This document shows positions 1-64,000 of a stretch of DNA of 64,000 bases, one piece after another (the first letter of the stretch is position 1; each line of letters starts with the position of its first letter). Below the pieces are notes generated by a model, which saw only the letters and a list, made by a program, of their open reading frames with translations, did not search any database and was not told the DNA's origin. This stretch comes from an uncultured Bariatricus sp. GTDB lineage: Bacteria > Bacillota > Clostridia > Lachnospirales > Lachnospiraceae. The stretch is taken from the NCBI GenBank assembly GCA_934307065.1, contig CAKRCD010000004.1, forward strand, positions 1 to 64,000. The letters run 5' to 3'. The translations under genes and the position numbers were made by a program.

Positions 1-30
1 AATTATATAGAGAAAATCAGAAAAAAGGAA

Positions 31-70
31 GCTGCCGCTTCACGATTTAGAAATCGTTAAAGCGACAGCC
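31..70 (-). terminator. Intrinsic terminator after the nitrogenase-like operon
   Basis: A long imperfect hairpin is seen: the arm GCTGCCGCTT plus CACGATTT pairs with AAATCGTT plus AAGCGACAGC across a two-base loop. Read on the minus strand it lies just after the DUF4091 stop codon and is followed by a T-rich tract (TTCCTTTTTTC). It would end transcription of the nif-like/DUF4091 operon. Confidence 0.8.
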
Positions 71-82
71 CCTTTTCTTTTA

Positions 83-1747
83 TTACTTTTCCGTTACTAA
101 TTTCTGAATTTCTTTATTCACTCGATTTCGAAGATTTATTAAGTACATATCAGATTTTGGATAACGCTTGAATGTCAATGGTTCATCCAAATCTCCTTCT
201 ATTAATTCCATAACATGTTCTTTACTTGTCAGACTTTCTAATAACTCTAACGCACGTAAATCTGTCAGCGCCTCATAATGAACCATCATACGAATGGATT
301 CTTCCGGATGTCCATCCGCTCCCGGATACACAAGGAATGGATCACCTGCCGGGAAACCATTTCCTGCATCCGTTACCTGATACGGGTTAATATGTTCATA
401 GGAATGCTGTGTATTGTAGAAATTATAGCCCCAATGCAAAATACCTATAATATCATATTTATAAAGCTGTACACCATAAATACGGTTTCTTGCTGACGGC
501 ATTGACATAAACCGATTACTTACCTCATAGAACTGGCCTGTACAATAATAGGTCCACATTTCTGTCAGTCCATGCTCCAAAAATTCTTCAATTTCGTTAT
601 TGCCAGGAATTGGCTTACTTATCAATCCATGCTTATAAAATTCATAGCTGGAAAGTGCATCAAACGTATGGAATCCATCCAGCATATTGCCCAAAGATTC
701 TTTCGCAGCCTTAAAGGTTTCTAAATGCACTTCTCTTGGTTCATCCGAAATATGGAAATATGTAACATCCGCTATTTCCCATTCTTTCAATTTTTCTACC
801 AGTTTCGGCAGGAACGCTTCCAAAAACTTTGTATATTCTCCTACTGCCGGTGTATGCCATCCAAAAATCCTTTCCTCTTTACCATCTACCATAGCTACAA
901 CTTTTGGAGCATACTTAGCACCCCACTGTGAAAACAGATGAGACATTTCATAGTATTCGATTCCACAAGCTTTACACAAATCAATCCAACGCTTCATTTT
1001 ATCAAAGCCAAAATAGTACTCTCCACCTTTCACTTCTACATCAATAAGCTGTGTGGTTGTTCGATCATTTCCTAAAGCCATATCAAGAGGATAGGTGAAA
1101 AGTGGAACAAGCATCATATTGCAACCTCTGTCTACATATTCGTGGAAATAATTTTCCAGCAATGTCCAATGCTCCTCTGAAAATACATCCACCTTGTAAT
1201 AATCAGCCAAACAGTCTGCATGAAACCATTCTGTATGCATAATTTTTTGTTTCGGAAGCGTATAGCCAATAACTATAATTTTTCTGGCTGCAGAACAAAT
1301 TACCTCTTCCTCTTTTACAAGTTGTATCTCAATCTCATATTCTCCTGCCGGAATCTCTTCTGTCAACTTTACATCCACCCACAAACTGCTCCACTGATGA
1401 GAACGGATAATCACTTTATTATCCTTTAAATCCCGTAATAAATCAGGATACAACCCTGCTGTAGTCTTCAAATAATTGTCATCCACAATTCCATTTGTTG
1501 CACGTCCCACCGGAACTTCTTCCACCATTCTGACGCGAATATGATCCGCAATCGGTGATACCACTTTCACATCCACACGTTCCCGCATAAAATGTTTACC
1601 AGTATATGCCACCTGATAAGATACAGTCTCTCCCCACAGTCCACTAAGTTTTACGCATTCTGGTCTATATATAGGCTCTTCATCTGCAAAAACCTTCTCC
1701 AATGAACTTAGTACTTTCATCTGATATTTGTTTTCTTCACCAAACAT
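83..1747 (-). CDS. DUF4091 / GH123-like glycosidase-family protein
   Basis: A 554-residue protein without a signal peptide, so probably cytoplasmic. The N-terminal ~170 residues look beta-rich. A barrel-type domain follows, containing FHISDEP near residue 334, which matches the Asp-Glu pair used by GH123 hexosaminidases. The C-terminal motif YPGADGHPEESIR is typical of DUF4091 proteins. The start is supported by GAGAGGG about 8 bases upstream. It begins only 19 bases after the NifH-like gene, so it is probably the last gene of that operon. What a glycosidase-like enzyme does beside a nitrogenase-like reductase is unclear; it may release the reduced substrate from a glycoside. The family call is firm, the substrate unknown. 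Confidence 0.8.
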   Translation of the reverse strand: MFGEENKYQMKVLSSLEKVFADEEPIYRPECVKLSGLWGETVSYQVAYTGKHFMRERVDVKVVSPIADHIRVRMVEEVPVGRATNGIVDDNYLKTTAGLYPDLLRDLKDNKVIIRSHQWSSLWVDVKLTEEIPAGEYEIEIQLVKEEEVICSAARKIIVIGYTLPKQKIMHTEWFHADCLADYYKVDVFSEEHWTLLENYFHEYVDRGCNMMLVPLFTYPLDMALGNDRTTTQLIDVEVKGGEYYFGFDKMKRWIDLCKACGIEYYEMSHLFSQWGAKYAPKVVAMVDGKEERIFGWHTPAVGEYTKFLEAFLPKLVEKLKEWEIADVTYFHISDEPREVHLETFKAAKESLGNMLDGFHTFDALSSYEFYKHGLISKPIPGNNEIEEFLEHGLTEMWTYYCTGQFYEVSNRFMSMPSARNRIYGVQLYKYDIIGILHWGYNFYNTQHSYEHINPYQVTDAGNGFPAGDPFLVYPGADGHPEESIRMMVHYEALTDLRALELLESLTSKEHVMELIEGDLDEPLTFKRYPKSDMYLINLRNRVNKEIQKLVTEK

Positions 1748-1766
1748 TATTTTTTCCCTCTCTTTT

Positions 1767-2513
1767 CTATTCTTCTACCAGCTTTCTGGCAATTTCCATA
1801 ATTGTTTTTGAAATTGGAAGTTCTGGATTTCCCTGAATCACTGTCTGATTCTGATTCTCATAAAACTGTACTGCCGGGTCTCGTGGCACATCTCCTATAA
1901 TATCAAGATCTGCTTCTTCTGCCATCTTACGCACCAATTCTGCTTCATTTTCCGCATTTCTCCGGTTCATAATAATCCCTTTCACCGAAGCATAACCTCT
2001 GTCTTTAAAATTATCTACTGCCATACAGATATTTCTTGCTGCAAATAATGCCATCTTTTCTCCTGAAGTGACAATCAAAACTTCATCCGCATAACCATCC
2101 CTAATCGGAGCAGAAAATCCTCCACACACCACATCTCCCAATACGTCAAACAATACAAAATCCGGTTTATATATCTCAAAAGCGTCCAACTCTTCCAATA
2201 AATTCAGAGTTGCAATGATTCCACGTCCTGCACATCCAATTCCTGGCGTTGGTCCTCCGGCTTCTACGCAATAAACTCCATTAAATCCCTGCTTTACAAT
2301 GTCTTCCAGTTCTGGTGGCTCTTCATTTTCATTTAAATAAGACATAACCGATGTAACTAGCTCTCCGTCTAGCAAATTCGAAGTAGAATCTGCTTTGGGG
2401 TCACACCCTATTTGCATTACCTTATATCCCATTCCTGCTATAGCCGCAGCCAATGAACTGGTTATGGTTGATTTTCCAATTCCGCCTTTTCCATATATTG
2501 CATATTTTTTCAT
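1767..2513 (-). CDS. NifH-like ATP-dependent reductase (iron protein)
   Basis: 248 residues. The deviant P-loop GKGGIGKST (residues 8-16) and switch motif CDPKADST (37-44) are intact. The two cysteines that bridge a [4Fe-4S] cluster between subunits are present at C94 (GIGCAGRG) and C130 (VVCGGFS). It should therefore be a homodimeric ATP-driven electron donor to the two component-1 homologues just upstream. It starts one base after the stop of the NifK-like gene, with AAAGGAG as ribosome site. It is shorter than true NifH (about 275-295 residues). With no nifB, nifE or nifN nearby it most likely serves a nitrogenase-like enzyme (as in the DPOR, CfbCD or Mar families), not N2 fixation. Confidence 0.92.
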   Translation of the reverse strand: MKKYAIYGKGGIGKSTITSSLAAAIAGMGYKVMQIGCDPKADSTSNLLDGELVTSVMSYLNENEEPPELEDIVKQGFNGVYCVEAGGPTPGIGCAGRGIIATLNLLEELDAFEIYKPDFVLFDVLGDVVCGGFSAPIRDGYADEVLIVTSGEKMALFAARNICMAVDNFKDRGYASVKGIIMNRRNAENEAELVRKMAEEADLDIIGDVPRDPAVQFYENQNQTVIQGNPELPISKTIMEIARKLVEE

Positions 2514-2514
2514 T

Positions 2515-3720
2515 TTAACTCGTCTCCTTTAAAACTGATTTTAAATACATGCTGCCTTTTTCAGCAAATAAATTCTTGCTTTGTGTCAAATACAATAAAC
2601 TGGATACTGCGATATGTGGAAATTCTACTTTATTTTTCGGTTCATACGGAAACAACTGAAAACACAGTGGGTCCGCTATTACCAAATCATATTGCTCCCG
2701 TTTTTTCAGTAGCTCTACCAGAACAGCTTCTTCACTTATTTCAAAATCTCCTTCTGCTTTTAACAACTTGTCCATTTTAAAGAAAGATGCCACATCAACT
2801 TTCCCATATTGAAACTCTTCTTCCAATACCTGCCTTAAAGAACATGCTGTCATCTGCTCCCCAATTACAAGTGCTTTTTTCCCTTCTTTATCTCCTTGCG
2901 AACCTTCATAAATACAAATAGAATCGCTTTTTCCATTTAAAATACTCTTTATCCTATTCAACCATTTGTTGGTCTGCATTTTTCCAATAGGATATCCAAT
3001 AATATACGGTGTTCCATACCGTTTATGTAACTCTTTCACCGCTTTAATTGCAGATACAGAAACTGCGATATTCAGCTTTGCACCTGCAGCACCTGCAATC
3101 TCTTCCAGTCTTCCGTTAGCACCCCACACAACAGGCTTCTTGACCCCGGCCTCCTTTAATAACTTGATACAATCGTCGATTTGATGATAATCCCACATAT
3201 CAATGGATGTTGCACCAATAACATTTACATCTCCAATTGTATGAGCATCCTCATCCACAAATGTATCAATCAAAGCTTTATAAGCTTTCTCCTGCCCTGC
3301 ATCGTAATGCTCCCATCCATTGGTTTCTACTCCCAACGCTGGAAGAAGATGAGCACTTAACCCATTCTTATAAATATCAGCAGCAATTTCCCTGCCAATA
3401 CCATTCAAATCAGAACCAATCACTGCCGCAACTGGCGTTCCAATTAATCCAATAAATTTACCACCAGTCTCTTCATATGTTCTTAATGCATCTTTCTTCA
3501 GTTTTCGGTCAATTCCCATGACAACTTGTTTTTCACGTAAAGATGCCGAGAAGATTTTTCTGTCTTCATTACCGCCCTTTGGTTCTTCCCCAAACAAAAA
3601 ACCTGCCATACAAGCCCCTGCATCACAAAAAATTATCATTCCATCCAGTTCATGCAAAACCCCCGCAGCACCAGAATAGTCCCCTGCAAATGAACCAATC
3701 TTTTGAAATAGCCGTGCCAC
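2515..3720 (-). CDS. Nitrogenase component-1-like protein, NifK/BchB-side
   Basis: 401 residues from a GTG start at 3720, chosen because AAGGAGG sits 7 bases before it and it lies two bases after the previous stop; an upstream TTG frame would include the ribosome site. The sequence has the component-1 fold signature VIGSDLNGIG (matching VIGDDL of NifK) and a cysteine in FCDAGACMAGF at the position of the second NifK P-cluster ligand. The third NifK ligand is replaced (IGTPVAAVIG), and the N-terminal extension carrying the first is missing. It probably forms a heterotetramer with the 457-residue partner upstream. Substrate unknown. Confidence 0.85.
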   Translation of the reverse strand: MARLFQKIGSFAGDYSGAAGVLHELDGMIIFCDAGACMAGFLFGEEPKGGNEDRKIFSASLREKQVVMGIDRKLKKDALRTYEETGGKFIGLIGTPVAAVIGSDLNGIGREIAADIYKNGLSAHLLPALGVETNGWEHYDAGQEKAYKALIDTFVDEDAHTIGDVNVIGATSIDMWDYHQIDDCIKLLKEAGVKKPVVWGANGRLEEIAGAAGAKLNIAVSVSAIKAVKELHKRYGTPYIIGYPIGKMQTNKWLNRIKSILNGKSDSICIYEGSQGDKEGKKALVIGEQMTACSLRQVLEEEFQYGKVDVASFFKMDKLLKAEGDFEISEEAVLVELLKKREQYDLVIADPLCFQLFPYEPKNKVEFPHIAVSSLLYLTQSKNLFAEKGSMYLKSVLKETS

Positions 3721-3722
3721 TT

Positions 3723-5096
3723 CTATACCTCCTTCGGATAAGTTTTCCAACTTCTTTCAAATACCATATTTTCCTCTTTCTTCTGATTCTGCCTTTGTGC
3801 CGTACCACTATTCTTACCTTGCAGCTGCAATAACAACTGATCTGCAACTTTCTTAAAAGTCAGAAAATCATAAGGTTCTTCCGACAAATTTACCAGCAAA
3901 ATTCCTTCCACATTTTTAACAAAGGAAAAACTTCCGCACAATAAAACATCTGCCACTTCCGGATTCTGTATAAAATTCCGCATACTAATATCAGGTGCCA
4001 GATATACATGAGTAGTTGGACTGTTTTTTAACATCTCCTCATAATATAGCAAATCTGCTTTCTGGAACTTATCCACAAACACATATTTTACCTCAATCCC
4101 CAATGCTGCTAAATCGCATGCAGCCTTAATCGGAACATAATCCAACCTCTGTCCAATCGCAAAGCTCTTACCTTCTGCTGCCTTTCGAACCTCAGCAGCC
4201 TTCTTTAATGCTTCCTGATATAACTCTTCTATATCCAAATTGCAATTCAATCTTCGTTCCAGTTCCTCATAATTGTTCTTAATTGAATCGGGATTCATGC
4301 ACTCATTCCAAAAGAAATAAGGAATTCCATACTTCTTCTCCATCATCTTTGCTGCATATAGATTAAATTCACTAAGAACAATATTCAGACACGCTTCTCC
4401 CATTTCATCAAAATCACTCAAGCTTTTACACTCTCTGATCTCTCGCACCTCATAACCGGCCTTTCGCAGCACATTGTAAAAATCTGTGGTACTGTCTGGA
4501 ATCTCTATTCTTCCGAGTAAATTGATTAATTTCTTTTTCGGTTTATTTACGTCTGCTTCAATCAGACTATACACCATTTCCACAAACATATCTGTATGCT
4601 TTATCGTATTATCCGCAAGTATCGGAAACATTTCCACAACACCAAACCGAATCCCATATTGTTTCTTCAGCCATTTCTTAAGGGCTGTATAATCCGAATG
4701 AATCAGACTGTCTACGCAGGTAACCGTAATTGTAAGCACCTTTGGCATCGTCTTCTGATTCTCCAACAAATTCACAATACATTCTTTCAATACATCTGCA
4801 ACCTTACCTCCTACAATTTCTTTTTCTGTCAAAAACAGACTGTAGACATTTTCAGTATATCCATTTAATTTTAAGTCAAAATCACAATGTCTGACACATG
4901 CAAGCGGTGCCACTATAATGTGTATCGATTCAGGAACAAACTTTGCCGTTCTGGACAATCCACCCATACCACGTTCTCCCGCACCATAACATCGGAAACC
5001 TTCTCTCTGAAATCTGACTTTTTCCGTTGAATCAGGTCTTTCCTTCTTCAAATATTCACATATCTCATTTAATGTAAAAACTTTAATTTTCTCCAT
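3723..5096 (-). CDS. Nitrogenase component-1-like protein, NifD/BchN-side
   Basis: 457 residues, first gene of the nif-like operon. Three cysteines fall where NifD/BchN bind the P- or NB-cluster: C36 (GFRCYGAGERG), C67 (APLACVRHC, also C71) and C127 (TVTCVDSLIHSD). The spacing and the GAGERG and HSDY contexts fit the nitrogenase component-1 superfamily. Ligands for a FeMo-type cofactor are not recognisable, and the typical NifD C-terminal motifs are absent. The last ~25 residues are polar and rich in Gln, Lys and Glu. It is preceded by AAGGAAC and a candidate promoter at 5132. It most likely pairs with the next gene product as the catalytic component of a nitrogenase-like reductase. Confidence 0.87.
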   Translation of the reverse strand: MEKIKVFTLNEICEYLKKERPDSTEKVRFQREGFRCYGAGERGMGGLSRTAKFVPESIHIIVAPLACVRHCDFDLKLNGYTENVYSLFLTEKEIVGGKVADVLKECIVNLLENQKTMPKVLTITVTCVDSLIHSDYTALKKWLKKQYGIRFGVVEMFPILADNTIKHTDMFVEMVYSLIEADVNKPKKKLINLLGRIEIPDSTTDFYNVLRKAGYEVREIRECKSLSDFDEMGEACLNIVLSEFNLYAAKMMEKKYGIPYFFWNECMNPDSIKNNYEELERRLNCNLDIEELYQEALKKAAEVRKAAEGKSFAIGQRLDYVPIKAACDLAALGIEVKYVFVDKFQKADLLYYEEMLKNSPTTHVYLAPDISMRNFIQNPEVADVLLCGSFSFVKNVEGILLVNLSEEPYDFLTFKKVADQLLLQLQGKNSGTAQRQNQKKEENMVFERSWKTYPKEV

Positions 5097-5114
5097 TTTT
5101 CGTTCCTTAATTAG

Positions 5115-5137
5115 TATAGATATTCTATATAATTATA
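5115..5137 (-). promoter_or_regulatory. Candidate promoter and palindrome of the nif-like operon
   Basis: On the minus strand a TATAAT (5132-5137) lies about 36 bases before the NifD-like start codon. Just downstream of it, toward the gene, is a perfect palindrome TATAGA-TAT-TCTATA (5115-5129). I see no good -35 box, which would suit an activator-dependent promoter. The palindrome could be an operator. Confidence 0.45.
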
Positions 5138-5336
5138 CCATTTTATCCCCATCTCGCATAATCGCTATTATCTATATATTATCCTATTTATTTATTTTTT
5201 CTATGAGTGTTGTGCTATTCACAGCCTTTTATTTATTTTTCTCGAAAAATATCGGAATTTATCGTAATTCACACAAGCCAAAAGAATTGTGGTATGCTTG
5301 CCAAAATCAATGTTCTAACAAAAGATTCGCGGGCAT

Positions 5337-5759
5337 TTGGAGCTGTTAAAACCCATAAATATGTGGTATGATAAATATAACAATATCGCTCGCAGAACTA
5401 AGAAAGGCGAAATGGTTTCCGATGATGAGATGGTTCTTCAGTGGATGGAATTCTTTAGTTGTAAGACACAGGAGGATTTTGAAACTATGGCAAAACAGGA
5501 TGAATATATGGAAGAAGCTGTAAATACCTTATTTAAGCTGAGTGCAGACGAACAAAAACGAGTGGACTACGAAGCAAGGGAAAAGGCAATCAGAGATGAC
5601 AGAGCCAAACTTAACTGGGCAACGAAAGTCGGATTTGATGAAGGTTTGGCTATGGCCGGCAAGATTGTTCGATTAAAATTAGCCGGAAAGACGCTGGAAG
5701 AGATTTCCACTGCCTGTGACTTACCATTGGAACAAGTGAAAGAAATTTTAGGTGAATAA
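5337..5759 (+). pseudogene. C-terminal remnant of an Rpn-type PD-(D/E)XK nuclease
   Basis: About 140 residues can be read, ending in the helical tail typical of the Rpn / PD-(D/E)XK transposase family: a run like LSADEQKRVDYEAREKAIRD, then GFDEGLAMAGKIV and a short HTH-like end. The N-terminal nuclease core is missing. An in-frame stop occurs at 5316-5318, and the only start (TTG, 5337) has no ribosome site. It is oriented against its neighbours and sits between the nif-like operon and the enolase gene. I read it as a decayed gene. A related, apparently intact copy begins at the right edge of the window. Confidence 0.75.
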
Positions 5760-5817
5760 TATCTATTAATTGGGGCTTTTCCCTAGGTTCAAACTTTAAA
5801 GCACTATAGAAAAACAA

Positions 5818-5858
5818 GGGCTGATACTTTAACAAATAAAATCTTAAAGTACCAGCCC
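5818..5858. terminator. Bidirectional terminator between the Rpn remnant and the enolase gene
   Basis: Arms GGGCTGATACTTTAA and TTAAAGTACCAGCCC pair with one mismatch around an 11-base loop. On the minus strand the hairpin is followed by TTGTTTTTC, so it should end the enolase-superfamily transcript. Confidence 0.8.
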
Positions 5859-5871
5859 CATTAATTATCTT

Positions 5872-7059
5872 CTACAACGTAACCGTTGTTTTCATTGTTG
5901 CGTTTTCAAATACGAAATCACTGAATTCGTTTCCGATTCCCGGAAGTTCCGGAACGGTAAAGTATCCGTCTACCGGCTGATAATCGTATTTGCATAAGCG
6001 TTTATTATAATCATAACGATTGTACACATGATGTTCATGTATGGTAAAATTCGGAATTGCTGCTTCCAGATGCAGGGATGCTGCTGTAAGAAGCGGGCTT
6101 GAGCATACATGAATCTGTACCCCTACATCATAAATATGAGCAAGGTCACACACTTTCTTTGTCTCTGTAATTCCACCGCAGTTTCCGATGTCCGGCTGAA
6201 TCATCTGGATGGAGCCATCTTCAAAATATGGAGCATATCCCCATCTTGTGTAAATACGCTCGCCCTGGGCGATTGGCATATTCAGATGATCGTGTACATA
6301 CTTGTTCATCTTCGGATTCGGTGTACATGGTTCTTCAAAGCAGAAAATGTTATATTTTTCTGCAAGACATCCAAGCTGAACAGCTACCTGTGCATCAATG
6401 TAAGAATGATTTTCCATAATAATATCTACATCCGGTCCTACTGCCTCACGGACTGCTGCAAGACGGTTAATTACCATATTTACATACTTTGGAGGAAGCA
6501 GTCTTGTGGTATCTTCATGGTTCAGTCTTCTTCCTTCTTCGTCAAATGTGAAGAAATCAATCTTAATCGCATCGTAACCTTCCGCAACTGCTTTTTTCGC
6601 ATTATTTACATAATCTTCAATCGTAATGGCTGGAGTCTTCTTTTCTCCCCATCCAAACTGAAGCTGGCTGGCATAACATCTTAATTGATCGCGAACCTTT
6701 CCGCCAAGTAACTGATAGAGCGGAACATTGAAATATTTCCCTTTGATATCCCACAGAGCAACATCAAGTGCTGAAATTGCTGAGAAAATAACAGGGCCGC
6801 CATTCTGTCCCCAGAATGTTTCTTTATATAACGTTTCCCAGATGAATTCTGTCTGAAGCGGGTCCATTCCTACAATCTTATGCGCAAAATCTACAATTGT
6901 ACTGAATGCACCTGTGGAACCACTGCCATAAGCCATTGCAGCTTCTCCATCGCCGTAGATTCCTGCATCTGTGTATACACGGCATAAAACCGGCTTCCAT
7001 GTCTTATTGTCTTCCGGCTTTAAATCCATAATCATAACATCTACTTTTGTAATCTTCAT
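5872..7059 (-). CDS. Enolase-superfamily (galactonate/mannonate dehydratase-like) enzyme
   Basis: 395 residues from the ATG at 7059, which has GGAGG 10 bases upstream; the longer frame to 7101 would overlap the permease. The mandelate-racemase fold is clear, with a lid-forming N-terminal domain and a barrel. Likely active-site residues are K166/D168 (IKID), E216 with H218 (MENHSY), E242 (FEEP), E267 (GER) and H317 (QIHVCSSP). This is the acid-sugar dehydratase pattern, Mg-dependent removal of water from an aldonate-type acid. It follows the permease by 26 bases and ends at a strong terminator. The exact substrate cannot be told. It may act on the compound imported by the adjacent ABC system. 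Confidence 0.87.
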   Translation of the reverse strand: MKITKVDVMIMDLKPEDNKTWKPVLCRVYTDAGIYGDGEAAMAYGSGSTGAFSTIVDFAHKIVGMDPLQTEFIWETLYKETFWGQNGGPVIFSAISALDVALWDIKGKYFNVPLYQLLGGKVRDQLRCYASQLQFGWGEKKTPAITIEDYVNNAKKAVAEGYDAIKIDFFTFDEEGRRLNHEDTTRLLPPKYVNMVINRLAAVREAVGPDVDIIMENHSYIDAQVAVQLGCLAEKYNIFCFEEPCTPNPKMNKYVHDHLNMPIAQGERIYTRWGYAPYFEDGSIQMIQPDIGNCGGITETKKVCDLAHIYDVGVQIHVCSSPLLTAASLHLEAAIPNFTIHEHHVYNRYDYNKRLCKYDYQPVDGYFTVPELPGIGNEFSDFVFENATMKTTVTL

Positions 7060-7085
7060 TATCGTCTTGCCTCCATCATTTTCTG

Positions 7086-7847
7086 TTAATTCAAAGTCCA
7101 TCTCAGAATGCGGTTTTTCACTTTTTCAAATAACTGCATTACAATAACCAATACTACAACCATGAAAATAAATCCGCTCCATGCTTCACTGTAAAGTCCA
7201 TATTCAGCGAATTTCTTTACATAGTAGCCCATGCCATACTTCGCACCATACATTTCTGCATATACAAGTACTACGAAAGAACCTCTGAGTGAGTTGATAA
7301 ATCCTGACATAATAGACGGCATAGCCGCAGGTAGGATTACCTGAAACATTTTTTCAACCGGATTTAATTCCAACGTTTTCGCTTTATCAAGAAACACCTT
7401 ATCAATCGTCATAATACCAGTGATTGTGGCAAATAATGTTGCCCAGATTGTATTATATACCACCAGGAACAAAGAAGCTGTTCTGAAGTTCGGTGCCATA
7501 AGCAGTGCAAATGGTGACATCAGAATCGAAGGAATGACACTGATGGAATATACAACCGGATATACAACCTTCCGGATTTTCTTATGCATACCAAGAATCG
7601 TTCCGCCTACAATGGCAATGGCTGCTGCAATGACAATTGCCGGAATCATAAGTTGGAAGGAATAAAACATATTTAAGAAAAGGGTTCCTATGTTATCCCG
7701 GAATGAGCCGGCCACTTTACTTACTGATGGAAAGAGATATCCACCAAAAAGCTGGTTATCTGCGATATATTTATACCCTAAAAACATAGCTAAATAAATA
7801 CAAACCGTTATCCAATAATCTTTAATAAATTTTAAAACTTTTTGCAT
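7086..7847 (-). CDS. SsuC/TauC-type ABC transporter permease
   Basis: 253 residues with about six membrane segments and the binding-protein-dependent permease (EAA) loop around AKTLELNPVEKMFQVILPAAMPSI, which docks on the ATPase. I start it at the ATG at 7847, because ATGGAGG upstream is the ribosome site itself. It belongs to the nitrate/sulfonate/taurine permease family. It follows the substrate-binding lipoprotein after a partial terminator, and precedes the enolase enzyme by 26 bases. Confidence 0.9.
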   Translation of the reverse strand: MQKVLKFIKDYWITVCIYLAMFLGYKYIADNQLFGGYLFPSVSKVAGSFRDNIGTLFLNMFYSFQLMIPAIVIAAAIAIVGGTILGMHKKIRKVVYPVVYSISVIPSILMSPFALLMAPNFRTASLFLVVYNTIWATLFATITGIMTIDKVFLDKAKTLELNPVEKMFQVILPAAMPSIMSGFINSLRGSFVVLVYAEMYGAKYGMGYYVKKFAEYGLYSEAWSGFIFMVVVLVIVMQLFEKVKNRILRWTLN

Positions 7848-7876
7848 AGATACCTCCATTTAAAATACATTCTCAT

Positions 7877-7919
7877 AAAAAACCCAATTCCGCAGCGTAA
7901 ACGGCGGAACTGAGTTTTT
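7877..7919 (-). terminator. Hairpin between the binding-protein and permease genes
   Basis: AAAAACTCAGTTCCGCC pairs with GCGGAATTGGGTTTTTT on the minus strand. Such hairpins after substrate-binding-protein genes commonly protect the upstream message and allow only partial read-through, giving excess binding protein over permease. Confidence 0.8.
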
Positions 7920-7932
7920 ATCCTGTTACTGA

Positions 7933-9036
7933 TTATTGGTCGTTTTCTTCGAAGAATTTAACTCTTCCATCGTAGAAATCCGGATCTTCATCACGATATT
8001 CAGCTACACATTCATCAAGAGCTTCTTTGTAAAGTTCTGTATTAATGTGGTCTTCAATGTTAATGCCTTTTGCATCATTTTCGTCAATGAATCCCATTTT
8101 AATCATGCCTTCCCATGTTTTGATTACAGAATTCTTACATGGGTCTACACTTGAAACATAGTTTTCATTTAACAGATATGCTGCAACATAGTCTTCATCT
8201 GCACCGATTTCTTTTGCAAGAATAGATACACATTCTTCTTTGTTAGCAAGGTACCACTGTTCTGCACGAATAAGAGCTTTCAAAAGAAGTTTTACTGTAG
8301 TTGGGTTCTTCTTTACAAAGTCTGTGTTCATGTTCATACGGCAGCATCCATAGTTTGGAACAAGGTCATCTAACCATGCTTTGATTTCGATTTCATCGTT
8401 ATTTCCTACTGTAAATAACTGGTCTCCACTAAGTACTGCATAATCAGCTTCGCCGGCAACAACTGCTGCAAGACGGTCACTGTTTGTGCTGTATGTAAGC
8501 CATTCAACATCTGTCTGTGGGTCAATTCCTGCATCAAGTAATGCCATACCTACAACCGGATGGATACCTGCATATGCGAATTTGCTTCCCTTTAAGCTTG
8601 TAACATCTTTATAATTTGTATCTTTCTTTCCAATGATATACATACCTTTCAGCATATATCCACCGACGATTGTGAAATCAGAACCTGTGGAAATGAACTG
8701 AAGTGGGTTGTTTGTTCCCTGGTTTGAAGTCACATCAAGCTGTCCGGCCTGGAGTGCCTGGAGTGCTGCTGTTGAAGATTCCACCGGATCTTCTACTACA
8801 TTGATTCCTACTTCATCGAAGTAGCCCTGCTGTTTTGCAATTGTAACAAGGATGTTTCCACTGTTTGCTCTTCCCCAGTGAACAGTATCCACTTCCGGAG
8901 TTTCCTTGTTATCTGTGTTGTCTGTTGTTTCCGTTTTTGTTTCTTCTTTTTTATCGTCAGATGAGCTTCCGCCGCATGCTGCAAGGCTGAAAGTCATTGC
9001 TGCTACAAGAAGAAGTGCAAGCATTCTCTTTTTCAT
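7933..9036 (-). CDS. SsuA/TauA-type substrate-binding lipoprotein
   Basis: 367 residues. A lipoprotein signal peptide ends in the lipobox LAAC (C21), followed by a Ser/Asp/Lys/Glu/Thr linker of about 30 residues. The mature part is an NMT1/THI5-like (SsuA/TauA) periplasmic-binding-protein fold, with GYFDEVGINV and ALQAGQLDVTSN being characteristic. It should capture a small anionic organic compound outside the membrane and pass it to the permease. The C-terminal ~60 residues are unusually acidic. Family members bind sulfonates, nitrate, pyrimidine precursors and aromatic acids, so the ligand cannot be named. It is flanked by a hairpin on each side. Confidence 0.9.
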   Translation of the reverse strand: MKKRMLALLLVAAMTFSLAACGGSSSDDKKEETKTETTDNTDNKETPEVDTVHWGRANSGNILVTIAKQQGYFDEVGINVVEDPVESSTAALQALQAGQLDVTSNQGTNNPLQFISTGSDFTIVGGYMLKGMYIIGKKDTNYKDVTSLKGSKFAYAGIHPVVGMALLDAGIDPQTDVEWLTYSTNSDRLAAVVAGEADYAVLSGDQLFTVGNNDEIEIKAWLDDLVPNYGCCRMNMNTDFVKKNPTTVKLLLKALIRAEQWYLANKEECVSILAKEIGADEDYVAAYLLNENYVSSVDPCKNSVIKTWEGMIKMGFIDENDAKGINIEDHINTELYKEALDECVAEYRDEDPDFYDGRVKFFEENDQ

Positions 9037-9080
9037 AATCTTTCTCCTTATAATAATATTGATTTGGTTGATAGTTTATT

Positions 9081-9106
9081 TGCAAATAGATTTCTCTATG
9101 TTTGCA
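9081..9106 (-). promoter_or_regulatory. Inverted repeat between ATPase and binding-protein genes
   Basis: TGCAAATAGA and TCTATGTTTGCA form an imperfect inverted repeat with a short loop, 45-70 bases upstream of the lipoprotein start codon. There is no U-tract, so it is more likely an operator or a message-processing hairpin than a terminator. Confidence 0.4.
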
Positions 9107-9115
9107 CGTTTTTCA

Positions 9116-9910
9116 TTACTGTACTTTGCGTACATGCGCTTCTACATCTTTATTGATATAACGAAGCAATTCATTTCGAAGTTTAATAGAATCCGCATCT
9201 TCAAAACGGTTTTCTCTTGTTGTCCGTTTCTCATCCGGAATTTTTACATCAAAGATGACATTACTTGGCGACTGTCCAAGCACAATGATTCGGTTCGCCA
9301 GAAGCATAGCCTCATCTACATCGTGTGTTACAAAAAATACCGTTTTCTTTTCTTCCTGCTTCTCCCAGAGTTCAAGCACCATATCCTGGAGCATGGAACG
9401 TGTTACCGCATCCAATGCCCCGAAAGGCTCATCCATGAGAAGGATCGGAGGGTCAATTCCGAAAGCACCTGCTATAGCACATCTTTGTTTCATACCACCG
9501 GAAAGTTCTTTCGGGAATTTGCGATACACAGACTCATCAAGACCTACCGCTTTCAGTAATTCCAAAGTTCTTTCTTTCAGATGACTCTTATCCCAGTCCG
9601 GAAACTTTTTTTTCAGTGCCAGCATAATGTTTGCACCTGCTGTTTTCCAAGGGAACAATCCATAATCCTGAAATACGACTCCACGCTCTAAGCTTGCACC
9701 GGTTATCTTCTGTCCATCCACTGTGATTTCACCGGTTGTACATGTTTCCAGTCCGGCAATCAACCGCAGTAACGTACTCTTTCCACATCCGGACTGTCCC
9801 AGGATACAGACAAACTCTCCACCTTCTACATCCACATTGATATCCTTCAGAATCAACTTATCACTTCCGGTATAAGCAAACGAAACATCATGGATTTTTA
9901 TATCATGCAT
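9116..9910 (-). CDS. SsuB/TauB-type ABC transporter ATPase
   Basis: 264 residues from the ATG at 9910, preceded by AAGGGAGGAGCC. Walker A GQSGCGKST, Q-loop VFQDYGLFPW, signature LSGGMKQR, Walker B ILLMDEPFGALD and the switch histidine (FVTHDVDEA) are all present, so it should be an active ATPase. It is the first gene of the importer operon (ATPase, binding protein, permease, enolase). It is separated from the upstream regulators by a terminator at 10101-10134, and a palindrome at 10061 is a possible operator for it. Confidence 0.92.
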   Translation of the reverse strand: MHDIKIHDVSFAYTGSDKLILKDINVDVEGGEFVCILGQSGCGKSTLLRLIAGLETCTTGEITVDGQKITGASLERGVVFQDYGLFPWKTAGANIMLALKKKFPDWDKSHLKERTLELLKAVGLDESVYRKFPKELSGGMKQRCAIAGAFGIDPPILLMDEPFGALDAVTRSMLQDMVLELWEKQEEKKTVFFVTHDVDEAMLLANRIIVLGQSPSNVIFDVKIPDEKRTTRENRFEDADSIKLRNELLRYINKDVEAHVRKVQ

Positions 9911-10060
9911 TTTGGCTCCTCCCTTTTCCATCATTTCTGCAACATTCTTATCATACAATTTTCGACCATTTTTTCATCGTACAAAAATGACAAATTCAAT
10001 TTTCGCCATGTAACAATTTGCATATTTTCTATAAGTAAATCGTATTTATTCATTTTGTCT

Positions 10061-10074
10061 ATAGCAAATGCTAT
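10061..10074. promoter_or_regulatory. 14-bp palindrome upstream of the importer operon
   Basis: ATAGCA-AA-TGCTAT is a perfect inverted repeat about 150 bases upstream of the ATPase start and just beyond the terminator of the upstream regulator gene. It is a candidate binding site for one of the two PucR-type regulators encoded next door. No convincing -35/-10 pair was found here. Confidence 0.4.
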
Positions 10075-10100
10075 TCCTGTAAATCTTCCCTCTATATAGG

Positions 10101-10134
10101 AAAAGAACCGGAAGATTATTCTCCCGGTCCTTTT
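10101..10134 (-). terminator. Terminator after the dehydratase-PucR fusion gene
   Basis: AAAAGGACCGGG and CCGGTTCTTTT form a GC-rich hairpin 14 bases after the stop codon on the minus strand, and the final TTTTCC forms the U-tract. It separates the regulator pair from the importer operon. Confidence 0.85.
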
Positions 10135-10147
10135 CTAAAGGTGGTCC

Positions 10148-12301
10148 TTATCTATTTTTATTCACTGCTATCCGTTCAAACTGCATGGCACGAAGCAACC
10201 GCTGGCTTTCCATGTACCCTTTCTCATCCAAATGAATTAACTCATTAATCCGTGCCAGCCGGTATAATAGGGTATTCCGGTGAATCTTCATCTTGGCTGC
10301 TGCCTGCATGGTATTTCTCTCTGCTTCAAGATAATAGTAAAGCGTCTCATATAAATTACTTTTCTTTTGCTCATCTTCTTCCCGGATAAGCCGGAGCTCT
10401 TCCACTCCCCCGTCCATCTCTGCAATTTCTGCTTTCATGGAAGTCATCAGAAGCTCCTGATAAAAATATTCTATCTGATAAATATTTGTATCCGGTTCCC
10501 ATTCTTCCCCAATTTCCATCAGCATTTGTACTACTTTCTCATTCTCACTCTTTTGAGAAAGCTTTGAAAATCCATTTCCAATGGCAACTTTCACATCAAT
10601 GTCTAACTGCTCATAGATATCCTTACATTTTACAATCAGGTTATCACGGTATTCCTTTCCTGAAATATCCGAAAGCAGATAATGCTGATAGATACCATCC
10701 TCTATTTCCTGCATAACCCGGAAATTCCGGCGCAATTCTTCTCTGAATGGTTTGGATTTTCCATCATCCTTCAGTACAATCCAAAGATAATCCGGGCGTT
10801 CCTCACTCTTAGGAGCTGCTTGTAAACTGGTAGAAGAAATTGCACAATACTTTCCAATAATCTCTGCAATCTGTTCTGCTTTCATCCTCAATCGATGATT
10901 CTTCGGAAATGCAGTACAGACTGCTCCGATTTCCGGCAATTCAAACCGCACCTGCTTGTTTTCATGCCCTTCGACGTTCTCCATGCCAATCATACAGAGC
11001 ACTTTACCAAAGGCATCTTCAATCTTCATCGGTATTTTTGTGTAAGCATATAACTGTTCCAAAGCCTCATCAGCCGGAGTTGCCAGATTGGAAAACAGTA
11101 TCTTGTAACAGTTATTAATATCAATCTTTGCATCTCCTGCCTGATTATCGTATATCATCTCGATGAGTGCCGCTACTCTTGTAGAAATCTGTGCATAATC
11201 CTCTTTCGAATAATCCGTGTCAATGGAAAGATATGGAAGTCCCTTTTCCTCTGTCACAAACTGTTGGATATATACAGCTTCCGCTCCCGTAGCATGGCAG
11301 CCGGACAAAATCATCTCCACTACACCATCTACATGATACTCATCTATAATTCTTCCTATCAATTCAATACGGTTATCGTTCGGAGTCATGATGGAACAGC
11401 CTGTAGATAAATATCTTCTTGCAATAGCTCCATAAATATCCGGGTCATCCTCATCAATCATACGATCCAAAGTCTTGACCCCACTACAGTTTTCCACGGC
11501 TACAACAACACCGCCATTTTCCTCAATGGCCTGAATAACTTTCAGACTGTCTCCGCCCATCGGACACCCTGTCACCAGAATCCTTGGTCTTGACTCTAGC
11601 ATTTTACCCTGATGATATTCTTCTAAAATCCGGTCCGTAATCGCATCCACAACTGCCGGAGTCGTCTTGAAATCAAACCGGTACTTGGAACCAGATACGA
11701 TTTTTTGAATATCACCGCCAAGCACCGGAGCAGGCTCCAGTTTCATCACTTCGCAAAGTCTGAGCAGTGACTTTCGGATTTCATTGCCGAGATGGATTGC
11801 TTCCTTTATTTTCTCCTCTGTGATAATCGTCTGAAAGAAATCTTCAAAATATTCTTTCGTCCGGATTACTTCACTTCTCCAGAACTCCATCGATACTTGG
11901 GACTGTGAATTAGGAAGTTCCATTACAAATACCGGTTTAAATTCTGCAAGCATCTCATACATTTTCTTCTTTCCGTCACAGGTTGTCTCACCTATAATCA
12001 AATCGGAAAAATGAAAAAAAGGACATTTATCAGATATAGCAAATCCGTAGCTTGATTTTACCAACGGACACATACTTTTCGGCATCTTCTGCTCAGCCGC
12101 TGGAATCGTCTCATTGGAAAATGAACAAAGCCCCACTGGGATTGCGCCCACTGCCATTGCCAGTTCCGTTGGAAAATATGCACAATACATTCCAACCACC
12201 GGCACACCCTTTTCCTTATATTCTTTAATTTCAATAAATGCCTTTCTCCGTTGCTCACCGAATTCTTCAAAAACCTCCGGTAAATCCTGAACTAATTTCA
12301 T
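10148..12301 (-). CDS. 2-hydroxyacyl-CoA dehydratase-like domain fused to a PucR-type regulator
   Basis: 717 residues in one frame. Residues ~1-370 match the 2-hydroxyacyl-CoA dehydratase (HgdB/FldB/BcrB) family: MYCAYFPTELAMAVGAIPVG, CPLVKS, DKCPFFHFSDLIIGETTCDGKK (in two parts) and LSGCHATGAE. Cysteines at 40, 59, 78, 93 and 108 could hold an iron-sulfur cluster. Residues ~390-717 resemble the neighbouring PucR regulator, beginning with DINNCYKILF and ending in the PucR helix-turn-helix (AAAKMKIHRNTLLYRLARIN). No activator ATPase for dehydration is nearby. I infer a transcription factor whose sensor is a dehydratase-like iron-sulfur domain. Its ATG directly abuts the upstream gene's stop, implying coupled translation. 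Confidence 0.85.
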   Translation of the reverse strand: MKLVQDLPEVFEEFGEQRRKAFIEIKEYKEKGVPVVGMYCAYFPTELAMAVGAIPVGLCSFSNETIPAAEQKMPKSMCPLVKSSYGFAISDKCPFFHFSDLIIGETTCDGKKKMYEMLAEFKPVFVMELPNSQSQVSMEFWRSEVIRTKEYFEDFFQTIITEEKIKEAIHLGNEIRKSLLRLCEVMKLEPAPVLGGDIQKIVSGSKYRFDFKTTPAVVDAITDRILEEYHQGKMLESRPRILVTGCPMGGDSLKVIQAIEENGGVVVAVENCSGVKTLDRMIDEDDPDIYGAIARRYLSTGCSIMTPNDNRIELIGRIIDEYHVDGVVEMILSGCHATGAEAVYIQQFVTEEKGLPYLSIDTDYSKEDYAQISTRVAALIEMIYDNQAGDAKIDINNCYKILFSNLATPADEALEQLYAYTKIPMKIEDAFGKVLCMIGMENVEGHENKQVRFELPEIGAVCTAFPKNHRLRMKAEQIAEIIGKYCAISSTSLQAAPKSEERPDYLWIVLKDDGKSKPFREELRRNFRVMQEIEDGIYQHYLLSDISGKEYRDNLIVKCKDIYEQLDIDVKVAIGNGFSKLSQKSENEKVVQMLMEIGEEWEPDTNIYQIEYFYQELLMTSMKAEIAEMDGGVEELRLIREEDEQKKSNLYETLYYYLEAERNTMQAAAKMKIHRNTLLYRLARINELIHLDEKGYMESQRLLRAMQFERIAVNKNR

Positions 12302-13468
12302 CTATTCAACCCTTCTTCCATCTGTACGGGCAAAGCTGTTCATCATCATTAAAGCCAGAAGCTCCTCTGATTTCTTTACATCTTCAATATCGTCTCCAAT
12401 CAACTCCCGAATCTTCTTTAATCTATATATCAGCGTATTCCGATGAATATGCAGTGCATTCGCAGTCTCTACTACATTATGTGCACATAAAAAATACATC
12501 TTTAACGTTTCATATAACTCTGTATTTTTTTCTGCATCTTCCTGCTGGAGAATCTGAAGAGAATAATCTTTGATTCCTGCTGCCGCAAGCACCGGATATG
12601 CATAGGTGTAAACAGTCTCCGCTCTCCATTCACTTTCCAGCATCATATTATCTGCCTTGTCATATTCATCAAGAGAATCTATCCGTTTCAGCCATTTTAC
12701 TTTCTTGTGACAATTCTCAATATCCTGAAAAAGAATACTTACGCAGCACGGCACCTGCACTTCCTTTTTCAGGCGGTCCAAAATCAATTTTTCCTCTTTT
12801 TTATTCTCTATCTGATAAAACAGCACCCACGTTTCTGCTTCTTCCCCCAGGATATAAGCTTTATTCCATATCTCACGGATTTTACACACCAGACCTGTCA
12901 AATCACTTTCCGGAAAATAAACCATTAAATAGCCTTTCTTGATTTCATTGGAAAGATATTTCAGATTCATTCCTTCATTGCCACAGAAAATATCATGTGT
13001 AATCAGTCTCTTTCTCATAGGAAGTAATCCTTTTGGCTGATAGCCGTGAGTTGTCCAGTAATTCGCCACAATCGGAACCAGCATATCTGCAACTGTCCCA
13101 TACTCCTCCCAGACATCCGGACTTAATGCATTGAAAATAATGACACTATATCCGCATAATTTTCCATTCACTTCAATCCGTTTTGCCACTGCCATATGCT
13201 GTCTGCCAAACCGATAAAAATCGGGGGTTTCCTTTACTCTGCGCTTCAGCACATAATCATATGCTTTCGCTGTAAATTGCTTTGTTCTTACTTTTTGGAA
13301 TTTTCTGCCCGGCATTGCACTGGAATAGAACGGGATTTCACCATCGACATTCAAAACTAAAACGGAGGCGCCGATGAAATCACGTACTTTTTCTGTCATG
13401 CCTTCAAGACTTCTGTTTTCAAATAATGCTTCAAATGCAATTTTATAACATGCATTGACATCAATCAT
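12302..13468 (-). CDS. PucR-family transcriptional regulator
   Basis: 388 residues. The C-terminal helix-turn-helix of the PucR type is clear (ETANALHIHRNTLIYRLKKI). The N-terminal ~130 residues look like a small-molecule sensor fold (VLVLNVDGEIPFYSS). The middle is a GGDEF-like or PucR linker region without clear catalytic residues. Its first residues, MIDVNACYKIAF, recur inside the fused protein encoded next (DINNCYKILF), so the two are paralogues. It is the first gene of the regulator pair and probably controls the importer, enolase and nif-like operons. GGGGGAGG precedes the start. Confidence 0.85.
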   Translation of the reverse strand: MIDVNACYKIAFEALFENRSLEGMTEKVRDFIGASVLVLNVDGEIPFYSSAMPGRKFQKVRTKQFTAKAYDYVLKRRVKETPDFYRFGRQHMAVAKRIEVNGKLCGYSVIIFNALSPDVWEEYGTVADMLVPIVANYWTTHGYQPKGLLPMRKRLITHDIFCGNEGMNLKYLSNEIKKGYLMVYFPESDLTGLVCKIREIWNKAYILGEEAETWVLFYQIENKKEEKLILDRLKKEVQVPCCVSILFQDIENCHKKVKWLKRIDSLDEYDKADNMMLESEWRAETVYTYAYPVLAAAGIKDYSLQILQQEDAEKNTELYETLKMYFLCAHNVVETANALHIHRNTLIYRLKKIRELIGDDIEDVKKSEELLALMMMNSFARTDGRRVE

Positions 13469-13540
13469 ACTTCAAGCCTCCCCCTTAATTAATATAGTGA
13501 TATTTTAATAGGAAATTTTATCTTTAACATCTCAGTTTTT

Positions 13541-13569
13541 ATTATAAAATGCACTTTTTAAAAAGTCTA
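13541..13569 (-). promoter_or_regulatory. Promoter of the PucR regulator pair with palindromic spacer
   Basis: On the minus strand TAGACT (13564-13569) and TATAAT (13541-13546) are 17 bases apart. The spacer and -35 box hold the perfect palindrome ACTTTTTAAAAAGT (13553-13566), well placed for repression, perhaps autoregulation. Confidence 0.6.
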
Positions 13570-13643
13570 GGAATTGGATTCAAGATTTTTTTAATAAATC
13601 GTTCCATACATTGATAATAACAATAACCAAAGATCCGCTGACC

Positions 13644-13692
13644 AAAAAGGGACAGTGCTGTCAATTGGTTCCATTTGACATGCCACTGCCCC
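13644..13692 (-). terminator. Terminator after the PatB-type gene
   Basis: GGGGCAGTGG with ATGTCAA pairs with TTGACAG and CACTGTCCC across a short loop. On the minus strand it is followed by TTTTT. The tail CTGTCCCTTTTT recurs near 18.59 kb and 28.96 kb. Confidence 0.75.
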
Positions 13693-13720
13693 TCTTCGTC
13701 TGCATTTACTCTATACTTAC

Positions 13721-14881
13721 TTATTTGAAATTCTCAATTAATGATTTTACTGCAATCTCTACATTTTCCATAGAAGTAGCCAGGTTAATACGGATAAAAC
13801 CGTCAAATCTTTCTCCGCCAAACCAGTCACCAAAGTCTACTGCCAGTTTACATTTATCCAATACAATCTCCTTTACTTCTGACGGTTCTGCACACTTGCG
13901 AAGGTCTACCCAGGTCAGATAAGTACCCTCAAGTGGAGAGACTACTGCATCCGGTAACTGTTCTTTCAATGCATCTCTTAAATAGCAATAATTTTTGTAA
14001 ATCTGTTCTTTGACTGCCTCATACCATTCCTCGCCGCCTGCATAGGCTGCTTCTGCTGCGATATATCCAAATGGATTTCCGGCAAGCACGCGGACTCCTG
14101 TTACGAATTTATCCCATTTCTCACGGAGCTTTTCATCTGCAATCATTACGATGGAATTCTGTCCTCCTGCCAGATTAAAGGTCTTGGATGGTGCTGTAAT
14201 TACAATCATCATATCCTGATAATCTCCAATTGTGTAAGCAGGAATATTTTCATTTCCATCGTAGGTCAGATCCTGATGGATTTCATCAGAAATGACAAAT
14301 ACCCGATGCTTTCTACAGATATCAAGCACTTTCTCCAGTTCTTCCTTCTTCCATACACGTCCAACCGGATTGTGCGGAGAACACATAATAAATAATTTTA
14401 CATTGTTATCCACAATCTTCTGCTCAAAGTCTTCATAATCAATGGAATAAATCCCATTTTCATTTATCAGGTCACTGGTAACCAGTTTTCTGTCATTATT
14501 ATTTACCGCACCAAAGAACGGATAGTATACCGGTGTCATCACAATCACGGCATCTCCCGGATTCGTCATACATTTCACTACCCAGTTAAATGCAGCAACT
14601 ACGCCCGGTGAAAAACGAAGCCATTCTCTCTCCGGCTTTAAACCGTGATGCTTCTCTTCCCAGTTTATAAATGCTTCATAATAGAAATCTGGAACTTTAT
14701 AGTATCCTATCACACCTTGTTCCACATATTTATGAAGAGCTTCTTTCACACATGCCGGTACTTCAAAATCCATATCCGCAACCCACATAGCGTGAAGGTC
14801 TGTTCTGCCAAACTGTGCCTGAAGATTATCCCATTTGGAACAGTTGGTGTTTCTCCTGTCTACATATTTTAATTGTTCCAT
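13721..14881 (-). CDS. patB: PatB/MalY-type pyridoxal-phosphate C-S lyase
   Basis: 386 residues, fold-type I PLP enzyme. The N-terminal RRNTNCSKWDN and WVADMDFEVP are hallmarks of the MalY/PatB cystathionine beta-lyase group. SPHNPVGRVW, ISDEIHQDL and the Schiff-base lysine in APSKTFNLAG are intact. It should cleave the C-S bond of cystathionine or related S-substituted cysteines, giving a thiol, pyruvate and ammonia. It is transcribed alone, with its own promoter and terminator. Its position beside a sulfonate-type importer and reductase locus is suggestive of sulfur metabolism but may be chance. Confidence 0.9.
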   Translation of the reverse strand: MEQLKYVDRRNTNCSKWDNLQAQFGRTDLHAMWVADMDFEVPACVKEALHKYVEQGVIGYYKVPDFYYEAFINWEEKHHGLKPEREWLRFSPGVVAAFNWVVKCMTNPGDAVIVMTPVYYPFFGAVNNNDRKLVTSDLINENGIYSIDYEDFEQKIVDNNVKLFIMCSPHNPVGRVWKKEELEKVLDICRKHRVFVISDEIHQDLTYDGNENIPAYTIGDYQDMMIVITAPSKTFNLAGGQNSIVMIADEKLREKWDKFVTGVRVLAGNPFGYIAAEAAYAGGEEWYEAVKEQIYKNYCYLRDALKEQLPDAVVSPLEGTYLTWVDLRKCAEPSEVKEIVLDKCKLAVDFGDWFGGERFDGFIRINLATSMENVEIAVKSLIENFK

Positions 14882-14913
14882 TGTATTTCCTCCTTGTCGT
14901 CTCGCTAAGCGAC

Positions 14914-14942
14914 ATTATAGCACAAGATAAATCATACGTGAA
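14914..14942 (-). promoter_or_regulatory. Promoter of patB
   Basis: On the minus strand an extended -10, TGCTATAAT, has a weak -35 (TTCACG) 17 bases upstream. Immediately downstream is the palindrome TCGCTTAGCGA, in operator position. Confidence 0.6.
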
Positions 14943-15105
14943 CCTGTTTATTTTTATTGTTTTGTGAAAAATCTAACTTTTCCAAATTCTCTTGCAAAAT
15001 ATGTCTCAATATCCTATCATATAAGTAATTATGCAATAAATATTTTTTCAAGACGCAGTGGTATTATGCAAAAATGCCACAAGGGGTTTTTGATGGAGGT
15101 GTAAA

Positions 15106-18100
15106 ATGACTCAGATGCAAATTAAGCCATTTAAAAAAGTATTAGTGGCAAACCGCGGCGAAATCGCAATTCGTGTGTTCAGGGCACTGAACGAACTTGG
15201 CATCACAACCGTCGGTATTTATTCAAAAGAAGACAAATACGCACTGTTTCGTGCGAAAGCCGATGAATCTTATCCACTGAATCCAAACAAAGGACCTGTG
15301 GATGCTTATTTGGACATTGAAGGTATCATCAATATTGCCAAATCTGCTAATGTAGATGCTATCCATCCGGGATATGGATTTCTTTCTGAAAATCCAGAAT
15401 TTGTAGCCGCATGTGAGGCAAATGGGATTACCTTTATCGGACCTAGCAAAGATTTGATGAACGCAATGGGAGACAAGATTTCATCAAAGCAGATGGCAAT
15501 CAAGGCAGATGTTCCTATCATTCCTGGTGTGGACCATGCGCTCAAGACCGAAGAAGAAGTAATGGAAGTTGCAGCTATGGTTGGCTACCCTGTTATGCTC
15601 AAGGCATCGAATGGTGGTGGCGGACGTGGAATGCGTATCGTAAACTGCGCAGAGGACATGCCTGTTGCTTATCGTGAAGCCTGTAACGAATCCAAGAAAG
15701 CTTTCGGTGATGACCAGATTTTCGTGGAGAAATATTTAAAAGGACCAAAGCACATTGAGGTACAGGTTGTAGCTGACAACTACGGTAACGTCGTTCATCT
15801 GTTTGACCGTGACTGTTCTGTACAGCGTCGTCATCAGAAAGTAGTAGAATATGCTCCTGCTTTCAGCGTACCGGAAGAAACAAGAAAAATCATCTTCGAC
15901 AGTGCCGTAAGACTTACCAAATCCGTAGGCTACCGCAATGCCGGAACTTTGGAATTCCTTGTTGACCAGAATGGTAATCCTTACTTTATCGAGATGAACC
16001 CTCGTATTCAGGTAGAGCATACCGTAACCGAGCAGATTACCGGACTGGACATCGTTGCTACCCAGATTTTAATCGCAGAAGGATATTCGCTTGACAGTCC
16101 TGAAATCAATATTCCATCTCAGGAATCCGTAAAATGTACCGGATACTCTATCCAGACACGTATTACTTCAGAAGATCCATCCAATGGATTCCTTCCTGAC
16201 ACCGGAAAAATTACGGTATACCGTTCAAGCAACGGTAACGGAATCCGTCTTGACGGTGGTAATGCAAATGTTGGGGCAGAGATTACTCCATATTACGACA
16301 GCTTACTCGTAAAAGTAATTTCCACAGACCGTACTTTTGACGGAGCAGTCCGTAAATCATTACGTGCCCTTAAGGAAATGCGTATCCGTGGTATCAAGAC
16401 CAACATACCTTTCCTTGTAAATGTAGTAAATCATCCAACATTCCGTGCCGGAAAGTGCTACACAACTTTTATTGAGGAAACTCCTCAATTGTTTGAACTT
16501 CCAAGCAGCCAGGACCGCGCTACGAAACTGATTGATTTCGTTGGACATCGTATCGTAAATGTAACGCAAGGCAAGAAACCGATTTATGAAAACCGTGTTC
16601 TTCCTGTTTACGATGAAACCGCACCGGTTTATGGTGCCCGTGATGAATTTTTGAAACTGGGTGCAAAGGACTTCACACAGAAAATTCTTAATGAAAAGAA
16701 ATTATATGTAACAGACACAACTATGCGTGATGCACAGCAGTCATTAATGGCAACACGAATGAGAACCAAAGATATTGCCGGAGCTGCCAGAGCAACCAAC
16801 TTATTTATGCAGAACGCATTCTCTGTAGAATGCTGGGGCGGTGCTACTTTCGATACCTGCTACCGTTTCTTAAAGGAATCTCCATGGAAACGTCTGAGCA
16901 TCTTAAGACAGCGTATGCCTAACACCTTATTACAGATGCTGCTTCGTGCTTCCAATGCAGTTGGATACAGCAACTACCCGGATAACGTAGTTCAGGAATT
17001 TATCCGTGTATCTGCAAAACATGGTATTGATGTATTCCGTATTTTCGATTCCCTGAACTGGGTTGAAAATATGAAGATGCCAATCGAAGAAGCTCTGAAA
17101 ACAGGCAAGATTGTAGAAGGTTCTATCTGCTATACCGGAGATATTTTAAATCCAACAGAAGATAAATATACCCTTGACTACTATGTAAAGAAAGCCAAAG
17201 AACTGGAATCCCTTGGTATCCATACCTTTGCAATCAAAGATATGGCAGGTCTTCTGAAACCGTATGCAGCAAAAGAACTGGTATCTGCATTAAAGTCAGA
17301 ACTGAAGATTCCGATTCATTTACATACGCACGATTCTACAGGAAATGGTGTTGCCACTGTATTAATGGCAGCCGAAGCCGGTGTAGATATCGTTGACCTT
17401 GCAATTGAATCTATGAGTACTCTTACCAGCCAGCCTTCCATGAATGCTGTAGTAGAAGCACTCCGTGGTACCGAAAGAGATACCGGACTTGCCTTCGACG
17501 ATTTACAGGAATTAAGCCACTACTATGGACGTGTACGTAAAGTATACAAGTCATTTGAAAGCGAAATGAATGCTCCGAACACTGAGATTTACAAATACGA
17601 AATCCCAGGCGGTCAGTACTCTAACCTGTTAGCTCAAGTAGAAGCTATGGGAGCGAAAGACCAGTTCGAGGATATTAAGATGCTTTACAAACAGGCAAAT
17701 GAACTTCTTGGAAATATTACCAAGGTTACTCCTACCTCAAAGGTTGTTGGCGATATGGCCATCTTCATGCTAAAGAACGGTCTTACAAAAGATAATATTT
17801 TTGAAGTTGGTAAAGATTTATCTTACCCGGATTCTGTAGTAGATTACTTCAAGGGTATGATTGGACAGCCTGAAGGTGGATTTAATCCGGAACTTCAGAA
17901 AATTGTACTGAAAGGTACAGAACCGGTTACAGTTCGTCCAGGTTCTCTGCTTAAACCGGCAGACTTTGAAGCAATCGAAAAACACTTGAAAGAAAGCTAC
18001 GATTTAAGCCGTTTCTTGCCAAAGGATATGGAATGCAAGGCAGTCAGTTACGCACTTTATCCAAAGGTTTATGAAGAATACTGCCAGCACTTCCAGTCAT

Positions 18101-18567
18101 TTAATGACGTAACCCGTCTGGAAAGCCATGTATACTTCTATGGTCTGCGCAAAGGGGAAGAAACAACCTTAAAGATTGACGAAGGTAAAGATTTGATTAT
18201 CAAGTTCCTTGAAATGTCTGAGCCAAACTCAGAAGGCCGCCGCACACTTTCATTTGAAGTTAACGGTTCTGTCCGTGAGATTTCTATCCTTGATGAAAAA
18301 CGTGCCGTGAAAGCTGACAACAAGTTGAAAGCTGACAAGACAAATCCGGCTCATGTTGGTTCTTCTATTCCAGGAACAATTGAGAAAGTCTTTGTCAAAG
18401 AAGGCGATAAGGTTGAACTGAACCAGCCACTCGTTGTTATCGAAGCAATGAAGATGGAAACTACCATCGTTGCAAAACAGGCAGGAACAATCGACAAGAT
18501 TTATGTCAAAGAAAAAGACCGTGTAAGTACAGGCGACTTACTTATCTCTTTTGAAAAACAGAATTAA
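15106..18567 (+). CDS. pyc: Pyruvate carboxylase
   Basis: 1153 residues, the usual length for a single-chain pyruvate carboxylase. Domains in order: biotin carboxylase (about 8-455, with GGGGRGM and the EMNPRIQVEHTVTE motif), carboxyltransferase barrel (about 530-800, TTMRDAQQSLMATR), the PC-specific allosteric and linker region, and a C-terminal biotinyl domain with biotinylated lysine K1116 in EAMKMET. It makes oxaloacetate from pyruvate, bicarbonate and ATP, refilling the TCA branch. GGAGGTG lies 5-8 bases before the ATG. It is monocistronic and convergent with the Tad operon. Confidence 0.97.
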   Translation: MTQMQIKPFKKVLVANRGEIAIRVFRALNELGITTVGIYSKEDKYALFRAKADESYPLNPNKGPVDAYLDIEGIINIAKSANVDAIHPGYGFLSENPEFVAACEANGITFIGPSKDLMNAMGDKISSKQMAIKADVPIIPGVDHALKTEEEVMEVAAMVGYPVMLKASNGGGGRGMRIVNCAEDMPVAYREACNESKKAFGDDQIFVEKYLKGPKHIEVQVVADNYGNVVHLFDRDCSVQRRHQKVVEYAPAFSVPEETRKIIFDSAVRLTKSVGYRNAGTLEFLVDQNGNPYFIEMNPRIQVEHTVTEQITGLDIVATQILIAEGYSLDSPEINIPSQESVKCTGYSIQTRITSEDPSNGFLPDTGKITVYRSSNGNGIRLDGGNANVGAEITPYYDSLLVKVISTDRTFDGAVRKSLRALKEMRIRGIKTNIPFLVNVVNHPTFRAGKCYTTFIEETPQLFELPSSQDRATKLIDFVGHRIVNVTQGKKPIYENRVLPVYDETAPVYGARDEFLKLGAKDFTQKILNEKKLYVTDTTMRDAQQSLMATRMRTKDIAGAARATNLFMQNAFSVECWGGATFDTCYRFLKESPWKRLSILRQRMPNTLLQMLLRASNAVGYSNYPDNVVQEFIRVSAKHGIDVFRIFDSLNWVENMKMPIEEALKTGKIVEGSICYTGDILNPTEDKYTLDYYVKKAKELESLGIHTFAIKDMAGLLKPYAAKELVSALKSELKIPIHLHTHDSTGNGVATVLMAAEAGVDIVDLAIESMSTLTSQPSMNAVVEALRGTERDTGLAFDDLQELSHYYGRVRKVYKSFESEMNAPNTEIYKYEIPGGQYSNLLAQVEAMGAKDQFEDIKMLYKQANELLGNITKVTPTSKVVGDMAIFMLKNGLTKDNIFEVGKDLSYPDSVVDYFKGMIGQPEGGFNPELQKIVLKGTEPVTVRPGSLLKPADFEAIEKHLKESYDLSRFLPKDMECKAVSYALYPKVYEEYCQHFQSFNDVTRLESHVYFYGLRKGEETTLKIDEGKDLIIKFLEMSEPNSEGRRTLSFEVNGSVREISILDEKRAVKADNKLKADKTNPAHVGSSIPGTIEKVFVKEGDKVELNQPLVVIEAMKMETTIVAKQAGTIDKIYVKEKDRVSTGDLLISFEKQN

Positions 18568-18626
18568 TTTATCCTGACAGGCAAAAGAGGGACAGTCCCT
18601 TCCGCTTACCAGAGATAAGACCATAT

Positions 18627-18670
18627 AAAAGGTACAGCTCATATCCTGATTGGGATTGGCTGTACCTTTT
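18627..18670. terminator. Bidirectional terminator between pyc and the Tad operon
   Basis: AAAAGGTACAGC pairs with GCTGTACCTTTT around a 20-base loop that itself contains ATCC/GGAT. T-runs lie on both sides, so it can end both converging transcripts. Confidence 0.85.
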
Positions 18671-18683
18671 TGATTTGGACGGC

Positions 18684-18884
18684 TTATTCTCTAATTACAT
18701 CTAACTCCGTTACATTTACACCCATTCCGCTTAAAATCACTTTCAAGTCTCTGTAACGTGTTTTCATAGACTTGTACGCATCGGAGTCTTTTTCTATCAT
18801 TCCCATCCAGTTCTGCAGCCGTGAAAATTCTTCCACACAGATTTTCATAGTTTCCATACTATTCATTTCTTCCATCCTCTCCAC
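18684..18884 (-). CDS. Small conserved-looking hypothetical protein, end of the Tad operon
   Basis: Up to 66 residues from a GTG at 18884; an ATG at 18875 is also possible, and AAAGGCGG lies upstream of both. It is rich in Met, Glu and Lys, helical and soluble, with no cysteine pair or membrane segment. It follows the DUF6382 gene by 47 bases on the same strand, just before the terminator. I do not recognise the family. Codon use and ribosome site make it a plausible gene. Confidence 0.55.
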   Translation of the reverse strand: MERMEEMNSMETMKICVEEFSRLQNWMGMIEKDSDAYKSMKTRYRDLKVILSGMGVNVTELDVIRE

Positions 18885-18931
18885 CGCCTTTCTGATTACA
18901 GTATAGCGATTTTATCATAGATTTACAATGG

Positions 18932-19633
18932 TTACTCCAGTCCTTTTCTCAATTTGCGGCTTACATACTGCCACACTCCCATCCGTTCTCTGACCACTTC
19001 TCCTTTGAAGTTCTGCTCATCCATCCAGTTATCCAGAATCTTGTCTTCTTCCAGTTCATAAGATATTTCTTTTTTCTTTACACGATTTAATTCTTCCTCT
19101 TTCCGTTCTATGATTTGTTCCAGCACATTTTCAATATTATAATTTTCTTCCATAGAAGACTTATGTAGTTCATAGGCAAAATAAATTGCTTCTTTATCTT
19201 CATAGTCTGTTTCCCGTACAAAGTATTCCGTCAAAACATGAAATTCTTCCCACAGATTTTTCTCTAATGCCGGGCAATAGCAGAAATAGTACTTCCCATC
19301 CTGCCAGTAAATATATTCCGGCTCCAGAATCAGGCAATGGATATTCAACATATAATCGCCAAGTTCTCCAAGCATCTGCACAAACTGACGCATAAAATCC
19401 TCCATCCGGGCACTTCCCCATCCCTCCCGTTCACCCAATGCTTTCATACTAATCTTTCCGGTAATCTCATAGCGATACCTGCTTTTTTCATCCACACCTT
19501 GTCCGTGCATAGCCAAAAGTCCGGAAATGTGGTTATTCTGAATCATCCGCATCTGATAATCTTCCGAATATTCCTGCTCTACTTCCACAGTCATCCACGT
19601 ATGTCTGAGCTCTCTTTCATACTCTACTTTCAT
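18932..19633 (-). CDS. DUF6382-type Tad-associated protein
   Basis: 233 residues, soluble. The N-terminal ~170 residues resemble the DUF6382 domain found near Tad loci in Clostridia (MTVEVEQEYSEDYQMRM, YYFCYCPALEKNLWEEF). In other genomes this domain is often joined to an FHA domain, which is absent here; the C-terminal part is instead charged and helical. The gene overlaps the end of the upstream TadE-like gene by four bases, so translation is coupled. Its role is unknown; a regulatory or scaffold function in pilus assembly is likely. Confidence 0.7.
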   Translation of the reverse strand: MKVEYERELRHTWMTVEVEQEYSEDYQMRMIQNNHISGLLAMHGQGVDEKSRYRYEITGKISMKALGEREGWGSARMEDFMRQFVQMLGELGDYMLNIHCLILEPEYIYWQDGKYYFCYCPALEKNLWEEFHVLTEYFVRETDYEDKEAIYFAYELHKSSMEENYNIENVLEQIIERKEEELNRVKKKEISYELEEDKILDNWMDEQNFKGEVVRERMGVWQYVSRKLRKGLE

Positions 19634-20049
19634 TCTCGATTTTCCTCTATTCTTTCTTTTATAACTTTTAAGTTTCTTATTTCTTCTTCCGGTTTTATAA
19701 CAGCCGCACTTTCTTCCACTTTCACAGACAGGTTTTTCTTTCTTGCATTTGCCTTAATCGTAATCTTGTCATTATCAACAATACACTCCATCTCCACACC
19801 TCCAAAGAATAAAGTTTTTCCATGTATTCTTTGAGCAAAATAAGTTTCTGCCCGGCTCTGCTTCTCCTCCGGGTCAGCATTCCACAACTCACTTGTTACC
19901 ACTGCTGTTTCATATGCAGCACCTGTTAAGATGCCTTTATCATGATAATAAAATAATCCAAATATAACAGCCATCCACACCAATAATACCACCGGTGCAA
20001 GATAACTCATTTCTACAACCGTACTCCCCTTACATCGTATTTTTACCAT
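19630..20049 (-). CDS. TadE-like minor pseudopilin
   Basis: 139 residues from the ATG at 20049, chosen because GGAG lies eight bases before it; a longer frame has no ribosome site. The N-terminus KGSTVVEMSYLAPVVLL is the TadE pattern: short basic leader, Gly/Ser cleavage point, glutamate at about +5 and one membrane helix. The remainder is a small beta-rich extracytoplasmic domain. It overlaps the prepilin peptidase gene by seven bases. It probably primes or caps the Tad pilus. Confidence 0.8.
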   Translation of the reverse strand: MVKIRCKGSTVVEMSYLAPVVLLVWMAVIFGLFYYHDKGILTGAAYETAVVTSELWNADPEEKQSRAETYFAQRIHGKTLFFGGVEMECIVDNDKITIKANARKKNLSVKVEESAAVIKPEEEIRNLKVIKERIEENRE

Positions 20050-20465
20050 AGCATTACTCCTGCCACCCCGATCATCAAAAATGGGTAAAATGGAATCCGT
20101 TCTTTTCTGCCAAGTTTCTTTCGTAAAACTCCTACTACCGTAATCAGGCTGCATACCCCGAAACCTAATGTCAAGATTACCAGAAGTTTCCATGCCCCAA
20201 AGCAGATTCCCAGATTCAGAATCATCCAACTGTCTCCATACCCAATCTGTTCTTTCGTTACCTTAGATAAGAGACAGAATAAAACCCCTATGACGATTCC
20301 AAGTAGACATTCATACCACTGCTGCGGTCGTCCCCACAGCTGAATCCAGACTGCTCCAACAGTTCCAATGAATAAATACACAATAGGAACTTCTCTTTTC
20401 CTAATATCCCATAACATCCCCATGAACAAAAATACTCCTATCCCTATTTCCCACATTTTGAACAT
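20043..20465 (-). CDS. tadV: TadV/CpaA-type prepilin peptidase
   Basis: 140 residues with about four membrane helices, the short A24 peptidase form lacking a methylase domain. The two catalytic aspartates are visible in MLWDIRKREVP and in IGYGDSW (the GxGD motif). It should cleave the leader of the Flp pilin and TadE-type proteins at the inner face of the membrane. It overlaps its upstream neighbour by about 22 bases. The type IV pilus-like operon at 44.7-51.8 kb has no peptidase of its own and might share this one. Confidence 0.85.
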   Translation of the reverse strand: MFKMWEIGIGVFLFMGMLWDIRKREVPIVYLFIGTVGAVWIQLWGRPQQWYECLLGIVIGVLFCLLSKVTKEQIGYGDSWMILNLGICFGAWKLLVILTLGFGVCSLITVVGVLRKKLGRKERIPFYPFLMIGVAGVMLW

Positions 20466-21190
20466 GCCGCCTTTCCTTTCACTTCACTAATTGGCACTGT
20501 ATAAATCTTACGCTTCAGTCCCGGACACGCCGAAGAATAATGATAGCGGTTTCCGTAATTTGTAATATAAATCTGCATAGAAGATGTATTTTTACTATTG
20601 CATAATGGACATTTCCCATATTTTTCACCATCCTTATTACGCAAATCTCCCAGCACTTCATTACTTACCTTTCGTATAGAAGGTTCTAAATAATTGCAAT
20701 GATAATCCAGATGATAGACAAGTCCGGTCTCTGTAATATACACCATCTGCTGACTGCTATTATCTTCAAACAATTCCTTTGCATATCCAGTCCACCCTTT
20801 TATCCTCATCTCTTCCTTATAGGTCATAAGACCTGTCTTAAAAAATGGAAACGGCAGCTTCATCCTATATTCCACACACAGTTCATAAATCCCGATTCCA
20901 TGAATCGAATACGATTTTTCACAATGCAGCCCATTTGCCCCCTGAACTACAATACTTCTGTCCAGTCTTTCCGCTCCTATGGATGACACTAACATCGTTT
21001 CAATTTGAGAAGAAATCAGGATATCTGACTGATAAGCAGATTCTGCCAGCTTTTTCCCTGTTTCCTGCATTCCACAGCGTATTACCGTCTGAATCGTTCT
21101 GATTTCTAGCATCCATATCAGGCAAAGAGCAGCATAGAAAAACAAGGGAATACATATAACCGCTTCGACGGTAATGCTTGCTTTTTGCAT
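20444..21190 (-). CDS. TadE-like protein with two C-terminal Cys motifs
   Basis: 248 residues from the ATG at 21190, with AAGGAGCGGTG as ribosome site. The start KASITVEAVICIPLFFY is a TadE-type pilin-like membrane segment. The C-terminal ~90 residues carry two copies of a motif of the form VYH-x(3)-HCxxL then CPLC, and YHYSSACPGL then CSKC. This resembles the Ada-type or His-x-C...CxxC metal-binding unit found in some secreted nucleases. The combination of pilin-like helix and paired zinc-type motifs is unusual. It probably sits outside the membrane as a minor pilus component. Confidence 0.75.
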   Translation of the reverse strand: MQKASITVEAVICIPLFFYAALCLIWMLEIRTIQTVIRCGMQETGKKLAESAYQSDILISSQIETMLVSSIGAERLDRSIVVQGANGLHCEKSYSIHGIGIYELCVEYRMKLPFPFFKTGLMTYKEEMRIKGWTGYAKELFEDNSSQQMVYITETGLVYHLDYHCNYLEPSIRKVSNEVLGDLRNKDGEKYGKCPLCNSKNTSSMQIYITNYGNRYHYSSACPGLKRKIYTVPISEVKGKAACSKCGK

Positions 21191-21428
21191 CACCGCTCCT
21201 TCTGAGGCAGAATCAGATACCTTCTCCGCCTTCCGAAAGAAATATGTATTGCGTGAGAATTCAAACTCCTCTACCCTCCTATCACACAGAAAATAAAAAC
21301 CTATAAACTTATGTATGTTAATGTTTGTATATGCTTGAACAAAAAAGACTGTCTGCGGAAAAGGCATCTGATTCCACCTCCTTTCTCATCTCCTGTCACT
21401 GATAATGATTGTTCTGTTACACAATAAC

Positions 21429-22811
21429 TTAGTGATATTGATAACCAACGGGAAACTGATATGTAATATTTCTTCTCATGGGACAAGTCACATGAAATGC
21501 AACGCCAGTTACACATGCATCTACACGAAACCATTCTTTCTGATAAATATTTTTTATATTTTGCTCCACAAGATCTAATGCACGCATTGTCACTGTATTT
21601 TTCTGTTTTGCAAGCAATAACATCTGCAAATATCTCTCATAATCTTCTCCCTCTATCTGCGCTGTGTCTTTTTTTTGAATACCGGTTTCTTTCATGGAAA
21701 ACAAATTTTCCAAAGATAACTGCCATGTCTCATCACTCTTTATCAACGGCACTTTTCCTCCGTCAAGTAACGTCTTAACATCTGCCATGCCTTCCCCATA
21801 AGCCCATGTCAGCAATAAAGCATGCTTTACCAATGGCACGATTTCCGGTGATATAAAGAGCGCACAGATTGTTCCTGCCATAGCTTCTGCTTCCATCTGC
21901 TTTTCCTGACTTGATAGCAGATATGCATAATTAATCGCAAATCTTATATTACATATTTTTCTTGCCACACTCTCCAGATTAGCAGCATCACTCTCTTTTC
22001 CTTCCAGCAAATATTCCAGTTCATATTTTAATCCCTCTCTATGCTTCTCCTCTTCCGTTAATTGCTTACCTGCATTTTCAAAGTGGTCCATGACATACAG
22101 ATTAAAAAAGATGGTGTCCTGAGGTTCTTCCTCTTTGACAAATAGGGTTCCATATCCTTTCCTGAGATTCCGTTTTGATGGGACATCCACATCTTCGATT
22201 TTTTCAGATGACAACGTAAACTGTTCTGGCAGAACAAGTTTAAAAAATATATCGGATTTCATTTCTTTCAATAATTCCAGTGGATTCTGTTCCGGCACAA
22301 GTGCCTCTTCTTCATCTTGAAGAACCTGATTCATTTCTTCACTCGTCTTTATGTTTTCTTTCCCATATTCTTCTATTAACTTTTCTTTTTCTTTCCACAC
22401 GGAATAATTTCCCACTATATTTTCCACCAAAGAAAATCCAGTTTTCTTCTTCTGATACTCTACTGCCTGTCTGAAAAACTCCTGTCCATGTTCATCAGTC
22501 AGATACCCCATTGCAGTAATATCCATGTCTATATTTTCTGCTCCATAATAGCGCAGTCGGTTTAAAATATGTTCTTCGGATACTTCTCCTGATTCATAGC
22601 TTTCTTCTAATGCAAAAATATTATATTTTTCCAGCAAATCTCTTTGATATTCAGCAAATACTGACTCAACCGCCATTGAAGCGTCTGCCCTTTTTTCATT
22701 CTTTCTAATTTGGATAGATGCACTCTCGATAACAGCGCCAACCAATACCAATAACAGAAAAAAGATGAAACTCAGAAAAACAGTCAGTTCGCCGCACACC
22801 ATCTTTTTCAT
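21429..22811 (-). CDS. DUF5702 Tad-locus surface protein
   Basis: 460 residues from the ATG at 22811. A single N-terminal membrane segment (LTVFLSFIFFLLLVLVGAV) follows a short basic leader, then ESASIQIRKNEKRADASMAVESVF and YNIFALEESY, the pattern of DUF5702, a TadG-like protein of Clostridia. The remainder is a large helical, Glu/Lys-rich extracytoplasmic region. It lies between the Flp pilin and the TadE-like genes, and is probably a minor structural component of the pilus base or tip. Confidence 0.8.
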   Translation of the reverse strand: MKKMVCGELTVFLSFIFFLLLVLVGAVIESASIQIRKNEKRADASMAVESVFAEYQRDLLEKYNIFALEESYESGEVSEEHILNRLRYYGAENIDMDITAMGYLTDEHGQEFFRQAVEYQKKKTGFSLVENIVGNYSVWKEKEKLIEEYGKENIKTSEEMNQVLQDEEEALVPEQNPLELLKEMKSDIFFKLVLPEQFTLSSEKIEDVDVPSKRNLRKGYGTLFVKEEEPQDTIFFNLYVMDHFENAGKQLTEEEKHREGLKYELEYLLEGKESDAANLESVARKICNIRFAINYAYLLSSQEKQMEAEAMAGTICALFISPEIVPLVKHALLLTWAYGEGMADVKTLLDGGKVPLIKSDETWQLSLENLFSMKETGIQKKDTAQIEGEDYERYLQMLLLAKQKNTVTMRALDLVEQNIKNIYQKEWFRVDACVTGVAFHVTCPMRRNITYQFPVGYQYH

Positions 22812-22860
22812 ATCTGTACACACCTACTTTGGAATATAATCTGTGCCCGATATCCGCTTT

Positions 22861-23061
22861 CTAGATACCGGCACTTTCACTGGTAATTTTTTCAAATATA
22901 GTTTCAACCAAATTGGTCAACTGTGTTTTAAAAATCAACACAAGTCCTATAATCACAACTAATACCAATATCAGCTCTACTACCGACATTCCATAGTTGT
23001 TCTGAATTGCCTGTTTCATCCTTCCCCAGATATTGTCCAGGCTTTTCTTTAAATTCTTCAC
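22861..23061 (-). CDS. Flp1-type type IVb pilin
   Basis: 66 residues. A basic leader ends at NNYG, followed by MSVVELILVLVVIIGLVLIF: cleavage after Gly and a glutamate at +5, exactly the type IVb prepilin pattern, with a very short C-terminal tail. It should be the major pilin, processed by the peptidase encoded at 20043. It lies directly after the TadC gene and before the DUF5702 gene. Confidence 0.9.
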   Translation of the reverse strand: MKNLKKSLDNIWGRMKQAIQNNYGMSVVELILVLVVIIGLVLIFKTQLTNLVETIFEKITSESAGI

Positions 23062-23094
23062 ATGTATCCCCCTCTTTCTACTTAACCTTTCTAC

Positions 23095-24402
23095 TTAAAT
23101 TTGTATGGATACAAAAGCAGGAACCATCACAATCAAAAGCACAACAATCAGCATTAACAGCATAGGTAGTAACAGCTTCGTTCCTGCTTCTTCGCCAAGC
23201 TTTTTTACCTGATTTTTTCTTTCTTCCAGAGACTGGCATGCTTCTACCTCCAACATTGCCCACATTCCCTTCGTTCCTTTCCTTAGATTCTGTAACAGCA
23301 ATGCTCCAAGCTTCATGTATGGCATAAGATTGGCACGCTCTACAAAATGTGCATAGCATTCTGCTTCCGGAATCCCGCTCTGCATTTCCTGTAAAATAGT
23401 AAACATTTCTTCGTATGCCCACCGTTCTCTGCCTGTGCGTGCTTTCTGCTTGCGATAATCTTCTACAATCTTTTTCCATGCATTCTTCGTACTCATTCCC
23501 GCACTTATAAGCACGGTAAACTGACTGACGATTTCCGGATAATCAAACAACATCTGCTTTTCCCGTTTCTGTTTTTCCTTTCGTTCTTTCTGTATCTCTG
23601 AGTAGAGAAAAAAGAAACTTACTGCACTTCCAACAAGAAGCAAGGGAATCGTTTTTGTACTCTCCACTTTTCTCCATACCAGCTTTTTCCCGTCAAGCAT
23701 TTCCGGAAGTTCTACATATGCATCCTCGCGGCTTTCATCTTCTATGTCTGCAACAAGATTTTCCAGTTTTTCTTTTTCACTAAGAATTTCTTCCTTCTCT
23801 GCATATACCACGATGTCCTCGGAAAAAGAAAAGCTTTTAGACCCATACTGCAAAATTGCTGTTAATGTCACTGGCACACCCCGATTTTCTGTATCAACCT
23901 TTTCTATTACATTCTGATGCAATTGTCCTGTAGAATCCACAACATCGTATCGGCTCATTTCCCAGCGAATCCGAAAAGGATACCCTTCTATAGAATCTGA
24001 CAGGGACAATTTTTCAGTGACATGTTCAGCACTGGTATTCTGTCCGAGAAAAGATGTCTCCAGCACTTTCGTCGCACTTAGGTATAACCCCTGCAACTCC
24101 TGTTCTGTGTATGAACGCGGCGCCACCTGAATATCCAGGATTTCCTCTGTTTTACCGTCAATTTCCACTTTATATGTATCTGTCTCTGCACGTTCTCCAT
24201 AACTATTCCGCTCAATCTTTGTCACTGTATTATCCGCAAACATATTCCACAACTCCACCAGAAATGCCACGCTCAATACACATAGAAACACAATACTCGC
24301 CTTTTTAAAAACATATTTATTTAGTTTAATAGAAATAATATTATTTCTTATTGATATATAAAAGATTAACAAAATCAGATATAAAATCAGACAAATAATC
24401 AT
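23095..24402 (-). CDS. tadC: TadC-like inner-membrane platform with an extra N-terminal ectodomain
   Basis: 435 residues; typical TadC is about 280-320. The C-terminal ~190 residues hold the GspF-type domain (YPEIVSQFTVLISAGMSTKNAW, then GTKLLLPMLLMLIVVLLIVMVP in two parts). Before it are two membrane segments flanking about 170 residues of predicted beta-rich extracytoplasmic sequence (YKVEIDGKTEEILDIQVAPR, EGYPFRIRWEMSRYDVV). That insertion is not part of the standard family. It is encoded one base downstream of TadB. Confidence 0.83.
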   Translation of the reverse strand: MIICLILYLILLIFYISIRNNIISIKLNKYVFKKASIVFLCVLSVAFLVELWNMFADNTVTKIERNSYGERAETDTYKVEIDGKTEEILDIQVAPRSYTEQELQGLYLSATKVLETSFLGQNTSAEHVTEKLSLSDSIEGYPFRIRWEMSRYDVVDSTGQLHQNVIEKVDTENRGVPVTLTAILQYGSKSFSFSEDIVVYAEKEEILSEKEKLENLVADIEDESREDAYVELPEMLDGKKLVWRKVESTKTIPLLLVGSAVSFFFLYSEIQKERKEKQKREKQMLFDYPEIVSQFTVLISAGMSTKNAWKKIVEDYRKQKARTGRERWAYEEMFTILQEMQSGIPEAECYAHFVERANLMPYMKLGALLLQNLRKGTKGMWAMLEVEACQSLEERKNQVKKLGEEAGTKLLLPMLLMLIVVLLIVMVPAFVSIQI

Positions 24403-24403
24403 T

Positions 24404-25105
24404 TCAGACCTCTATCTCCACAATGTTTTGTCCTAGTTTCCACGCTGCCAGATAGACAATTAAACAGATACTCATGAAGCACTTGCCAAGCAGATTTCCA
24501 TATAGTACATTCATAAATTCCGGAAAACTTACCCGCATATACGCAATAATTCCGAAAGGAATAAAGGTCATAATACGAAATTCCAATTTCTTTGCGGCAA
24601 TTATCGTTTCGATTTCCCGCTGTATTTCTGCCCGTTCGCGCATATGGTTTACGGCATTTCTGATAATAGAAATACTATCACCACCGCTTCTCTTCGCCTG
24701 TACAAAAACCGTAACAAATCCATCTACCTGTGATAATCCAACTCGTTCGGCAAATTCCGTCCACACCTGTTCTGCGGTAATATTAAGATTCAACTGCCTT
24801 GTCATATAAGTAAATTCTCGGACAATTACCGCTTTTTCCGAATAGAGAAGTTTCAATTCTCTCTGTACTTCTTTTATGCCATTTTCCATGGAATATCCTA
24901 CATTGAGCTGTGCCTGCAGACTTTGAAGTGCATTCTGAAACTGTTGTTCAAACTGCCTAATTTTCTTTTGTTCCAGCTCTCTCAACAAGTTCCTATACCA
25001 GATAACACCTATAGGTATAAGAAAGATAGACATTCTTAAATCTGAATAGAACAGCATTGCAATTCCCATTACAAGAATTCCTGCTTTTCCTCCTGAAAGA
25101 AACAA
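24404..25105 (-). CDS. tadB: TadB-like inner-membrane platform protein
   Basis: 233 residues with hydrophobic segments at both ends and a GspF-type cytoplasmic domain (FQNALQSLQAQLNVGYSMEN, QAKRSGGDSISIIRN). It pairs with TadC to form the membrane platform on which the TadA ATPase acts. It starts eight bases after the ATPase gene. It is a little short for TadB, lacking an N-terminal extension. Confidence 0.87.
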   Translation of the reverse strand: MFLSGGKAGILVMGIAMLFYSDLRMSIFLIPIGVIWYRNLLRELEQKKIRQFEQQFQNALQSLQAQLNVGYSMENGIKEVQRELKLLYSEKAVIVREFTYMTRQLNLNITAEQVWTEFAERVGLSQVDGFVTVFVQAKRSGGDSISIIRNAVNHMRERAEIQREIETIIAAKKLEFRIMTFIPFGIIAYMRVSFPEFMNVLYGNLLGKCFMSICLIVYLAAWKLGQNIVEIEV

Positions 25106-25112
25106 TTCTTTT

Positions 25113-26321
25113 TTAGATATCTCCTGCTGCCAAAAGTTTTTCTGTGCACTTAAGGTCTGCGCACTTCACCCACTCTCCTTTGATTTTTCCATCTTCCATT
25201 CGTGTTTCACGAAAGGAATATAATGTCTGAATCTGGATAATCCCATTCTCATATCCAAGTACCTCCATGATTTCCAACACTTTCCTGCTTTTATCCCTCA
25301 TTCGCCCCAAGTGAACCAAAATATCAATTCCGGAAGCAATCTGTCTCTGAATTGCTTCCAGTGGTAGATTTATTCCCATCAATACCATAGTCTCCAGTCG
25401 ACAAAGCATATCCTTCGGACTATTGGCATGTCCTGTACTAATAGAACCATCATGCCCCGTATTAAACGCCTGCAGCATATCGATTGCTTCCGCTCCACGG
25501 ACCTCTCCCACGATAATTCTATCCGGTCGCATTCGCAATGCAGATCGTATCAAATCCCGGATACTGATTTCTCCTTCTCCTTCAAGATTAGCATTTCTCG
25601 CCTCTAACCTTACCAGATTTGGCAGTCCTTTTATTTGAAGTTCTGCGTTATCTTCAATCGTAATAATTCGTTCCTCCTGCGGAATATAATCCGATAAAAC
25701 ATTCAAAAATGTTGTTTTTCCAGAACTCGTCCCACCACTGATGAAAATGTTATACCTGGCTCTTACCAGTCTTATAAGGAATTCTGCTGCTTCTTTGCTG
25801 ATTGCTTCATAAGACAGAAGCTGATGCATTGTAATCCGTTCTTTTGGGAACTTTCGAATAGTCACAATCGGACCATTTAAAGCAACCGGTGGAAGGACTA
25901 CATTCACTCTGGAACCATCCTTCAATCTTGTATCCACGATAGGTAATGATTCATTGACAACCCGATTACACTCCGCAACCATCTGTTGTACAATATCTTC
26001 CAGTTTCCCTTTTGACAAAAACCTTTTCTCAGAAATAAAAATGTTTCCATTTTGCTCAATAAATATATTTTCAACCCCATTTATCATTATTTCGGTTATA
26101 GTTTCATCTTCTAACAATTCTTGTAATATATCTAATTTCCGCAAAGCATTAAACAATTCTTTTCCCAAAACTGCTTTTTCCCGCAAAGGAATAAACTCTT
26201 CCTGAGAATGTTCTTCTAAAACTTCATGAATGATTTCCTGCAGTTTTTCATCGGTAGGCTCTGTAGATAAATCCATTCTGTTAATAATCTGTGCATGTAA
26301 TTCTTCTGCTCTTAACATCAA
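25113..26321 (-). CDS. tadA: TadA/CpaF-type pilus assembly ATPase
   Basis: 402 residues. Walker A is GGTSSGKTT, followed by the Asp box and Walker B region (SALRMRPDRIIVGEVRGAEA) and the His box (GHDGSISTGHANS). This is the hexameric secretion ATPase that powers Flp pilus assembly. Its start overlaps the TadZ-like stop by four bases, so the two are coupled. Confidence 0.94.
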   Translation of the reverse strand: MMLRAEELHAQIINRMDLSTEPTDEKLQEIIHEVLEEHSQEEFIPLREKAVLGKELFNALRKLDILQELLEDETITEIMINGVENIFIEQNGNIFISEKRFLSKGKLEDIVQQMVAECNRVVNESLPIVDTRLKDGSRVNVVLPPVALNGPIVTIRKFPKERITMHQLLSYEAISKEAAEFLIRLVRARYNIFISGGTSSGKTTFLNVLSDYIPQEERIITIEDNAELQIKGLPNLVRLEARNANLEGEGEISIRDLIRSALRMRPDRIIVGEVRGAEAIDMLQAFNTGHDGSISTGHANSPKDMLCRLETMVLMGINLPLEAIQRQIASGIDILVHLGRMRDKSRKVLEIMEVLGYENGIIQIQTLYSFRETRMEDGKIKGEWVKCADLKCTEKLLAAGDI

Positions 26322-27319
26322 CTCATGCCTTCCCGCTTCCGTAATTCCGTGATTGCCTCTGCCACTGCCTGTCTCATGTTTTGTTCCATATTGATTCGAA
26401 TTTCACTTTGATTCAAATGTTGCCTCTTTAACACTTCCAGCATATACTGCCATTGTTCCATTTTTGCTTTTGCATAGACATCCTCTGCATAAGGGATAAA
26501 AATCCAGTCACACATTTCCAGCAAACTCATAAGGTCTGCTACAGAATCGCCGATATCAAGCAGAAGAGTTTCATATATACTTTCTTTCGACAGACGCTGG
26601 AAAAGATTCTGCCACTCCTCTGTGGTAACTGTATGCAAATCTGTTGTAACTCTGATTGGTAATACATAATCAAGACTTCCCATTCTATGTACCATAGATG
26701 TCATACGCGCACAGAGCATATCGTTCTCCTGTCTGGAATAGTACAGCAGATGCGATAAATCCTGTCCTTCCTCCCACGGAAAATAGCCTCCAAAACCGGC
26801 ATATGCTTCTATGTTCAAATACAGAACATTCTCATTTTCTGCCAGTTCTTTTCCAACTTTCAGTGCAAAAGTTGTTTTTCCAATCCGATGTATCGGGGAA
26901 TACACCCCAATTATTTTCTTTCGACCATATTTTCTCCTTAAAATACTCGATGAATCTGCCGAAAGTATCTGTACAATCATTTTCACAATATGATTGACAG
27001 ACTGATATTTATTCAATTCTGTTTCTTCGATTCCCAAGTCAGCACAATGTTCTCTTGTTAAAACAATCCTCTTTCCTGCAAACACACGCTTTCTATCTTG
27101 ATATGGAACCTCTTCGCTTATCAACAAGACTTTTACATTACCTATTTCTGTTAAATGTTCCACGTTCTCCGGTAACGAGCAGGTTCGCACCCCCGCTGCT
27201 ACCTCCTTCTTTAAAAGCAGAAGTTCTGCAAGTCTTTTCACATATGCTTCTTCTGAATCGCAAATTAAAAGTTCATCTGTTATTCTTCTGTTGCTCCTTT
27301 CCGACATACTTGTCCACAT
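26318..27319 (-). CDS. TadZ/CpaE-like pilus localisation protein
   Basis: 333 residues with a MinD-like fold: an N-terminal receiver-like region and an altered P-loop (YSPIHRIGKTTFALKVG) retaining GKTT. These proteins place the Tad machine at its site in the cell. First gene of the Tad operon, with a promoter at 27474-27502. The start is uncertain: ATGs at 27319 and 27307 both lack a good ribosome site, and an AAAGGAG lies just inside the frame. Confidence 0.82.
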   Translation of the reverse strand: MWTSMSERSNRRITDELLICDSEEAYVKRLAELLLLKKEVAAGVRTCSLPENVEHLTEIGNVKVLLISEEVPYQDRKRVFAGKRIVLTREHCADLGIEETELNKYQSVNHIVKMIVQILSADSSSILRRKYGRKKIIGVYSPIHRIGKTTFALKVGKELAENENVLYLNIEAYAGFGGYFPWEEGQDLSHLLYYSRQENDMLCARMTSMVHRMGSLDYVLPIRVTTDLHTVTTEEWQNLFQRLSKESIYETLLLDIGDSVADLMSLLEMCDWIFIPYAEDVYAKAKMEQWQYMLEVLKRQHLNQSEIRINMEQNMRQAVAEAITELRKREGMS

Positions 27320-27473
27320 ATTTTGTTCTTAGTTTCTTTGAATTCACTGCCGAAATGGCATAAACCGGAATCGTCTGATTCCCTGAGATGTGACTCCATA
27401 TCCAGCAAGAGACTGCTGTTATAATGCCACAAAAAACGTTTTTTGATTCTCACATGTCTTTCTTGTAAGACAG

Positions 27474-27502
27474 ATTATATGACCTTTGCCGGTGTTTGTC
27501 CA
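27474..27502 (-). promoter_or_regulatory. Promoter of the Tad pilus operon
   Basis: On the minus strand TGGACA (27497-27502) and TATAAT (27474-27479) are separated by exactly 17 bases. The leader to the first gene is about 150 bases and contains two small hairpins (AAAAAAC/GTTTTTT near 27436 and GGAATC/GATTCC near 27375). Confidence 0.75.
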
Positions 27503-27567
27503 GCATTAAATTCCCCTTTAAATCGGTTTTGTGATAAACTTACAAAGACTATCACAGACATTATTTT

Positions 27568-27777
27568 CTACATGATTTGATAGAATAAAAGTCCATACAT
27601 TGCACAAATCCCCGGTACTCCAAGTATTCCGGATATGATAATTGAAAACATATTAATGGCAACCGCAACCCCGATATTTTTATCCGTAAGCACCTGATTT
27701 ACAAACAAAATGATACCTGCTCCCAACACCGCCCGCAGAAAAAATTTCAGAATCCATGGTGTTTTCTTATCCTTCAT
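27568..27777 (-). CDS. bofA: BofA-family pro-sigma-K processing regulator
   Basis: 69 residues from the ATG at 27777, seven bases after GGGAGGG; an ATG two codons earlier is part of that site. Two hydrophobic segments and the closing GVPGICAMYGLLF match the BofA family, integral membrane proteins that restrain the SpoIVFB protease during sporulation. Its presence supports a spore-former. The gene sits between the surface-fibre and Tad operons and is not obviously related to either. Confidence 0.8.
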   Translation of the reverse strand: MKDKKTPWILKFFLRAVLGAGIILFVNQVLTDKNIGVAVAINMFSIIISGILGVPGICAMYGLLFYQIM

Positions 27778-27830
27778 AACCATCCCTCCCTTTCATCTAC
27801 TCAACTTTAATTTATTCACGGGCAAAAATA

Positions 27831-27852
27831 AAAAGACCGTTTCCGGTCTTTT
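27831..27852 (-). terminator. Terminator of the surface-fibre operon
   Basis: AAAGACCGG-AAA-CGGTCTTTTTATTTTTG on the minus strand, 13 bases after the signal peptidase stop. Strong stem and U-tract. Confidence 0.9.
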
Positions 27853-27865
27853 ATCAAAATATTTC

Positions 27866-28369
27866 TTAATAAAACAACAGCTTCCCTTTTATCTGACTCC
27901 GGCTTACCGTCCCAAATGTTCTCGAGTCCATAGAATCTTCCCGATTATCCCCCATCACAAACACTCTTCCTTCTTCTACAACATAAGGATATGTAATCGT
28001 TGTTCCTTCCGCTTCCGTCATACCAACGCTATAAGCTTCCTCCTGTTCAACTCCATTCAGATAAAATTTTCCATCGTGAATATCAACTTCATCTCCGGCA
28101 ACCGCAACGACTCGTTTCACATAATACTCTCCTGATGGCATTCGCACGGAAATAATATCTCCCCGCTTATATTCAGGCACAACCCGTAGATAAAATACCA
28201 GTTTCTTATCTTCAAGTGTGGGATTCATAGATGTGCCTTTTACGAAAGACGCGCCGATTACGAATTGGAAAGCCAGAACAATCAACACAAAAATTACAAT
28301 TAATTCTTTAAATTGCCGAAACCATCCTTCCTTTTTTCCATCGTATTTACCCAAAAATCTTCGTTTCAC
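27866..28369 (-). CDS. Signal peptidase I (bacterial Ser-Lys type)
   Basis: 167 residues from a GTG at 28369, placed after GAGGGGAG and six bases after the SipW-like stop. One N-terminal membrane helix (LIVIFVLIVLAFQFVIG) is followed by catalytic S47 (KGTSMNPTL), K85 (YYVKRVVAVAGD) and the GDNREDSMDSR box. It cleaves Sec signal peptides outside the membrane. Last gene of the surface-fibre operon, so it may serve that locus in particular. Confidence 0.9.
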   Translation of the reverse strand: MKRRFLGKYDGKKEGWFRQFKELIVIFVLIVLAFQFVIGASFVKGTSMNPTLEDKKLVFYLRVVPEYKRGDIISVRMPSGEYYVKRVVAVAGDEVDIHDGKFYLNGVEQEEAYSVGMTEAEGTTITYPYVVEEGRVFVMGDNREDSMDSRTFGTVSRSQIKGKLLFY

Positions 28370-28374
28370 TATTC

Positions 28375-28917
28375 TTACTGCTCCCCTCTTGTGCCGACTA
28401 CCGCAGCAATAATATGAAGAACAACCGCCAGAGCAATCATGCATGCTGCAGCGATTTTACCCGTTGTACTGGTAAATGTCTGTGCAATCCCTCCCACTTT
28501 CGGCACTGTCAGTACTACTTTTCCGATAAAATGACTGTACGGAATGGGATTCATATCCTTCTCTTCATTGGCATCTCCTTTGGTAATAAATTCGCCCATA
28601 ACGGTACTGTTCGTTACCACACGATGCGTAATAATAGAACTTCCATCCGTAGCTCCGTAAAATGCAATCACATCATTCTCCTGCACATCCTCCGGTGCCA
28701 TATTATTGATGTAAACCAGGCTTCCCACTGGAATTGCCGGTTCCATACTTCCACTTACTACTGTATAAATATTATAACCAATCATACGCGGTATCGTAAG
28801 CGGTACACAAACCAAAATTAAAAGAACCAATACAATTGTTCCCAGCGTACTGCAGAACACTCCAACCAGATTTTTTCTGCACTTGCCCACGCTCCCTGTT
28901 TTATTCTTCTTACTCAT
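28375..28917 (-). CDS. sipW: SipW-type (Ser-His, ER-type) signal peptidase
   Basis: 180 residues with membrane helices at both ends. Catalytic S57 (VVSGSMEPAIPVGSL), H98 (IITHRVV) and the TKGDANEEKD motif are those of the archaeal/ER-type peptidases. Such enzymes in Firmicutes process TasA/CalY fibre proteins. Two CalY-like genes lie 2.5 kb upstream in the same operon, giving the likely substrates. Confidence 0.92.
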   Translation of the reverse strand: MSKKNKTGSVGKCRKNLVGVFCSTLGTIVLVLLILVCVPLTIPRMIGYNIYTVVSGSMEPAIPVGSLVYINNMAPEDVQENDVIAFYGATDGSSIITHRVVTNSTVMGEFITKGDANEEKDMNPIPYSHFIGKVVLTVPKVGGIAQTFTSTTGKIAAACMIALAVVLHIIAAVVGTRGEQ

Positions 28918-29011
28918 TACTCACAATATTGTCCTTTCTGACAGTATCCCTTTACATGGAAAAGGGACAGACACCCAAACAGCGCCTATCCTCGTTCCAT
29001 CTTGTATATAT

Positions 29012-29923
29012 TTATGCTCTCAGTCTCTTTCTCACAATCAGCATCAGAGCTATTAATGCACCAAGTGCTCCTATTCCAATCACAGTCGCAACCGCCATTG
29101 GAAAACCTTTTGATTTCGTCTGATCCTGTTTATCTAAATCGACATTTGATGCCGGTGTCTGGTTTTCGTCCAAGTCAACCAGCTCATCCGGCTGTGTAAC
29201 TTCTACATTTTCATCTGTACCCGGTTCCGTCGTTGTACCCGGCTCCGTTGTTGTACCCGGTTCTGTAGTCGTTCCGGTTCCTGTACCTGTTCCGGTTCCC
29301 GGAGTCGCAGGTGTTCCTGCCGTTCCCGGTATCGTAACAATTGTTGTGGTACCTTCCCCAATAATAGTTACTGTTTCCGGGTCTGCCGGATGATATACAA
29401 AGGTAAATACATTCTCTGTCTCGTTATCACTCAAGGTTTTTGTAAGCGCAAGAGCCTGTGGAATATAACCGTTAATATATTTGTAAGCCACCACTGGTTT
29501 ATCACCTACATTTCCATAAAATGTAGCACTCGAATCCAATGTATTTCCATCTTCATCCTGATAGTTTACCGTATAACCAACCGTGTTGCCCTTAATTCCA
29601 TAGGCGACTACATAGTCTGCGTCACCTTCTACATAAAATGCCGGTGCAACTTCCTCATTATCTCGTCCACTGAGACGTACACCCTTAATATAATATTTAT
29701 CATCCGTCACAGTCACTTTTGATAAATCAAAGGAAACCCGATCACCTGCACGGCATCCGGTCAACACCTCCGTGCCGCCTTCTACTCCGTCAAGTGCACC
29801 CTTATCACCAGCGTGTAAGGTAATTGTATAGGTATATTCCTCTGCAGAAACAGACATCACATTCATTCCCATTACCAATGAAAAACTGAGCAGCGCAACA
29901 AATATTTTCTTCATTTTCTTCAT
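29012..29923 (-). CDS. Tailed surface protein with a MucBP-like region and Thr/Pro/Gly repeats
   Basis: 303 residues from the ATG at 29923. Signal peptide (IFVALLSFSLVMGMNVMSVSA), beta-rich head, then a MucBP-like stretch (YTVNYQDEDGNTLDSSATFY) and a linker with GTGTGTG and three TTTEPG repeats. The C-terminus is a membrane helix followed by RKRLRA, without an LPxTG-type motif, so it may be membrane-anchored only. It follows a KTGD-tailed protein by four bases. It is probably an accessory component of the fibre locus. Confidence 0.7.
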   Translation of the reverse strand: MKKMKKIFVALLSFSLVMGMNVMSVSAEEYTYTITLHAGDKGALDGVEGGTEVLTGCRAGDRVSFDLSKVTVTDDKYYIKGVRLSGRDNEEVAPAFYVEGDADYVVAYGIKGNTVGYTVNYQDEDGNTLDSSATFYGNVGDKPVVAYKYINGYIPQALALTKTLSDNETENVFTFVYHPADPETVTIIGEGTTTIVTIPGTAGTPATPGTGTGTGTGTTTEPGTTTEPGTTTEPGTDENVEVTQPDELVDLDENQTPASNVDLDKQDQTKSKGFPMAVATVIGIGALGALIALMLIVRKRLRA

Positions 29924-29927
29924 ACTG

Positions 29928-30677
29928 CTACGCCCCCCTCTTATCATTTTTCCGTCTCTTCAAAGTCATTAAACCAAATATCAGGAGAATAATTCCACTT
30001 GCCAGTGCCAGGCCACAGAATAAAAGTGTCTTTGCAGTATCACCTGTTTTTACCACGTTTTTGATAAGCTTATCTTCTCCCGGCTTATTGATAACCGTTG
30101 TCTCTGTGACTTTTTCTACAGCAAATGTCTGCTGGAGTTTTGCCAGTGTCTGTTGATAACCATTTCCCATAGTCTCGCCATTGACTCTTACCTGGAGTGT
30201 AACGATACCTTCGTCTCCATTTTCCAGACGATCCAGATAGAAATAATCTGCCAGCGAATTTGTTGCCTGATGTAATCCTTCGTCTTGCGCTGCATTCTCA
30301 CCACCAACAGTTTCACTGTTATAAAGTTCTGTTTCTTCTCCATTTGCACCGGTGTATGCCAGACGATATTCATAAGCACCACCGCTTGCACTTTCCTTCG
30401 CATCCTCCAGTGACTGAACCGCCTGATTTGTCATATACCAGTCTGTCTTACCGGAATCTGAATTCTTGATTTTTACTTTCAATGTGATGCTGTCGCCCGG
30501 CTGAATATTCTTCGCTTCATCAGTCAAATCATCAGAACTGAAATTACTTGTGATTTCTTTTCCGTCAAACTCAGCAACCCAGTTATCTTTTCCCTGATAA
30601 TCCTCTGCCTTCGCACTGAAACCATTTCCTGCAACCAGCACCATTGCCATGACAAGGCACAATACTTTCTTTTTCAT
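29928..30677 (-). CDS. Surface protein with KTGD-type C-terminal sorting tail
   Basis: 249 residues. N-terminal signal peptide (KVLCLVMAMVLVAGNGFSAKA), a mid-region resembling CalY-locus accessory proteins (QPGDSITLKVKIKNSDSGKT), then NVVKTGDTAK, a hydrophobic helix and a basic tail (LKRRKNDKRG). The layout is a sortase-type sorting signal, but the motif is VKTGD, not LPxTG. It may use a different sortase or remain in the membrane. Encoded between CalY-like and MucBP-type genes. Confidence 0.7.
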   Translation of the reverse strand: MKKKVLCLVMAMVLVAGNGFSAKAEDYQGKDNWVAEFDGKEITSNFSSDDLTDEAKNIQPGDSITLKVKIKNSDSGKTDWYMTNQAVQSLEDAKESASGGAYEYRLAYTGANGEETELYNSETVGGENAAQDEGLHQATNSLADYFYLDRLENGDEGIVTLQVRVNGETMGNGYQQTLAKLQQTFAVEKVTETTVINKPGEDKLIKNVVKTGDTAKTLLFCGLALASGIILLIFGLMTLKRRKNDKRGA

Positions 30678-30693
30678 ATTCTTGTACCTCCCC

Positions 30694-31437
30694 TTATAAG
30701 CCTAGCTTCGAGATATCCACACCCCAGGCACTCTTCACTGCATCTGCTGCATTGTGTGTCTGTACTGCGTCTACCTCAGCCGATACCTGGAATGTATATC
30801 CGTCGTATTCATATTCATATGTATACGTTGTACCAGCCTCTGTTACTTCTGTTTTTGCTGTCATTTTATTACGAATTTCCGGTTTGATTCGAATCGAATC
30901 TGCAAAATCCACTGTCTCACCTGCTGCAAGTACATGATTTAAATAAAGCACTCTACGTTCTGCAGTCGCAGCATCTGCATCCTCTACCCATCCATTTTCT
31001 TCCAGAAAATGAATATCAATCAATGACGGATCCAGCGTAGTTACCGGAACATCCTTGCCTTCTTTATCTCTCCAGCTTGTTCTTACAGTTACGCGGACAT
31101 AAGAATCGATATTTCCTGAATTCTTTACACTCAGAACTTCATCATATCTCTTTCCCGGAACAATCTTTCCATTCTTCTCTACGAAACCATCCAGCAAAGT
31201 TCCTTCCGCTTCGCCCTGCCATTTACCATTATCCAGATAATCCCGGCTGCTGACGATTTCGCCATTTTCCAGAAGGCTTACCCCGATACTGGATAACTCT
31301 ACCCCGGCAACATAATTTTCACTATAATAGGTAAGTGCTGCACGGGTACTGCCTACCGTACTTCCTACAAGAAGGATAGCAGATGCAGAAAGGAGCAGGA
31401 TAGATTTTTTCGGAAATTTTTTTCTCTTCTTTTTCAT
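30694..31437 (-). CDS. CalY/TasA-like fibre protein
   Basis: 247 residues. A basic N-terminus, membrane segment and cleavage region GSTRAALTYYSEN match SipW-dependent signal peptides. The body has the repeated-strand CalY/TasA style (VPGKRYDEVLSVKNSGNIDS, YVRVTVRTSWRD). It should be exported, processed by the SipW-like peptidase and assembled into extracellular fibres or act as their partner. 19 bases downstream of the second CalY-like gene. Confidence 0.8.
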   Translation of the reverse strand: MKKKRKKFPKKSILLLSASAILLVGSTVGSTRAALTYYSENYVAGVELSSIGVSLLENGEIVSSRDYLDNGKWQGEAEGTLLDGFVEKNGKIVPGKRYDEVLSVKNSGNIDSYVRVTVRTSWRDKEGKDVPVTTLDPSLIDIHFLEENGWVEDADAATAERRVLYLNHVLAAGETVDFADSIRIKPEIRNKMTAKTEVTEAGTTYTYEYEYDGYTFQVSAEVDAVQTHNAADAVKSAWGVDISKLGL

Positions 31438-31456
31438 TTTCTATCACACTTCCTTT

Positions 31457-31981
31457 CTAAGACCTGCTGTCCTCAAATGTTACATTCCAGTCTGCATATG
31501 GTTCGCCATTGTCATGATACTGTACCGGTGTACATTCCTGAATAACAATAACATTCAAATCCTTTTCATCGGTTACATCCTTCAAAAGTTCCTGTGGAAG
31601 AATAACGTTTACCGTCTTACTGGTCTTACTGGTACTTCCTACAGTAAGGATATCTTTGTAATACCAATAACCGTCTTTTCCATCATACCATTTACCGGAA
31701 CCACCGTCTTCATAAGTCAGCTTGTAATTGTTTCCGGCATAAGCACGAATACGGATGTAGCAATCATAATCCCCTGTATTTTCTATAGAAACGATTTTCT
31801 TTCCACCTATTACCTCTTCATGTGGCTCTGTACGGGTTTCACCTAACTCAAAGACCACATTGCCTTTCGCCTCGGAGTAAGTTGTGAAATAAGCATAAGC
31901 ACTTCCTACTGCCAAAGTTCCGGTCAAAGCCAGGGCTGCCGCTGCGAGGCAAATAGTTTTCTTACTTAATTTGTTCATCAT
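31457..31981 (-). CDS. CalY/TasA-like fibre protein
   Basis: 174 residues. Signal region ALALTGTLAVGSAYAYFTTY is the classic SipW substrate form (AYF after the cleavage site). The body contains VSIENTGDYDCYIRIRAYAG, the conserved CalY/TasA motif. It lacks a C-terminal anchor, as expected for an amyloid-like or donor-strand fibre subunit. The GGAGGTGAAC ribosome site overlaps the end of the preceding gene. Confidence 0.87.
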   Translation of the reverse strand: MMNKLSKKTICLAAAALALTGTLAVGSAYAYFTTYSEAKGNVVFELGETRTEPHEEVIGGKKIVSIENTGDYDCYIRIRAYAGNNYKLTYEDGGSGKWYDGKDGYWYYKDILTVGSTSKTSKTVNVILPQELLKDVTDEKDLNVIVIQECTPVQYHDNGEPYADWNVTFEDSRS

Positions 31982-31985
31982 TCTC

Positions 31986-33032
31986 TTAGTTCACCTCCGG
32001 CTTCAAATCATTTTTACAGTCAACAGAACCATCTTTCATATAGAAGCGATTCACAATACCTGTTCCACCGTTCTGTCCGCCATTGTATGCATTTACAAAA
32101 CTTACAGAAACCGGATTACCTTCTTCTTCCTCTGCGATAATCTTTGTTACCTGCGGGCCATTGTCAGGACTCAGCCTATAACTTGCACCGGTGTACTCTT
32201 CTGTTACTGTGACGGTTGCGCCTGCTGGTAAATCGTTAATGATAAGTTTATCATTTCCAGCTCCGTTAAATTCCATCTTATATACATTATTTGTAACTGT
32301 TCCGTCCCTTTTCTCTACCTTTACATGGAATACAAATGTAGCACCACCGACAGTCTTATTATAAGAGGTCAAGGTCTTATTGATTTCCAGACTGCCTAAG
32401 CGTTCTTCTCTGTCTGGTTTTAATCCGATTGCATGGCTTCCGGTAAGTTCATATACCCAGTCATCGGAACCACCACCATTATACCAGTAGTTGTTTGGCA
32501 GGGAAATCAGACTTTCTTTGAAGGTATACGTGAAATATGAAGATTTCACTTCATCGGCAACCACCAGATACATTCCAGTTGCAAGTCCGGTTATTTTGCC
32601 TGTTCCATTTGTAAGGGTAACAGAGGTCTCAGCGCCCGGTTCAGTTCCCTTCTCTATCAGCTCTCTGGCCTTAGCAGCCTTGTCAGCCCACTCTTCAGCA
32701 GTGGTCTTATCGCTAATTTCATCAAGCTTTAAATCATCAAATCCTTCAACTTCTTCATAAGCTCCTGTTTCCTTTATCTCAGCCACCTGATACAAATGAA
32801 CCTGAACCCCACCCGGCAGGGTATTCAATTCTGTGAAATCCTCTGCCTTTTCACCTTCCTTATTTTCTGTTGCTGCATCATATACATTGTTCTGTAAATT
32901 AAATTCAATCGTACACTTCCGATTCACATCTACAGCCTTCGCTGCATACGCTCTTGGCAATGCCAGACCGGAAAGCGTAACTGCCAGCGTCAGAACACAT
33001 GCGCCTACTATTTTTACTCTCCTATTCATCAT
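31986..33032 (-). CDS. Anchorless pilin-like protein with FctA/isopeptide-type domain
   Basis: 348 residues from the ATG at 33032, after AGGGAGGAG. Signal peptide (VLTLAVTLSGLALPRAYA), an N-terminal pilin-type domain, then a domain like the FctA/Spy0128 isopeptide fold (SLEINKTLTSYNKTVGGATF to VSVSFVNAYN). It ends in NRFYMKDGSVDCKNDLKPEVN (in two parts) with no sorting motif or membrane helix. The start overlaps the sortase gene upstream by 11 bases. It may be held by isopeptide or CalY interactions instead of by sortase. Confidence 0.72.
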   Translation of the reverse strand: MMNRRVKIVGACVLTLAVTLSGLALPRAYAAKAVDVNRKCTIEFNLQNNVYDAATENKEGEKAEDFTELNTLPGGVQVHLYQVAEIKETGAYEEVEGFDDLKLDEISDKTTAEEWADKAAKARELIEKGTEPGAETSVTLTNGTGKITGLATGMYLVVADEVKSSYFTYTFKESLISLPNNYWYNGGGSDDWVYELTGSHAIGLKPDREERLGSLEINKTLTSYNKTVGGATFVFHVKVEKRDGTVTNNVYKMEFNGAGNDKLIINDLPAGATVTVTEEYTGASYRLSPDNGPQVTKIIAEEEEGNPVSVSFVNAYNGGQNGGTGIVNRFYMKDGSVDCKNDLKPEVN

Positions 33033-33906
33033 GCATCTTCTCCTCCCTGTTTCGATTCTTTCCAAAAGCAACCTTCATTATCAGTATAATAAGTAACGTT
33101 ATCGACAGTCCCATGATGAGATACAGCATGTAGTAATTCTGTACTGCTTTCACCATAGACTGAGAAAGTGTATTCACTTCATCTTCTTCTCCAGTGTAAG
33201 GCACTCTCGTTCCTCTCACTAAGAGCCGGTGTGAATTAACACCATATGGAGTACAGGTAAATAATGTCACCTGGTCCTTTCCTTCTTCAATCTGCATTGC
33301 ATTATCCAATGTCACGTTATCATCTTTATCAACCATTGGAAGTATCTGGTCTACCTCATATGCAAGGGTCTCATCCAGCACATGAATGTAAAATCTATCT
33401 CCAGTCTCTAACTGGTCTATATCGGTAAAGAGACGGGCACTCGGCAGACCCCTGTGTGCTGCCAGTACACTGTGTGTACCTTCTCCACCTATCGGAAGCT
33501 TTGTACCATTCATATGCCCCACTCCCGTTTGCAGCACATCATCTTCCACCCCGTGGTAAATCGCAAGTTTCACATTTATTTTCGGGATGGATAAATATCC
33601 CATTATTCCATCATTTGCAACATTTAGGATGTTCCAGTATTCCGTATCTTCCAGATTGGTATCATCGCTGCCAAATACATCTCCATAAAGATTGTTCTGT
33701 TTCAATGTATCATTAAATGCATATGCCTTTTCCCATTCTTCTGTAAAATCCTCTTCACTCATTTCTTCCACTACCGTCTCGTAATGACTAATCAGCCTGC
33801 TCTGACGATAGGTATTCCACTGATTAGCGACAGTTGGATAAACCAATACGCCAAATCCAATTAAGAATAACAATCCAAATAAGATACTTGATATCTTTCT
33901 CTTCAT
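33022..33906 (-). CDS. Class C (pilus) sortase
   Basis: 294 residues with membrane helices at both ends. The catalytic histidine is in VLAAHRGLPSA, cysteine in LFTCTPYGVNSHR and arginine in LLVRGTRVPY. Class C sortases join pilin subunits by transpeptidation. It follows a second sortase by two bases. Two copies suggest that one polymerises the backbone and the other adds the adhesin or attaches the fibre. Confidence 0.93.
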   Translation of the reverse strand: MKRKISSILFGLLFLIGFGVLVYPTVANQWNTYRQSRLISHYETVVEEMSEEDFTEEWEKAYAFNDTLKQNNLYGDVFGSDDTNLEDTEYWNILNVANDGIMGYLSIPKINVKLAIYHGVEDDVLQTGVGHMNGTKLPIGGEGTHSVLAAHRGLPSARLFTDIDQLETGDRFYIHVLDETLAYEVDQILPMVDKDDNVTLDNAMQIEEGKDQVTLFTCTPYGVNSHRLLVRGTRVPYTGEEDEVNTLSQSMVKAVQNYYMLYLIMGLSITLLIILIMKVAFGKNRNREEKMHDE

Positions 33907-33908
33907 AT

Positions 33909-34778
33909 TTACTCCTTCGATTCTTTCGCCTTTACAAGCTTCCGCTCACGACGATATAAAATCAAAATAAATATTCCCGTAATACCAAGTCCCACCAATA
34001 CCCACAACAGATAATTCGTATGGAAACTAAACGGTGTATTTCCAGTTTCCTTTTCCTGAATTTCTTCCGGGTTATAAGGAACGCGATGTCCTCTTACCAA
34101 AAGTCTGTGTGAATTTACACCATAAGGTGTGCAAGTAAGAAGTGTTACCAAATCTTCTCCCTCTTCCACAGCAAGACTATCTGTCTGCTCCGGCTCTACT
34201 ACCTCAATCCGGTCTACCTCATAGCAAAGGGTATCATCCAAAATGTGAAGCAGAAAATGGTCTCCCTCTTTCAGCTTATCAAGATCGGTAAACAAGGCTG
34301 CGCTTGGAAGTCCTCTGTGTGCAGAAATCACTGCATGGCTGTTCTCTCCACCAACCGGAAGGGAACTTCCTTCCAAATGTCCTGCCGCCTTGACAAGTAC
34401 ATCCTCATCTGTTGTATGATAAATCGGAAGCTTGATATTAATCTTCGGAATTTCTACTATCCCCATCATACCATCACCTGTGATATTCAGGCAAGACATA
34501 TACTCTTTATCCGGTTCATCAGATGCACTTGCAATAGCAAATGAATCCGGCAAAATACTTGGAAGCAATGCTTTATTATATGCCTCTGCCCTCTTCCACT
34601 CCGCCTCATAGTCAATCGCACCTTCTGCTTCCAATTCGGAAACCTGACTTTCATAGGTACTGATGAGACGCTTCTGCCTGTAATTGTTCCATTCATTTGC
34701 TACAAATGGGTACAGCAATAAGGACAAACCGGCTAAAAATATCATCACAAACATAATTGTACTGGCTTTCTTTTTCAT
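33909..34778 (-). CDS. Class C (pilus) sortase
   Basis: 289 residues, similar to the next gene along its length. Membrane helices at both ends, VISAHRGLPSA with the active histidine, LLTCTPYGVNSHR with the cysteine and LLVRGHRVPY with the arginine. A region about residues 85-100 could act as the lid loop of class C sortases. It is downstream of the backbone pilin behind a long hairpin at 34817-34850, which may set its expression lower. Confidence 0.93.
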   Translation of the reverse strand: MKKKASTIMFVMIFLAGLSLLLYPFVANEWNNYRQKRLISTYESQVSELEAEGAIDYEAEWKRAEAYNKALLPSILPDSFAIASASDEPDKEYMSCLNITGDGMMGIVEIPKINIKLPIYHTTDEDVLVKAAGHLEGSSLPVGGENSHAVISAHRGLPSAALFTDLDKLKEGDHFLLHILDDTLCYEVDRIEVVEPEQTDSLAVEEGEDLVTLLTCTPYGVNSHRLLVRGHRVPYNPEEIQEKETGNTPFSFHTNYLLWVLVGLGITGIFILILYRRERKLVKAKESKE

Positions 34779-34816
34779 CCGAACTCTCCTTGTTGTTGTA
34801 GTTACTCTTTTTTTAC

Positions 34817-34850
34817 AGTAGTCCTGAGTGGGCTTCCACCCAGGACTACT
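34817..34850 (-). terminator. Stem-loop between the backbone pilin and sortase genes
   Basis: AGTAGTCCTG and CAGGACTACT are perfect arms extended inward by GTGG/CCAC. On the minus strand there is no U-tract after it, so it is more likely a message-stabilising or processing hairpin, or a weak attenuator, keeping pilin message in excess over sortase. Confidence 0.65.
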
Positions 34851-34893
34851 ATTGTTATCACTTATGTATTTTCTCTAATTCATAAAGTGGTAA

Positions 34894-36273
34894 TTAGTGC
34901 TGCTGTTTTTTGCGGCTTGCGAAGAATAATGCTGCTGCAATAATCATGATTAAGCATCCACCAATTGTGAAGATTGTTGTACCGATACCACCAGTTCCCG
35001 GAAGAGCTGAAAGCTGGCTATCCGGAACAGAAACTGTTACATTCTCTGCACTGCCTGCTACAATTGTTGCATCAGGAATATTATTATTGATGGAATATCC
35101 TTCCGGTGCAAGTGTTTCAGTGATTTCATATGTTCCTGCACCAAGACCTTTCAATAAGACTGTTCCATCGCTGCCAACTGTAACTTCTGTTACAGCTTCT
35201 TTACCACTTGGAATAACAGTATCTTCTGTATAAAGAGTATATTCGCCTTCTTTTAATTCGACAAACTGAAGTTCTTCTCCCTCTTTGCTAACTGAGAATT
35301 TTGCTCCAGTCAAAGGTTTTCTGTCTGCTTCGTTTTCTTCATCTGTTGTTTTAGCAATTTTAATAGAACCAGACTTTCCATCTACTCTTGATGGATCACT
35401 GTCATAATTACTTCTTGCTTCGTTGCTGTAAGATCCATCATCACTTGTTACTACTGCTGTAACCTCTACTGTAACTGTCGCTGTTGCATGTGCATTGTTA
35501 TTTCCAATAAATGCTTTTGTAAATGTAACTGTTACAGCCCCATCCTTCACATTTAATCCGGATACTGTATAATCTGTACCTTCTGCAACTGGCGTTCCAC
35601 CAACTAATACTCTGACACCAGTAACTTTCATACCTGTAGGAGTATCTGTAATACTGAATGTTCTGTTTGTGTTGTCATCTGCATAACTTGGGAATACTGT
35701 ATCAATATTAAATTCAACTTCTTCGCCTTTGATAACAAATGACTGATTTGTGTTCTTTAAAGTTTTTACAACAGTATACTTTTCACCTTTTGCACTGATT
35801 TTCTTTGAAACCGGTTCAATCAGATTATATTGACTGTCATAATCATAGGTACCAGCACCCATTACTGTATAGCTGGTTGTGTTTCCACCTGCTGTAATTA
35901 AATATGCTCCGACTTCAAGACCTGTAAAATCACATGATGTTCCATTTACGCCAGTCTTTGTCTGATCTGCGTCTGCTGGCAAATAATCTTTAGCTAATTT
36001 TGCATAATCAATTGTTGCCGGTTTTGTAGTAAGGTCTACCAATGAACCATCTGTCTTTAATGCTTCTTTTACCCAGTCTGTTACTTCCCAACTGCTTTTT
36101 GCATCGTTGAACTTAACTACCTGATAAAGTTTTAATGTTGTGTTGTCATTTGCTGTTAAATTGTCTACCTTAATGCTTGCTGTAGCTTCTGGTGCAGCAA
36201 ATGTTGTCATACTCATTCCGAGCACCATTGCCAGTGTTAATAACACTGAAAAGAGTTTTTTGAATTTTTTCAT
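34894..36273 (-). CDS. SpaA-type backbone pilin with LPGTG sorting signal
   Basis: 459 residues from the ATG at 36273, with AAAGGAGAG upstream. Signal peptide (LLTLAMVLGMSMTTFAAPE), then pilin domains: an N-terminal D1-like domain, a middle domain (YTVVKTLKNTNQSFVIKGEE) and a C-terminal SpaA/Cna-B domain with the E-box sequence GTYEITETLAPEGY. It ends in LPGTGGIG, a membrane helix and RKKQQH. It is most likely the major polymerised subunit, cross-linked by the adjacent class C sortases. Confidence 0.88.
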   Translation of the reverse strand: MKKFKKLFSVLLTLAMVLGMSMTTFAAPEATASIKVDNLTANDNTTLKLYQVVKFNDAKSSWEVTDWVKEALKTDGSLVDLTTKPATIDYAKLAKDYLPADADQTKTGVNGTSCDFTGLEVGAYLITAGGNTTSYTVMGAGTYDYDSQYNLIEPVSKKISAKGEKYTVVKTLKNTNQSFVIKGEEVEFNIDTVFPSYADDNTNRTFSITDTPTGMKVTGVRVLVGGTPVAEGTDYTVSGLNVKDGAVTVTFTKAFIGNNNAHATATVTVEVTAVVTSDDGSYSNEARSNYDSDPSRVDGKSGSIKIAKTTDEENEADRKPLTGAKFSVSKEGEELQFVELKEGEYTLYTEDTVIPSGKEAVTEVTVGSDGTVLLKGLGAGTYEITETLAPEGYSINNNIPDATIVAGSAENVTVSVPDSQLSALPGTGGIGTTIFTIGGCLIMIIAAALFFASRKKQQH

Positions 36274-36362
36274 AATCTTCTCTCCTTTTCCTTTGGGTTC
36301 CCCCAATGTTTACCTCTCTTTTGTTTTTCTTTTTGCAGCTGAGCTGCTGAATTTTTCATAGG

Positions 36363-39300
36363 CTATCTATCCAGCACCTCCCTGCACTTTCTTTTATATA
36401 AAATCAGCGCTGCTGCCATCATCAGTAGCATACCACCGATTGTATACCAGAAGATTCCGGTTCCACCGGTTTCTGGAAGTTCATACAACTGTTTATTCGA
36501 CAGTTCAATTACAACACCATTTGTTGCAGTTCCCTGCACTTCTTCTCCATCAAGCGTTGTCAAAAGGCCCTTGTTAAATGTAAGTGTCCATCCGCCTTCA
36601 TGAATCATATATCCTTCCGGAGCTTTTGTTTCAACAACCGTGAAACTTCCATCCAGTTTTTGTAAATCCACATTCTGTCCAGACTTCAACGTCCATTCAA
36701 TAGTTCCATCGCTTCCAGATTTTCCTGTCGCAACAACTGTTGAACCTGATTTCAGTTCAAATTCAGCGCCTTCCAGAGTCTTTACAGTCTCATCTTCCCA
36801 CCGTTCACTGACCTTCTTCGCACTCCACTTGAGCGTATTAGTAATAGTAAATGTGTCACCATCAGAAGTTACATCTGTCAGATATCCCTCTCTTCCTTCT
36901 GCTTCAACTTCTTCCACTTTATACTCATACGTAACTGGTAAATCATGAATCACCTTACTCCATGGAGTACCGTTATCTCTGTCTTCTTTTGTAATCGTGT
37001 AGATTTCATCTCCATATTGCGTGAAGGCACCGGCACTTCCTGTTCTATAAAGAAGTTTAAACTGAATATTTTCCGGTCTCGTTGAAATATTGCCATCATT
37101 CCATTCCTTGTGAACTGTAATAGATTTTAACTTCAACTTATTCACAAACGTAACTTCCATTCCTGCTTCTGTTACATTCTGAACTTTTTCGACCTGTTCA
37201 TAAGAATCATTTGACAAATCTTCACTTGTCACATATGTTGCATCCTTTTTCTTAAGTACCGTTACAGTCTTAGTCCAGTTATCTTTTGTTAATCTGAAAG
37301 TCATATCATTCACTGTAACATCCAAGCTATCTGGTCGTTTACTCTGATCCACAGAATCCTGCCAGATCTTATTCATCGTCCACTGCTCTGTCTGAAGAAC
37401 ATTGGCAATGTAATAATTCTCATCATCACAGTTTGAATCATATTCATTGGTAATCGTAGCAACTGTTTTATCTTTATCTTTGCCATATGAGTAAGTAATA
37501 TTACTTGTGTAGTTTGCAGGAATATTTTCCTCTCGTACAGCATATGTGTACTGAATTACTTCGTTTCCTGTTCCCTGTTCTTTTGGCAAATCTGTCCACT
37601 CATATGACCACTCGTTGCTATCACTGAGCGTGACAATATCTTTATATCTTGTTGCTGTTCCATCTTTTGTGTTTTGCTGCCATAAGCTCACTCTGATTGG
37701 AGTCTGCGGTCCATCGCCTTTCCACTGTTTTACTACCTTAATAGAACCAGAAGTTACTTTCGAGTAACTGTTTGTTACTACTGCCTTTGTTCCATTATCT
37801 GTAATATCGTAAGAAGGAGTATAACCATCTATCGCTTTTTCTATTACACTAGCAATATTCTTAGTCACGGACACTGTTTCTTCAATTTTATAACCATTTG
37901 CTTCATTCAAGATGACTGTTTTCTGTGTTCCATCTGTATAAGTTACAGTTAATTCTACATCGCCATCCGGAATGTCTATACCATCTGGCTGATTCCAAAT
38001 CTTTTCATACGAAAGCTTATGTTTCGTTACCTGAACAACTGGCTTTGGATACGTTGCAGTCTTGGTTCCTTCCGTTCCGTCTATTTCATACGAAACTTTG
38101 GTGTTCGCACTATTATTAGAATAGAATCCCTTCTGTCCTGCACTTGTAACACCAGTTCCTGCTTCCCCTGTATGCGGATATGCACCACTATTTGTGTTGA
38201 AATAATTATTTGCAGCCTCTGATGGTTTTACTCTAAAGCTTACTGTATATTTTGCACCGTCTTCTAGTGAAGCACCACCTAATAAACGAACAGTTATCGT
38301 CTTTCCACTTACACTGGCTGTATATTCACTTGAACTCAATGTTGTTTCTGCACCATCTGCGCTCTTCTTAGTAACGGTAATCGTTGGTGTGCTTTCTGCG
38401 AAATCCACATACTCACTAAGTGTATCTGTAATCACCACATTTTTATAGGTAGGGATTACTTTACTTAAAATTTCTTCCAACGCTGTTGCCAAATTTGTTC
38501 CGTTTACAAGCTCAGAATTACTTAGCTTATCAGAAAATGTTTTCATTCCCGTTTGAGTATCTGATGTCAAGTATACAGAATACATTTGAGCATTCTTTAG
38601 TGAGCTCGAATCGCTTACCTTATTTGCAGCATCAGTGTAGTAGCTATTTTTCGTATCGCTACCGTTACCAGTCTCATTTCCTCGTGAATTCACGCTGAAA
38701 GTAGGTGCACCGTCAGACAGGAATACTACAACTTTTTCGTTTTTACTACTACTCTTCTGTCCAAGTACCTCTGATGCTTTCATCATTGCATATGTCCAGT
38801 TCGTTCCGCCGGTCGCCTTTAAAGCATTAATCTTCTGTTTAAACGATTCTTTTCCAGATGTCTGATACCAAGATGTCGCACTCGTTTGGCTCATTCCAGC
38901 AAAAGATACAAAAGCTACTGAATTGACATTACCAGTTTTTTCAAAAATCTTATCTATGATTCCATCCTGTTCAGTAAGCAATGATTTAAGTGTTGTCAGC
39001 AAACCATCCGCAGTTTTATGACCCCACCAGTCATATTCATCATCCATACTTCCAGAAGTATCAATTACAAATAAAACATCCACTCCAGGAGTATCTCCTT
39101 TTGCACCTGTCACATCCAGATTTAAGGTATAATCTGCTGTATTCGCATTATATGCGATATACTTATTATGTGCCGGCTGGCCAAGTGATGACTCTTCTTC
39201 ACTAGACAGTGTTGCTAATGGGCTTGCAAGGAGACTCACATTTTGCAGTGAAAGACTGAAAGCTTTACTCCTAACAGTTGCACCTCTTGTAGCATTCTCA

Positions 39301-42300
39301 ACATCTCCTTTTGCTTTTACATTGTCAAAGTTCGTATACTTATAATCTGTTCCATCCCCGGAAACAGCAATGCCATCTGTCGGTGACTGATATACGTAAT
39401 CACTATTAATCTCGTCTTCAGTTACACTGTAGTTAATCTTAACTTTAACTCCATTATACTCATAATATACAGGTACATCCCAAGAGCATGCCCAATCATC
39501 TTTTGAAGTCAATGTTGCTGTCTTTGTCAGTTCATCCAAAGATTTTTCAACTGTTTCTCTATTTTCTTCTACTACAATGCTTGCATGTAAGGTTACTGTC
39601 AGGTTATCCGGTCTGGTATTAAATTTATTATTGCTATCATCCCATACCTTTTTAAAATTAACCTTCTTATAATTTGATGCTTTGTAACTATTTGTAAACG
39701 TTACAGTTGCTGTTACCTTACCCTTCAATTCTGTAATCTGTGAATCATCAATCGTAGCAGATTCTTTTCCATCAACAAGAACTTTTGTTTGCGCTGTTGA
39801 TTCTAACTTATATCCATCTGCCTCTGCGTTTTTCTCAGTTACTGTTACCTGATATTTATCGTTTACTCCTATCTTACGATTAGCGATTGTATATACAAGC
39901 GTTCCATCTGCCATCTGCGACATATTCGCACCAGAAATAGTCTTTATTCCAAACAGTTTCACAATCTCTTCTTCGCTCAGTTCACTTCCACCTTTTGTTG
40001 CAGAAATTTCAAACTGAATATTGTTCTTAATTTTAGAAATATCATCATTTCCAAGACCCCTGAATTTCTTTTCAATCTGAATAGAAAATTCATCATCACT
40101 TACCGGTGGAAGTTCCTGAGAAAATCCCACACGGTCAAGGAAGTTACCAACAGTGTTATCATTCGCTGCTGTATCACCAGACATAAAGAAGAATCTCGTC
40201 AGGCTGGAAGTCGGTGTATAAGCATTAGTCTCTGAAAGCGAATGCCAATTCCAATTGCTGCTAGTTACTCTTAAAACCTTAACACCATTTTGATAATAAA
40301 TCTGTTCCTGACCTTCTGCGCTATATTTTGTCTTATACTGAGACTGCAATCCCAATTTCGTCAAATACGCTTCCAAATTTGCCTGATTGTCAAGCTTATT
40401 TTCTTCCGCAATCTTCGTAGGCATCATTACCAAGAACATTGTGTCATATTGGGAAGTACTTGCTGAACTTTTACCCCTTGCACGATGTGCTAGCCAATAG
40501 TTTAGCGGTGTCCCTTCCTGGGTAAGTACATCCTGATACAAAGCACCAGCTGCTTCACAGTTCAACTCTGCAAACTGATTTCCTTCATATGCAGCATTAC
40601 TTGCATCATGCCCATCTGAATACGAACTTTTATCCCATGCATAGTACTGTTTAAGATAATTACCATTTGTAAGTATTTCTATATCTTTATTTAATTTGTC
40701 TCCCGCACCTGTTCCTGTCGTCTGCCAAACACCATTTCCTTGAGCATATGATTCATTAGACACCTGATTCATTCCTGTGTCATACTTTGGTGTTTCAAAA
40801 CTTCCGTTCTGTAACTGATTATAATAAACTACTTGAACAGGAGCAGCTTCCACCTCTGTGCCATCAGATAATGTAACTTTTACTTTATACCATTTACGCG
40901 CTCCATCATCAAATGCCGGATACAGATTCATTCCGTCTGCAGAAAGATTTGTTTTGTCTCCCTGATAATTTATTTTTTCTACTTCTGTATAAGTGCCATT
41001 CTCGCTGTCACTTCTATACCATTTGGCAGAAACTATTGTAGTAGTACTTCCATCTTCTGCTGCATACTCAGCTTTTAATGCACCAGTATTAACAATATCA
41101 TCCGTAATAGCAAGACCCGTATTGTGTGTATACACAAAATAAATCTGATGACCAGTCAAATCTACCCATGTAGAGCCATTATCTGAATACTGCCAAGTAT
41201 ATGTTGTACCTCTCCAATTAGAAGACATTTTACACTTTACATAGGTAACTGTAGCTCCATTTGCAGAATCAAGGGCTGCTCTACTATAAGTGTAATTTGC
41301 AACATTAACATTGTTTTGTATAGTACTTAATTCCAATGGTTCAGATTCGCCAGAAGAAGACCATCTATCTTCAGTGATACTGCCAGTAGAAAATGTATAT
41401 GAACTGTTGGAACCAATTTCTTTTCCGTTGTTGTCAACTACTTTTATGGATAATGTGCTGCTATAAGATGATTTGTTCCAGGTCAGCGTAAACACGGAAA
41501 AGCTGTCCGTCACAAACTCTGCTTTTTTTACTTTCATTGCAGATGTCGTTTCTACTTCTGCTGTCTCATTTTCATCAGCAACCATATCCACAACTTCTTT
41601 GACTTCGCCCTGCTCATCTTCTTCCAGATGCATTACTGTTACATCTAATGTGGAATCGTCATTCTCAGTTAAAACTTTCTTCGCTTCTTCCGGGATTTCA
41701 GCCTGCTTATATTTCATGGAAACTTTTACGTCTCCGTTTGGTTCAAGCTTATTTCCATTTGCATCTGCGAAAGTAATGTCATAAGCGAGGAATCCGGCAA
41801 TATCATAGGTTTCATTTTCAGCCTTTTCCTGAAGCTTCTGTTCTGTCAAATCATACTGTTCGTTGATTTTTTTTGCCTTCGCTTTTTCATCAGCGCTCAT
41901 AGATGCTGTGATTTCTTTTTTCTCGATTGGCGTAACAGAAAGAGCTGCGCCATCTGGAATATTTCCGGCTTCAACCGCATCTACTGTTACTTTTACCTTA
42001 TCATCTTCATATGTAAGCTGGAGAATCGGCTGAACCTCTGCTTCTTTCGGTTCTTCTGTTCCATTCTCTGCTGTCTGGTTTTCTGCTGTCTGGTTTTCTG
42101 TGGTCGGAGTTTCTGCTTCTGCCTTTTCTTCTTTTTCTTCTTCTGCAGGTGCTTCTGTATTCTCCTGTTCTTCTTCCTTCGGAACCTCTACCTCGACCGT
42201 TCCTTCATCAGTCGTTTGCTGTTCCTCTACTGCTGTTCCTTCTTCCGGCTGCACTTCGGTTCCAGTCTCTACTGTTCCTTCCTGTAAACTTTCTGCCAGC

Positions 42301-42377
42301 AGATATCCGCTTCCGCTCAACACAATGACCATGCAAAGCATTATAGCGATACATCTTTTAAACGTTTTACTTTTCAT
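36363..42377 (-). CDS. Giant vWA/Cna-B adhesin with LPETG sorting signal
   Basis: 2004 residues from the ATG at 42377 (GGAGG nine bases before). Signal peptide, then a Glu/Thr-rich low-complexity stretch with ENQTAENQTAENGTEE, several beta domains, a von Willebrand A domain near residues 1090-1290 (VIDTSGSMDD MIDAS, then LSDGAPTF), at least five Cna-B-type domains (FKKVWDDSN, VVKQWKGDG, MNKIWQDSV, VHKEWNDGN, VSERWEDET), and LPETGGTG with membrane helix and basic tail. This is the layout of a pilus tip adhesin that binds host or matrix targets through the metal site. It precedes the backbone pilin gene in the same operon. Confidence 0.9.
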   Translation of the reverse strand: MKSKTFKRCIAIMLCMVIVLSGSGYLLAESLQEGTVETGTEVQPEEGTAVEEQQTTDEGTVEVEVPKEEEQENTEAPAEEEKEEKAEAETPTTENQTAENQTAENGTEEPKEAEVQPILQLTYEDDKVKVTVDAVEAGNIPDGAALSVTPIEKKEITASMSADEKAKAKKINEQYDLTEQKLQEKAENETYDIAGFLAYDITFADANGNKLEPNGDVKVSMKYKQAEIPEEAKKVLTENDDSTLDVTVMHLEEDEQGEVKEVVDMVADENETAEVETTSAMKVKKAEFVTDSFSVFTLTWNKSSYSSTLSIKVVDNNGKEIGSNSSYTFSTGSITEDRWSSSGESEPLELSTIQNNVNVANYTYSRAALDSANGATVTYVKCKMSSNWRGTTYTWQYSDNGSTWVDLTGHQIYFVYTHNTGLAITDDIVNTGALKAEYAAEDGSTTTIVSAKWYRSDSENGTYTEVEKINYQGDKTNLSADGMNLYPAFDDGARKWYKVKVTLSDGTEVEAAPVQVVYYNQLQNGSFETPKYDTGMNQVSNESYAQGNGVWQTTGTGAGDKLNKDIEILTNGNYLKQYYAWDKSSYSDGHDASNAAYEGNQFAELNCEAAGALYQDVLTQEGTPLNYWLAHRARGKSSASTSQYDTMFLVMMPTKIAEENKLDNQANLEAYLTKLGLQSQYKTKYSAEGQEQIYYQNGVKVLRVTSSNWNWHSLSETNAYTPTSSLTRFFFMSGDTAANDNTVGNFLDRVGFSQELPPVSDDEFSIQIEKKFRGLGNDDISKIKNNIQFEISATKGGSELSEEEIVKLFGIKTISGANMSQMADGTLVYTIANRKIGVNDKYQVTVTEKNAEADGYKLESTAQTKVLVDGKESATIDDSQITELKGKVTATVTFTNSYKASNYKKVNFKKVWDDSNNKFNTRPDNLTVTLHASIVVEENRETVEKSLDELTKTATLTSKDDWACSWDVPVYYEYNGVKVKINYSVTEDEINSDYVYQSPTDGIAVSGDGTDYKYTNFDNVKAKGDVENATRGATVRSKAFSLSLQNVSLLASPLATLSSEEESSLGQPAHNKYIAYNANTADYTLNLDVTGAKGDTPGVDVLFVIDTSGSMDDEYDWWGHKTADGLLTTLKSLLTEQDGIIDKIFEKTGNVNSVAFVSFAGMSQTSATSWYQTSGKESFKQKINALKATGGTNWTYAMMKASEVLGQKSSSKNEKVVVFLSDGAPTFSVNSRGNETGNGSDTKNSYYTDAANKVSDSSSLKNAQMYSVYLTSDTQTGMKTFSDKLSNSELVNGTNLATALEEILSKVIPTYKNVVITDTLSEYVDFAESTPTITVTKKSADGAETTLSSSEYTASVSGKTITVRLLGGASLEDGAKYTVSFRVKPSEAANNYFNTNSGAYPHTGEAGTGVTSAGQKGFYSNNSANTKVSYEIDGTEGTKTATYPKPVVQVTKHKLSYEKIWNQPDGIDIPDGDVELTVTYTDGTQKTVILNEANGYKIEETVSVTKNIASVIEKAIDGYTPSYDITDNGTKAVVTNSYSKVTSGSIKVVKQWKGDGPQTPIRVSLWQQNTKDGTATRYKDIVTLSDSNEWSYEWTDLPKEQGTGNEVIQYTYAVREENIPANYTSNITYSYGKDKDKTVATITNEYDSNCDDENYYIANVLQTEQWTMNKIWQDSVDQSKRPDSLDVTVNDMTFRLTKDNWTKTVTVLKKKDATYVTSEDLSNDSYEQVEKVQNVTEAGMEVTFVNKLKLKSITVHKEWNDGNISTRPENIQFKLLYRTGSAGAFTQYGDEIYTITKEDRDNGTPWSKVIHDLPVTYEYKVEEVEAEGREGYLTDVTSDGDTFTITNTLKWSAKKVSERWEDETVKTLEGAEFELKSGSTVVATGKSGSDGTIEWTLKSGQNVDLQKLDGSFTVVETKAPEGYMIHEGGWTLTFNKGLLTTLDGEEVQGTATNGVVIELSNKQLYELPETGGTGIFWYTIGGMLLMMAAALILYKRKCREVLDR

Positions 42378-42567
42378 GGTTTCCTCCTTCCGCTCCGGAA
42401 TTTTCTTCCAGCGCTCCATTTATCAACTTCAGCAGTTCCAGTGCACTTCTAAAATTTTGCACTTTTTGTTTTTCTGTCCAAGTGACGCTGCCTTGCCAAG
42501 TTTCATTTTGTCGATTTACAATCTTAACAATAAATGTATTCGTATCCTTTTCTCTTCCCTGTCTCAC
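42367..42567 (-). CDS. Small protein with RQ-x-x-TWQG motif
   Basis: 66 residues from a GTG at 42567 (GGGAG 11 bases upstream); its end overlaps the adhesin start by 11 bases, so it is probably coupled to it. The core FIVKIVNRQNETWQGSVTW with RSALELLKLINGAL is closely similar in pattern to the C-terminal half of the protein at 42825-43295. It is soluble, of unknown function. Its conserved look and position suggest a regulator or chaperone dedicated to the adhesin locus. Confidence 0.7.
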   Translation of the reverse strand: MRQGREKDTNTFIVKIVNRQNETWQGSVTWTEKQKVQNFRSALELLKLINGALEENSGAEGGNHEK

Positions 42568-42795
42568 GGTTCACATCGCTCCCTTAGAATCCCCTTCATT
42601 ATATGATGTCATTGGATATTTTTTCTCATCTATCTATTGATTAATTTACACAATTTCTATTGTGCCTTTATTATATTATATCTCCTGTTACAAAAAGCAT
42701 TACACCGACGGTTCTTGTATTAATTTTTTTAACTTTTTTTATTTTTTTATCTTCTTTGTAACGCTTTTCCGACACATTCTTTACTTTGAGAAGAA

Positions 42796-42836
42796 AAAAT
42801 ACCTGAAATCTTTCTCTAAGATTATCAGGTATTTTT
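42796..42836 (-). terminator. Terminator overlapping the end of the 42825 gene
   Basis: AAAAAATACCTGATAATCTT pairs with AAGATTTCAGGTATTTTTT on the minus strand around AGAGA. The stop codon of the 156-residue gene lies within the first arm, so translation reaching the stop would touch the hairpin. A T-run follows. Confidence 0.85.
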
Positions 42837-43295
42837 TCTTAATAACAGCATTTTATCAATTTCCGAAACTAATTCCAGCATATTTGTAAACAGGACTTTT
42901 TTCCCTTTTTCCAGCCAAATCAGCTCTCCCTGCCATGTAGACCTTTGCCGGAATCGGACACTGATGGCAAATGTTGCCTGCGCTCCTCTGTGGCTCAACA
43001 ATTCGTTCGTGTCTATCCGTTTCTCCGGTCTTTTTCTGTTATACACATTATTTTCTGTTTCTTTCTTCTTTTCTACAAAACTTCTCGATTGGGTTGAAGC
43101 CTGCGGAAAAGCAATTTCATCAAAAAACCGATCTGCTTTTGTCATCAGTTCTATAATACTGCCAAATACTACCGGTTCTTTTCCATAGCAATGATAAAAC
43201 CATCCTCCAATATCATCGTTATCCGTATCGTCCACACATACTACGATTAAATTGGGGGCAGATAGATTCATATACTGCAACTCCTGATATTCCAT
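42825..43295 (-). CDS. Protein with C-terminal RQ-x-x-TWQG domain
   Basis: 156 residues. The C-terminal ~55 residues (FAISVRFRQRSTWQGELIWL, then FTNMLELVSEIDKMLLL) match the 66-residue protein at 42367 in pattern. The N-terminal half (LIVVCVDDTDNDDIGGWFYH) looks like a separate small beta-rich domain, joined by a charged linker. It lies 18 bases after the BTAD regulator gene. Not a family I can name. I infer a regulatory partner of the surface-fibre locus. Confidence 0.7.
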   Translation of the reverse strand: MEYQELQYMNLSAPNLIVVCVDDTDNDDIGGWFYHCYGKEPVVFGSIIELMTKADRFFDEIAFPQASTQSRSFVEKKKETENNVYNRKRPEKRIDTNELLSHRGAQATFAISVRFRQRSTWQGELIWLEKGKKVLFTNMLELVSEIDKMLLLRKNT

Positions 43296-43313
43296 TACCC
43301 TTCCCCTTTTCTA

Positions 43314-44522
43314 CTATTTTAAACTGCATTCATATAAAGAAGAAACCGTACACGTAAGACGTTTCGTCCATGTCTTATGTTCCTTTGCAAAGGAATTTGC
43401 AATACGTTCTGCCACCAGATGACAATTCTCTTCATTAATTCCTGTAAGCATAATTAAGAACTGTGCCGGATTATATTTTGTAAATGAATCACATTTCCGC
43501 AAAGATTCTTTAATTGCCTGGAACAAAACTTCAGACATTTGATCCAACTTGGCGCATTCTTTCATGCACTGACCCTTTCCATCTGTAATACTGCAAAGCA
43601 TAATATATACTGACTGCCCGTTTCGCTCCATATTTCGTCGCATCATCCGATAAGCATCACGAAAACTTGGTGCCGTGCAATAAAAAGCACCATTTTCATC
43701 ATCCTCTGATTCCTGAAGTCCTTCTTGGATTTCATTCAAAAGCTGTGGTCTGCTGCTGATGTGTTCGCTCATAGCATCAAACTGTTTCATCATTCGTTCA
43801 GACGGTGTTACCCCAAGTTCATCAAACAACAGTTTTGCTGTATTCTCATATTCTTTCATGGCTTCTTCATAACGGTCGAGTTCAATATAGCATTCCACTT
43901 TCTCCACCTGCCATTCGTCAAACGGATACAAACGGCACGCAACATCTACATATTGTATAACTTTCTCGTATTCTTTACGTTCTTTTAAATAGGAACAAAG
44001 CCATTCCAATGAACGTACATATAACTTCTTATACTGCACGCTTTCAATCACAACCCATTCTTCACTGGAAAGTCTCGGCAGGAATTCTCCCTGATACATG
44101 TCGCAGGCCTTTTCCAGTATCTCCGCCTTTCGATCATCGTCCGTTTCTGCTTCTGCCTTTTCTACAAGCCGGCGAAATTCCAATGCATCCACTTCGGTTT
44201 TCATAGGTGATACCCATCGGTAAACTCCACCCTTTGACACAATATAATCATATGTAGGAAGACCTTCTTCTGCCAATGCTTTTTTCAGTCTGTGTACGGT
44301 AACACGCAGATTATTGGCCGCATCCACCATATTCTCTCTTCCATAGAGATCTTCCATCAGCTTTGTTCTGGGTATTCCCTCTTCACCGCTATGCAAGAGA
44401 ATCAGCAAAAGCTTCGCTGCTTTTGTTGTGCTATTACGTCCTAATAGAATTAATTTGTCCCCATAGGCGACTTCTTCTTTCCCCAGCATCCACACTCTGA
44501 GAACATCCATACGTTTGCCCAT
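43314..44522 (-). CDS. BTAD-type transcriptional regulator with degenerate GGDEF-like end
   Basis: 402 residues. A winged-helix DNA-binding domain (about 1-100; AKLLLILLHSGEEGIPRTKL, NLRVTVHRLKKAL) is followed by a bacterial transcriptional activator domain of TPR-like repeats (about 110-260, ELDRYEEAMKEYENTAKLLF). The last ~110 residues resemble a nucleotide-cyclase fold (KYNPAQFLIMLTGINEENC) without GGDEF. This is SARP/AfsR-like architecture. It is divergent from the GGDEF/sigma operon and upstream of the pilus locus, so it may control either. AAAGGGA precedes the start. Confidence 0.85.
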   Translation of the reverse strand: MGKRMDVLRVWMLGKEEVAYGDKLILLGRNSTTKAAKLLLILLHSGEEGIPRTKLMEDLYGRENMVDAANNLRVTVHRLKKALAEEGLPTYDYIVSKGGVYRWVSPMKTEVDALEFRRLVEKAEAETDDDRKAEILEKACDMYQGEFLPRLSSEEWVVIESVQYKKLYVRSLEWLCSYLKERKEYEKVIQYVDVACRLYPFDEWQVEKVECYIELDRYEEAMKEYENTAKLLFDELGVTPSERMMKQFDAMSEHISSRPQLLNEIQEGLQESEDDENGAFYCTAPSFRDAYRMMRRNMERNGQSVYIMLCSITDGKGQCMKECAKLDQMSEVLFQAIKESLRKCDSFTKYNPAQFLIMLTGINEENCHLVAERIANSFAKEHKTWTKRLTCTVSSLYECSLK

Positions 44523-44701
44523 TCCAAAATCCCTTTCCTACTTATATATTTCTATAATATAAGTAAATGATTCATTTTCCACTGTCTTCATTGCTTTAAT
44601 TAAATTCTACTTTACCCCTTTTGTAAAGTCAAGGTTACATCCCTTTCATATATATTTTTTAGCCAAAATTTTGTAATTTTTTCATGAATTCCTATATTTT
44701 T

Positions 44702-44731
44702 TTGAGATTTAAAATAAATCTATGCTATAAT
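44702..44731 (+). promoter_or_regulatory. Promoter of the type IV pilus-like operon
   Basis: TTGAGA (44702-44707) and an extended -10 TGCTATAAT (TATAAT 44726-44731) are 18 bases apart. The start of transcription would fall near 44738, about 30 bases before the first ATG. Confidence 0.75.
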
Positions 44732-44767
44732 GGTGGCAAAATATGATGCAAGCAAGGAGTGTATTAT

Positions 44768-45496
44768 ATGAAGAAACTTGATATAGCCAAGACAATCCAA
44801 TTGATTGTGTTTATTATAGTAGCACTTGTATGTGCCGTTCTGATACTTTTGAATCCGGAACTGTATCACATGATTGCAGCCGATTCCAGAGTACGTTTAA
44901 TCTGCGGCCTTTTATGGCTGGTACTTTTTATTTCCTTCCTTTTTATTTTCCTGGATTTCAGTCTGCTGTCATCCTGGAAAAAGGATTTTAGGGAACTGAA
45001 TTATGCCGTTCATTCTGACCCGGTTGCAGGAATTGCCAATCGCTTCAGCTGTGACGCTATTATCGAAAAATATTTAGACCAGCCCCTTCCGGAAAATATG
45101 GGATGTGTCATGTTTGATCTGACTAATATTTCAGAAATCAACAAGGATTATGGACATATTCAGGGAAATATCCTCATTCGTGATTTTTCTAATATTTTAC
45201 GGATGACTTCTTTAAATTTATGCTTTGTAGGTCGCAATGGTGGAAATAAATTTATTGCTTTATTTGAGGACACTGACCGCAAACGAATTGATATGTTTCT
45301 TTCCCGTGTGGAACAGAAAGTTGCCGAACATAATGCAATAGCTAATACCTATCCCATTAAGTATCAGTACGGTATTGCATTCCATGATGGTGTCACCGCT
45401 CCTACCGTGACCGACTTGATTGCACTGTCCTTTAAGAGAATCAATCAAAGTGGTTCGCACGAAACCGCCACTTATTCAGATAATGAGGTGTTGTAG
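44768..45496 (+). CDS. Membrane GGDEF-domain protein with degenerate active site
   Basis: 242 residues from the ATG at 44768 (AAGGAG eight bases before; the GTG at 44759 overlaps that site). Two N-terminal membrane helices precede a diguanylate-cyclase fold (VAGIANRFSCDAIIEKYL, MFDLTNISEINKDYGH). The signature is GGNKF in place of GGDEF, so cyclase activity is doubtful; it may bind a nucleotide or act as a sensor. First gene of the plus-strand operon. Confidence 0.85.
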   Translation: MKKLDIAKTIQLIVFIIVALVCAVLILLNPELYHMIAADSRVRLICGLLWLVLFISFLFIFLDFSLLSSWKKDFRELNYAVHSDPVAGIANRFSCDAIIEKYLDQPLPENMGCVMFDLTNISEINKDYGHIQGNILIRDFSNILRMTSLNLCFVGRNGGNKFIALFEDTDRKRIDMFLSRVEQKVAEHNAIANTYPIKYQYGIAFHDGVTAPTVTDLIALSFKRINQSGSHETATYSDNEVL

Positions 45497-45498
45497 TG

Positions 45499-46005
45499 AT
45501 GGCAAAACTGGATTACAAATACATTACCCGCCTGGTAACTCAGGCACAGAGCGGCAACAGTGATGCTTTTGCCGAATTGTATGCAGCCACTTATCAGGAA
45601 ACGTATGCTTTTGCATACAACTATTTAGAAGATGAATATCTTGCCCAAGATGCCCTTCAGCAGACTTACATACAATCTCTACGAGAAATCCGTACATTGC
45701 CAGACCCAACTCTTTTTCTGGCCCAATTGCAGCAAATTGCATATAAGACATGTTTTTCTATGCATAGAAAACAAAATAATATCTCCGTAGATTTTGAAAC
45801 AACCTTAGTATCTATTGACGGAAACCAATATACGATTCGAAGAATTTTCAATCTCCCTTTTACCGAATCCCAGATTGTTCTTATGAAATACTGTGACCAT
45901 ATGACAAATCGGGAGATTGCCGGAATGATGCGCATCAGCCGCAGTTCTGTCAGACGTTATCTAAGCCTCGGGCGAAAACGGCTGCACCAGATCATGAATG
46001 TTTAA
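45499..46005 (+). CDS. ECF-like sigma-70 family RNA polymerase sigma factor
   Basis: 168 residues. Region 2 (AFAELYAATYQETYAFAYNY, EDEYLAQDALQQTYIQSLRE) and region 4 (FTESQIVLMKYCDHMTNREI, then RISRSSVRRYLSLGRKRL) are recognisable, without regions 1 or 3. It begins three bases after the GGDEF gene ends. With the next gene it likely forms a sigma/anti-sigma pair that controls this pilus-like operon. Confidence 0.87.
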   Translation: MAKLDYKYITRLVTQAQSGNSDAFAELYAATYQETYAFAYNYLEDEYLAQDALQQTYIQSLREIRTLPDPTLFLAQLQQIAYKTCFSMHRKQNNISVDFETTLVSIDGNQYTIRRIFNLPFTESQIVLMKYCDHMTNREIAGMMRISRSSVRRYLSLGRKRLHQIMNV

Positions 46006-46023
46006 AGGAGGCACCCACAACCA

Positions 46024-46746
46024 ATGAACTTTCCATTTTCAAAAAAAAGCCGGGTTCCTGAACTCAATCAGGATTTAGCAAGTCAAATGCTTCAAAATGT
46101 TTTTGAGGCATGCCAAGCTGAACCAAGTTCTATTCCTTTGGATGTTTTAATCTCATACAGCAATTACAGAAAAGAACGTTTTGCATTTCAGAAATATGTC
46201 CTGATTACAATCCTGATTCTGTTTGCATTGCTGCCATTTTTATTTATTTACCCAGATTTCTCAGTAACATTGAACACTGCTGATTCCTCTTATCCTCCGG
46301 TTTACACCTTTGCACTGGACACACCATTTCCAATCAAAAGTGTAGTGGCCGAATTAAACGGGAAATCTATACCCGTTTCCCAGACAGAAAATCAGACATT
46401 TTCTATTGAGCCTACGGAAAATGGAGTTATGCAGATATCGGTCACTTTGATAAATAATCAAGTGCACACGGAAACTCTTGAGGTAGATACAATAGACACA
46501 AAACGCCCGGTATACAAGTCCAGTTCATGGAAAGGACGATGGGTTTACCTTTATGTCAGCGATGATATCTCCGGCATTGACTATGAACATATTACTGCAA
46601 ATGATGCCGATGGTAATTCTGTGAAACCATATTCTTATGACGAAGAAAATGACTGTATTATCTTTCTTTATCGGCAAACAGACCTGGATGTTTACGTTCC
46701 TGACAAAGCAGGTAATACTTTACACTTAATTTTAAACATACATTAA
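46024..46746 (+). CDS. Putative membrane anti-sigma factor
   Basis: 240 residues: ~60 cytoplasmic residues, one membrane helix (YVLITILILFALLPFLFIYP), and an extracytoplasmic region with two Ig-like stretches, the second ending VYVPDKAGNTLHLILN. The layout and position straight after the sigma gene (AAAGGAGG ribosome site) suggest an anti-sigma that senses something outside. No zinc-binding anti-sigma motif (HxxxCxxC) is seen, so the role is inferred from context. Confidence 0.6.
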   Translation: MNFPFSKKSRVPELNQDLASQMLQNVFEACQAEPSSIPLDVLISYSNYRKERFAFQKYVLITILILFALLPFLFIYPDFSVTLNTADSSYPPVYTFALDTPFPIKSVVAELNGKSIPVSQTENQTFSIEPTENGVMQISVTLINNQVHTETLEVDTIDTKRPVYKSSSWKGRWVYLYVSDDISGIDYEHITANDADGNSVKPYSYDEENDCIIFLYRQTDLDVYVPDKAGNTLHLILNIH

Positions 46747-46834
46747 TTTATCGACAGGACGCTGTGTATTGAGACGCTTCTCATTTATCAGCATTTTTAC
46801 TTATGAGAACCTATGAGAAAGGAGACGACACAAT

Positions 46835-47794
46835 ATGCACCGGATATCCATTGCTTCACATTTGCGATATACATTTGCTGTTGTTCTCATCTTTTCTCTG
46901 TTAGCCGGAACCACTTTTACCGGATGTCAGAATAAACAGACTTCCTCCAAGCCGGCAGAAACCTCTCCTCCTGAAAATCCACGCAACACCCTTACTGAGG
47001 TCCTTTCTCCGCAAGCAAGCGGAGCGGAAGTGTATGGAAATGATTCTGTTTCTATTGACGCATCTAACACTACAGAAGGATACTTTATGGTGTGCTATAA
47101 GGGTAATGCTGACAAGTCTCGCATTCAGGTTACCACCCCTGACGGGACCTTATATTCCTATTGTCTTGTTCCGGGTGACTATGAAACTTTTCCATTATCC
47201 GGTGGCAATGGCGATTATCAAATCGATGTCTATGAACATGCCTATGAGAATAAATATGCTCTTTCCTATTCACAGGCTATATCTGTGGCATTGGAAGACG
47301 AATTTAAGCCTTTCTTATATCCAAACCAGTACGTCTGGTTCACACAGGATAGTGAAGCAGTACAATATGGAATGGAACTTTCCGCACAATCCACAGATGA
47401 TTTGAACTATGTTGAACAGGTTTATAATTATGTGATTCAAAATATTACCTACGACACAAATTTTGCTGAGGATATTCCCACAGATTATATTCCCGATATC
47501 AACGAAACCATGAGAACACACAAGGGGATTTGCTTTGATTATGCTTCTTTGATGTCCGCACTTCTGCGTTCGCAGGGAATTCCAACCAAACTTGTTGTCG
47601 GATATTCCGGCACTGCATATCACGCATGGATTAGTGTATATCTGGACGAAGCGGGATGGGTAGATAACATCATCGAGTTTGACGGAAAAGACTGGTCCTT
47701 AATGGACCCGACTCTTGCCGCAAGCAACGATGAGGATTCCGTTAAAAAATATGTCGGTGACGGCAGCAACTATATTGTGAAATATTCGTATTAA
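46835..47794 (+). CDS. Transglutaminase-like lipoprotein
   Basis: 319 residues. Lipoprotein signal with lipobox FTGC (C about 32), then an Asn/Ser/Thr/Pro-rich linker. The C-terminal transglutaminase-core domain has a complete Cys-His-Asp triad: GICFDYASLMSALLRSQGIP, AYHAWISV and LMDPT. It could cleave or cross-link proteins at the cell surface. Placed between the sigma/anti-sigma pair and the pilus-like genes, it may process the fibre or its sensor. 88 bases separate it from the preceding gene. Confidence 0.85.
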   Translation: MHRISIASHLRYTFAVVLIFSLLAGTTFTGCQNKQTSSKPAETSPPENPRNTLTEVLSPQASGAEVYGNDSVSIDASNTTEGYFMVCYKGNADKSRIQVTTPDGTLYSYCLVPGDYETFPLSGGNGDYQIDVYEHAYENKYALSYSQAISVALEDEFKPFLYPNQYVWFTQDSEAVQYGMELSAQSTDDLNYVEQVYNYVIQNITYDTNFAEDIPTDYIPDINETMRTHKGICFDYASLMSALLRSQGIPTKLVVGYSGTAYHAWISVYLDEAGWVDNIIEFDGKDWSLMDPTLAASNDEDSVKKYVGDGSNYIVKYSY

Positions 47795-47825
47795 ACATAC
47801 ACAAGCAATGGAATGGAGGATTTCT

Positions 47826-48881
47826 ATGAGTAATAATTTTGTTTCTAATAACCCTTTCTCGAATATGGAATTATCTTCTTTCTGTGGGCAGATGGCTTTG
47901 ATTTTGAAGTCCGGGATTTCTGTCACAGAAGGATTAGACATCATGTTGGAGGACGCTTCTTCCGATGAAGAGAAAGCGGTGCTTCATGCCCTTCTTGACG
48001 ATATAAATGAAAATGGAAGTCTGTCTCATGCATTAGAATCTACCCGGCTGTTTCCCTCTTACATGATACATATGACAGCTATCGGCGAAGAAACCGGTAC
48101 ATTAGATGATGTTATGGATGCTCTCCAGTCACACTACGAGCGGGAAGCCGATATTGCGCATACCATCAAAAGCGCAGTTACTTATCCTATGATTATGATT
48201 GGCATGATGGTATTGGTCATCGTTGTGCTTCTCGTCAAAGTTATGCCTGTTTTTCATCAGGTATTTGTACAATTAGGCACGGAAATGACAGGTGTTTCCC
48301 GCGGACTTATGAACATGGGAACTCTCATCAATCACTATGCCGTATTCTTATCCATCGTACTCTTAGCAATTGTTGTCTTTGGATTTTACACAGTCCGTAC
48401 TGCTTCCGGACGGGCTTTTTCCAGAAAACTGGGTTACGGTATCCGCCCAATCCGGAAAATATATGAAGAAATTGCTGCATGTCGTTTTGCAAGTGGTATG
48501 GCACTGACACTCAGCAGCGGGTTAAATCCAGACCGTAGCATAGAACTGGTACGCACCTTGATTGATGATCCGTTTTTTCTCCAAAAACTCGATGTCTGCA
48601 CTGAAAAACTTACTTCCGGCGAAGAACTCGCTCCTGCCCTGTTCTCTTCCGGCATTTTCACAGGCATGTATGCACGTATGACATCCATTGGTTCCAAAAC
48701 AGGTGCAATGGATCAGGTTATGAATCAGATTGCTTCCCTTTATCAGGATGAAATCGACACACGGATGAACAATGCGCTTGCCATTCTGGAGCCTACTCTG
48801 GTTGTGGCCCTATCCTTAATTGTGGGTGTGATTCTGTTATCTGTTATGCTTCCACTTATGGGAATCATGTCAGGTATATAA
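47826..48881 (+). CDS. PilC/GspF-type inner-membrane platform protein
   Basis: 351 residues from the ATG at 47826 (GGAGG before it). Two GspF domains in tandem are visible, each with the FCGQMALILKSGISVTEGL / RFASGMALTLSSGLNPDRS and IGEETGTLDDVM / IGSKTGAMDQVM patterns, and three membrane segments. It is the conserved platform of type IV pili and type II secretion. Here it begins a set of pilin-like genes ending in a PilT-type ATPase. Confidence 0.92.
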   Translation: MSNNFVSNNPFSNMELSSFCGQMALILKSGISVTEGLDIMLEDASSDEEKAVLHALLDDINENGSLSHALESTRLFPSYMIHMTAIGEETGTLDDVMDALQSHYEREADIAHTIKSAVTYPMIMIGMMVLVIVVLLVKVMPVFHQVFVQLGTEMTGVSRGLMNMGTLINHYAVFLSIVLLAIVVFGFYTVRTASGRAFSRKLGYGIRPIRKIYEEIAACRFASGMALTLSSGLNPDRSIELVRTLIDDPFFLQKLDVCTEKLTSGEELAPALFSSGIFTGMYARMTSIGSKTGAMDQVMNQIASLYQDEIDTRMNNALAILEPTLVVALSLIVGVILLSVMLPLMGIMSGI

Positions 48882-48894
48882 AGGAGGTCTGACT

Positions 48895-49224
48895 ATGCAT
48901 CGTTTTGAGTACCAGAAACATTCCCGTTTCCCCGGCAGACTCCTGATTTCAATCTGCATATTTCTGCTCATTGTGTTTTTATTTCTTTCCGGTGTTTCTT
49001 CTCTGTCAAAGAGCACTACCGCCCGGCAGAAAGAAGCTCTGGAAAATGCAATTACCCAGAGCATCAGTTATTGTTACAGTGTAGAGGGTGTCTATCCGGA
49101 AAGTCTGGAATATCTAAAAGAAAATTATGGACTGACTTATAACGAAGATTTATTTTATGTTGACTACCGTACTACCGGTTCAAACTTGATGCCGGATGTT
49201 ACAATTATAGAAAAGAGGAATTAA
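48895..49224 (+). CDS. GspG-like small pseudopilin-type protein
   Basis: 109 residues: basic N-terminus, one membrane helix (LLISICIFLLIVFLFLSGVS), then KEALENAITQSISYCYSVEG-VYPESLEYL, the helix and loop pattern of GspG/major pseudopilins. It lacks the canonical Gly-Phe-Thr-Leu-Ile-Glu cleavage region, so it may remain unprocessed. Encoded 13 bases after PilC. Confidence 0.65.
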   Translation: MHRFEYQKHSRFPGRLLISICIFLLIVFLFLSGVSSLSKSTTARQKEALENAITQSISYCYSVEGVYPESLEYLKENYGLTYNEDLFYVDYRTTGSNLMPDVTIIEKRN

Positions 49225-49225
49225 T

Positions 49226-49714
49226 ATGCAATCGCAAACCCGAAAACGGCACATGATAGATGTTTTATTTCCAATTGCCCTTTTCTTTGTTTTTACCTTG
49301 TCTGCCTTAATGGTTATGTTGCTTGCAGCCCGGATTTATCAGTCATCCGTAGAAAATTCTTCCCGGAATGACACTGCACGCACAGCACTCTCTTATATTT
49401 CAGAGAAGATGCATCAAAGTGATATGAATGGCTCCATTTCTCTCGGATTCTTCGATGGGTGTGATGCTATGATTTTAAAACAGGATTATAACGGTGATAC
49501 ATACACCACTTATATATATGCCCACGATGGTGCACTGAAAGAACTTTTCATCAAAGACGGGGCAAATGCGGATGCTTCTAATGGCAAAAAGATTCTTGAC
49601 ATCGAGTCTTTTTCTATGACTCAGGTAAATGAAAATCTGTTCCGTTTTGACTGTATTGACCAAGATGAACACTCTGCCTCCATTGTAGTCGGATTGGCAA
49701 GTGAAGCTTATTAG
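49226..49714 (+). CDS. DUF4860-type pilin-like membrane protein
   Basis: 162 residues: basic start, one membrane helix (VLFPIALFFVFTLSALMVML), then a beta-rich outer domain (GSISLGFFDGCDAMILKQDY). The pattern fits DUF4860, a family of small proteins in Lachnospiraceae type IV pilus-like loci. It starts one base after the previous stop. Confidence 0.7.
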   Translation: MQSQTRKRHMIDVLFPIALFFVFTLSALMVMLLAARIYQSSVENSSRNDTARTALSYISEKMHQSDMNGSISLGFFDGCDAMILKQDYNGDTYTTYIYAHDGALKELFIKDGANADASNGKKILDIESFSMTQVNENLFRFDCIDQDEHSASIVVGLASEAY

Positions 49715-49740
49715 ATTTTAAAGAAAGGATATTGTGTCTT

Positions 49741-50214
49741 ATGATTCGTAAAAGCAGACCTCAAGCTTCCAGTTTATTTTTAATGGAATTGATACTGGCC
49801 ATTTTATTTTTCTCCATTGCCAGTGCAGTCTGTGTGCAATTTTTTGTAAAATCTCATTTGCTGAGCCAACGTTCCCAGGAGCTTTCTCATGCAGTAAATG
49901 AATGTTCCACTATTGCCGAAATCTGCAAGACTTCGGATAGTTTGTCTCAGGCCACGGAACTGCTTAGACAGGAATATCCATTCACAGATATTTCCGCTTC
50001 TGCCGACACAGATAATATGCATTTCATTTTCTATTTTGATAAAGATTTTCGTGCTTGTGAACAAAAAGATGCAGCCTGCGAACTACAACTTACGCTTCAG
50101 GAAAAAAATGAAATGTTAACTGCACAAATGCAAGTACTCAATGAATCGAATGCATCCGTGATTTACGAACTGGAGACAATACACCATATTGCGAAACTTA
50201 TTTCTCACGAATAG
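49741..50214 (+). CDS. Pseudopilin-type membrane protein
   Basis: 157 residues from the ATG at 49741; a TTG nine bases upstream is an alternative. The N-terminus (RPQASSLFLMELILAILFFS) resembles a prepilin helix with glutamate at about +6, but lacks the Gly before the cleavage point. A soluble outer domain follows. Third of four small pilin-like genes. Confidence 0.65.
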   Translation: MIRKSRPQASSLFLMELILAILFFSIASAVCVQFFVKSHLLSQRSQELSHAVNECSTIAEICKTSDSLSQATELLRQEYPFTDISASADTDNMHFIFYFDKDFRACEQKDAACELQLTLQEKNEMLTAQMQVLNESNASVIYELETIHHIAKLISHE

Positions 50215-50225
50215 GAGGAATTCTC

Positions 50226-50657
50226 ATGAAGAAAGAAAAAAATACAGATGGATTCCCCAATATCGGCTTATCCTCACTATTGATTATATTTCTGATAGTT
50301 TGTATGACTACATTTGCGCTTCTGGCTCTTTCTACTGCCAAAAGCGATTATACCTTAAGCGAAAAGTTTGCCGGTCATCGGACCGATTATTATACTGCTT
50401 CTTCTAAAGCCGAAGAAATCCTCTCACAAATAGATTCCGCATTAGAGACAGACCTCAGCACCGTAATCTCGCAAACTGCTTTTACGATAAACGATACCGT
50501 TATTTCTGTAATCGCAGATGAGGATTTTCCTCTCCTTACCTACACAGTCCCTATGGAAAACAATCAGTTCTTATCGGTAAAAATTCAGGTCACAGACCCC
50601 GCCAGTTCAGAACATTACTATAAAATATTGGAATGGAAAGTAAGTGAAAAACAGTAG
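50226..50657 (+). CDS. Pseudopilin-type membrane protein
   Basis: 143 residues: a polar start, one membrane helix (IGLSSLLIIFLIVCMTTFAL) and an outer domain with DYYTASSKAEEILSQIDSAL, reminiscent of PilX/PulK-like minor pseudopilins. AGGAGGAATTCTC precedes the ATG. Last of the four small pilin-like genes before the ATPase. Confidence 0.65.
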   Translation: MKKEKNTDGFPNIGLSSLLIIFLIVCMTTFALLALSTAKSDYTLSEKFAGHRTDYYTASSKAEEILSQIDSALETDLSTVISQTAFTINDTVISVIADEDFPLLTYTVPMENNQFLSVKIQVTDPASSEHYYKILEWKVSEKQ

Positions 50658-50688
50658 TAAGTGAAAAATAGTAGAAAGAAGGAAAACT

Positions 50689-51756
50689 ATGAGTCTTGAA
50701 ATGAACTTAAAAATAATTTTAGAACGGGCAATTAAAGACAATGCTTCTGATGTATTTATCGTAGCCGGACTTCCTGTGTCTTTCCGTACAAACGGAACAA
50801 TTAACCATGTCACGGAAGAAAAATTGTTTCCGCAGCATACAGAAGCACTCTTAAACGATATCTATGAACTGGCCGGACACCGCAGCATGGAACACCTTCA
50901 CACCTTGGGCGATGATGATTTTTCCTTCGCCATTCAGGGATTATCCCGTTTCCGTGTCAGCGCCTATAAGCAACGCGGCTCTTTATCGGCAGTAATTCGA
51001 ATCATTACTTTTGATTTACCGGATTATACTGCGCTCGGTATTCCGGAGCACGTAATGCAGCTCACAGACACATCCAAGGGTATGATTCTGGTAACTGGTC
51101 CTGCCGGAAGCGGGAAATCTACCACCCTCGCCTGTATGATTAATCAAATAAACAACACCCAGAAGAAACATATCATTACCTTGGAAGACCCTTTGGAATA
51201 CTTGCATCAACACAAGAAAAGCATTGTCAGCCAGCGGGAAATTCAGATTGATACGGAGAACTATGTCTCTGCGCTCCGTGCGGCACTGCGTCAGAGTCCG
51301 GATGTCATTCTCCTTGGAGAAATGCGTGATTACGAAACAATTAACGTAGCAATGACGGCTTCCGAAACAGGGCATTTGCTGTTATCTACCCTTCACACTA
51401 TCGGAGCCGCCAACACAGTTGACCGTATTATTGATGTATTTCCTGCCAGCCAGCAGCGTCAGATTGCTGTACAACTTTCTATGGTACTTACCGCTGTTAT
51501 TTCACAGCAGCTTGTTCCTGCTGTAGATGGGACTGTAGTTCCTGCCTGGGAAATCATGACTGTGACACCCGCAATCCGAAACATGATTCGTGATAATAAG
51601 GTGCCTCAGATTGATGCCCAGATTTACTCAGCTGCCAAACCGGATATGATTTCTATGGATAACAGTCTCCTGGCACTTTATAAGCAAGACAGAATTACCG
51701 GTGAAACTGCACTCAAATATGCAACCAATCCGGAAATGCTAGGAAGAAAGCTTTAA
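50689..51756 (+). CDS. PilT-type retraction/secretion ATPase
   Basis: 355 residues, the length of PilT. Walker A is GPAGSGKST (about 137-145), the Asp box EDPLEYLHQHKK, Walker B VILLGEMRDYET and His box GHLLLSTLHT are intact. It lacks the N-terminal domain of extension ATPases (PilB/GspE). It is the only ATPase of this operon, so it may power both extension and retraction, or assemble a short pseudopilus. It ends the operon. Confidence 0.93.
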   Translation: MSLEMNLKIILERAIKDNASDVFIVAGLPVSFRTNGTINHVTEEKLFPQHTEALLNDIYELAGHRSMEHLHTLGDDDFSFAIQGLSRFRVSAYKQRGSLSAVIRIITFDLPDYTALGIPEHVMQLTDTSKGMILVTGPAGSGKSTTLACMINQINNTQKKHIITLEDPLEYLHQHKKSIVSQREIQIDTENYVSALRAALRQSPDVILLGEMRDYETINVAMTASETGHLLLSTLHTIGAANTVDRIIDVFPASQQRQIAVQLSMVLTAVISQQLVPAVDGTVVPAWEIMTVTPAIRNMIRDNKVPQIDAQIYSAAKPDMISMDNSLLALYKQDRITGETALKYATNPEMLGRKL

Positions 51757-51794
51757 AATTGAAAAGCTTTCAAGCTTTCAAAATTATCATACGA

Positions 51795-52451
51795 TTATAC
51801 AAGCAAGTACATTACTACAAAGTGGCAGGCACTTCCACCCATTACAAATAAGTGAAAGATTTCATGGCTTCCGAAATTCTTATGTTTCATATTGAATATC
51901 GGAAGCTTTAATGCGTAAATGATTCCACCTATCGTGTAAATAATTCCGCCCGCTAAAAGCCATCCGAATTCTGCTCTGGATAACCCATTTAACATCTGTC
52001 CAAAAGCCAATACGCAAGTCCATCCCATTCCAATATAAAGTACGGATGATACCCATTTCGGACAGTATACCCAAAATGCTTTTATTAATATCCCGACAAT
52101 TGCGATTCCCCATACCAGCATCAGAAGCGGAATTCCAATATTTCGGTCTAACACCAGAAGGCAAATCGGTGTGTAACTTCCGGCAATCAATACAAATATC
52201 ATCATGTGATCAATCTTTTTAAGGATCGTATTTACCTTTTTGGAAATATCAAATGTATGATACGTGGTACTTGCCGCATACAGGAGTACCATGCTGATTG
52301 CATACACAGTAAGGGAAATCAGATAAACAGAATCCCTCTCCTTCGCTGCCTGAATCAAGAGTGGAATTGCCGCAAAAATTGCCATCAGCATTCCAACAAA
52401 ATGAGTAATTGCACTTCCAGGGTCTTTAATATGTCTATTTTCTTTATTCAT
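51795..52451 (-). CDS. trhA: Hemolysin III / TrhA (PAQR) family membrane protein
   Basis: 218 residues from the ATG at 52451 (GGAGG before). Seven membrane segments and the PAQR metal-site pattern: STTYHTF, HMMIFVLIAGSYTP and SHEIFHLFVMGGSACHF with the conserved histidines. Family members act in membrane fluidity or are called hemolysin III; no toxin role is implied. Monocistronic and convergent with the pilus-like operon. Confidence 0.9.
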   Translation of the reverse strand: MNKENRHIKDPGSAITHFVGMLMAIFAAIPLLIQAAKERDSVYLISLTVYAISMVLLYAASTTYHTFDISKKVNTILKKIDHMMIFVLIAGSYTPICLLVLDRNIGIPLLMLVWGIAIVGILIKAFWVYCPKWVSSVLYIGMGWTCVLAFGQMLNGLSRAEFGWLLAGGIIYTIGGIIYALKLPIFNMKHKNFGSHEIFHLFVMGGSACHFVVMYLLV

Positions 52452-52607
52452 AACCTGCACCTCCAAAGCTATCTTATGTAGTTTTCATTACTACATTAAG
52501 TATATGATTATATTACACCAGCTATTCAGAAATATCAACACTAAAATGCAAAAAAATAGATGCCTTTTTTGACATCTATTTTTCTTCTATTACACGTATT
52601 CCCTTGA

Positions 52608-54128
52608 TTAACGTTCATTTACTTGATTTAATTTTTCTGCCAGTTTTTTTATATACTTTTGCAGCAACTCAAACATCTCTGCATATTGCTCCAAAGGACG
52701 CCCGTACACAGACGGTACTTCTCTTTCTTCTCCCACATATTCATTCAATATATATATATTTGCAAATTCTGGATATTCACTCTGCACTTTTTGTTTTGCA
52801 GCCGCTGTCAAAGTAAACAATAATGTGTCTTCCGTCAGCATTTCTTCCTTTAAAGCCATGGTTTCAAATCCTTCTGTAGCAATTCCCACACTCTGCAAAA
52901 ATTCTTCTGCCCTTGGATTCATTGGCTCGGCAAACAGTACTACCAGCCCTCTTGCACTGATTTCGTATTCCTGACGAAGATTTTCTTTCTTTAAAAGTTC
53001 TGCTGCCACCGGTGCTCTGCTGTTTCCACTGTCACTCACAAAAATGATATTTCGATATCTCTGTAATCTGGTAATCTCTTCTGCCTGAATCACATGATGT
53101 CCTGCAGCCTTTCCAAGACGGTTCATAATGGCAGTTCCGATTCCTTCTTCCGAAAATGCCTCACTGTAAATGCAGGATACTTCTTCCTCATTAAACTCAC
53201 GAAGAATTTTATAAAGATTTCTTGCAACTGTCTTTTCGTTCTCTCTGGAGCCAATGCTTTTCACAATTCCTGTAGTATAATATGGCATTGATTCGTTTGT
53301 CGCAATAATACCTGATTTCTTTCCCTGACGTGCCTGTTCGTAGACCAGTTGGCGGATAGCTTTTACCGCCTCTTCCGGCTCTCCTTCAACGATAATCATA
53401 TCTGTATCCGGTGCATAATGCCGGTATTTCATCCCCGGTGCTTTCGGTGCTTTTCCGCTTTGCTCACTAATCAGAGTTTCATCTACAGCTACCTCACCTA
53501 TCACTTCACTCAACATTTGTCTCGTAATTGCACCCGGTCTTAAAATCATCGGTGGCTCTACTGTCATATCCAAAATCGTAGATTCTACACCAATTTCCAC
53601 GCTGCCGCCATCTACAATCATGTCAATCTTTCCACCCAGGTCCTCTTCTACATGGCTTGCCGTAGTAGGACTTGGCTTTCCGGAGGTATTCGCGCTCGGT
53701 GCTGAAATATAGCCACCACCTGCCAAAATAATCCTTCGCGCAATCTCATCATCCGGCATACGGATTGCTACCGTCTCAAGACCGCCCGTTGTGCCAAGCG
53801 GAACGCATGCACTCTTATTAAAAATCATGGTCAGTGGTCCCGGCCAGAACTTTGCTGCAATTTTTCTTGCATTTTCCGGCACTTCTGTAACGATTTTATC
53901 CAAATCTTCCATGCGGGCGATATGAACAATCAGTGGATTATCTGATGGACGCCCCTTTGCAGCATATGTTTTCTTTGCTGCCTCTTCATCTAATGCATTT
54001 GCCCCCAATCCATAAACAGTCTCTGTGGGAATTGTCACGAGTCCACCGCTTTGTAGAATATGCCCTGCTTCCTGAATAATACTTTCATCTATGTTGTTTC
54101 TGTCGATTTTTTTTACTATTGTTTCCAT
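52608..54128 (-). CDS. tsaC: Sua5/TsaC threonylcarbamoyl-AMP synthase fused to a dead LMW-phosphatase-like domain
   Basis: 506 residues from the ATG at 54128. Residues ~1-200 are the YrdC/Sua5 catalytic domain (LVTIPTETVYGLGANA, KGRPSDNPLIVHI, ISAPSANTSGKPSPT), ~220-340 the Sua5 C-terminal domain (KAPGMKYRHYAPD). It makes threonylcarbamoyl-AMP for tRNA t6A. The last ~140 residues resemble low-molecular-weight protein phosphatases, but the P-loop reads FVSDSGNSRAPVA (Ser for the catalytic Cys), and the general-acid DP is replaced (VPSVYG). That end should be catalytically inactive. A promoter sits directly before the ATG, suggesting a leaderless message. Confidence 0.9.
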   Translation of the reverse strand: METIVKKIDRNNIDESIIQEAGHILQSGGLVTIPTETVYGLGANALDEEAAKKTYAAKGRPSDNPLIVHIARMEDLDKIVTEVPENARKIAAKFWPGPLTMIFNKSACVPLGTTGGLETVAIRMPDDEIARRIILAGGGYISAPSANTSGKPSPTTASHVEEDLGGKIDMIVDGGSVEIGVESTILDMTVEPPMILRPGAITRQMLSEVIGEVAVDETLISEQSGKAPKAPGMKYRHYAPDTDMIIVEGEPEEAVKAIRQLVYEQARQGKKSGIIATNESMPYYTTGIVKSIGSRENEKTVARNLYKILREFNEEEVSCIYSEAFSEEGIGTAIMNRLGKAAGHHVIQAEEITRLQRYRNIIFVSDSGNSRAPVAAELLKKENLRQEYEISARGLVVLFAEPMNPRAEEFLQSVGIATEGFETMALKEEMLTEDTLLFTLTAAAKQKVQSEYPEFANIYILNEYVGEEREVPSVYGRPLEQYAEMFELLQKYIKKLAEKLNQVNER

Positions 54129-54135
54129 GCCTCTT

Positions 54136-54164
54136 ATTATAGCATTATCTGTAAGGCAACGCAA
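54136..54164 (-). promoter_or_regulatory. Promoter for a leaderless Sua5-fusion transcript
   Basis: On the minus strand TTGCGT (54159-54164) and TATAAT (54136-54141) are 17 bases apart, starting right after the CwlD stop. The predicted start of transcription is at or within a base of the ATG (54128), leaving no room for a ribosome site. Confidence 0.65.
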
Positions 54165-54165
54165 A

Positions 54166-54843
54166 TTATTCTTCCCTGATATACTGCAAAATTCCGTTGC
54201 AAACAGCCCGTGCCAGCTCCTGTTGATATTCTTCTGTCGTCAGCTTTTCTGCTTCTTCCCGGTTACTCAAAAAACCACATTCTATAATTACAGTAGGAAC
54301 TTCTGTATGCCTGAGAATATAATATGTATCATTTGCTTTTGCTTCCCTTCTGTTGCCTGCATCCAGAGTTTTTAAATTTTCCTGTAAATCCAGCGCTAAT
54401 GCTTTTCCTTTCTCCGAATGAGTATAATAAAATACCTGCGCACCGGATTCCTGCTCTGTAACATAACTATTCTGGTGAACACTGACCACAAGCACTGGTT
54501 TTGCTTCATTCATTATCTTTACCCTTTTTTTCATATCCTCTGTTTTGGAATCGGCAAGCATTTCATCCGTTTCACGGGTAAGAACAACCTGGATGTTTTC
54601 TTTTTCCAGAGTTTCTTTCAGCATTTTTCCGATTGCAAGATTGATATCCTTTTCCAGTGCACCGTTCACTCCGATTTTTCCGGGATCCTCCCCTCCGTGT
54701 CCACTATCTATTACCACAGTTATCCGTGTCTCTTCTCTCTCTGGGTTCAAATTAGCCGCTACCGCCACACTCAGCCTGTGACTCCCATAGATAATTCCCA
54801 TCAGAAAGAGTAATACACCAATCCATTTTATTTTTTCAATCAA
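54166..54843 (-). CDS. cwlD: CwlD-type N-acetylmuramoyl-L-alanine amidase
   Basis: 225 residues from a TTG at 54843, which has AAGGAGG at the right distance; the longer ATG frame has none. One membrane or signal helix (WIGVLLFLMGIIYGS), then Amidase_3 with zinc ligands in VIDSGHGGEDPG, VSVHQNSY and the catalytic glutamate in VIIECGFLSN. In spore-formers CwlD makes muramic-delta-lactam in the cortex, needed for germination. Confidence 0.88.
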   Translation of the reverse strand: MIEKIKWIGVLLFLMGIIYGSHRLSVAVAANLNPEREETRITVVIDSGHGGEDPGKIGVNGALEKDINLAIGKMLKETLEKENIQVVLTRETDEMLADSKTEDMKKRVKIMNEAKPVLVVSVHQNSYVTEQESGAQVFYYTHSEKGKALALDLQENLKTLDAGNRREAKANDTYYILRHTEVPTVIIECGFLSNREEAEKLTTEEYQQELARAVCNGILQYIREE

Positions 54844-54930
54844 AAAAAGAACCCTCCTTACATATATTTTATAATGTAAATATATGCATGAAAGGTTCCT
54901 TTCCATTCTAGCTTATATTTTGTTCGTATT

Positions 54931-56727
54931 TTAGTTTACGTATTTCAATATCAAATCCCAGATATCTGAAGTCTCAAATCCCAGTTTCCATGCCGCTGTT
55001 CCGGCAAGATTGTTCTCCTTCATAAGCTGTAATTTCGCTTCCAGAGAAGATGCATCCTCAAGCCAGATTTTATATGTTGCTCCATCATCTCCCGACCACT
55101 CAGCATAGTTCTGCTTCACTTCATCATTCCACGTAATCTCCGCTCCGGCATCTGTTACCCTGGAAAGTGCCGCACTCATGCCAAGTGCCTCACTGGTAAC
55201 TTTCATATCATAAAGCCCGGCTTCCGTACCTTTCTGTTCTTCCAGCTCCTCTTCTGTTTTCGGAACTTCCTTCCACAATCTGGTATAGAATGGAACTGCA
55301 TTGATTACCTTATTTGCAGGAACATCCTTGATGGTCTCTTCAATCCCTTCTTTTACATAGTTATAGGATGCGACTGAGCCAGCCTCATAGGAACCCGCAA
55401 AGTGTTCATCATATCCCATAATGATGACATAATCTGCAACAATTCCTTGCTCTTTTCTATGATAATGTTCATTATATCCCTTCGGCACATAATTATCTAC
55501 GGATAATACCAGATGATTGATTCTGCATTTTACAGAAAGTTCTCTGATAAACTGAATGTAATGTTCCCCTACATCTGTAGGAATCTGTTCAAAATCTACA
55601 TTGATTCCGTCTACACCGGAAGTCAGTGCCTCGGATATCAGTTGATTCACAAGATTTTCCCTGGCTGATGTATGACTAAGTAGCTCCATCTGATCTACAT
55701 TGTTACTAAAATTATCAACCAGCGCCCACACTTCAAGTCCCAGCTGATGTGCATAGTTTACATAAGTGGAACTGGCAAGTGAAGAAATATTACCACTATT
55801 ATCCGTAACGCTGAACCATGTCGGTGCAATCGTTGTCAGCCCCTTTGTATTCGCAATCACCTGCAATACCGCATTATTTGCTGTCTGGCTTGTAACCTGA
55901 TGCCATGCAAGATTAATCGTTTTGTCCTTGCTGATGTTGGTAAATTCTTCTTCCTGGAAATTGCGCGAAACGATTTCGTTTTCTTCTTTTTTCAACCGGT
56001 TCGTTTTCACGTAGCCTACAACTCCACTCTGGGTACACACTTTTTTCCAGTCTCCAATTTCTTCAATTGTTCTGACTTTATCGCCTTTCTTTACATCAGT
56101 CAGAATCGGACTCTTTACTCCGCCACGCAGACGCACCTCTGTGTCCCGTTTTACCGTTGCCACTGTCCTTCCGGCAAAATCCGTTTCAATCATGACACGA
56201 TTCGGGGTGTCATATACATTGTAATCCAAATCCGTATATTCTTTTACAAAATCCAGTGCAATGTATGCCGCATTTCCTTCTGTCTTCAAAATGACATAAT
56301 CTTTACTCTGCTCTGTTCTGGCAACCGTATAAGTAGAACTTCCTACCTCTGTTTTCACAATAGCTTCCGGTAATGTATAAAGCAAAATATTTTCATTTGA
56401 ATCCCAGTAAAACCGTTCATTCAAATAATCACGGACGATTTCATACGGTACATAGACATGATTATCTATTTGCAGTCCCTGTTGCTCCATTACTTCATTA
56501 TTGATAGTCAGACCCAAATCTCTGTCTGACTTTATACCAAAATATGTGTCCAAATCATATCTTTCTTTTGTCGGTCCATATTTCCATAAAAATATACTTC
56601 CAAAAGCTACCATCACAATAATGATAAGAACAAGCAGTGCAATTAATACTTTATTATTCTTTCTTTTCTTTTTGCGTCTTTTCTTCTTTGTCTTTCCGGA
56701 TTCATATCCTGTTCGTCTTTCGTCCAC
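54931..56727 (-). CDS. GH18-family (SleL/YaaH-like) glycosidase with SH3 domain
   Basis: 598 residues from a GTG at 56727 (GGAGG eight bases before). Lys/Arg-rich N-terminus and one membrane helix (VLIALLVLIIIVMVAFGSIF), a copper-amine-oxidase-like region (VYVPYEIVRDYLNERFYWD), an SH3 domain (about 195-260, RLRGGVKSPILTDVKKGDKV), then a GH18 barrel with the DGINVDFE catalytic motif near residue 379. It likely cleaves spore cortex or cell-wall glycan and is tethered outside. Genes for CwlD and Sua5 follow on the same strand. Confidence 0.87.
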   Translation of the reverse strand: MDERRTGYESGKTKKKRRKKKRKNNKVLIALLVLIIIVMVAFGSIFLWKYGPTKERYDLDTYFGIKSDRDLGLTINNEVMEQQGLQIDNHVYVPYEIVRDYLNERFYWDSNENILLYTLPEAIVKTEVGSSTYTVARTEQSKDYVILKTEGNAAYIALDFVKEYTDLDYNVYDTPNRVMIETDFAGRTVATVKRDTEVRLRGGVKSPILTDVKKGDKVRTIEEIGDWKKVCTQSGVVGYVKTNRLKKEENEIVSRNFQEEEFTNISKDKTINLAWHQVTSQTANNAVLQVIANTKGLTTIAPTWFSVTDNSGNISSLASSTYVNYAHQLGLEVWALVDNFSNNVDQMELLSHTSARENLVNQLISEALTSGVDGINVDFEQIPTDVGEHYIQFIRELSVKCRINHLVLSVDNYVPKGYNEHYHRKEQGIVADYVIIMGYDEHFAGSYEAGSVASYNYVKEGIEETIKDVPANKVINAVPFYTRLWKEVPKTEEELEEQKGTEAGLYDMKVTSEALGMSAALSRVTDAGAEITWNDEVKQNYAEWSGDDGATYKIWLEDASSLEAKLQLMKENNLAGTAAWKLGFETSDIWDLILKYVN

Positions 56728-56859
56728 ATTACACCTCCGCACATTACATTTAGCCCATTATAGCATACTTTATGAAATTCGTTAACTATTTAGAAATACA
56801 ATCTAAAATCTTTTACGTGAGGTCTGTCTTCTTTATTTAATGATTATTTTTTCCATACA

Positions 56860-57111
56860 CTATGCTTCTGTTGTTTTTCTTTCCTCCGTTTCTTTCTTTT
56901 CTGCTACTTCGTAAAAATCGAGTTCTTTCAGCTTTCCGTTTTCATCCATAACATAATCCCTCATATAATTATTGGTTTCACGAATCATATGCGCAGAAAC
57001 TATTTGTAAAGGGCTTGCCAGCCTTCCGTCCATATGCATACGAATACCGGACTTCTCATACTCTGTCAACTCTGAAAATAATTCCTGATAGCTTTTGCTC
57101 TCTCTTTTCAT
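56860..57111 (-). CDS. Conserved-looking hypothetical protein
   Basis: 83 residues, soluble, starting after AGGGAGAACA. Its central LASPLQIVSAHMIRETNNYM and RDYVMDENGKLKEL have a strongly protein-like, conserved appearance, and the C-terminus is a charged Glu/Lys/Thr tail. No motif points to a function. It stands alone on the minus strand between the GH18 gene and a long gene-free stretch. Confidence 0.65.
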   Translation of the reverse strand: MKRESKSYQELFSELTEYEKSGIRMHMDGRLASPLQIVSAHMIRETNNYMRDYVMDENGKLKELDFYEVAEKKETEERKTTEA

Positions 57112-57481
57112 TGTTCTCCCTGCTTTTCTCTTTATTTCGGCAGACAGATTTTACGGCAAAAAACAGTTCTTGAAAGTGCCTGTGATATACTATTCTATTT
57201 TCCCCGATGACAAGAAAATACTCTGCTGCCAGTTTTCCTTGTTGTCTTGCTGATAAATTGTCGGATGCGACAAGAATGTTGTTGAAACGCTTATGTGCGA
57301 AATGCGTTTACCGGGTCTTTTCAGACCCAATCATTTGAAATAGGTTTTATTTCCTTGTACCGCTATTATATGAAATCATAAATTTTATTGCAAGTATTTT
57401 TTTATTTTGTTTACATCCTACCGTTTTTTGTTTATACTAATACTGAGTAGCTATACTATATTGTGAAGGAAGTGATGATAC
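57112..57481. other. Gene-free stretch with three hairpins and the mecA promoter
   Basis: No ORF above background. Three stem-loops lie in a row: TTGTCG-GATG-CGACAA (57258-57273), AAACGC/GCGTTT (57285-57309) and GGGTC/GACCC (57313-57328), followed by AT-rich sequence. The mecA promoter is at 57410-57438 (TTTACA, 17 bases, TATACT). A small RNA or leader for the minus-strand gene is possible. Confidence 0.5.
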
Positions 57482-58246
57482 ATGAAAATCGAAAAACTCA
57501 ATGACAACCAGATCCGCTGCACGCTGACACCTGCTGATTTGGAAGAACGTCAGCTAAAGTTAAGCGAATTGGCTTATGGAACTGAAAAGGCAAAATCACT
57601 TTTCCATGATATGATGCAACAGGCTGCACACGAATTTGGCTTTGAAGCAAATGATACACCTCTCATGATTGAGGCTATCCCAACTTCTCCCGATTCTATC
57701 GTGCTTATTATTACAAAGGTAGAAGATCCTGAAGAACTCGACACACGTTTTGCAAAGTTCTCACCGTCTCCACAGAATGGTTCTTCGAACCAGAAGAACA
57801 TTTCCGTACTTGACCATTTGAAGAAATTAGAAGGTGCCGAAGAATTTCTGAATCTGTTAAAGCAGATGAAGAATGCTGTGTCGGCAGCTCCTGAGAACGC
57901 TTCTGCCGACACAATCGAAGAGGCGGCTCCGGAAGAGTCAGAAGAAAAAGCTCCATCCATTCGGATGTTCTCTTTCTCCACACTGGACAGTGCTATTCGT
58001 GCCTCAAGATTACTTGTCAGCATGTATCAGGGTTCAAATACGCTTTATAAAGATGAGACCAACGATATCTATATATTAGCTTTGGCCCAGTCCAATCACA
58101 CTGCATCTGATTTTAACAAAATCTGTAATATGCTTTCTGAGTATGGATTGTCAGAGCAGGGAAATAGTGCAACACTTGCATTCTTGGAAGAACATTGTGA
58201 TGTGATTGCGTCCCAGAACGCAGTACAGACACTAGCCAATTTATAG
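57482..58246 (+). CDS. mecA: Adaptor protein MecA
   Basis: 254 residues. The N-terminal MKIEKLNDNQIRCTLTPADL is typical of MecA, with LFHDMMQQAAHEFGFEANDT as a further family hallmark, and the acidic middle separates it from the C-terminal ClpC-binding domain (LDSAIRASRLLVSMYQGSN). MecA brings targets to the ClpCP protease, for example in competence and sporulation control. A clear promoter lies at 57410-57438; GAAGGAAG precedes the ATG. Confidence 0.92.
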   Translation: MKIEKLNDNQIRCTLTPADLEERQLKLSELAYGTEKAKSLFHDMMQQAAHEFGFEANDTPLMIEAIPTSPDSIVLIITKVEDPEELDTRFAKFSPSPQNGSSNQKNISVLDHLKKLEGAEEFLNLLKQMKNAVSAAPENASADTIEEAAPEESEEKAPSIRMFSFSTLDSAIRASRLLVSMYQGSNTLYKDETNDIYILALAQSNHTASDFNKICNMLSEYGLSEQGNSATLAFLEEHCDVIASQNAVQTLANL

Positions 58247-58263
58247 AAAATATTTGTGTAAAC

Positions 58264-58292
58264 AAAAACGGATTCCACATGGAATCCGTTTT
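58264..58292. terminator. Bidirectional terminator between mecA and the DUF1858 gene
   Basis: AAAAACGGATTCCA-CA-TGGAATCCGTTTTT is a perfect stem with T-runs on both strands, within a longer GTGTAAA...TTTACAC repeat (58256-58301). Confidence 0.9.
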
Positions 58293-58356
58293 TATTTACA
58301 CGAAGCGTGTTTCTCACAGTTTATGCGAAGTGTACGCTCAACACTTACACAAGTAA

Positions 58357-58566
58357 TTAATCTAATGTTGCAAGATAAGCATTGATCTTTGCTACAAGTG
58401 CATCTGCATCTACTCCATGAGTAGCTGCTGCTTCGCCTAATGCTTCGACCTGTGCACATGGGCAGAAAATGCATCCCATACCTTCTGCCTGAAGAATATC
58501 TGCTGTACCAGGTGCCTTGCTAAGAAGTTCTCCCATAATAATTGATTTATCAATCTGCATTGCCAT
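58357..58566 (-). CDS. DUF1858-domain protein
   Basis: 69 residues from ATG with AGGAGG upstream. The sequence ITKSIIMGELL-type start, MGCIFCPCAQVEALGEAAAT and the overall length match DUF1858, a small domain with conserved cysteines (CIFCPC) thought to bind a metal or iron-sulfur group. It stands alone in a region with few genes. Function unknown. Confidence 0.8.
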   Translation of the reverse strand: MAMQIDKSIIMGELLSKAPGTADILQAEGMGCIFCPCAQVEALGEAAATHGVDADALVAKINAYLATLD

Positions 58567-58814
58567 GTATATTACCTCCTTTATTTTTCATACTTTTTCA
58601 TTATAATACCACATTCATTTCTTGGCAACCATTATGTATTTAAAACATTCCGCATCAAAAATTGTATTTTTAAATATTCTGAATTCTCTTTACTTTTCAA
58701 ACATCTTTTATCGTTTTTAGACTTTTAAAAAGTCAATACATTTCTCTACTTAATTCGACAAAATTAAAATTTTATGTATTTTTCCCAAAACGCTTGTTCA
58801 TTTTTTCGTTCCAC

Positions 58815-58911
58815 TTTTCCACATAAAACATATGTTTTTGTGTGGATAACGTGGAAAACTTTTTCAAATCATTGATTTTTCCACCTTTTTTCGTGCTTTT
58901 CATGTGGATAA
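58815..58911. other. Cluster of DnaA boxes
   Basis: Two perfect boxes TGTGGATAA (58841-58849 and 58903-58911) each start a near-identical repeat TGTGGATAAC-NN-GGAAAACT. Weaker boxes are TTTTCCACA (58815-58823) and TTTTCCACC (58877-58885). There is no dnaA or dnaN gene in the window, and gene orientation shows no clean divergence, so it is more likely a DnaA titration or regulatory cluster than oriC. Confidence 0.65.
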
Positions 58912-59000
58912 CTCGGAAAACTCTTTTTCCCGCATTTTCCTACTTTTCGACAAATTTAGTTATTTTGCGCACTAGACAAAATTATTTTTTCTGTACATAA

Positions 59001-59032
59001 GAAAATCCAGAACGCACGTTTCTGGATTTTCG
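59001..59032 (-). terminator. Terminator after the NlpC/P60 gene
   Basis: GAAAATCCAGAA pairs with TTCTGGATTTTC around CGCACGT-type loop, 40 bases beyond the stop on the minus strand; the U-tract is weak. Confidence 0.7.
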
Positions 59033-59071
59033 GACTGACATCTTTAACTTTTGTATATACAATTTATTTTT

Positions 59072-59932
59072 TTACAAAACTCTGCGAACTGCAAGAATAT
59101 TCATATAAGTAGCGGAAGAGATACCAATTCCCTGAGATGGACTCATTGCATTTACAATCTGATTGTTTCCTATATAAATACCTATATGTCCATCATAACA
59201 GATTAAGTCTCCGGGCATCGCTTCTGCATATGAAATTCCAACTCCTGCACTTCGTTGTTCATAAGAGGTTCTCGGAAGTGCTATACCGAAGTTTGCAAAA
59301 ACAGATTGGACGAATCCCGAACAGTCGGCACCATTTGTCAAGCTCGTTCCACCCCACACATATGGATTTCCAATAAACTGACAAGCATAGTCAACTACTT
59401 CCTGTCCCATATTCTCCATCTGTGCTGCTCTTGCTTCTTCCTCTGCCTGCAGCCTTTGTTCTTCCTGTTGGCGAGACTCTGCATATACAAATTCTTCACC
59501 ATTATCTGCCATCTGTTGTGCGATGCTTTCCGCTTCTTCACCACAAATAATGTACTCTGTTTTCACATATCCTGTGATCTCACCGGTTTCAACCGGTGTC
59601 CATTCATCCACGGTTCCCGTAATTTTCATCGCAGAACCCGGATATAATTTACCGACATATTCGCTGTCCTTTGTCGGCTCACTTCTTACATATAAGAAGC
59701 TTGTGACGTTCGTAAACGCCATATCTGAATACTCACCCTTATTATCTTTCGCCAGTTGAATATCTGCTATGACTTCTTCAGACACTTCACTTAGCAGTGT
59801 CTCAATTCCCATGCCTTGTCCCAGTTCACCCAATTGTTTCTCCCCTTCGGATGCCATCACTGAGAGCCCCTGACTGGAAATCGTTCCCATTAGTGTAATA
59901 AGAATTAAACCTTTTTTCAGATTCGAATGCAT
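59072..59932 (-). CDS. Secreted NlpC/P60 cell-wall hydrolase with SH3 domain
   Basis: 286 residues. Signal peptide (LILITLMGTISSQGLSVMAS), SH3 domain about 73-130 (LYVRSEPTKDSEYVGKLYPG), a Glu/Gln-rich helical linker (about 140-175), then NlpC/P60 with catalytic C204 (GADCSGFVQ) and H249 (YDGHIGIY). It should cut peptide stems of peptidoglycan between D-Glu and the diamino acid. A WalR-type box lies upstream, and AAAGGAGG precedes the ATG. Confidence 0.92.
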   Translation of the reverse strand: MHSNLKKGLILITLMGTISSQGLSVMASEGEKQLGELGQGMGIETLLSEVSEEVIADIQLAKDNKGEYSDMAFTNVTSFLYVRSEPTKDSEYVGKLYPGSAMKITGTVDEWTPVETGEITGYVKTEYIICGEEAESIAQQMADNGEEFVYAESRQQEEQRLQAEEEARAAQMENMGQEVVDYACQFIGNPYVWGGTSLTNGADCSGFVQSVFANFGIALPRTSYEQRSAGVGISYAEAMPGDLICYDGHIGIYIGNNQIVNAMSPSQGIGISSATYMNILAVRRVL

Positions 59933-59970
59933 AAAATTAACCTCCTTTATGATTCTTATCTTTTATAAAT

Positions 59971-59987
59971 GTTACAAATTTATTACA
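59971..59987 (-). promoter_or_regulatory. WalR-type binding box upstream of the NlpC/P60 gene
   Basis: On the minus strand TGTAAT-AAATT-TGTAAC matches the WalR consensus TGTWAH-N5-TGTWAH exactly, 39 bases upstream of the ATG. A second pair with four-base spacing lies at about 60110-60125. WalR is the usual controller of cell-wall hydrolases in Firmicutes. walRK is not in the window. Confidence 0.6.
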
Positions 59988-60212
59988 TTTATTACGTTTG
60001 CCATTCTAACAGTAGTAAATAGTTTTGTCAACTATATTTCACATCTTTTCATTTTCTTTACATATTTTTTATAAATATTTTGTCTAATTTTGTATCATAG
60101 ATGTTACAAAATGTTACATCTCTTTTCTCAGTATATCCAAAATTTCCATTATTATACAAAGAACGCTTGACCGGGAATATTGAAAATATATAAAAGAAAT
60201 AATAGCAATCTA

Positions 60213-60241
60213 TTGACAATACCTACTTTTTCGCTTATAAT
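60213..60241 (+). promoter_or_regulatory. Promoter and likely operator of perR-rubrerythrin
   Basis: TTGACA (60213-60218), 17 bases, TATAAT (60236-60241). The -10 lies within CTTATAATCTTAGTAA, an imperfect PerR box (TTATAATNATTATAA), and downstream GTTATCGTTATC resembles Fur-type half-sites. Autoregulation by the encoded regulator is expected. Confidence 0.75.
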
Positions 60242-60282
60242 CTTAGTAACAGTTATCGTTATCGTGTATGGAGGTGTTAAAA

Positions 60283-60699
60283 ATGGCAATATTAAAATAT
60301 AGTAGGCAGCGAGAAGCAATCAAATCCTACCTTTTTTCCACTACATCACATCCCACAGCAGATACCGTATATATGCATGTCCGGGAAGAATTTCCAAATA
60401 TCAGTCTCGGAACCGTATACCGCAACTTGAATCTGCTGACCGATTTGGGCGAAGCTGTGAAAATTACAACACCAGACGGCGCAGACCGTTTTGACGGAAA
60501 TACGAATCCACATTATCATTTCTGCTGCAAGAACTGCGGAAATGTATATGACTTGGATATGCCAGATTTAGATGAACTTAATAAATACACATCTAAATTC
60601 TTTGATGGAAAGATTGTGGGACACACCATACTCTTCCATGGCACCTGTAAACATTGCTTAAAGGAAGCAAAAGAAAAAAGAGATAAAAAAGGAGATTAA
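60283..60699 (+). CDS. perR: PerR-type Fur-family peroxide regulator
   Basis: 138 residues from the ATG at 60283 (GGAGG seven bases upstream). Winged-helix DNA-binding domain ([20 protein letters not shown]). The five regulatory metal ligands of PerR can be placed: H32, D71, H77, H79, D90, with the Asp at 71 pointing to PerR over Fur. Structural zinc site is C82/C85 and C122/C125. Co-transcribed with rubrerythrin, whose start lies four bases after its stop. Confidence 0.9.
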
Positions 60700-60703
60700 A
60701 ACT

Positions 60704-61249
60704 ATGAAAAAATATGTCTGTTCAGTATGTGGTTATGTTCATGAAGGAGATTCAGCACCGGAAAAATGTCCAGTATGTGGTGTTGGACCTGAGAAATTTA
60801 CAGAAGTAAAAGAAGGCGAAAGAGAATGGGCTGCAGAACATGTTGTAGGTGTTGCTCAGGGTGTAAGCGAAGATATTCTCGCTGATTTACGTGCTAATTT
60901 CGAAGGAGAATGCTCAGAAGTTGGAATGTATCTTGCAATGGCAAGAGTTGCGCATAGAGAAGGATACCCAGAAATCGGTTTATACTGGGAAAAAGCAGCA
61001 TTCGAAGAAGCTGAACACGCTGCAAAATTTGCTGAATTATTAGGAGAAGTCGTAACCGACAGCACAAAGAAGAACCTCGAAATGAGAGTAGAAGCAGAAC
61101 ACGGAGCAACAGCAGGTAAATTTGACCTCGCAAAACGTGCAAAAGCTGCAAACCTCGATGCAATCCATGATACAGTACACGAAATGGCACGTGACGAAGC
61201 CCGCCACGGCAAAGCATTCGAAGGATTACTTAAGAGATACTTTGGATAA
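60704..61249 (+). CDS. Reverse rubrerythrin (NADH-dependent peroxide reductase type)
   Basis: 181 residues. The rubredoxin-like iron site comes first (C6, C9, C22, C25: YVCSVCGY and KCPVCGVG), followed by a four-helix di-iron domain ([44 protein letters not shown]). Rubredoxin first is the reverse arrangement known in Clostridia. It removes hydrogen peroxide under anaerobic conditions. Expected to be under the control of the PerR encoded just upstream. Confidence 0.94.
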
Positions 61250-61278
61250 GCTACAAGCCATGCAAAATAGGAAAAATA

Positions 61279-61306
61279 GCGCCCTGTAAGTTTACTTGCA
61301 AGGGCG
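61279..61306 (+). terminator. Terminator of the perR-rubrerythrin operon
   Basis: GCGCCCTGTAAG and CTTGCAAGGGCG form a hairpin followed by TTTATTTTTG. Confidence 0.8.
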
Positions 61307-61469
61307 TTTATTTTTGCTATTTTATACGGCGACAGCCGTCAGCGAGAAGCAGCGTAGCGTATTCGAGCTGGCATGGCGCAGACTTATTGGGCGACAGCCC
61401 TACATGAAATAGACCGTAGGTCTATGAATGGCTCGGCATAGCTTTACTTGCAAGGGCGTTTATTTTTGC
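61291..61469. repeat. Structured intergenic element between 27-bp direct repeats
   Basis: TTTACTTGCAAGGGCGTTTA followed by TTTTTGC occurs at 61291-61317 and again at 61443-61469. The 125 bases between them contain hairpins ACGGC-GACA-GCCGT (near 61326), GGGC-GACA-GCCC (near 61389) and TAGACC-GTA-GGTCTA (near 61410). It looks like a small dispersed or mobile element, or a structured RNA, that duplicated the terminator arm. Confidence 0.65.
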
Positions 61470-61485
61470 AGTTTATATTTCCCTC

Positions 61486-61538
61486 TTGACACAAGTCCGA
61501 AATCAGACTATGCTTACTTTAAGTACGATTTCGGACTT
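61486..61538 (+). promoter_or_regulatory. marR promoter embedded in a 12-bp inverted repeat
   Basis: TTGACA (61486-61491), 17 bases, TATGCT (61509-61514). Perfect arms AAGTCCGAAATC (61493-61504) and GATTTCGGACTT (61527-61538) flank the -10 and probable start site, so a bound repressor would cover the promoter. Confidence 0.75.
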
Positions 61539-61565
61539 ATTTTTTTATGAAAGCGAGGAAAATTT

Positions 61566-62027
61566 ATGACTCAAATACAAAAGCCACCAATTTCTCCTTC
61601 CCTCAAGGAGTTTAACCGGATATATAAAGAAATGAACGAATTTTACCATGAACTTGCCCGTACACTGCATTTATCAGATAGTGTTTTTGATATTTTTTAT
61701 TCTCTTTCTGAAATGGGTGACGGTTGTCTGCAGAAAGATATTTGTCAGGCTTCCTGCCTTCCAAAACAGACCGTACATTCTTCCATCCGTAAATTGGAGG
61801 AAGAAGGATATCTGACGCTTAAGTCAGGTAAAGGAAGAAATATGCACATTTATCTCACGGATGCGGGGAAGCAATTAATTGAGCAGAAATTATACCCTGT
61901 CCATCATCTTGAAAGTGACGCATTTTCTGTGATGACAGAAGAAGAATGCCAGAAAATGTTGGAATTATACAGCAAATATATTACTGCCATGCGGGCAGGT
62001 TTACCTAGAATCCAGGAGGATTTATAA
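61566..62027 (+). CDS. MarR-family transcriptional regulator
   Basis: 153 residues with a winged helix (DICQASCLPKQTVHSSIRKL, then GYLTLKSGKGRNMHIYLTDAG). Helical dimer regions lie at both ends. It probably represses itself and the MATE pump that starts two bases after its stop. AGCGAGGAAAATTT precedes the ATG. Confidence 0.88.
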   Translation: MTQIQKPPISPSLKEFNRIYKEMNEFYHELARTLHLSDSVFDIFYSLSEMGDGCLQKDICQASCLPKQTVHSSIRKLEEEGYLTLKSGKGRNMHIYLTDAGKQLIEQKLYPVHHLESDAFSVMTEEECQKMLELYSKYITAMRAGLPRIQEDL

Positions 62028-62029
62028 TC

Positions 62030-63361
62030 ATGCAAATACAATTATCGGAACATTTTACATATAAAAAATTGTTACGATTTGTTATGCCGTCTATTATTAT
62101 GATGATTTTTACCTCAATTTACAGCGTGGTGGATGGACTTTTTGTATCAAATTTCGTAGGAAAGACTGCATTTGCTGCTGTCAATTTAATGATGCCGTTT
62201 TTGATGGGGGTCAGCGCTCTAGGTTTTATGATTGGGACCGGTGGAAGCGCAATTGTAGCAAAAACCTTCGGTGAAGGAAAGAAAGAACTGGCAAATGAAT
62301 ATTTTTCTATGTTGGTCTATGTAACAATTATCAGTGGACTTATTATTTCTGTTATAGGAATGTTTGCGGTGCGCCCTGTTGCGATTATGCTCGGTGCCAG
62401 TGGAGAATTATTGGAAAACAGTATTCTCTATGGACGAATCCTTTTTATTTCGCTCACACCATTTATGCTGCAAAATGTTTTTCAGAGCTTTTTCGTTGCC
62501 GCCGAAAAGCCACATCTTGGACTCCGCGTGATTGTGATCGCCGGTGTAACAAATATGATTTTGGACTTTTTATTTGTTGCTGTCTTTCATTTTGGTCTGG
62601 CAGGCGCTGCATTTGCAACCGTTTGTGGTGAATTTATCGGTGGATTATTCCCGGTTTTCTATTTTGCCCGGAAGAATTCCAGTCTGTTGAAACTCGGAAA
62701 GGCACACTTTTACAAAAGAGTACTGCTTCAAACCTGTATTAACGGTTCTTCTGAGCTGATGACAAATCTTTCCAGTTCTATCGTAAATTCACTCTACAAC
62801 CTTCAGTTGATGAAATTTGCAGGAGAAAACGGTGTTGCTGCTTATGGCACAATCATGTATGTCAATTTTATTTTTGCTGCTATTTATTTTGGTTATTCCA
62901 TCGGCAGTGCACCAATTGTCAGCTACCATTATGGAGCAGCCAACCATGACGAGCTTAAAAATCTGCTTCGAAAAAGTATTACCCTCGTAAGTACATGGGC
63001 ATTATCACTGGTAATTCTTGCACAATTGATTGCAACACCACTTGCAACACTGTTTGTCGGATACGACCCGGAACTGTTTGAACTGACCCAGCATGGTTTC
63101 CGGCTGTACAGCATTACCTTTTTGATTAACGGATTTAACATTTATGGTTCTGCTTTCTTTACTGCACTGAATAACGGGCCGATTTCAGCCGCTATCTCTT
63201 TCTTGCGCACACTGGTCTTCCAGCTTGCCTGCGTACTCATCCTTCCAATGATATTTGACATGAATGGAATCTGGGTTTCTGTGGCAGTTGCAGAACTTTT
63301 GACCTTATGTGTTACCATCACTTTCTTTGTGCGCCAAAGAAATAAATATCACTATATATAA
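62030..63361 (+). CDS. MATE-family efflux transporter
   Basis: 443 residues with about 12 membrane helices in two MATE halves (IYSVVDGLFVSNFVGKTAFA at the start; a second copy near residue 240). Such pumps expel cationic drugs or dyes in exchange for Na+ or H+. Directly downstream of the MarR-type gene, which likely senses the pump's substrates. An AGGAGG precedes the ATG. Confidence 0.93.
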   Translation: MQIQLSEHFTYKKLLRFVMPSIIMMIFTSIYSVVDGLFVSNFVGKTAFAAVNLMMPFLMGVSALGFMIGTGGSAIVAKTFGEGKKELANEYFSMLVYVTIISGLIISVIGMFAVRPVAIMLGASGELLENSILYGRILFISLTPFMLQNVFQSFFVAAEKPHLGLRVIVIAGVTNMILDFLFVAVFHFGLAGAAFATVCGEFIGGLFPVFYFARKNSSLLKLGKAHFYKRVLLQTCINGSSELMTNLSSSIVNSLYNLQLMKFAGENGVAAYGTIMYVNFIFAAIYFGYSIGSAPIVSYHYGAANHDELKNLLRKSITLVSTWALSLVILAQLIATPLATLFVGYDPELFELTQHGFRLYSITFLINGFNIYGSAFFTALNNGPISAAISFLRTLVFQLACVLILPMIFDMNGIWVSVAVAELLTLCVTITFFVRQRNKYHYI

Positions 63362-63379
63362 TGATGCCAGGAGCAATTT

Positions 63380-63428
63380 GACAAAAATCCCATCACACTA
63401 AGTTAATGCGATGGGATTGTCATTTTTT
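63380..63428. terminator. Bidirectional terminator between the MATE and Rpn genes
   Basis: AATCCCATC and GATGGGATT pair around a 15-base loop, followed on the plus strand by TTTTTT and on the minus strand by TTTTTG. Confidence 0.85.
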
Positions 63429-63430
63429 AT

Positions 63431-64000
63431 TTACTTTTGGATTAACTCTTTAAATTCTTCTTCACTCTTTCCGGCCTTCTCTGCCGCCTGTACTATACTA
63501 AGGACACCCTCATGTACCAACTCTGTCAACAATTCCAATCGCATTTCCTGTCGTCCTTCGCTAAGTCCAAGTTCACGCCCCTGTATAAAGCCTTCGTTTC
63601 TTCCATCATCAAAGATTTCCTGTAATGCCTGACACATATCCACTTCCTCCTTCTCCTGATTCTTTATCTCGTCCATCTGTTTCTCCGCCTTTAACAATAC
63701 CCTTAATACATTGTATGTATCCCGGTCTACATGTCGGAAATATCCTTCATGTTCCTGCACATACTTCTGCATACGCTCTTTATCTTGTCTGTATTTTAGC
63801 ATCTCTAAAATGGTTTGTAAATCCGTTTTATACACACTGGTATCTTCTATCTGATTCACATCCAACAGATTAATGTGATAGTTTGGTATCAGCTTTCTTA
63901 TCATTTCTTCCATTTCCGGATTCTCGGATTTTTTCAATAATCCATGCAAATCTACGCTTCCATCCCAAGGCTTATCCCCATAATAAAATACCAAAGTAGA
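63431..64000 (-). CDS. Rpn-type PD-(D/E)XK nuclease, C-terminal part (cut by window edge)
   Basis: The frame is open to position 64000, beginning TLVFYYGDKPWDGS, the well-known central motif of the Rpn/PD-(D/E)XK transposase family, so the N-terminal nuclease core lies outside the window. The visible ~190 residues end in the helical tail (DDGRNEGFIQGRELGLSEGR and SIVQAAEKAGKSEEEFKEL). These proteins act as recombination-promoting nucleases or defence-like factors. A decayed relative is at 5337. Confidence 0.82.
   Translation of the reverse strand, partial: STLVFYYGDKPWDGSVDLHGLLKKSENPEMEEMIRKLIPNYHINLLDVNQIEDTSVYKTDLQTILEMLKYRQDKERMQKYVQEHEGYFRHVDRDTYNVLRVLLKAEKQMDEIKNQEKEEVDMCQALQEIFDDGRNEGFIQGRELGLSEGRQEMRLELLTELVHEGVLSIVQAAEKAGKSEEEFKELIQK

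Follow-up and report, generated by a model that had tools for sequence, protein, structure and literature searches.

The 64,000-nucleotide stretch of DNA analyzed here (the window) carries a four-gene operon on its minus strand, in which a nitrogenase-type gene trio, D-K-H, is followed by a GH123 glycoside hydrolase gene and closed by a strong hairpin. Our preferred reading, held tentatively and at slightly less than an even chance, is that the trio encodes a two-component nitrogenase-like reductase, neither Nif nor BchNB, that serves a glycoside-using locus. This reading is built on the operon, the protein families, the residue pattern, single-chain folds and the gene neighborhoods, from which we infer the cluster type, the electron flow, the subunit stoichiometry and the link to glycoside breakdown.

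The trio is a genuine, tight gene series (1767-5096). The operon begins with a D-like component-1 subunit (3723..5096, 457 aa), followed by a K-like component-1 subunit (2515..3720, ~401 aa), a NifH-type ATPase/reductase (1767..2513, 248 aa) and the GH123 gene (83..1747, 554 aa, recognized as GH123_cat in Pfam), all on the minus strand, as is a probable intrinsic terminator hairpin after GH123 found by a terminator scan (20..82; fold -32.5 kcal/mol, z -9.2). The first-pass annotation had described the trio in this order with gaps of 2 bp and, between K and H, 1 bp, and the coordinates confirm it; the 2-bp D-K gap follows from placing the K start at GTG 3720. We preferred this start over TTG 3750 of the open reading frame list (411 aa); AAGGAGG lies just 5' of it and it agrees with the start in most homologues. 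The proposed operon of three genes was too short, the GH123 gene, 19 bp beyond H, having been missed as the fourth. Because of the Pfam scores (Fer4_NifH 295 bits for H; Oxidored_nitro 114 bits for K and 93 bits for D), all far above cut-off, and the homologues retrieved with D (43 matches, 36/43 at 35-99% identity across 59-100% of the query) and K (58 matches), the trio is not a chance call. The H protein contains a P-loop, GKGGIGKST, at residue 8 and two [4Fe-4S] cysteines, Cys94 in CAGRG and Cys130 in a CGGF context, bearing out the earlier description of intact ATPase and [4Fe-4S] motifs. Beside the operon, on the plus strand, lies the C-terminal fragment of a transposase-type nuclease (Rpn/PD-(D/E)XK; 5337..5759; PF12784 30 bits, TIGR01784 under cut-off), a probable mobile remnant. 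An enolase-superfamily gene (5872-7101) is found with the genes of an SsuC/SsuA/SsuB-like ABC importer (7086-7859, 7933-9036 and 9116-9958, minus strand), which form an operon separate from the trio. No sugar-type importer is visible in the window, which ends at the hairpin.

Judging from its sequence, the window enzyme is not a nitrogenase and probably does not fix nitrogen. All three trio proteins fall under every nif NCBIfam cut-off; H reaches 307 bits against nifH (394 required) and, similarly, 301 bits against CfbC (402 required). The six P-cluster cysteines of NifDK (three per subunit) are not matched: K offers one, and D offers two, with a third out of register. At the column of the FeMo-co ligand Cys275 both window subunits have Ser, and Cys occurs in 1/51 D and 0/50 K rows. 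NifB was above cut-off in 0/5 relatives' genomes (G001-G004 and G406), four of which gave sub-threshold matches; the positive control, G403, scored 354 bits. These genomes hold one component-1 pair each in G001, G003, G004 and G406 (the latter counted on a 4.26-Mb contig) and more in G002. Open reading frames of at least 100 aa listed from 13 kb to the window end showed no flagged radical-SAM motif (CxxxCxxC), and a Pfam scan of the ten proteins in 83-12301 returned no radical SAM match. The lack of maturation genes pointed out in the first-pass annotation is no oddity, because the FeMo-co cysteine ligand is absent too, and its view that the trio is not NifDKH agrees with the cut-offs, the cysteine pattern and the relatives' genomes. 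That the trio is a nitrogenase or the remnant of one thus appears highly improbable: the closest solved protein to H is a NifH (E 4e-70), but against this stand the scores of all three proteins, the single P-cluster-type cysteine of K where three would be needed, the lack of Cys275 in either subunit and of NifB above cut-off in relatives, and reading frames that are intact and conserved. NifH matches of this type in gut metagenomes are probably no evidence for nitrogen fixation.

D Cys67 and Cys127 occupy the positions of NifD Cys88 and Cys154, and both are kept in 51/51 D rows. D Cys36, near the NifD Cys62 position but out of register with it, is kept in 22/27 rows of alignment A1, yet in 3/51 D rows clade-wide (a Cys of any kind lies near its position in 17/51), and falls in a low-confidence stretch of the structure model; it is a candidate third cluster ligand. 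D Cys223 is invariant across alignment A1. In K, Cys47 (411-aa numbering) and Asp24 are each kept in 50/50 rows, Cys47 aligning with the BchB ligand Asp and with NifD Cys88. Pro stands at the Cys154 position in 50/50 K rows, and in the Cys62 region, where the exact register is unsure, the invariant Asp24 is preceded by Pro, Ala, Gly or Ser at residue 23 and never by Arg. The AlphaFold model of K (pLDDT 83, pTM 0.85) gave its top Z-scores in VIA-align with DPOR subunit-B-type chains (28-29), whereas the best Foldseek E-values were those of VnfK/NifK/NifE chains, ahead of BchB. D and K are two distinct subunits encoded side by side in the window, in L001-L004 and in L145. In Dorea SUG81 (L002), D lacks the N-terminus including Cys36 and there is no adjoining H, and this copy of the trio may be decaying.

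By sequence comparison, the trio appears to sit in a broad anaerobe clade that is neither Nif nor BchNB and is unmatched to characterized enzymes, with Isr and Mar compared by description. Its kin come from anaerobes, Lachnospiraceae and Oscillospiraceae among them, and many records of the wider clade have rumen or gut in their titles, in line with the gut-type anaerobe expected from the first-pass annotation. For pyruvate carboxylase, taken as a species marker, the best match was 98% identical, and among the best 120 of 7989 matches the nearest ones with an organism name were Coprococcus and Lachnospiraceae MAGs at 82-83%, which points to a Lachnospiraceae-like bacterium. The phylogeny suggested there was built in part: in a combined D and K tree (fasttree, long outgroup branches), the trio clusters with none of NifDK/EN, BchN/B and one archaeal homologue that we tentatively take to be CfbD. 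In PDB, the D protein of an archaeal trio matched MarD only weakly. Among single-trio loci, 33/42 carry an ABC importer gene, most frequently of BtuC/FecC type; 3/3 tested FecC-type permeases scored best against BtuC models, under cut-off. Importer type changes nine times for seven groups on a 45-row K tree run in quick mode. The next two relatives outside the window subclade, L003 and L004, have LIV-type or Dpp plus Ssu-type importers, and their genomes lack GH123. The earlier idea of an imported organic substrate gained partial support, from conserved importers that adjoin the operon in relatives. A sister branch carries two such trios with HypF/HypD/HypE, often with HydF or a HydE-like protein. 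Among the open-licence papers listed on nitrogenase-like enzymes with Hyp/Hyd genes, on importers and on gut or group IV nitrogenase-like enzymes, we found no description of these loci; PMC9431491, the single listed paper that mentions nitrogenase-like proteins together with HypD, is unrelated as far as its accessible text goes. No relative was found on viral contigs. On plasmids, the K query matched nine records, one of them a true relative (Treponema saccharophilum pTS1) and the remaining eight partial (seven annotated nifE, one unannotated); the H query matched 261 records, and among the 60 listed most were nifH or unannotated and some bchL.

The fourth gene is predicted to encode a GH123 beta-N-acetylgalactosaminidase. 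Its product scores 365 bits against GH123_cat (Pfam cut-off 23.1) and matches 8k2l, a solved monosaccharide-releasing beta-N-acetylgalactosaminidase, at E 3e-160, with HISDEP aligned to HVSDEP of 8k2l; the D-E of the SDEP motif is presumably the catalytic acid pair of GH123. No signal peptide is evident by eye. GH123 is present in 4/4 subclade members, our whole sample of it (the window, G001, G002 and G406). In the window it is part of the operon; in G002 about 2.5 kb separate it from D, and in G406 about 6 kb separate it from H. In G001 one contig stops at K and another inside GH123, which fits the window gene order. At the base rate in the family (GH123 above cut-off in 47/397 genomes), the chance of four in four is 2e-4, a figure computed after seeing the data. 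The window GH123 is 83-90% identical to those of the three relatives, whose D and K mostly share 55-66% identity with the window proteins, and the subclade with GH123 is one side of a branch with an SH-aLRT of 99 in the quick 45-row K tree. The same oligosaccharide importer (SBP and two permeases) adjoins the locus in 3/3 GH123-bearing relatives, which also have URO-D-family genes. These neighborhoods suggest that the window subclade has changed partner relative to the importer-linked trios of the wider clade. From the other direction, 0/20 GH123 loci from other family genomes (some cut by contig ends) have a D, K or H gene, and three of the genomes concerned (G196, G267 and G322) carry a K relative at another site. 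Since other GH123 loci mostly lack the trio, the reductase would be at most an optional add-on. URO-D-family genes also stand beside GH123 loci without the trio. Among the open-licence papers listed on GH123 with corrinoid or Mo enzymes, none was seen to describe these loci, and we know of no solved GH123 enzyme that is encoded beside reductases.

In the mechanism that we propose, an H dimer with one [4Fe-4S] cluster would hand low-potential electrons to a D-K tetramer as ATP is hydrolyzed, and each D-K half would hold one [4Fe-4S] cluster, the ligands of which, as derived from alignment, would be D Cys67, D Cys127, K Cys47 and probably D Cys36. The electrons would pass to a small organic molecule sitting at the place of FeMo-co, and a carbide cofactor would not be required. 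An oligosaccharide importer would take up a glycoside, the cytoplasmic GH123 would cleave N-acetylhexosamine from it, and the reductase would work on the aglycone thus released, or on a fragment made from it; the URO-D-family and Mo enzymes of some relatives may carry out later steps on the same molecule. Glucosinolates and cyanogenic glycosides were considered as substrates and dropped, as evidence was wanting. It is conceivable, if rather doubtful, that this is the first nitrogenase-type reductase for glycoside breakdown, within an undescribed clade of nitrogenase-like enzymes that have a single [4Fe-4S] site with fewer cysteines, form import-and-reduce units with swappable ABC importers and, in a sister branch, occur as doubled trios together with maturation proteins for cyanide ligands and the H-cluster (HypF/HypD/HypE and HydE/HydF).

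The trio could also be a genuine nitrogenase-like reductase with another substrate, placed beside GH123 incidentally in a variable carbohydrate island. We consider this unlikely, although the twenty GH123 loci without a trio, the shifts of importer type over the clade and the transposase-type nuclease piece adjoining the window operon all fit it: GH123 shares the operon at a spacing of 19 bp, is better conserved than D and K, marks a single branch and occurs in all four members, which the post hoc base-rate figure makes improbable by chance.

Two further alternatives concern the substrate. A corrinoid or other tetrapyrrole, as in DPOR, COR and CfbCD, or a role as reductive activator for a corrinoid protein, is suggested by the DPOR-type chains that top the Z-scores of the K model, by the FecC-type permeases with their sub-threshold preference for BtuC models, and by genes near the trio: L002 and G406 have a corrinoid protein, MtaA-type methyltransferases or RACo, L014 has a corrinoid protein and an MtaA-like gene, and L003 has a URO-D-family gene. 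This is nevertheless quite improbable in our view, as Foldseek ranks VnfK/NifK/NifE chains over BchB for K, L002 and G406 already have a dedicated activator, RACo, the FecC-type importer was not found beside the window subclade, and URO-D-family genes accompany GH123 without the trio as well. Less probable still is a sulfonate C-S reductase acting like the isethionate reductase Isr and fed by the SsuCAB-like importer. In its favor, K has one cluster cysteine and a Pro in place of Cys154, as reported for IsrD; SsuCAB-like genes lie 2 kb upstream in the window, and in L004 they immediately follow H. However, the surroundings of the trio in G406 and G004 gave no radical SAM flag (apart from a spurious one on an ABC ATPase), K never has Arg in the Cys62 region with its Asp24 and variable residue 23, the SsuA-like proteins of the window (86 bits) and L004 (150 bits) score under the cut-off of 163.5, and the window importer is a separate operon.

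To our knowledge, the reaction is not known for many nitrogenase-like enzymes, and where it has been worked out it proved to be a surprise, the reductive cleavage of a bond or the reduction of a ring. Under our preferred reading of a glycoside-linked reductase, the GalNAc-type hydrolase in the operon and the oligosaccharide importer in relatives yield a short, testable list of substrates in gut-type anaerobes and hint that ATP-driven reductases of the nitrogenase type may join in the breakdown of imported glycosides. The wider clade, with its importer-linked single trios and doubled Hyp/Hyd trios, offers families open to direct assay.

Several characterized systems resemble the window operon in part. 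Homology of its hydrolase with the solved GH123 enzymes (PDB 8k2l/8k2m, 8k2n) is full-length, and the catalytic SDEP segment is common to both. IsrBHDK of Rhodobacter capsulatus depends on IsrB, a radical SAM protein whose gene lies immediately upstream, in the order B-H-D-K; according to the accessible portion of the report, its one-cysteine subunit has Arg at Cys62 and Pro/Ser at the Cys154 position, and IsrK has three aligned cysteines (PMC11423573). Set against that portion, the window trio is similar in combining H with two component-1 subunits, one of which has a lone cluster cysteine and carries Pro where Cys154 would be, in the absence of Cys275 and in the Ssu-type importer nearby. It differs in that D has two aligned cysteines and an off-register one instead of three, K has no Arg at the Cys62 region (50 rows; register unsure), no radical SAM gene was seen beside the trio (by Pfam in the window and by motif at L145/L146 and L151), and GH123 is not reported there for Isr. 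Mar, by the available part of its description, has a P-cluster, an [Fe8S9C] cluster with Cys270/His429 and the NifB-like MarB (PMC12552129). MarBHDK, too, is a nitrogenase-like enzyme of two components that reduces an organic molecule; unlike Mar as there described, the window enzyme has one cluster cysteine in K and Ser at the Cys275 column, the counterpart of MarD Cys270, and its relatives lack NifB above cut-off. CfbD is a single catalytic subunit (homodimer), whereas the window encodes two different subunits. Compared with DPOR BchLNB, where three Cys of N and an Asp of B bind the cluster, K has Cys at the BchB Asp position in 50/50 rows, D matches two BchN cysteines, the trio scores far under the DPOR cut-offs and no chlorophyll genes were seen; as in DPOR, though, the cluster ligands would be divided over both subunits, one of which contributes a single ligand and the other the rest.

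The D-, K- and H-like genes of the window (3723-5096, 2515-3720 and 1767-2513, all minus strand) are the first three genes of a four-gene unit whose fourth member, at 83-1747 (minus), encodes a GH123 glycoside hydrolase. The first-pass annotation had described the D-K-H order, which is confirmed and extended here by one gene; its D/K gap of 2 bp was reproduced once K begins at GTG 3720, the best placement, with AAGGAGG just 5' of the GTG. The remaining gaps are 1 bp (K/H) and 19 bp (H/GH123), and the stability of a hairpin 3' of GH123 (-32.5 kcal/mol) was equalled in 0 of 200 shuffles. The solved protein nearest to this GH123 is a monosaccharide-releasing beta-N-acetylgalactosaminidase (8k2l, E 3e-160). 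Elsewhere in the window, 10148-12301 (minus) encodes a protein in which a double-cubane-cluster reductase (492 bits against an NCBIfam cut-off of 350) is joined to a PucR-type DNA-binding domain; this fusion is possibly a redox-sensing regulator, and the gene at 12302-13468 is weakly similar to it.

Database matches numbered 43 for the D subunit and 58 for K. In a fasttree phylogeny, D and K each formed one branch, both separate from NifD/E/K/N and BchN/B; this and a second, quick-mode tree of K were computed without isethionate reductase and methylthio-alkane reductase sequences. In the K tree, the clade was separate from NifD/E/K and BchB, and the window fell with genomes G001, G002 and G406 on a single branch (SH-aLRT 99), the subclade. 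When an 84,980-species collection was scanned for two short patterns derived from the K alignment, 65 loci emerged, four of them close (L001-L004, 40-62% identity). Two of eight genomes in the genus of L001's genome carry the close family, the added carrier being G406 (4.26-Mb contig). The genome at the centre of each search was the sole carrier of the close family among those covered in the taxonomic family (1/397), in a draw overlapping that set (1/250) and in each of two further genera (1/3 and 1/24), and 52 of the 397 genomes hold some clade member at E 1e-40. At the order level, 4/392 genomes passed E 1e-100: besides G406, these were three looser relatives, and in two of the three FecBCD-type importers adjoin the trio.

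GH123 is present in all four subclade members, with the relatives' copies 83-90% identical to that of the window. Given a base rate of 47/397 genomes above cut-off in the taxonomic family, such an outcome has a probability of 2e-4, calculated post hoc. The GH123 gene of G002 is found ~2.5 kb upstream of D, two genes separating them, and that of G406 ~6 kb away from H. The D-K contig of G001 stops just past K; a different contig breaks off inside GH123, and after GH123 it carries the importer shared by the relatives and a URO-D-family gene. All three relatives have the importer genes (SBP_bac_1 and two permeases) close to the trio or to GH123. Each also has URO-D-family genes, which NCBIfam assigns to the MtaA/MtbA type in G002 and G406; the match in G001 is weak, at 60 bits. 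RACo occurs in G002 and G406, as does a small Mo oxidoreductase that has a ferredoxin-like partner. In Dorea SUG81 (L002, 8370-11251), D starts late (405 aa, without Cys36, the third D cysteine and candidate cluster ligand) directly after a ferredoxin-like gene, and no H adjoins it, the H genes lying on other contigs. G001 and G406 share an unassigned gene near the trio (L001 1127-2047 and L145 14561-15436, ~45% identity); the L145 copy has no Pfam match, and neither copy resembles the Rpn-type piece beside the window trio.

Evidence against a link between GH123 and the reductase comes from 20 further GH123 loci of the taxonomic family, none of which has D, K or H within the stretch read; the glycoside module therefore occurs without the reductase. 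These loci include the same type of SBP and both permeases in 11/20 cases and Mo oxidoreductase in 5/20. The next relatives, L003 and L004, are without GH123; the trio of L003 neighbours a LIV-type importer together with a URO-D-family gene, that of L004 Dpp- and Ssu-type importers. GH123-centred Lachnospiraceae loci combine GH123 with an oligosaccharide importer (L153-L172, L146, L002, L181). Further genes present in some of them are those for a Mo oxidoreductase and its ferredoxin-like partner, a gene that by eye is MoeA-like, and genes for a GNAT_C protein, a URO-D-family methyltransferase and a corrinoid protein.

Among 90 clade loci, picked non-randomly by K similarity and with at least one duplicate (L018 and L138 being one contig), FecB- or FecC-like importer genes (23/90, including the remoter archaeal trios L147 and L148) and HypF/HypD were mutually exclusive. 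An importer gene (>=90 bits) was found in 33 of the 42 loci that lack HypF/HypD and have at most one K gene, the window being counted via its own Ssu-like genes; the other nine are mostly short or cut contigs (e.g., L125, 15 kb). All three FecC-like permeases tested scored best against BtuC models, below cut-off. The clade thus reads as a reductase family with an exchanged importer, and therefore the substrate has probably been exchanged as well. Single trios beside BtuC/FecC-type importers (L006, L009, L011-L016, L076, L129, L130, L133-L135, L137, L139, L176, L177) are hosted by Bacillota, Chloroflexota, a Treponema plasmid and Methanospirillum stamsii; L176-L178 also have a divergent regulator-like gene (Crp/Fnr by eye). 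L007 and L010 combine the trio with a LysR regulator, an SBP_bac_3 importer and a DUF169 protein (in L010 by similarity), followed in L007 by a formate/nitrite-family channel.

HypF or HypD occurs in 47/90 loci, 44 of which have two K genes; HypF, HypD and HypE occur together in 38/90 and HydF with radical SAM in 16/90, with Hyp/Hyd genes outside L020 called by similarity to L020's proteins. In L020 (Ruminococcus bicirculans 80/3, 2479-16305), tandem H-D-K-H-D-K trios precede HypF, HypD and HypE, an arrangement seen in many of L017-L064 and L124-L141, often with HydF, a HydE-family radical SAM protein or both ahead of the trios (the radical SAM protein of L020 scores 577 bits, cut-off 255). 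An 854-aa open frame at L124 8448 (minus), within a Hyp-linked locus, matches D (378 bits) as well as K (407 bits) and is, as predicted from sequence, a D-K fusion. The Hyp/Hyd-linked doubled trios, of which we found no description among the matches listed in the literature searched, suggest a nitrogenase-like system with a cyanide ligand on iron, and, though outside the window, they are a more startling find than its operon.

For the window, the best-supported electron chain would run from ferredoxin (inferred), with ATP, to H; H would feed the one [4Fe-4S] centre of D-K, and the electrons would finally reach an organic substrate sitting in the former cofactor cavity. In the subclade, this substrate would most simply be something arriving as a glycoside. 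Family membership and residues underlie the first half of the chain; the second half draws solely on gene order. The out-of-register third D cysteine weakens the case, and the whole chain, from ferredoxin through H and D-K to a glycoside-derived organic substrate, is offered tentatively, at slightly under even chances. The earlier interpretation as a reductase of a possibly imported organic substrate is partly supported: it gains from the importer genes beside the relatives' trios but had missed GH123 as the fourth gene. Nitrogenase-like reductases are already known; the novelty is one joined to a glycoside hydrolase.
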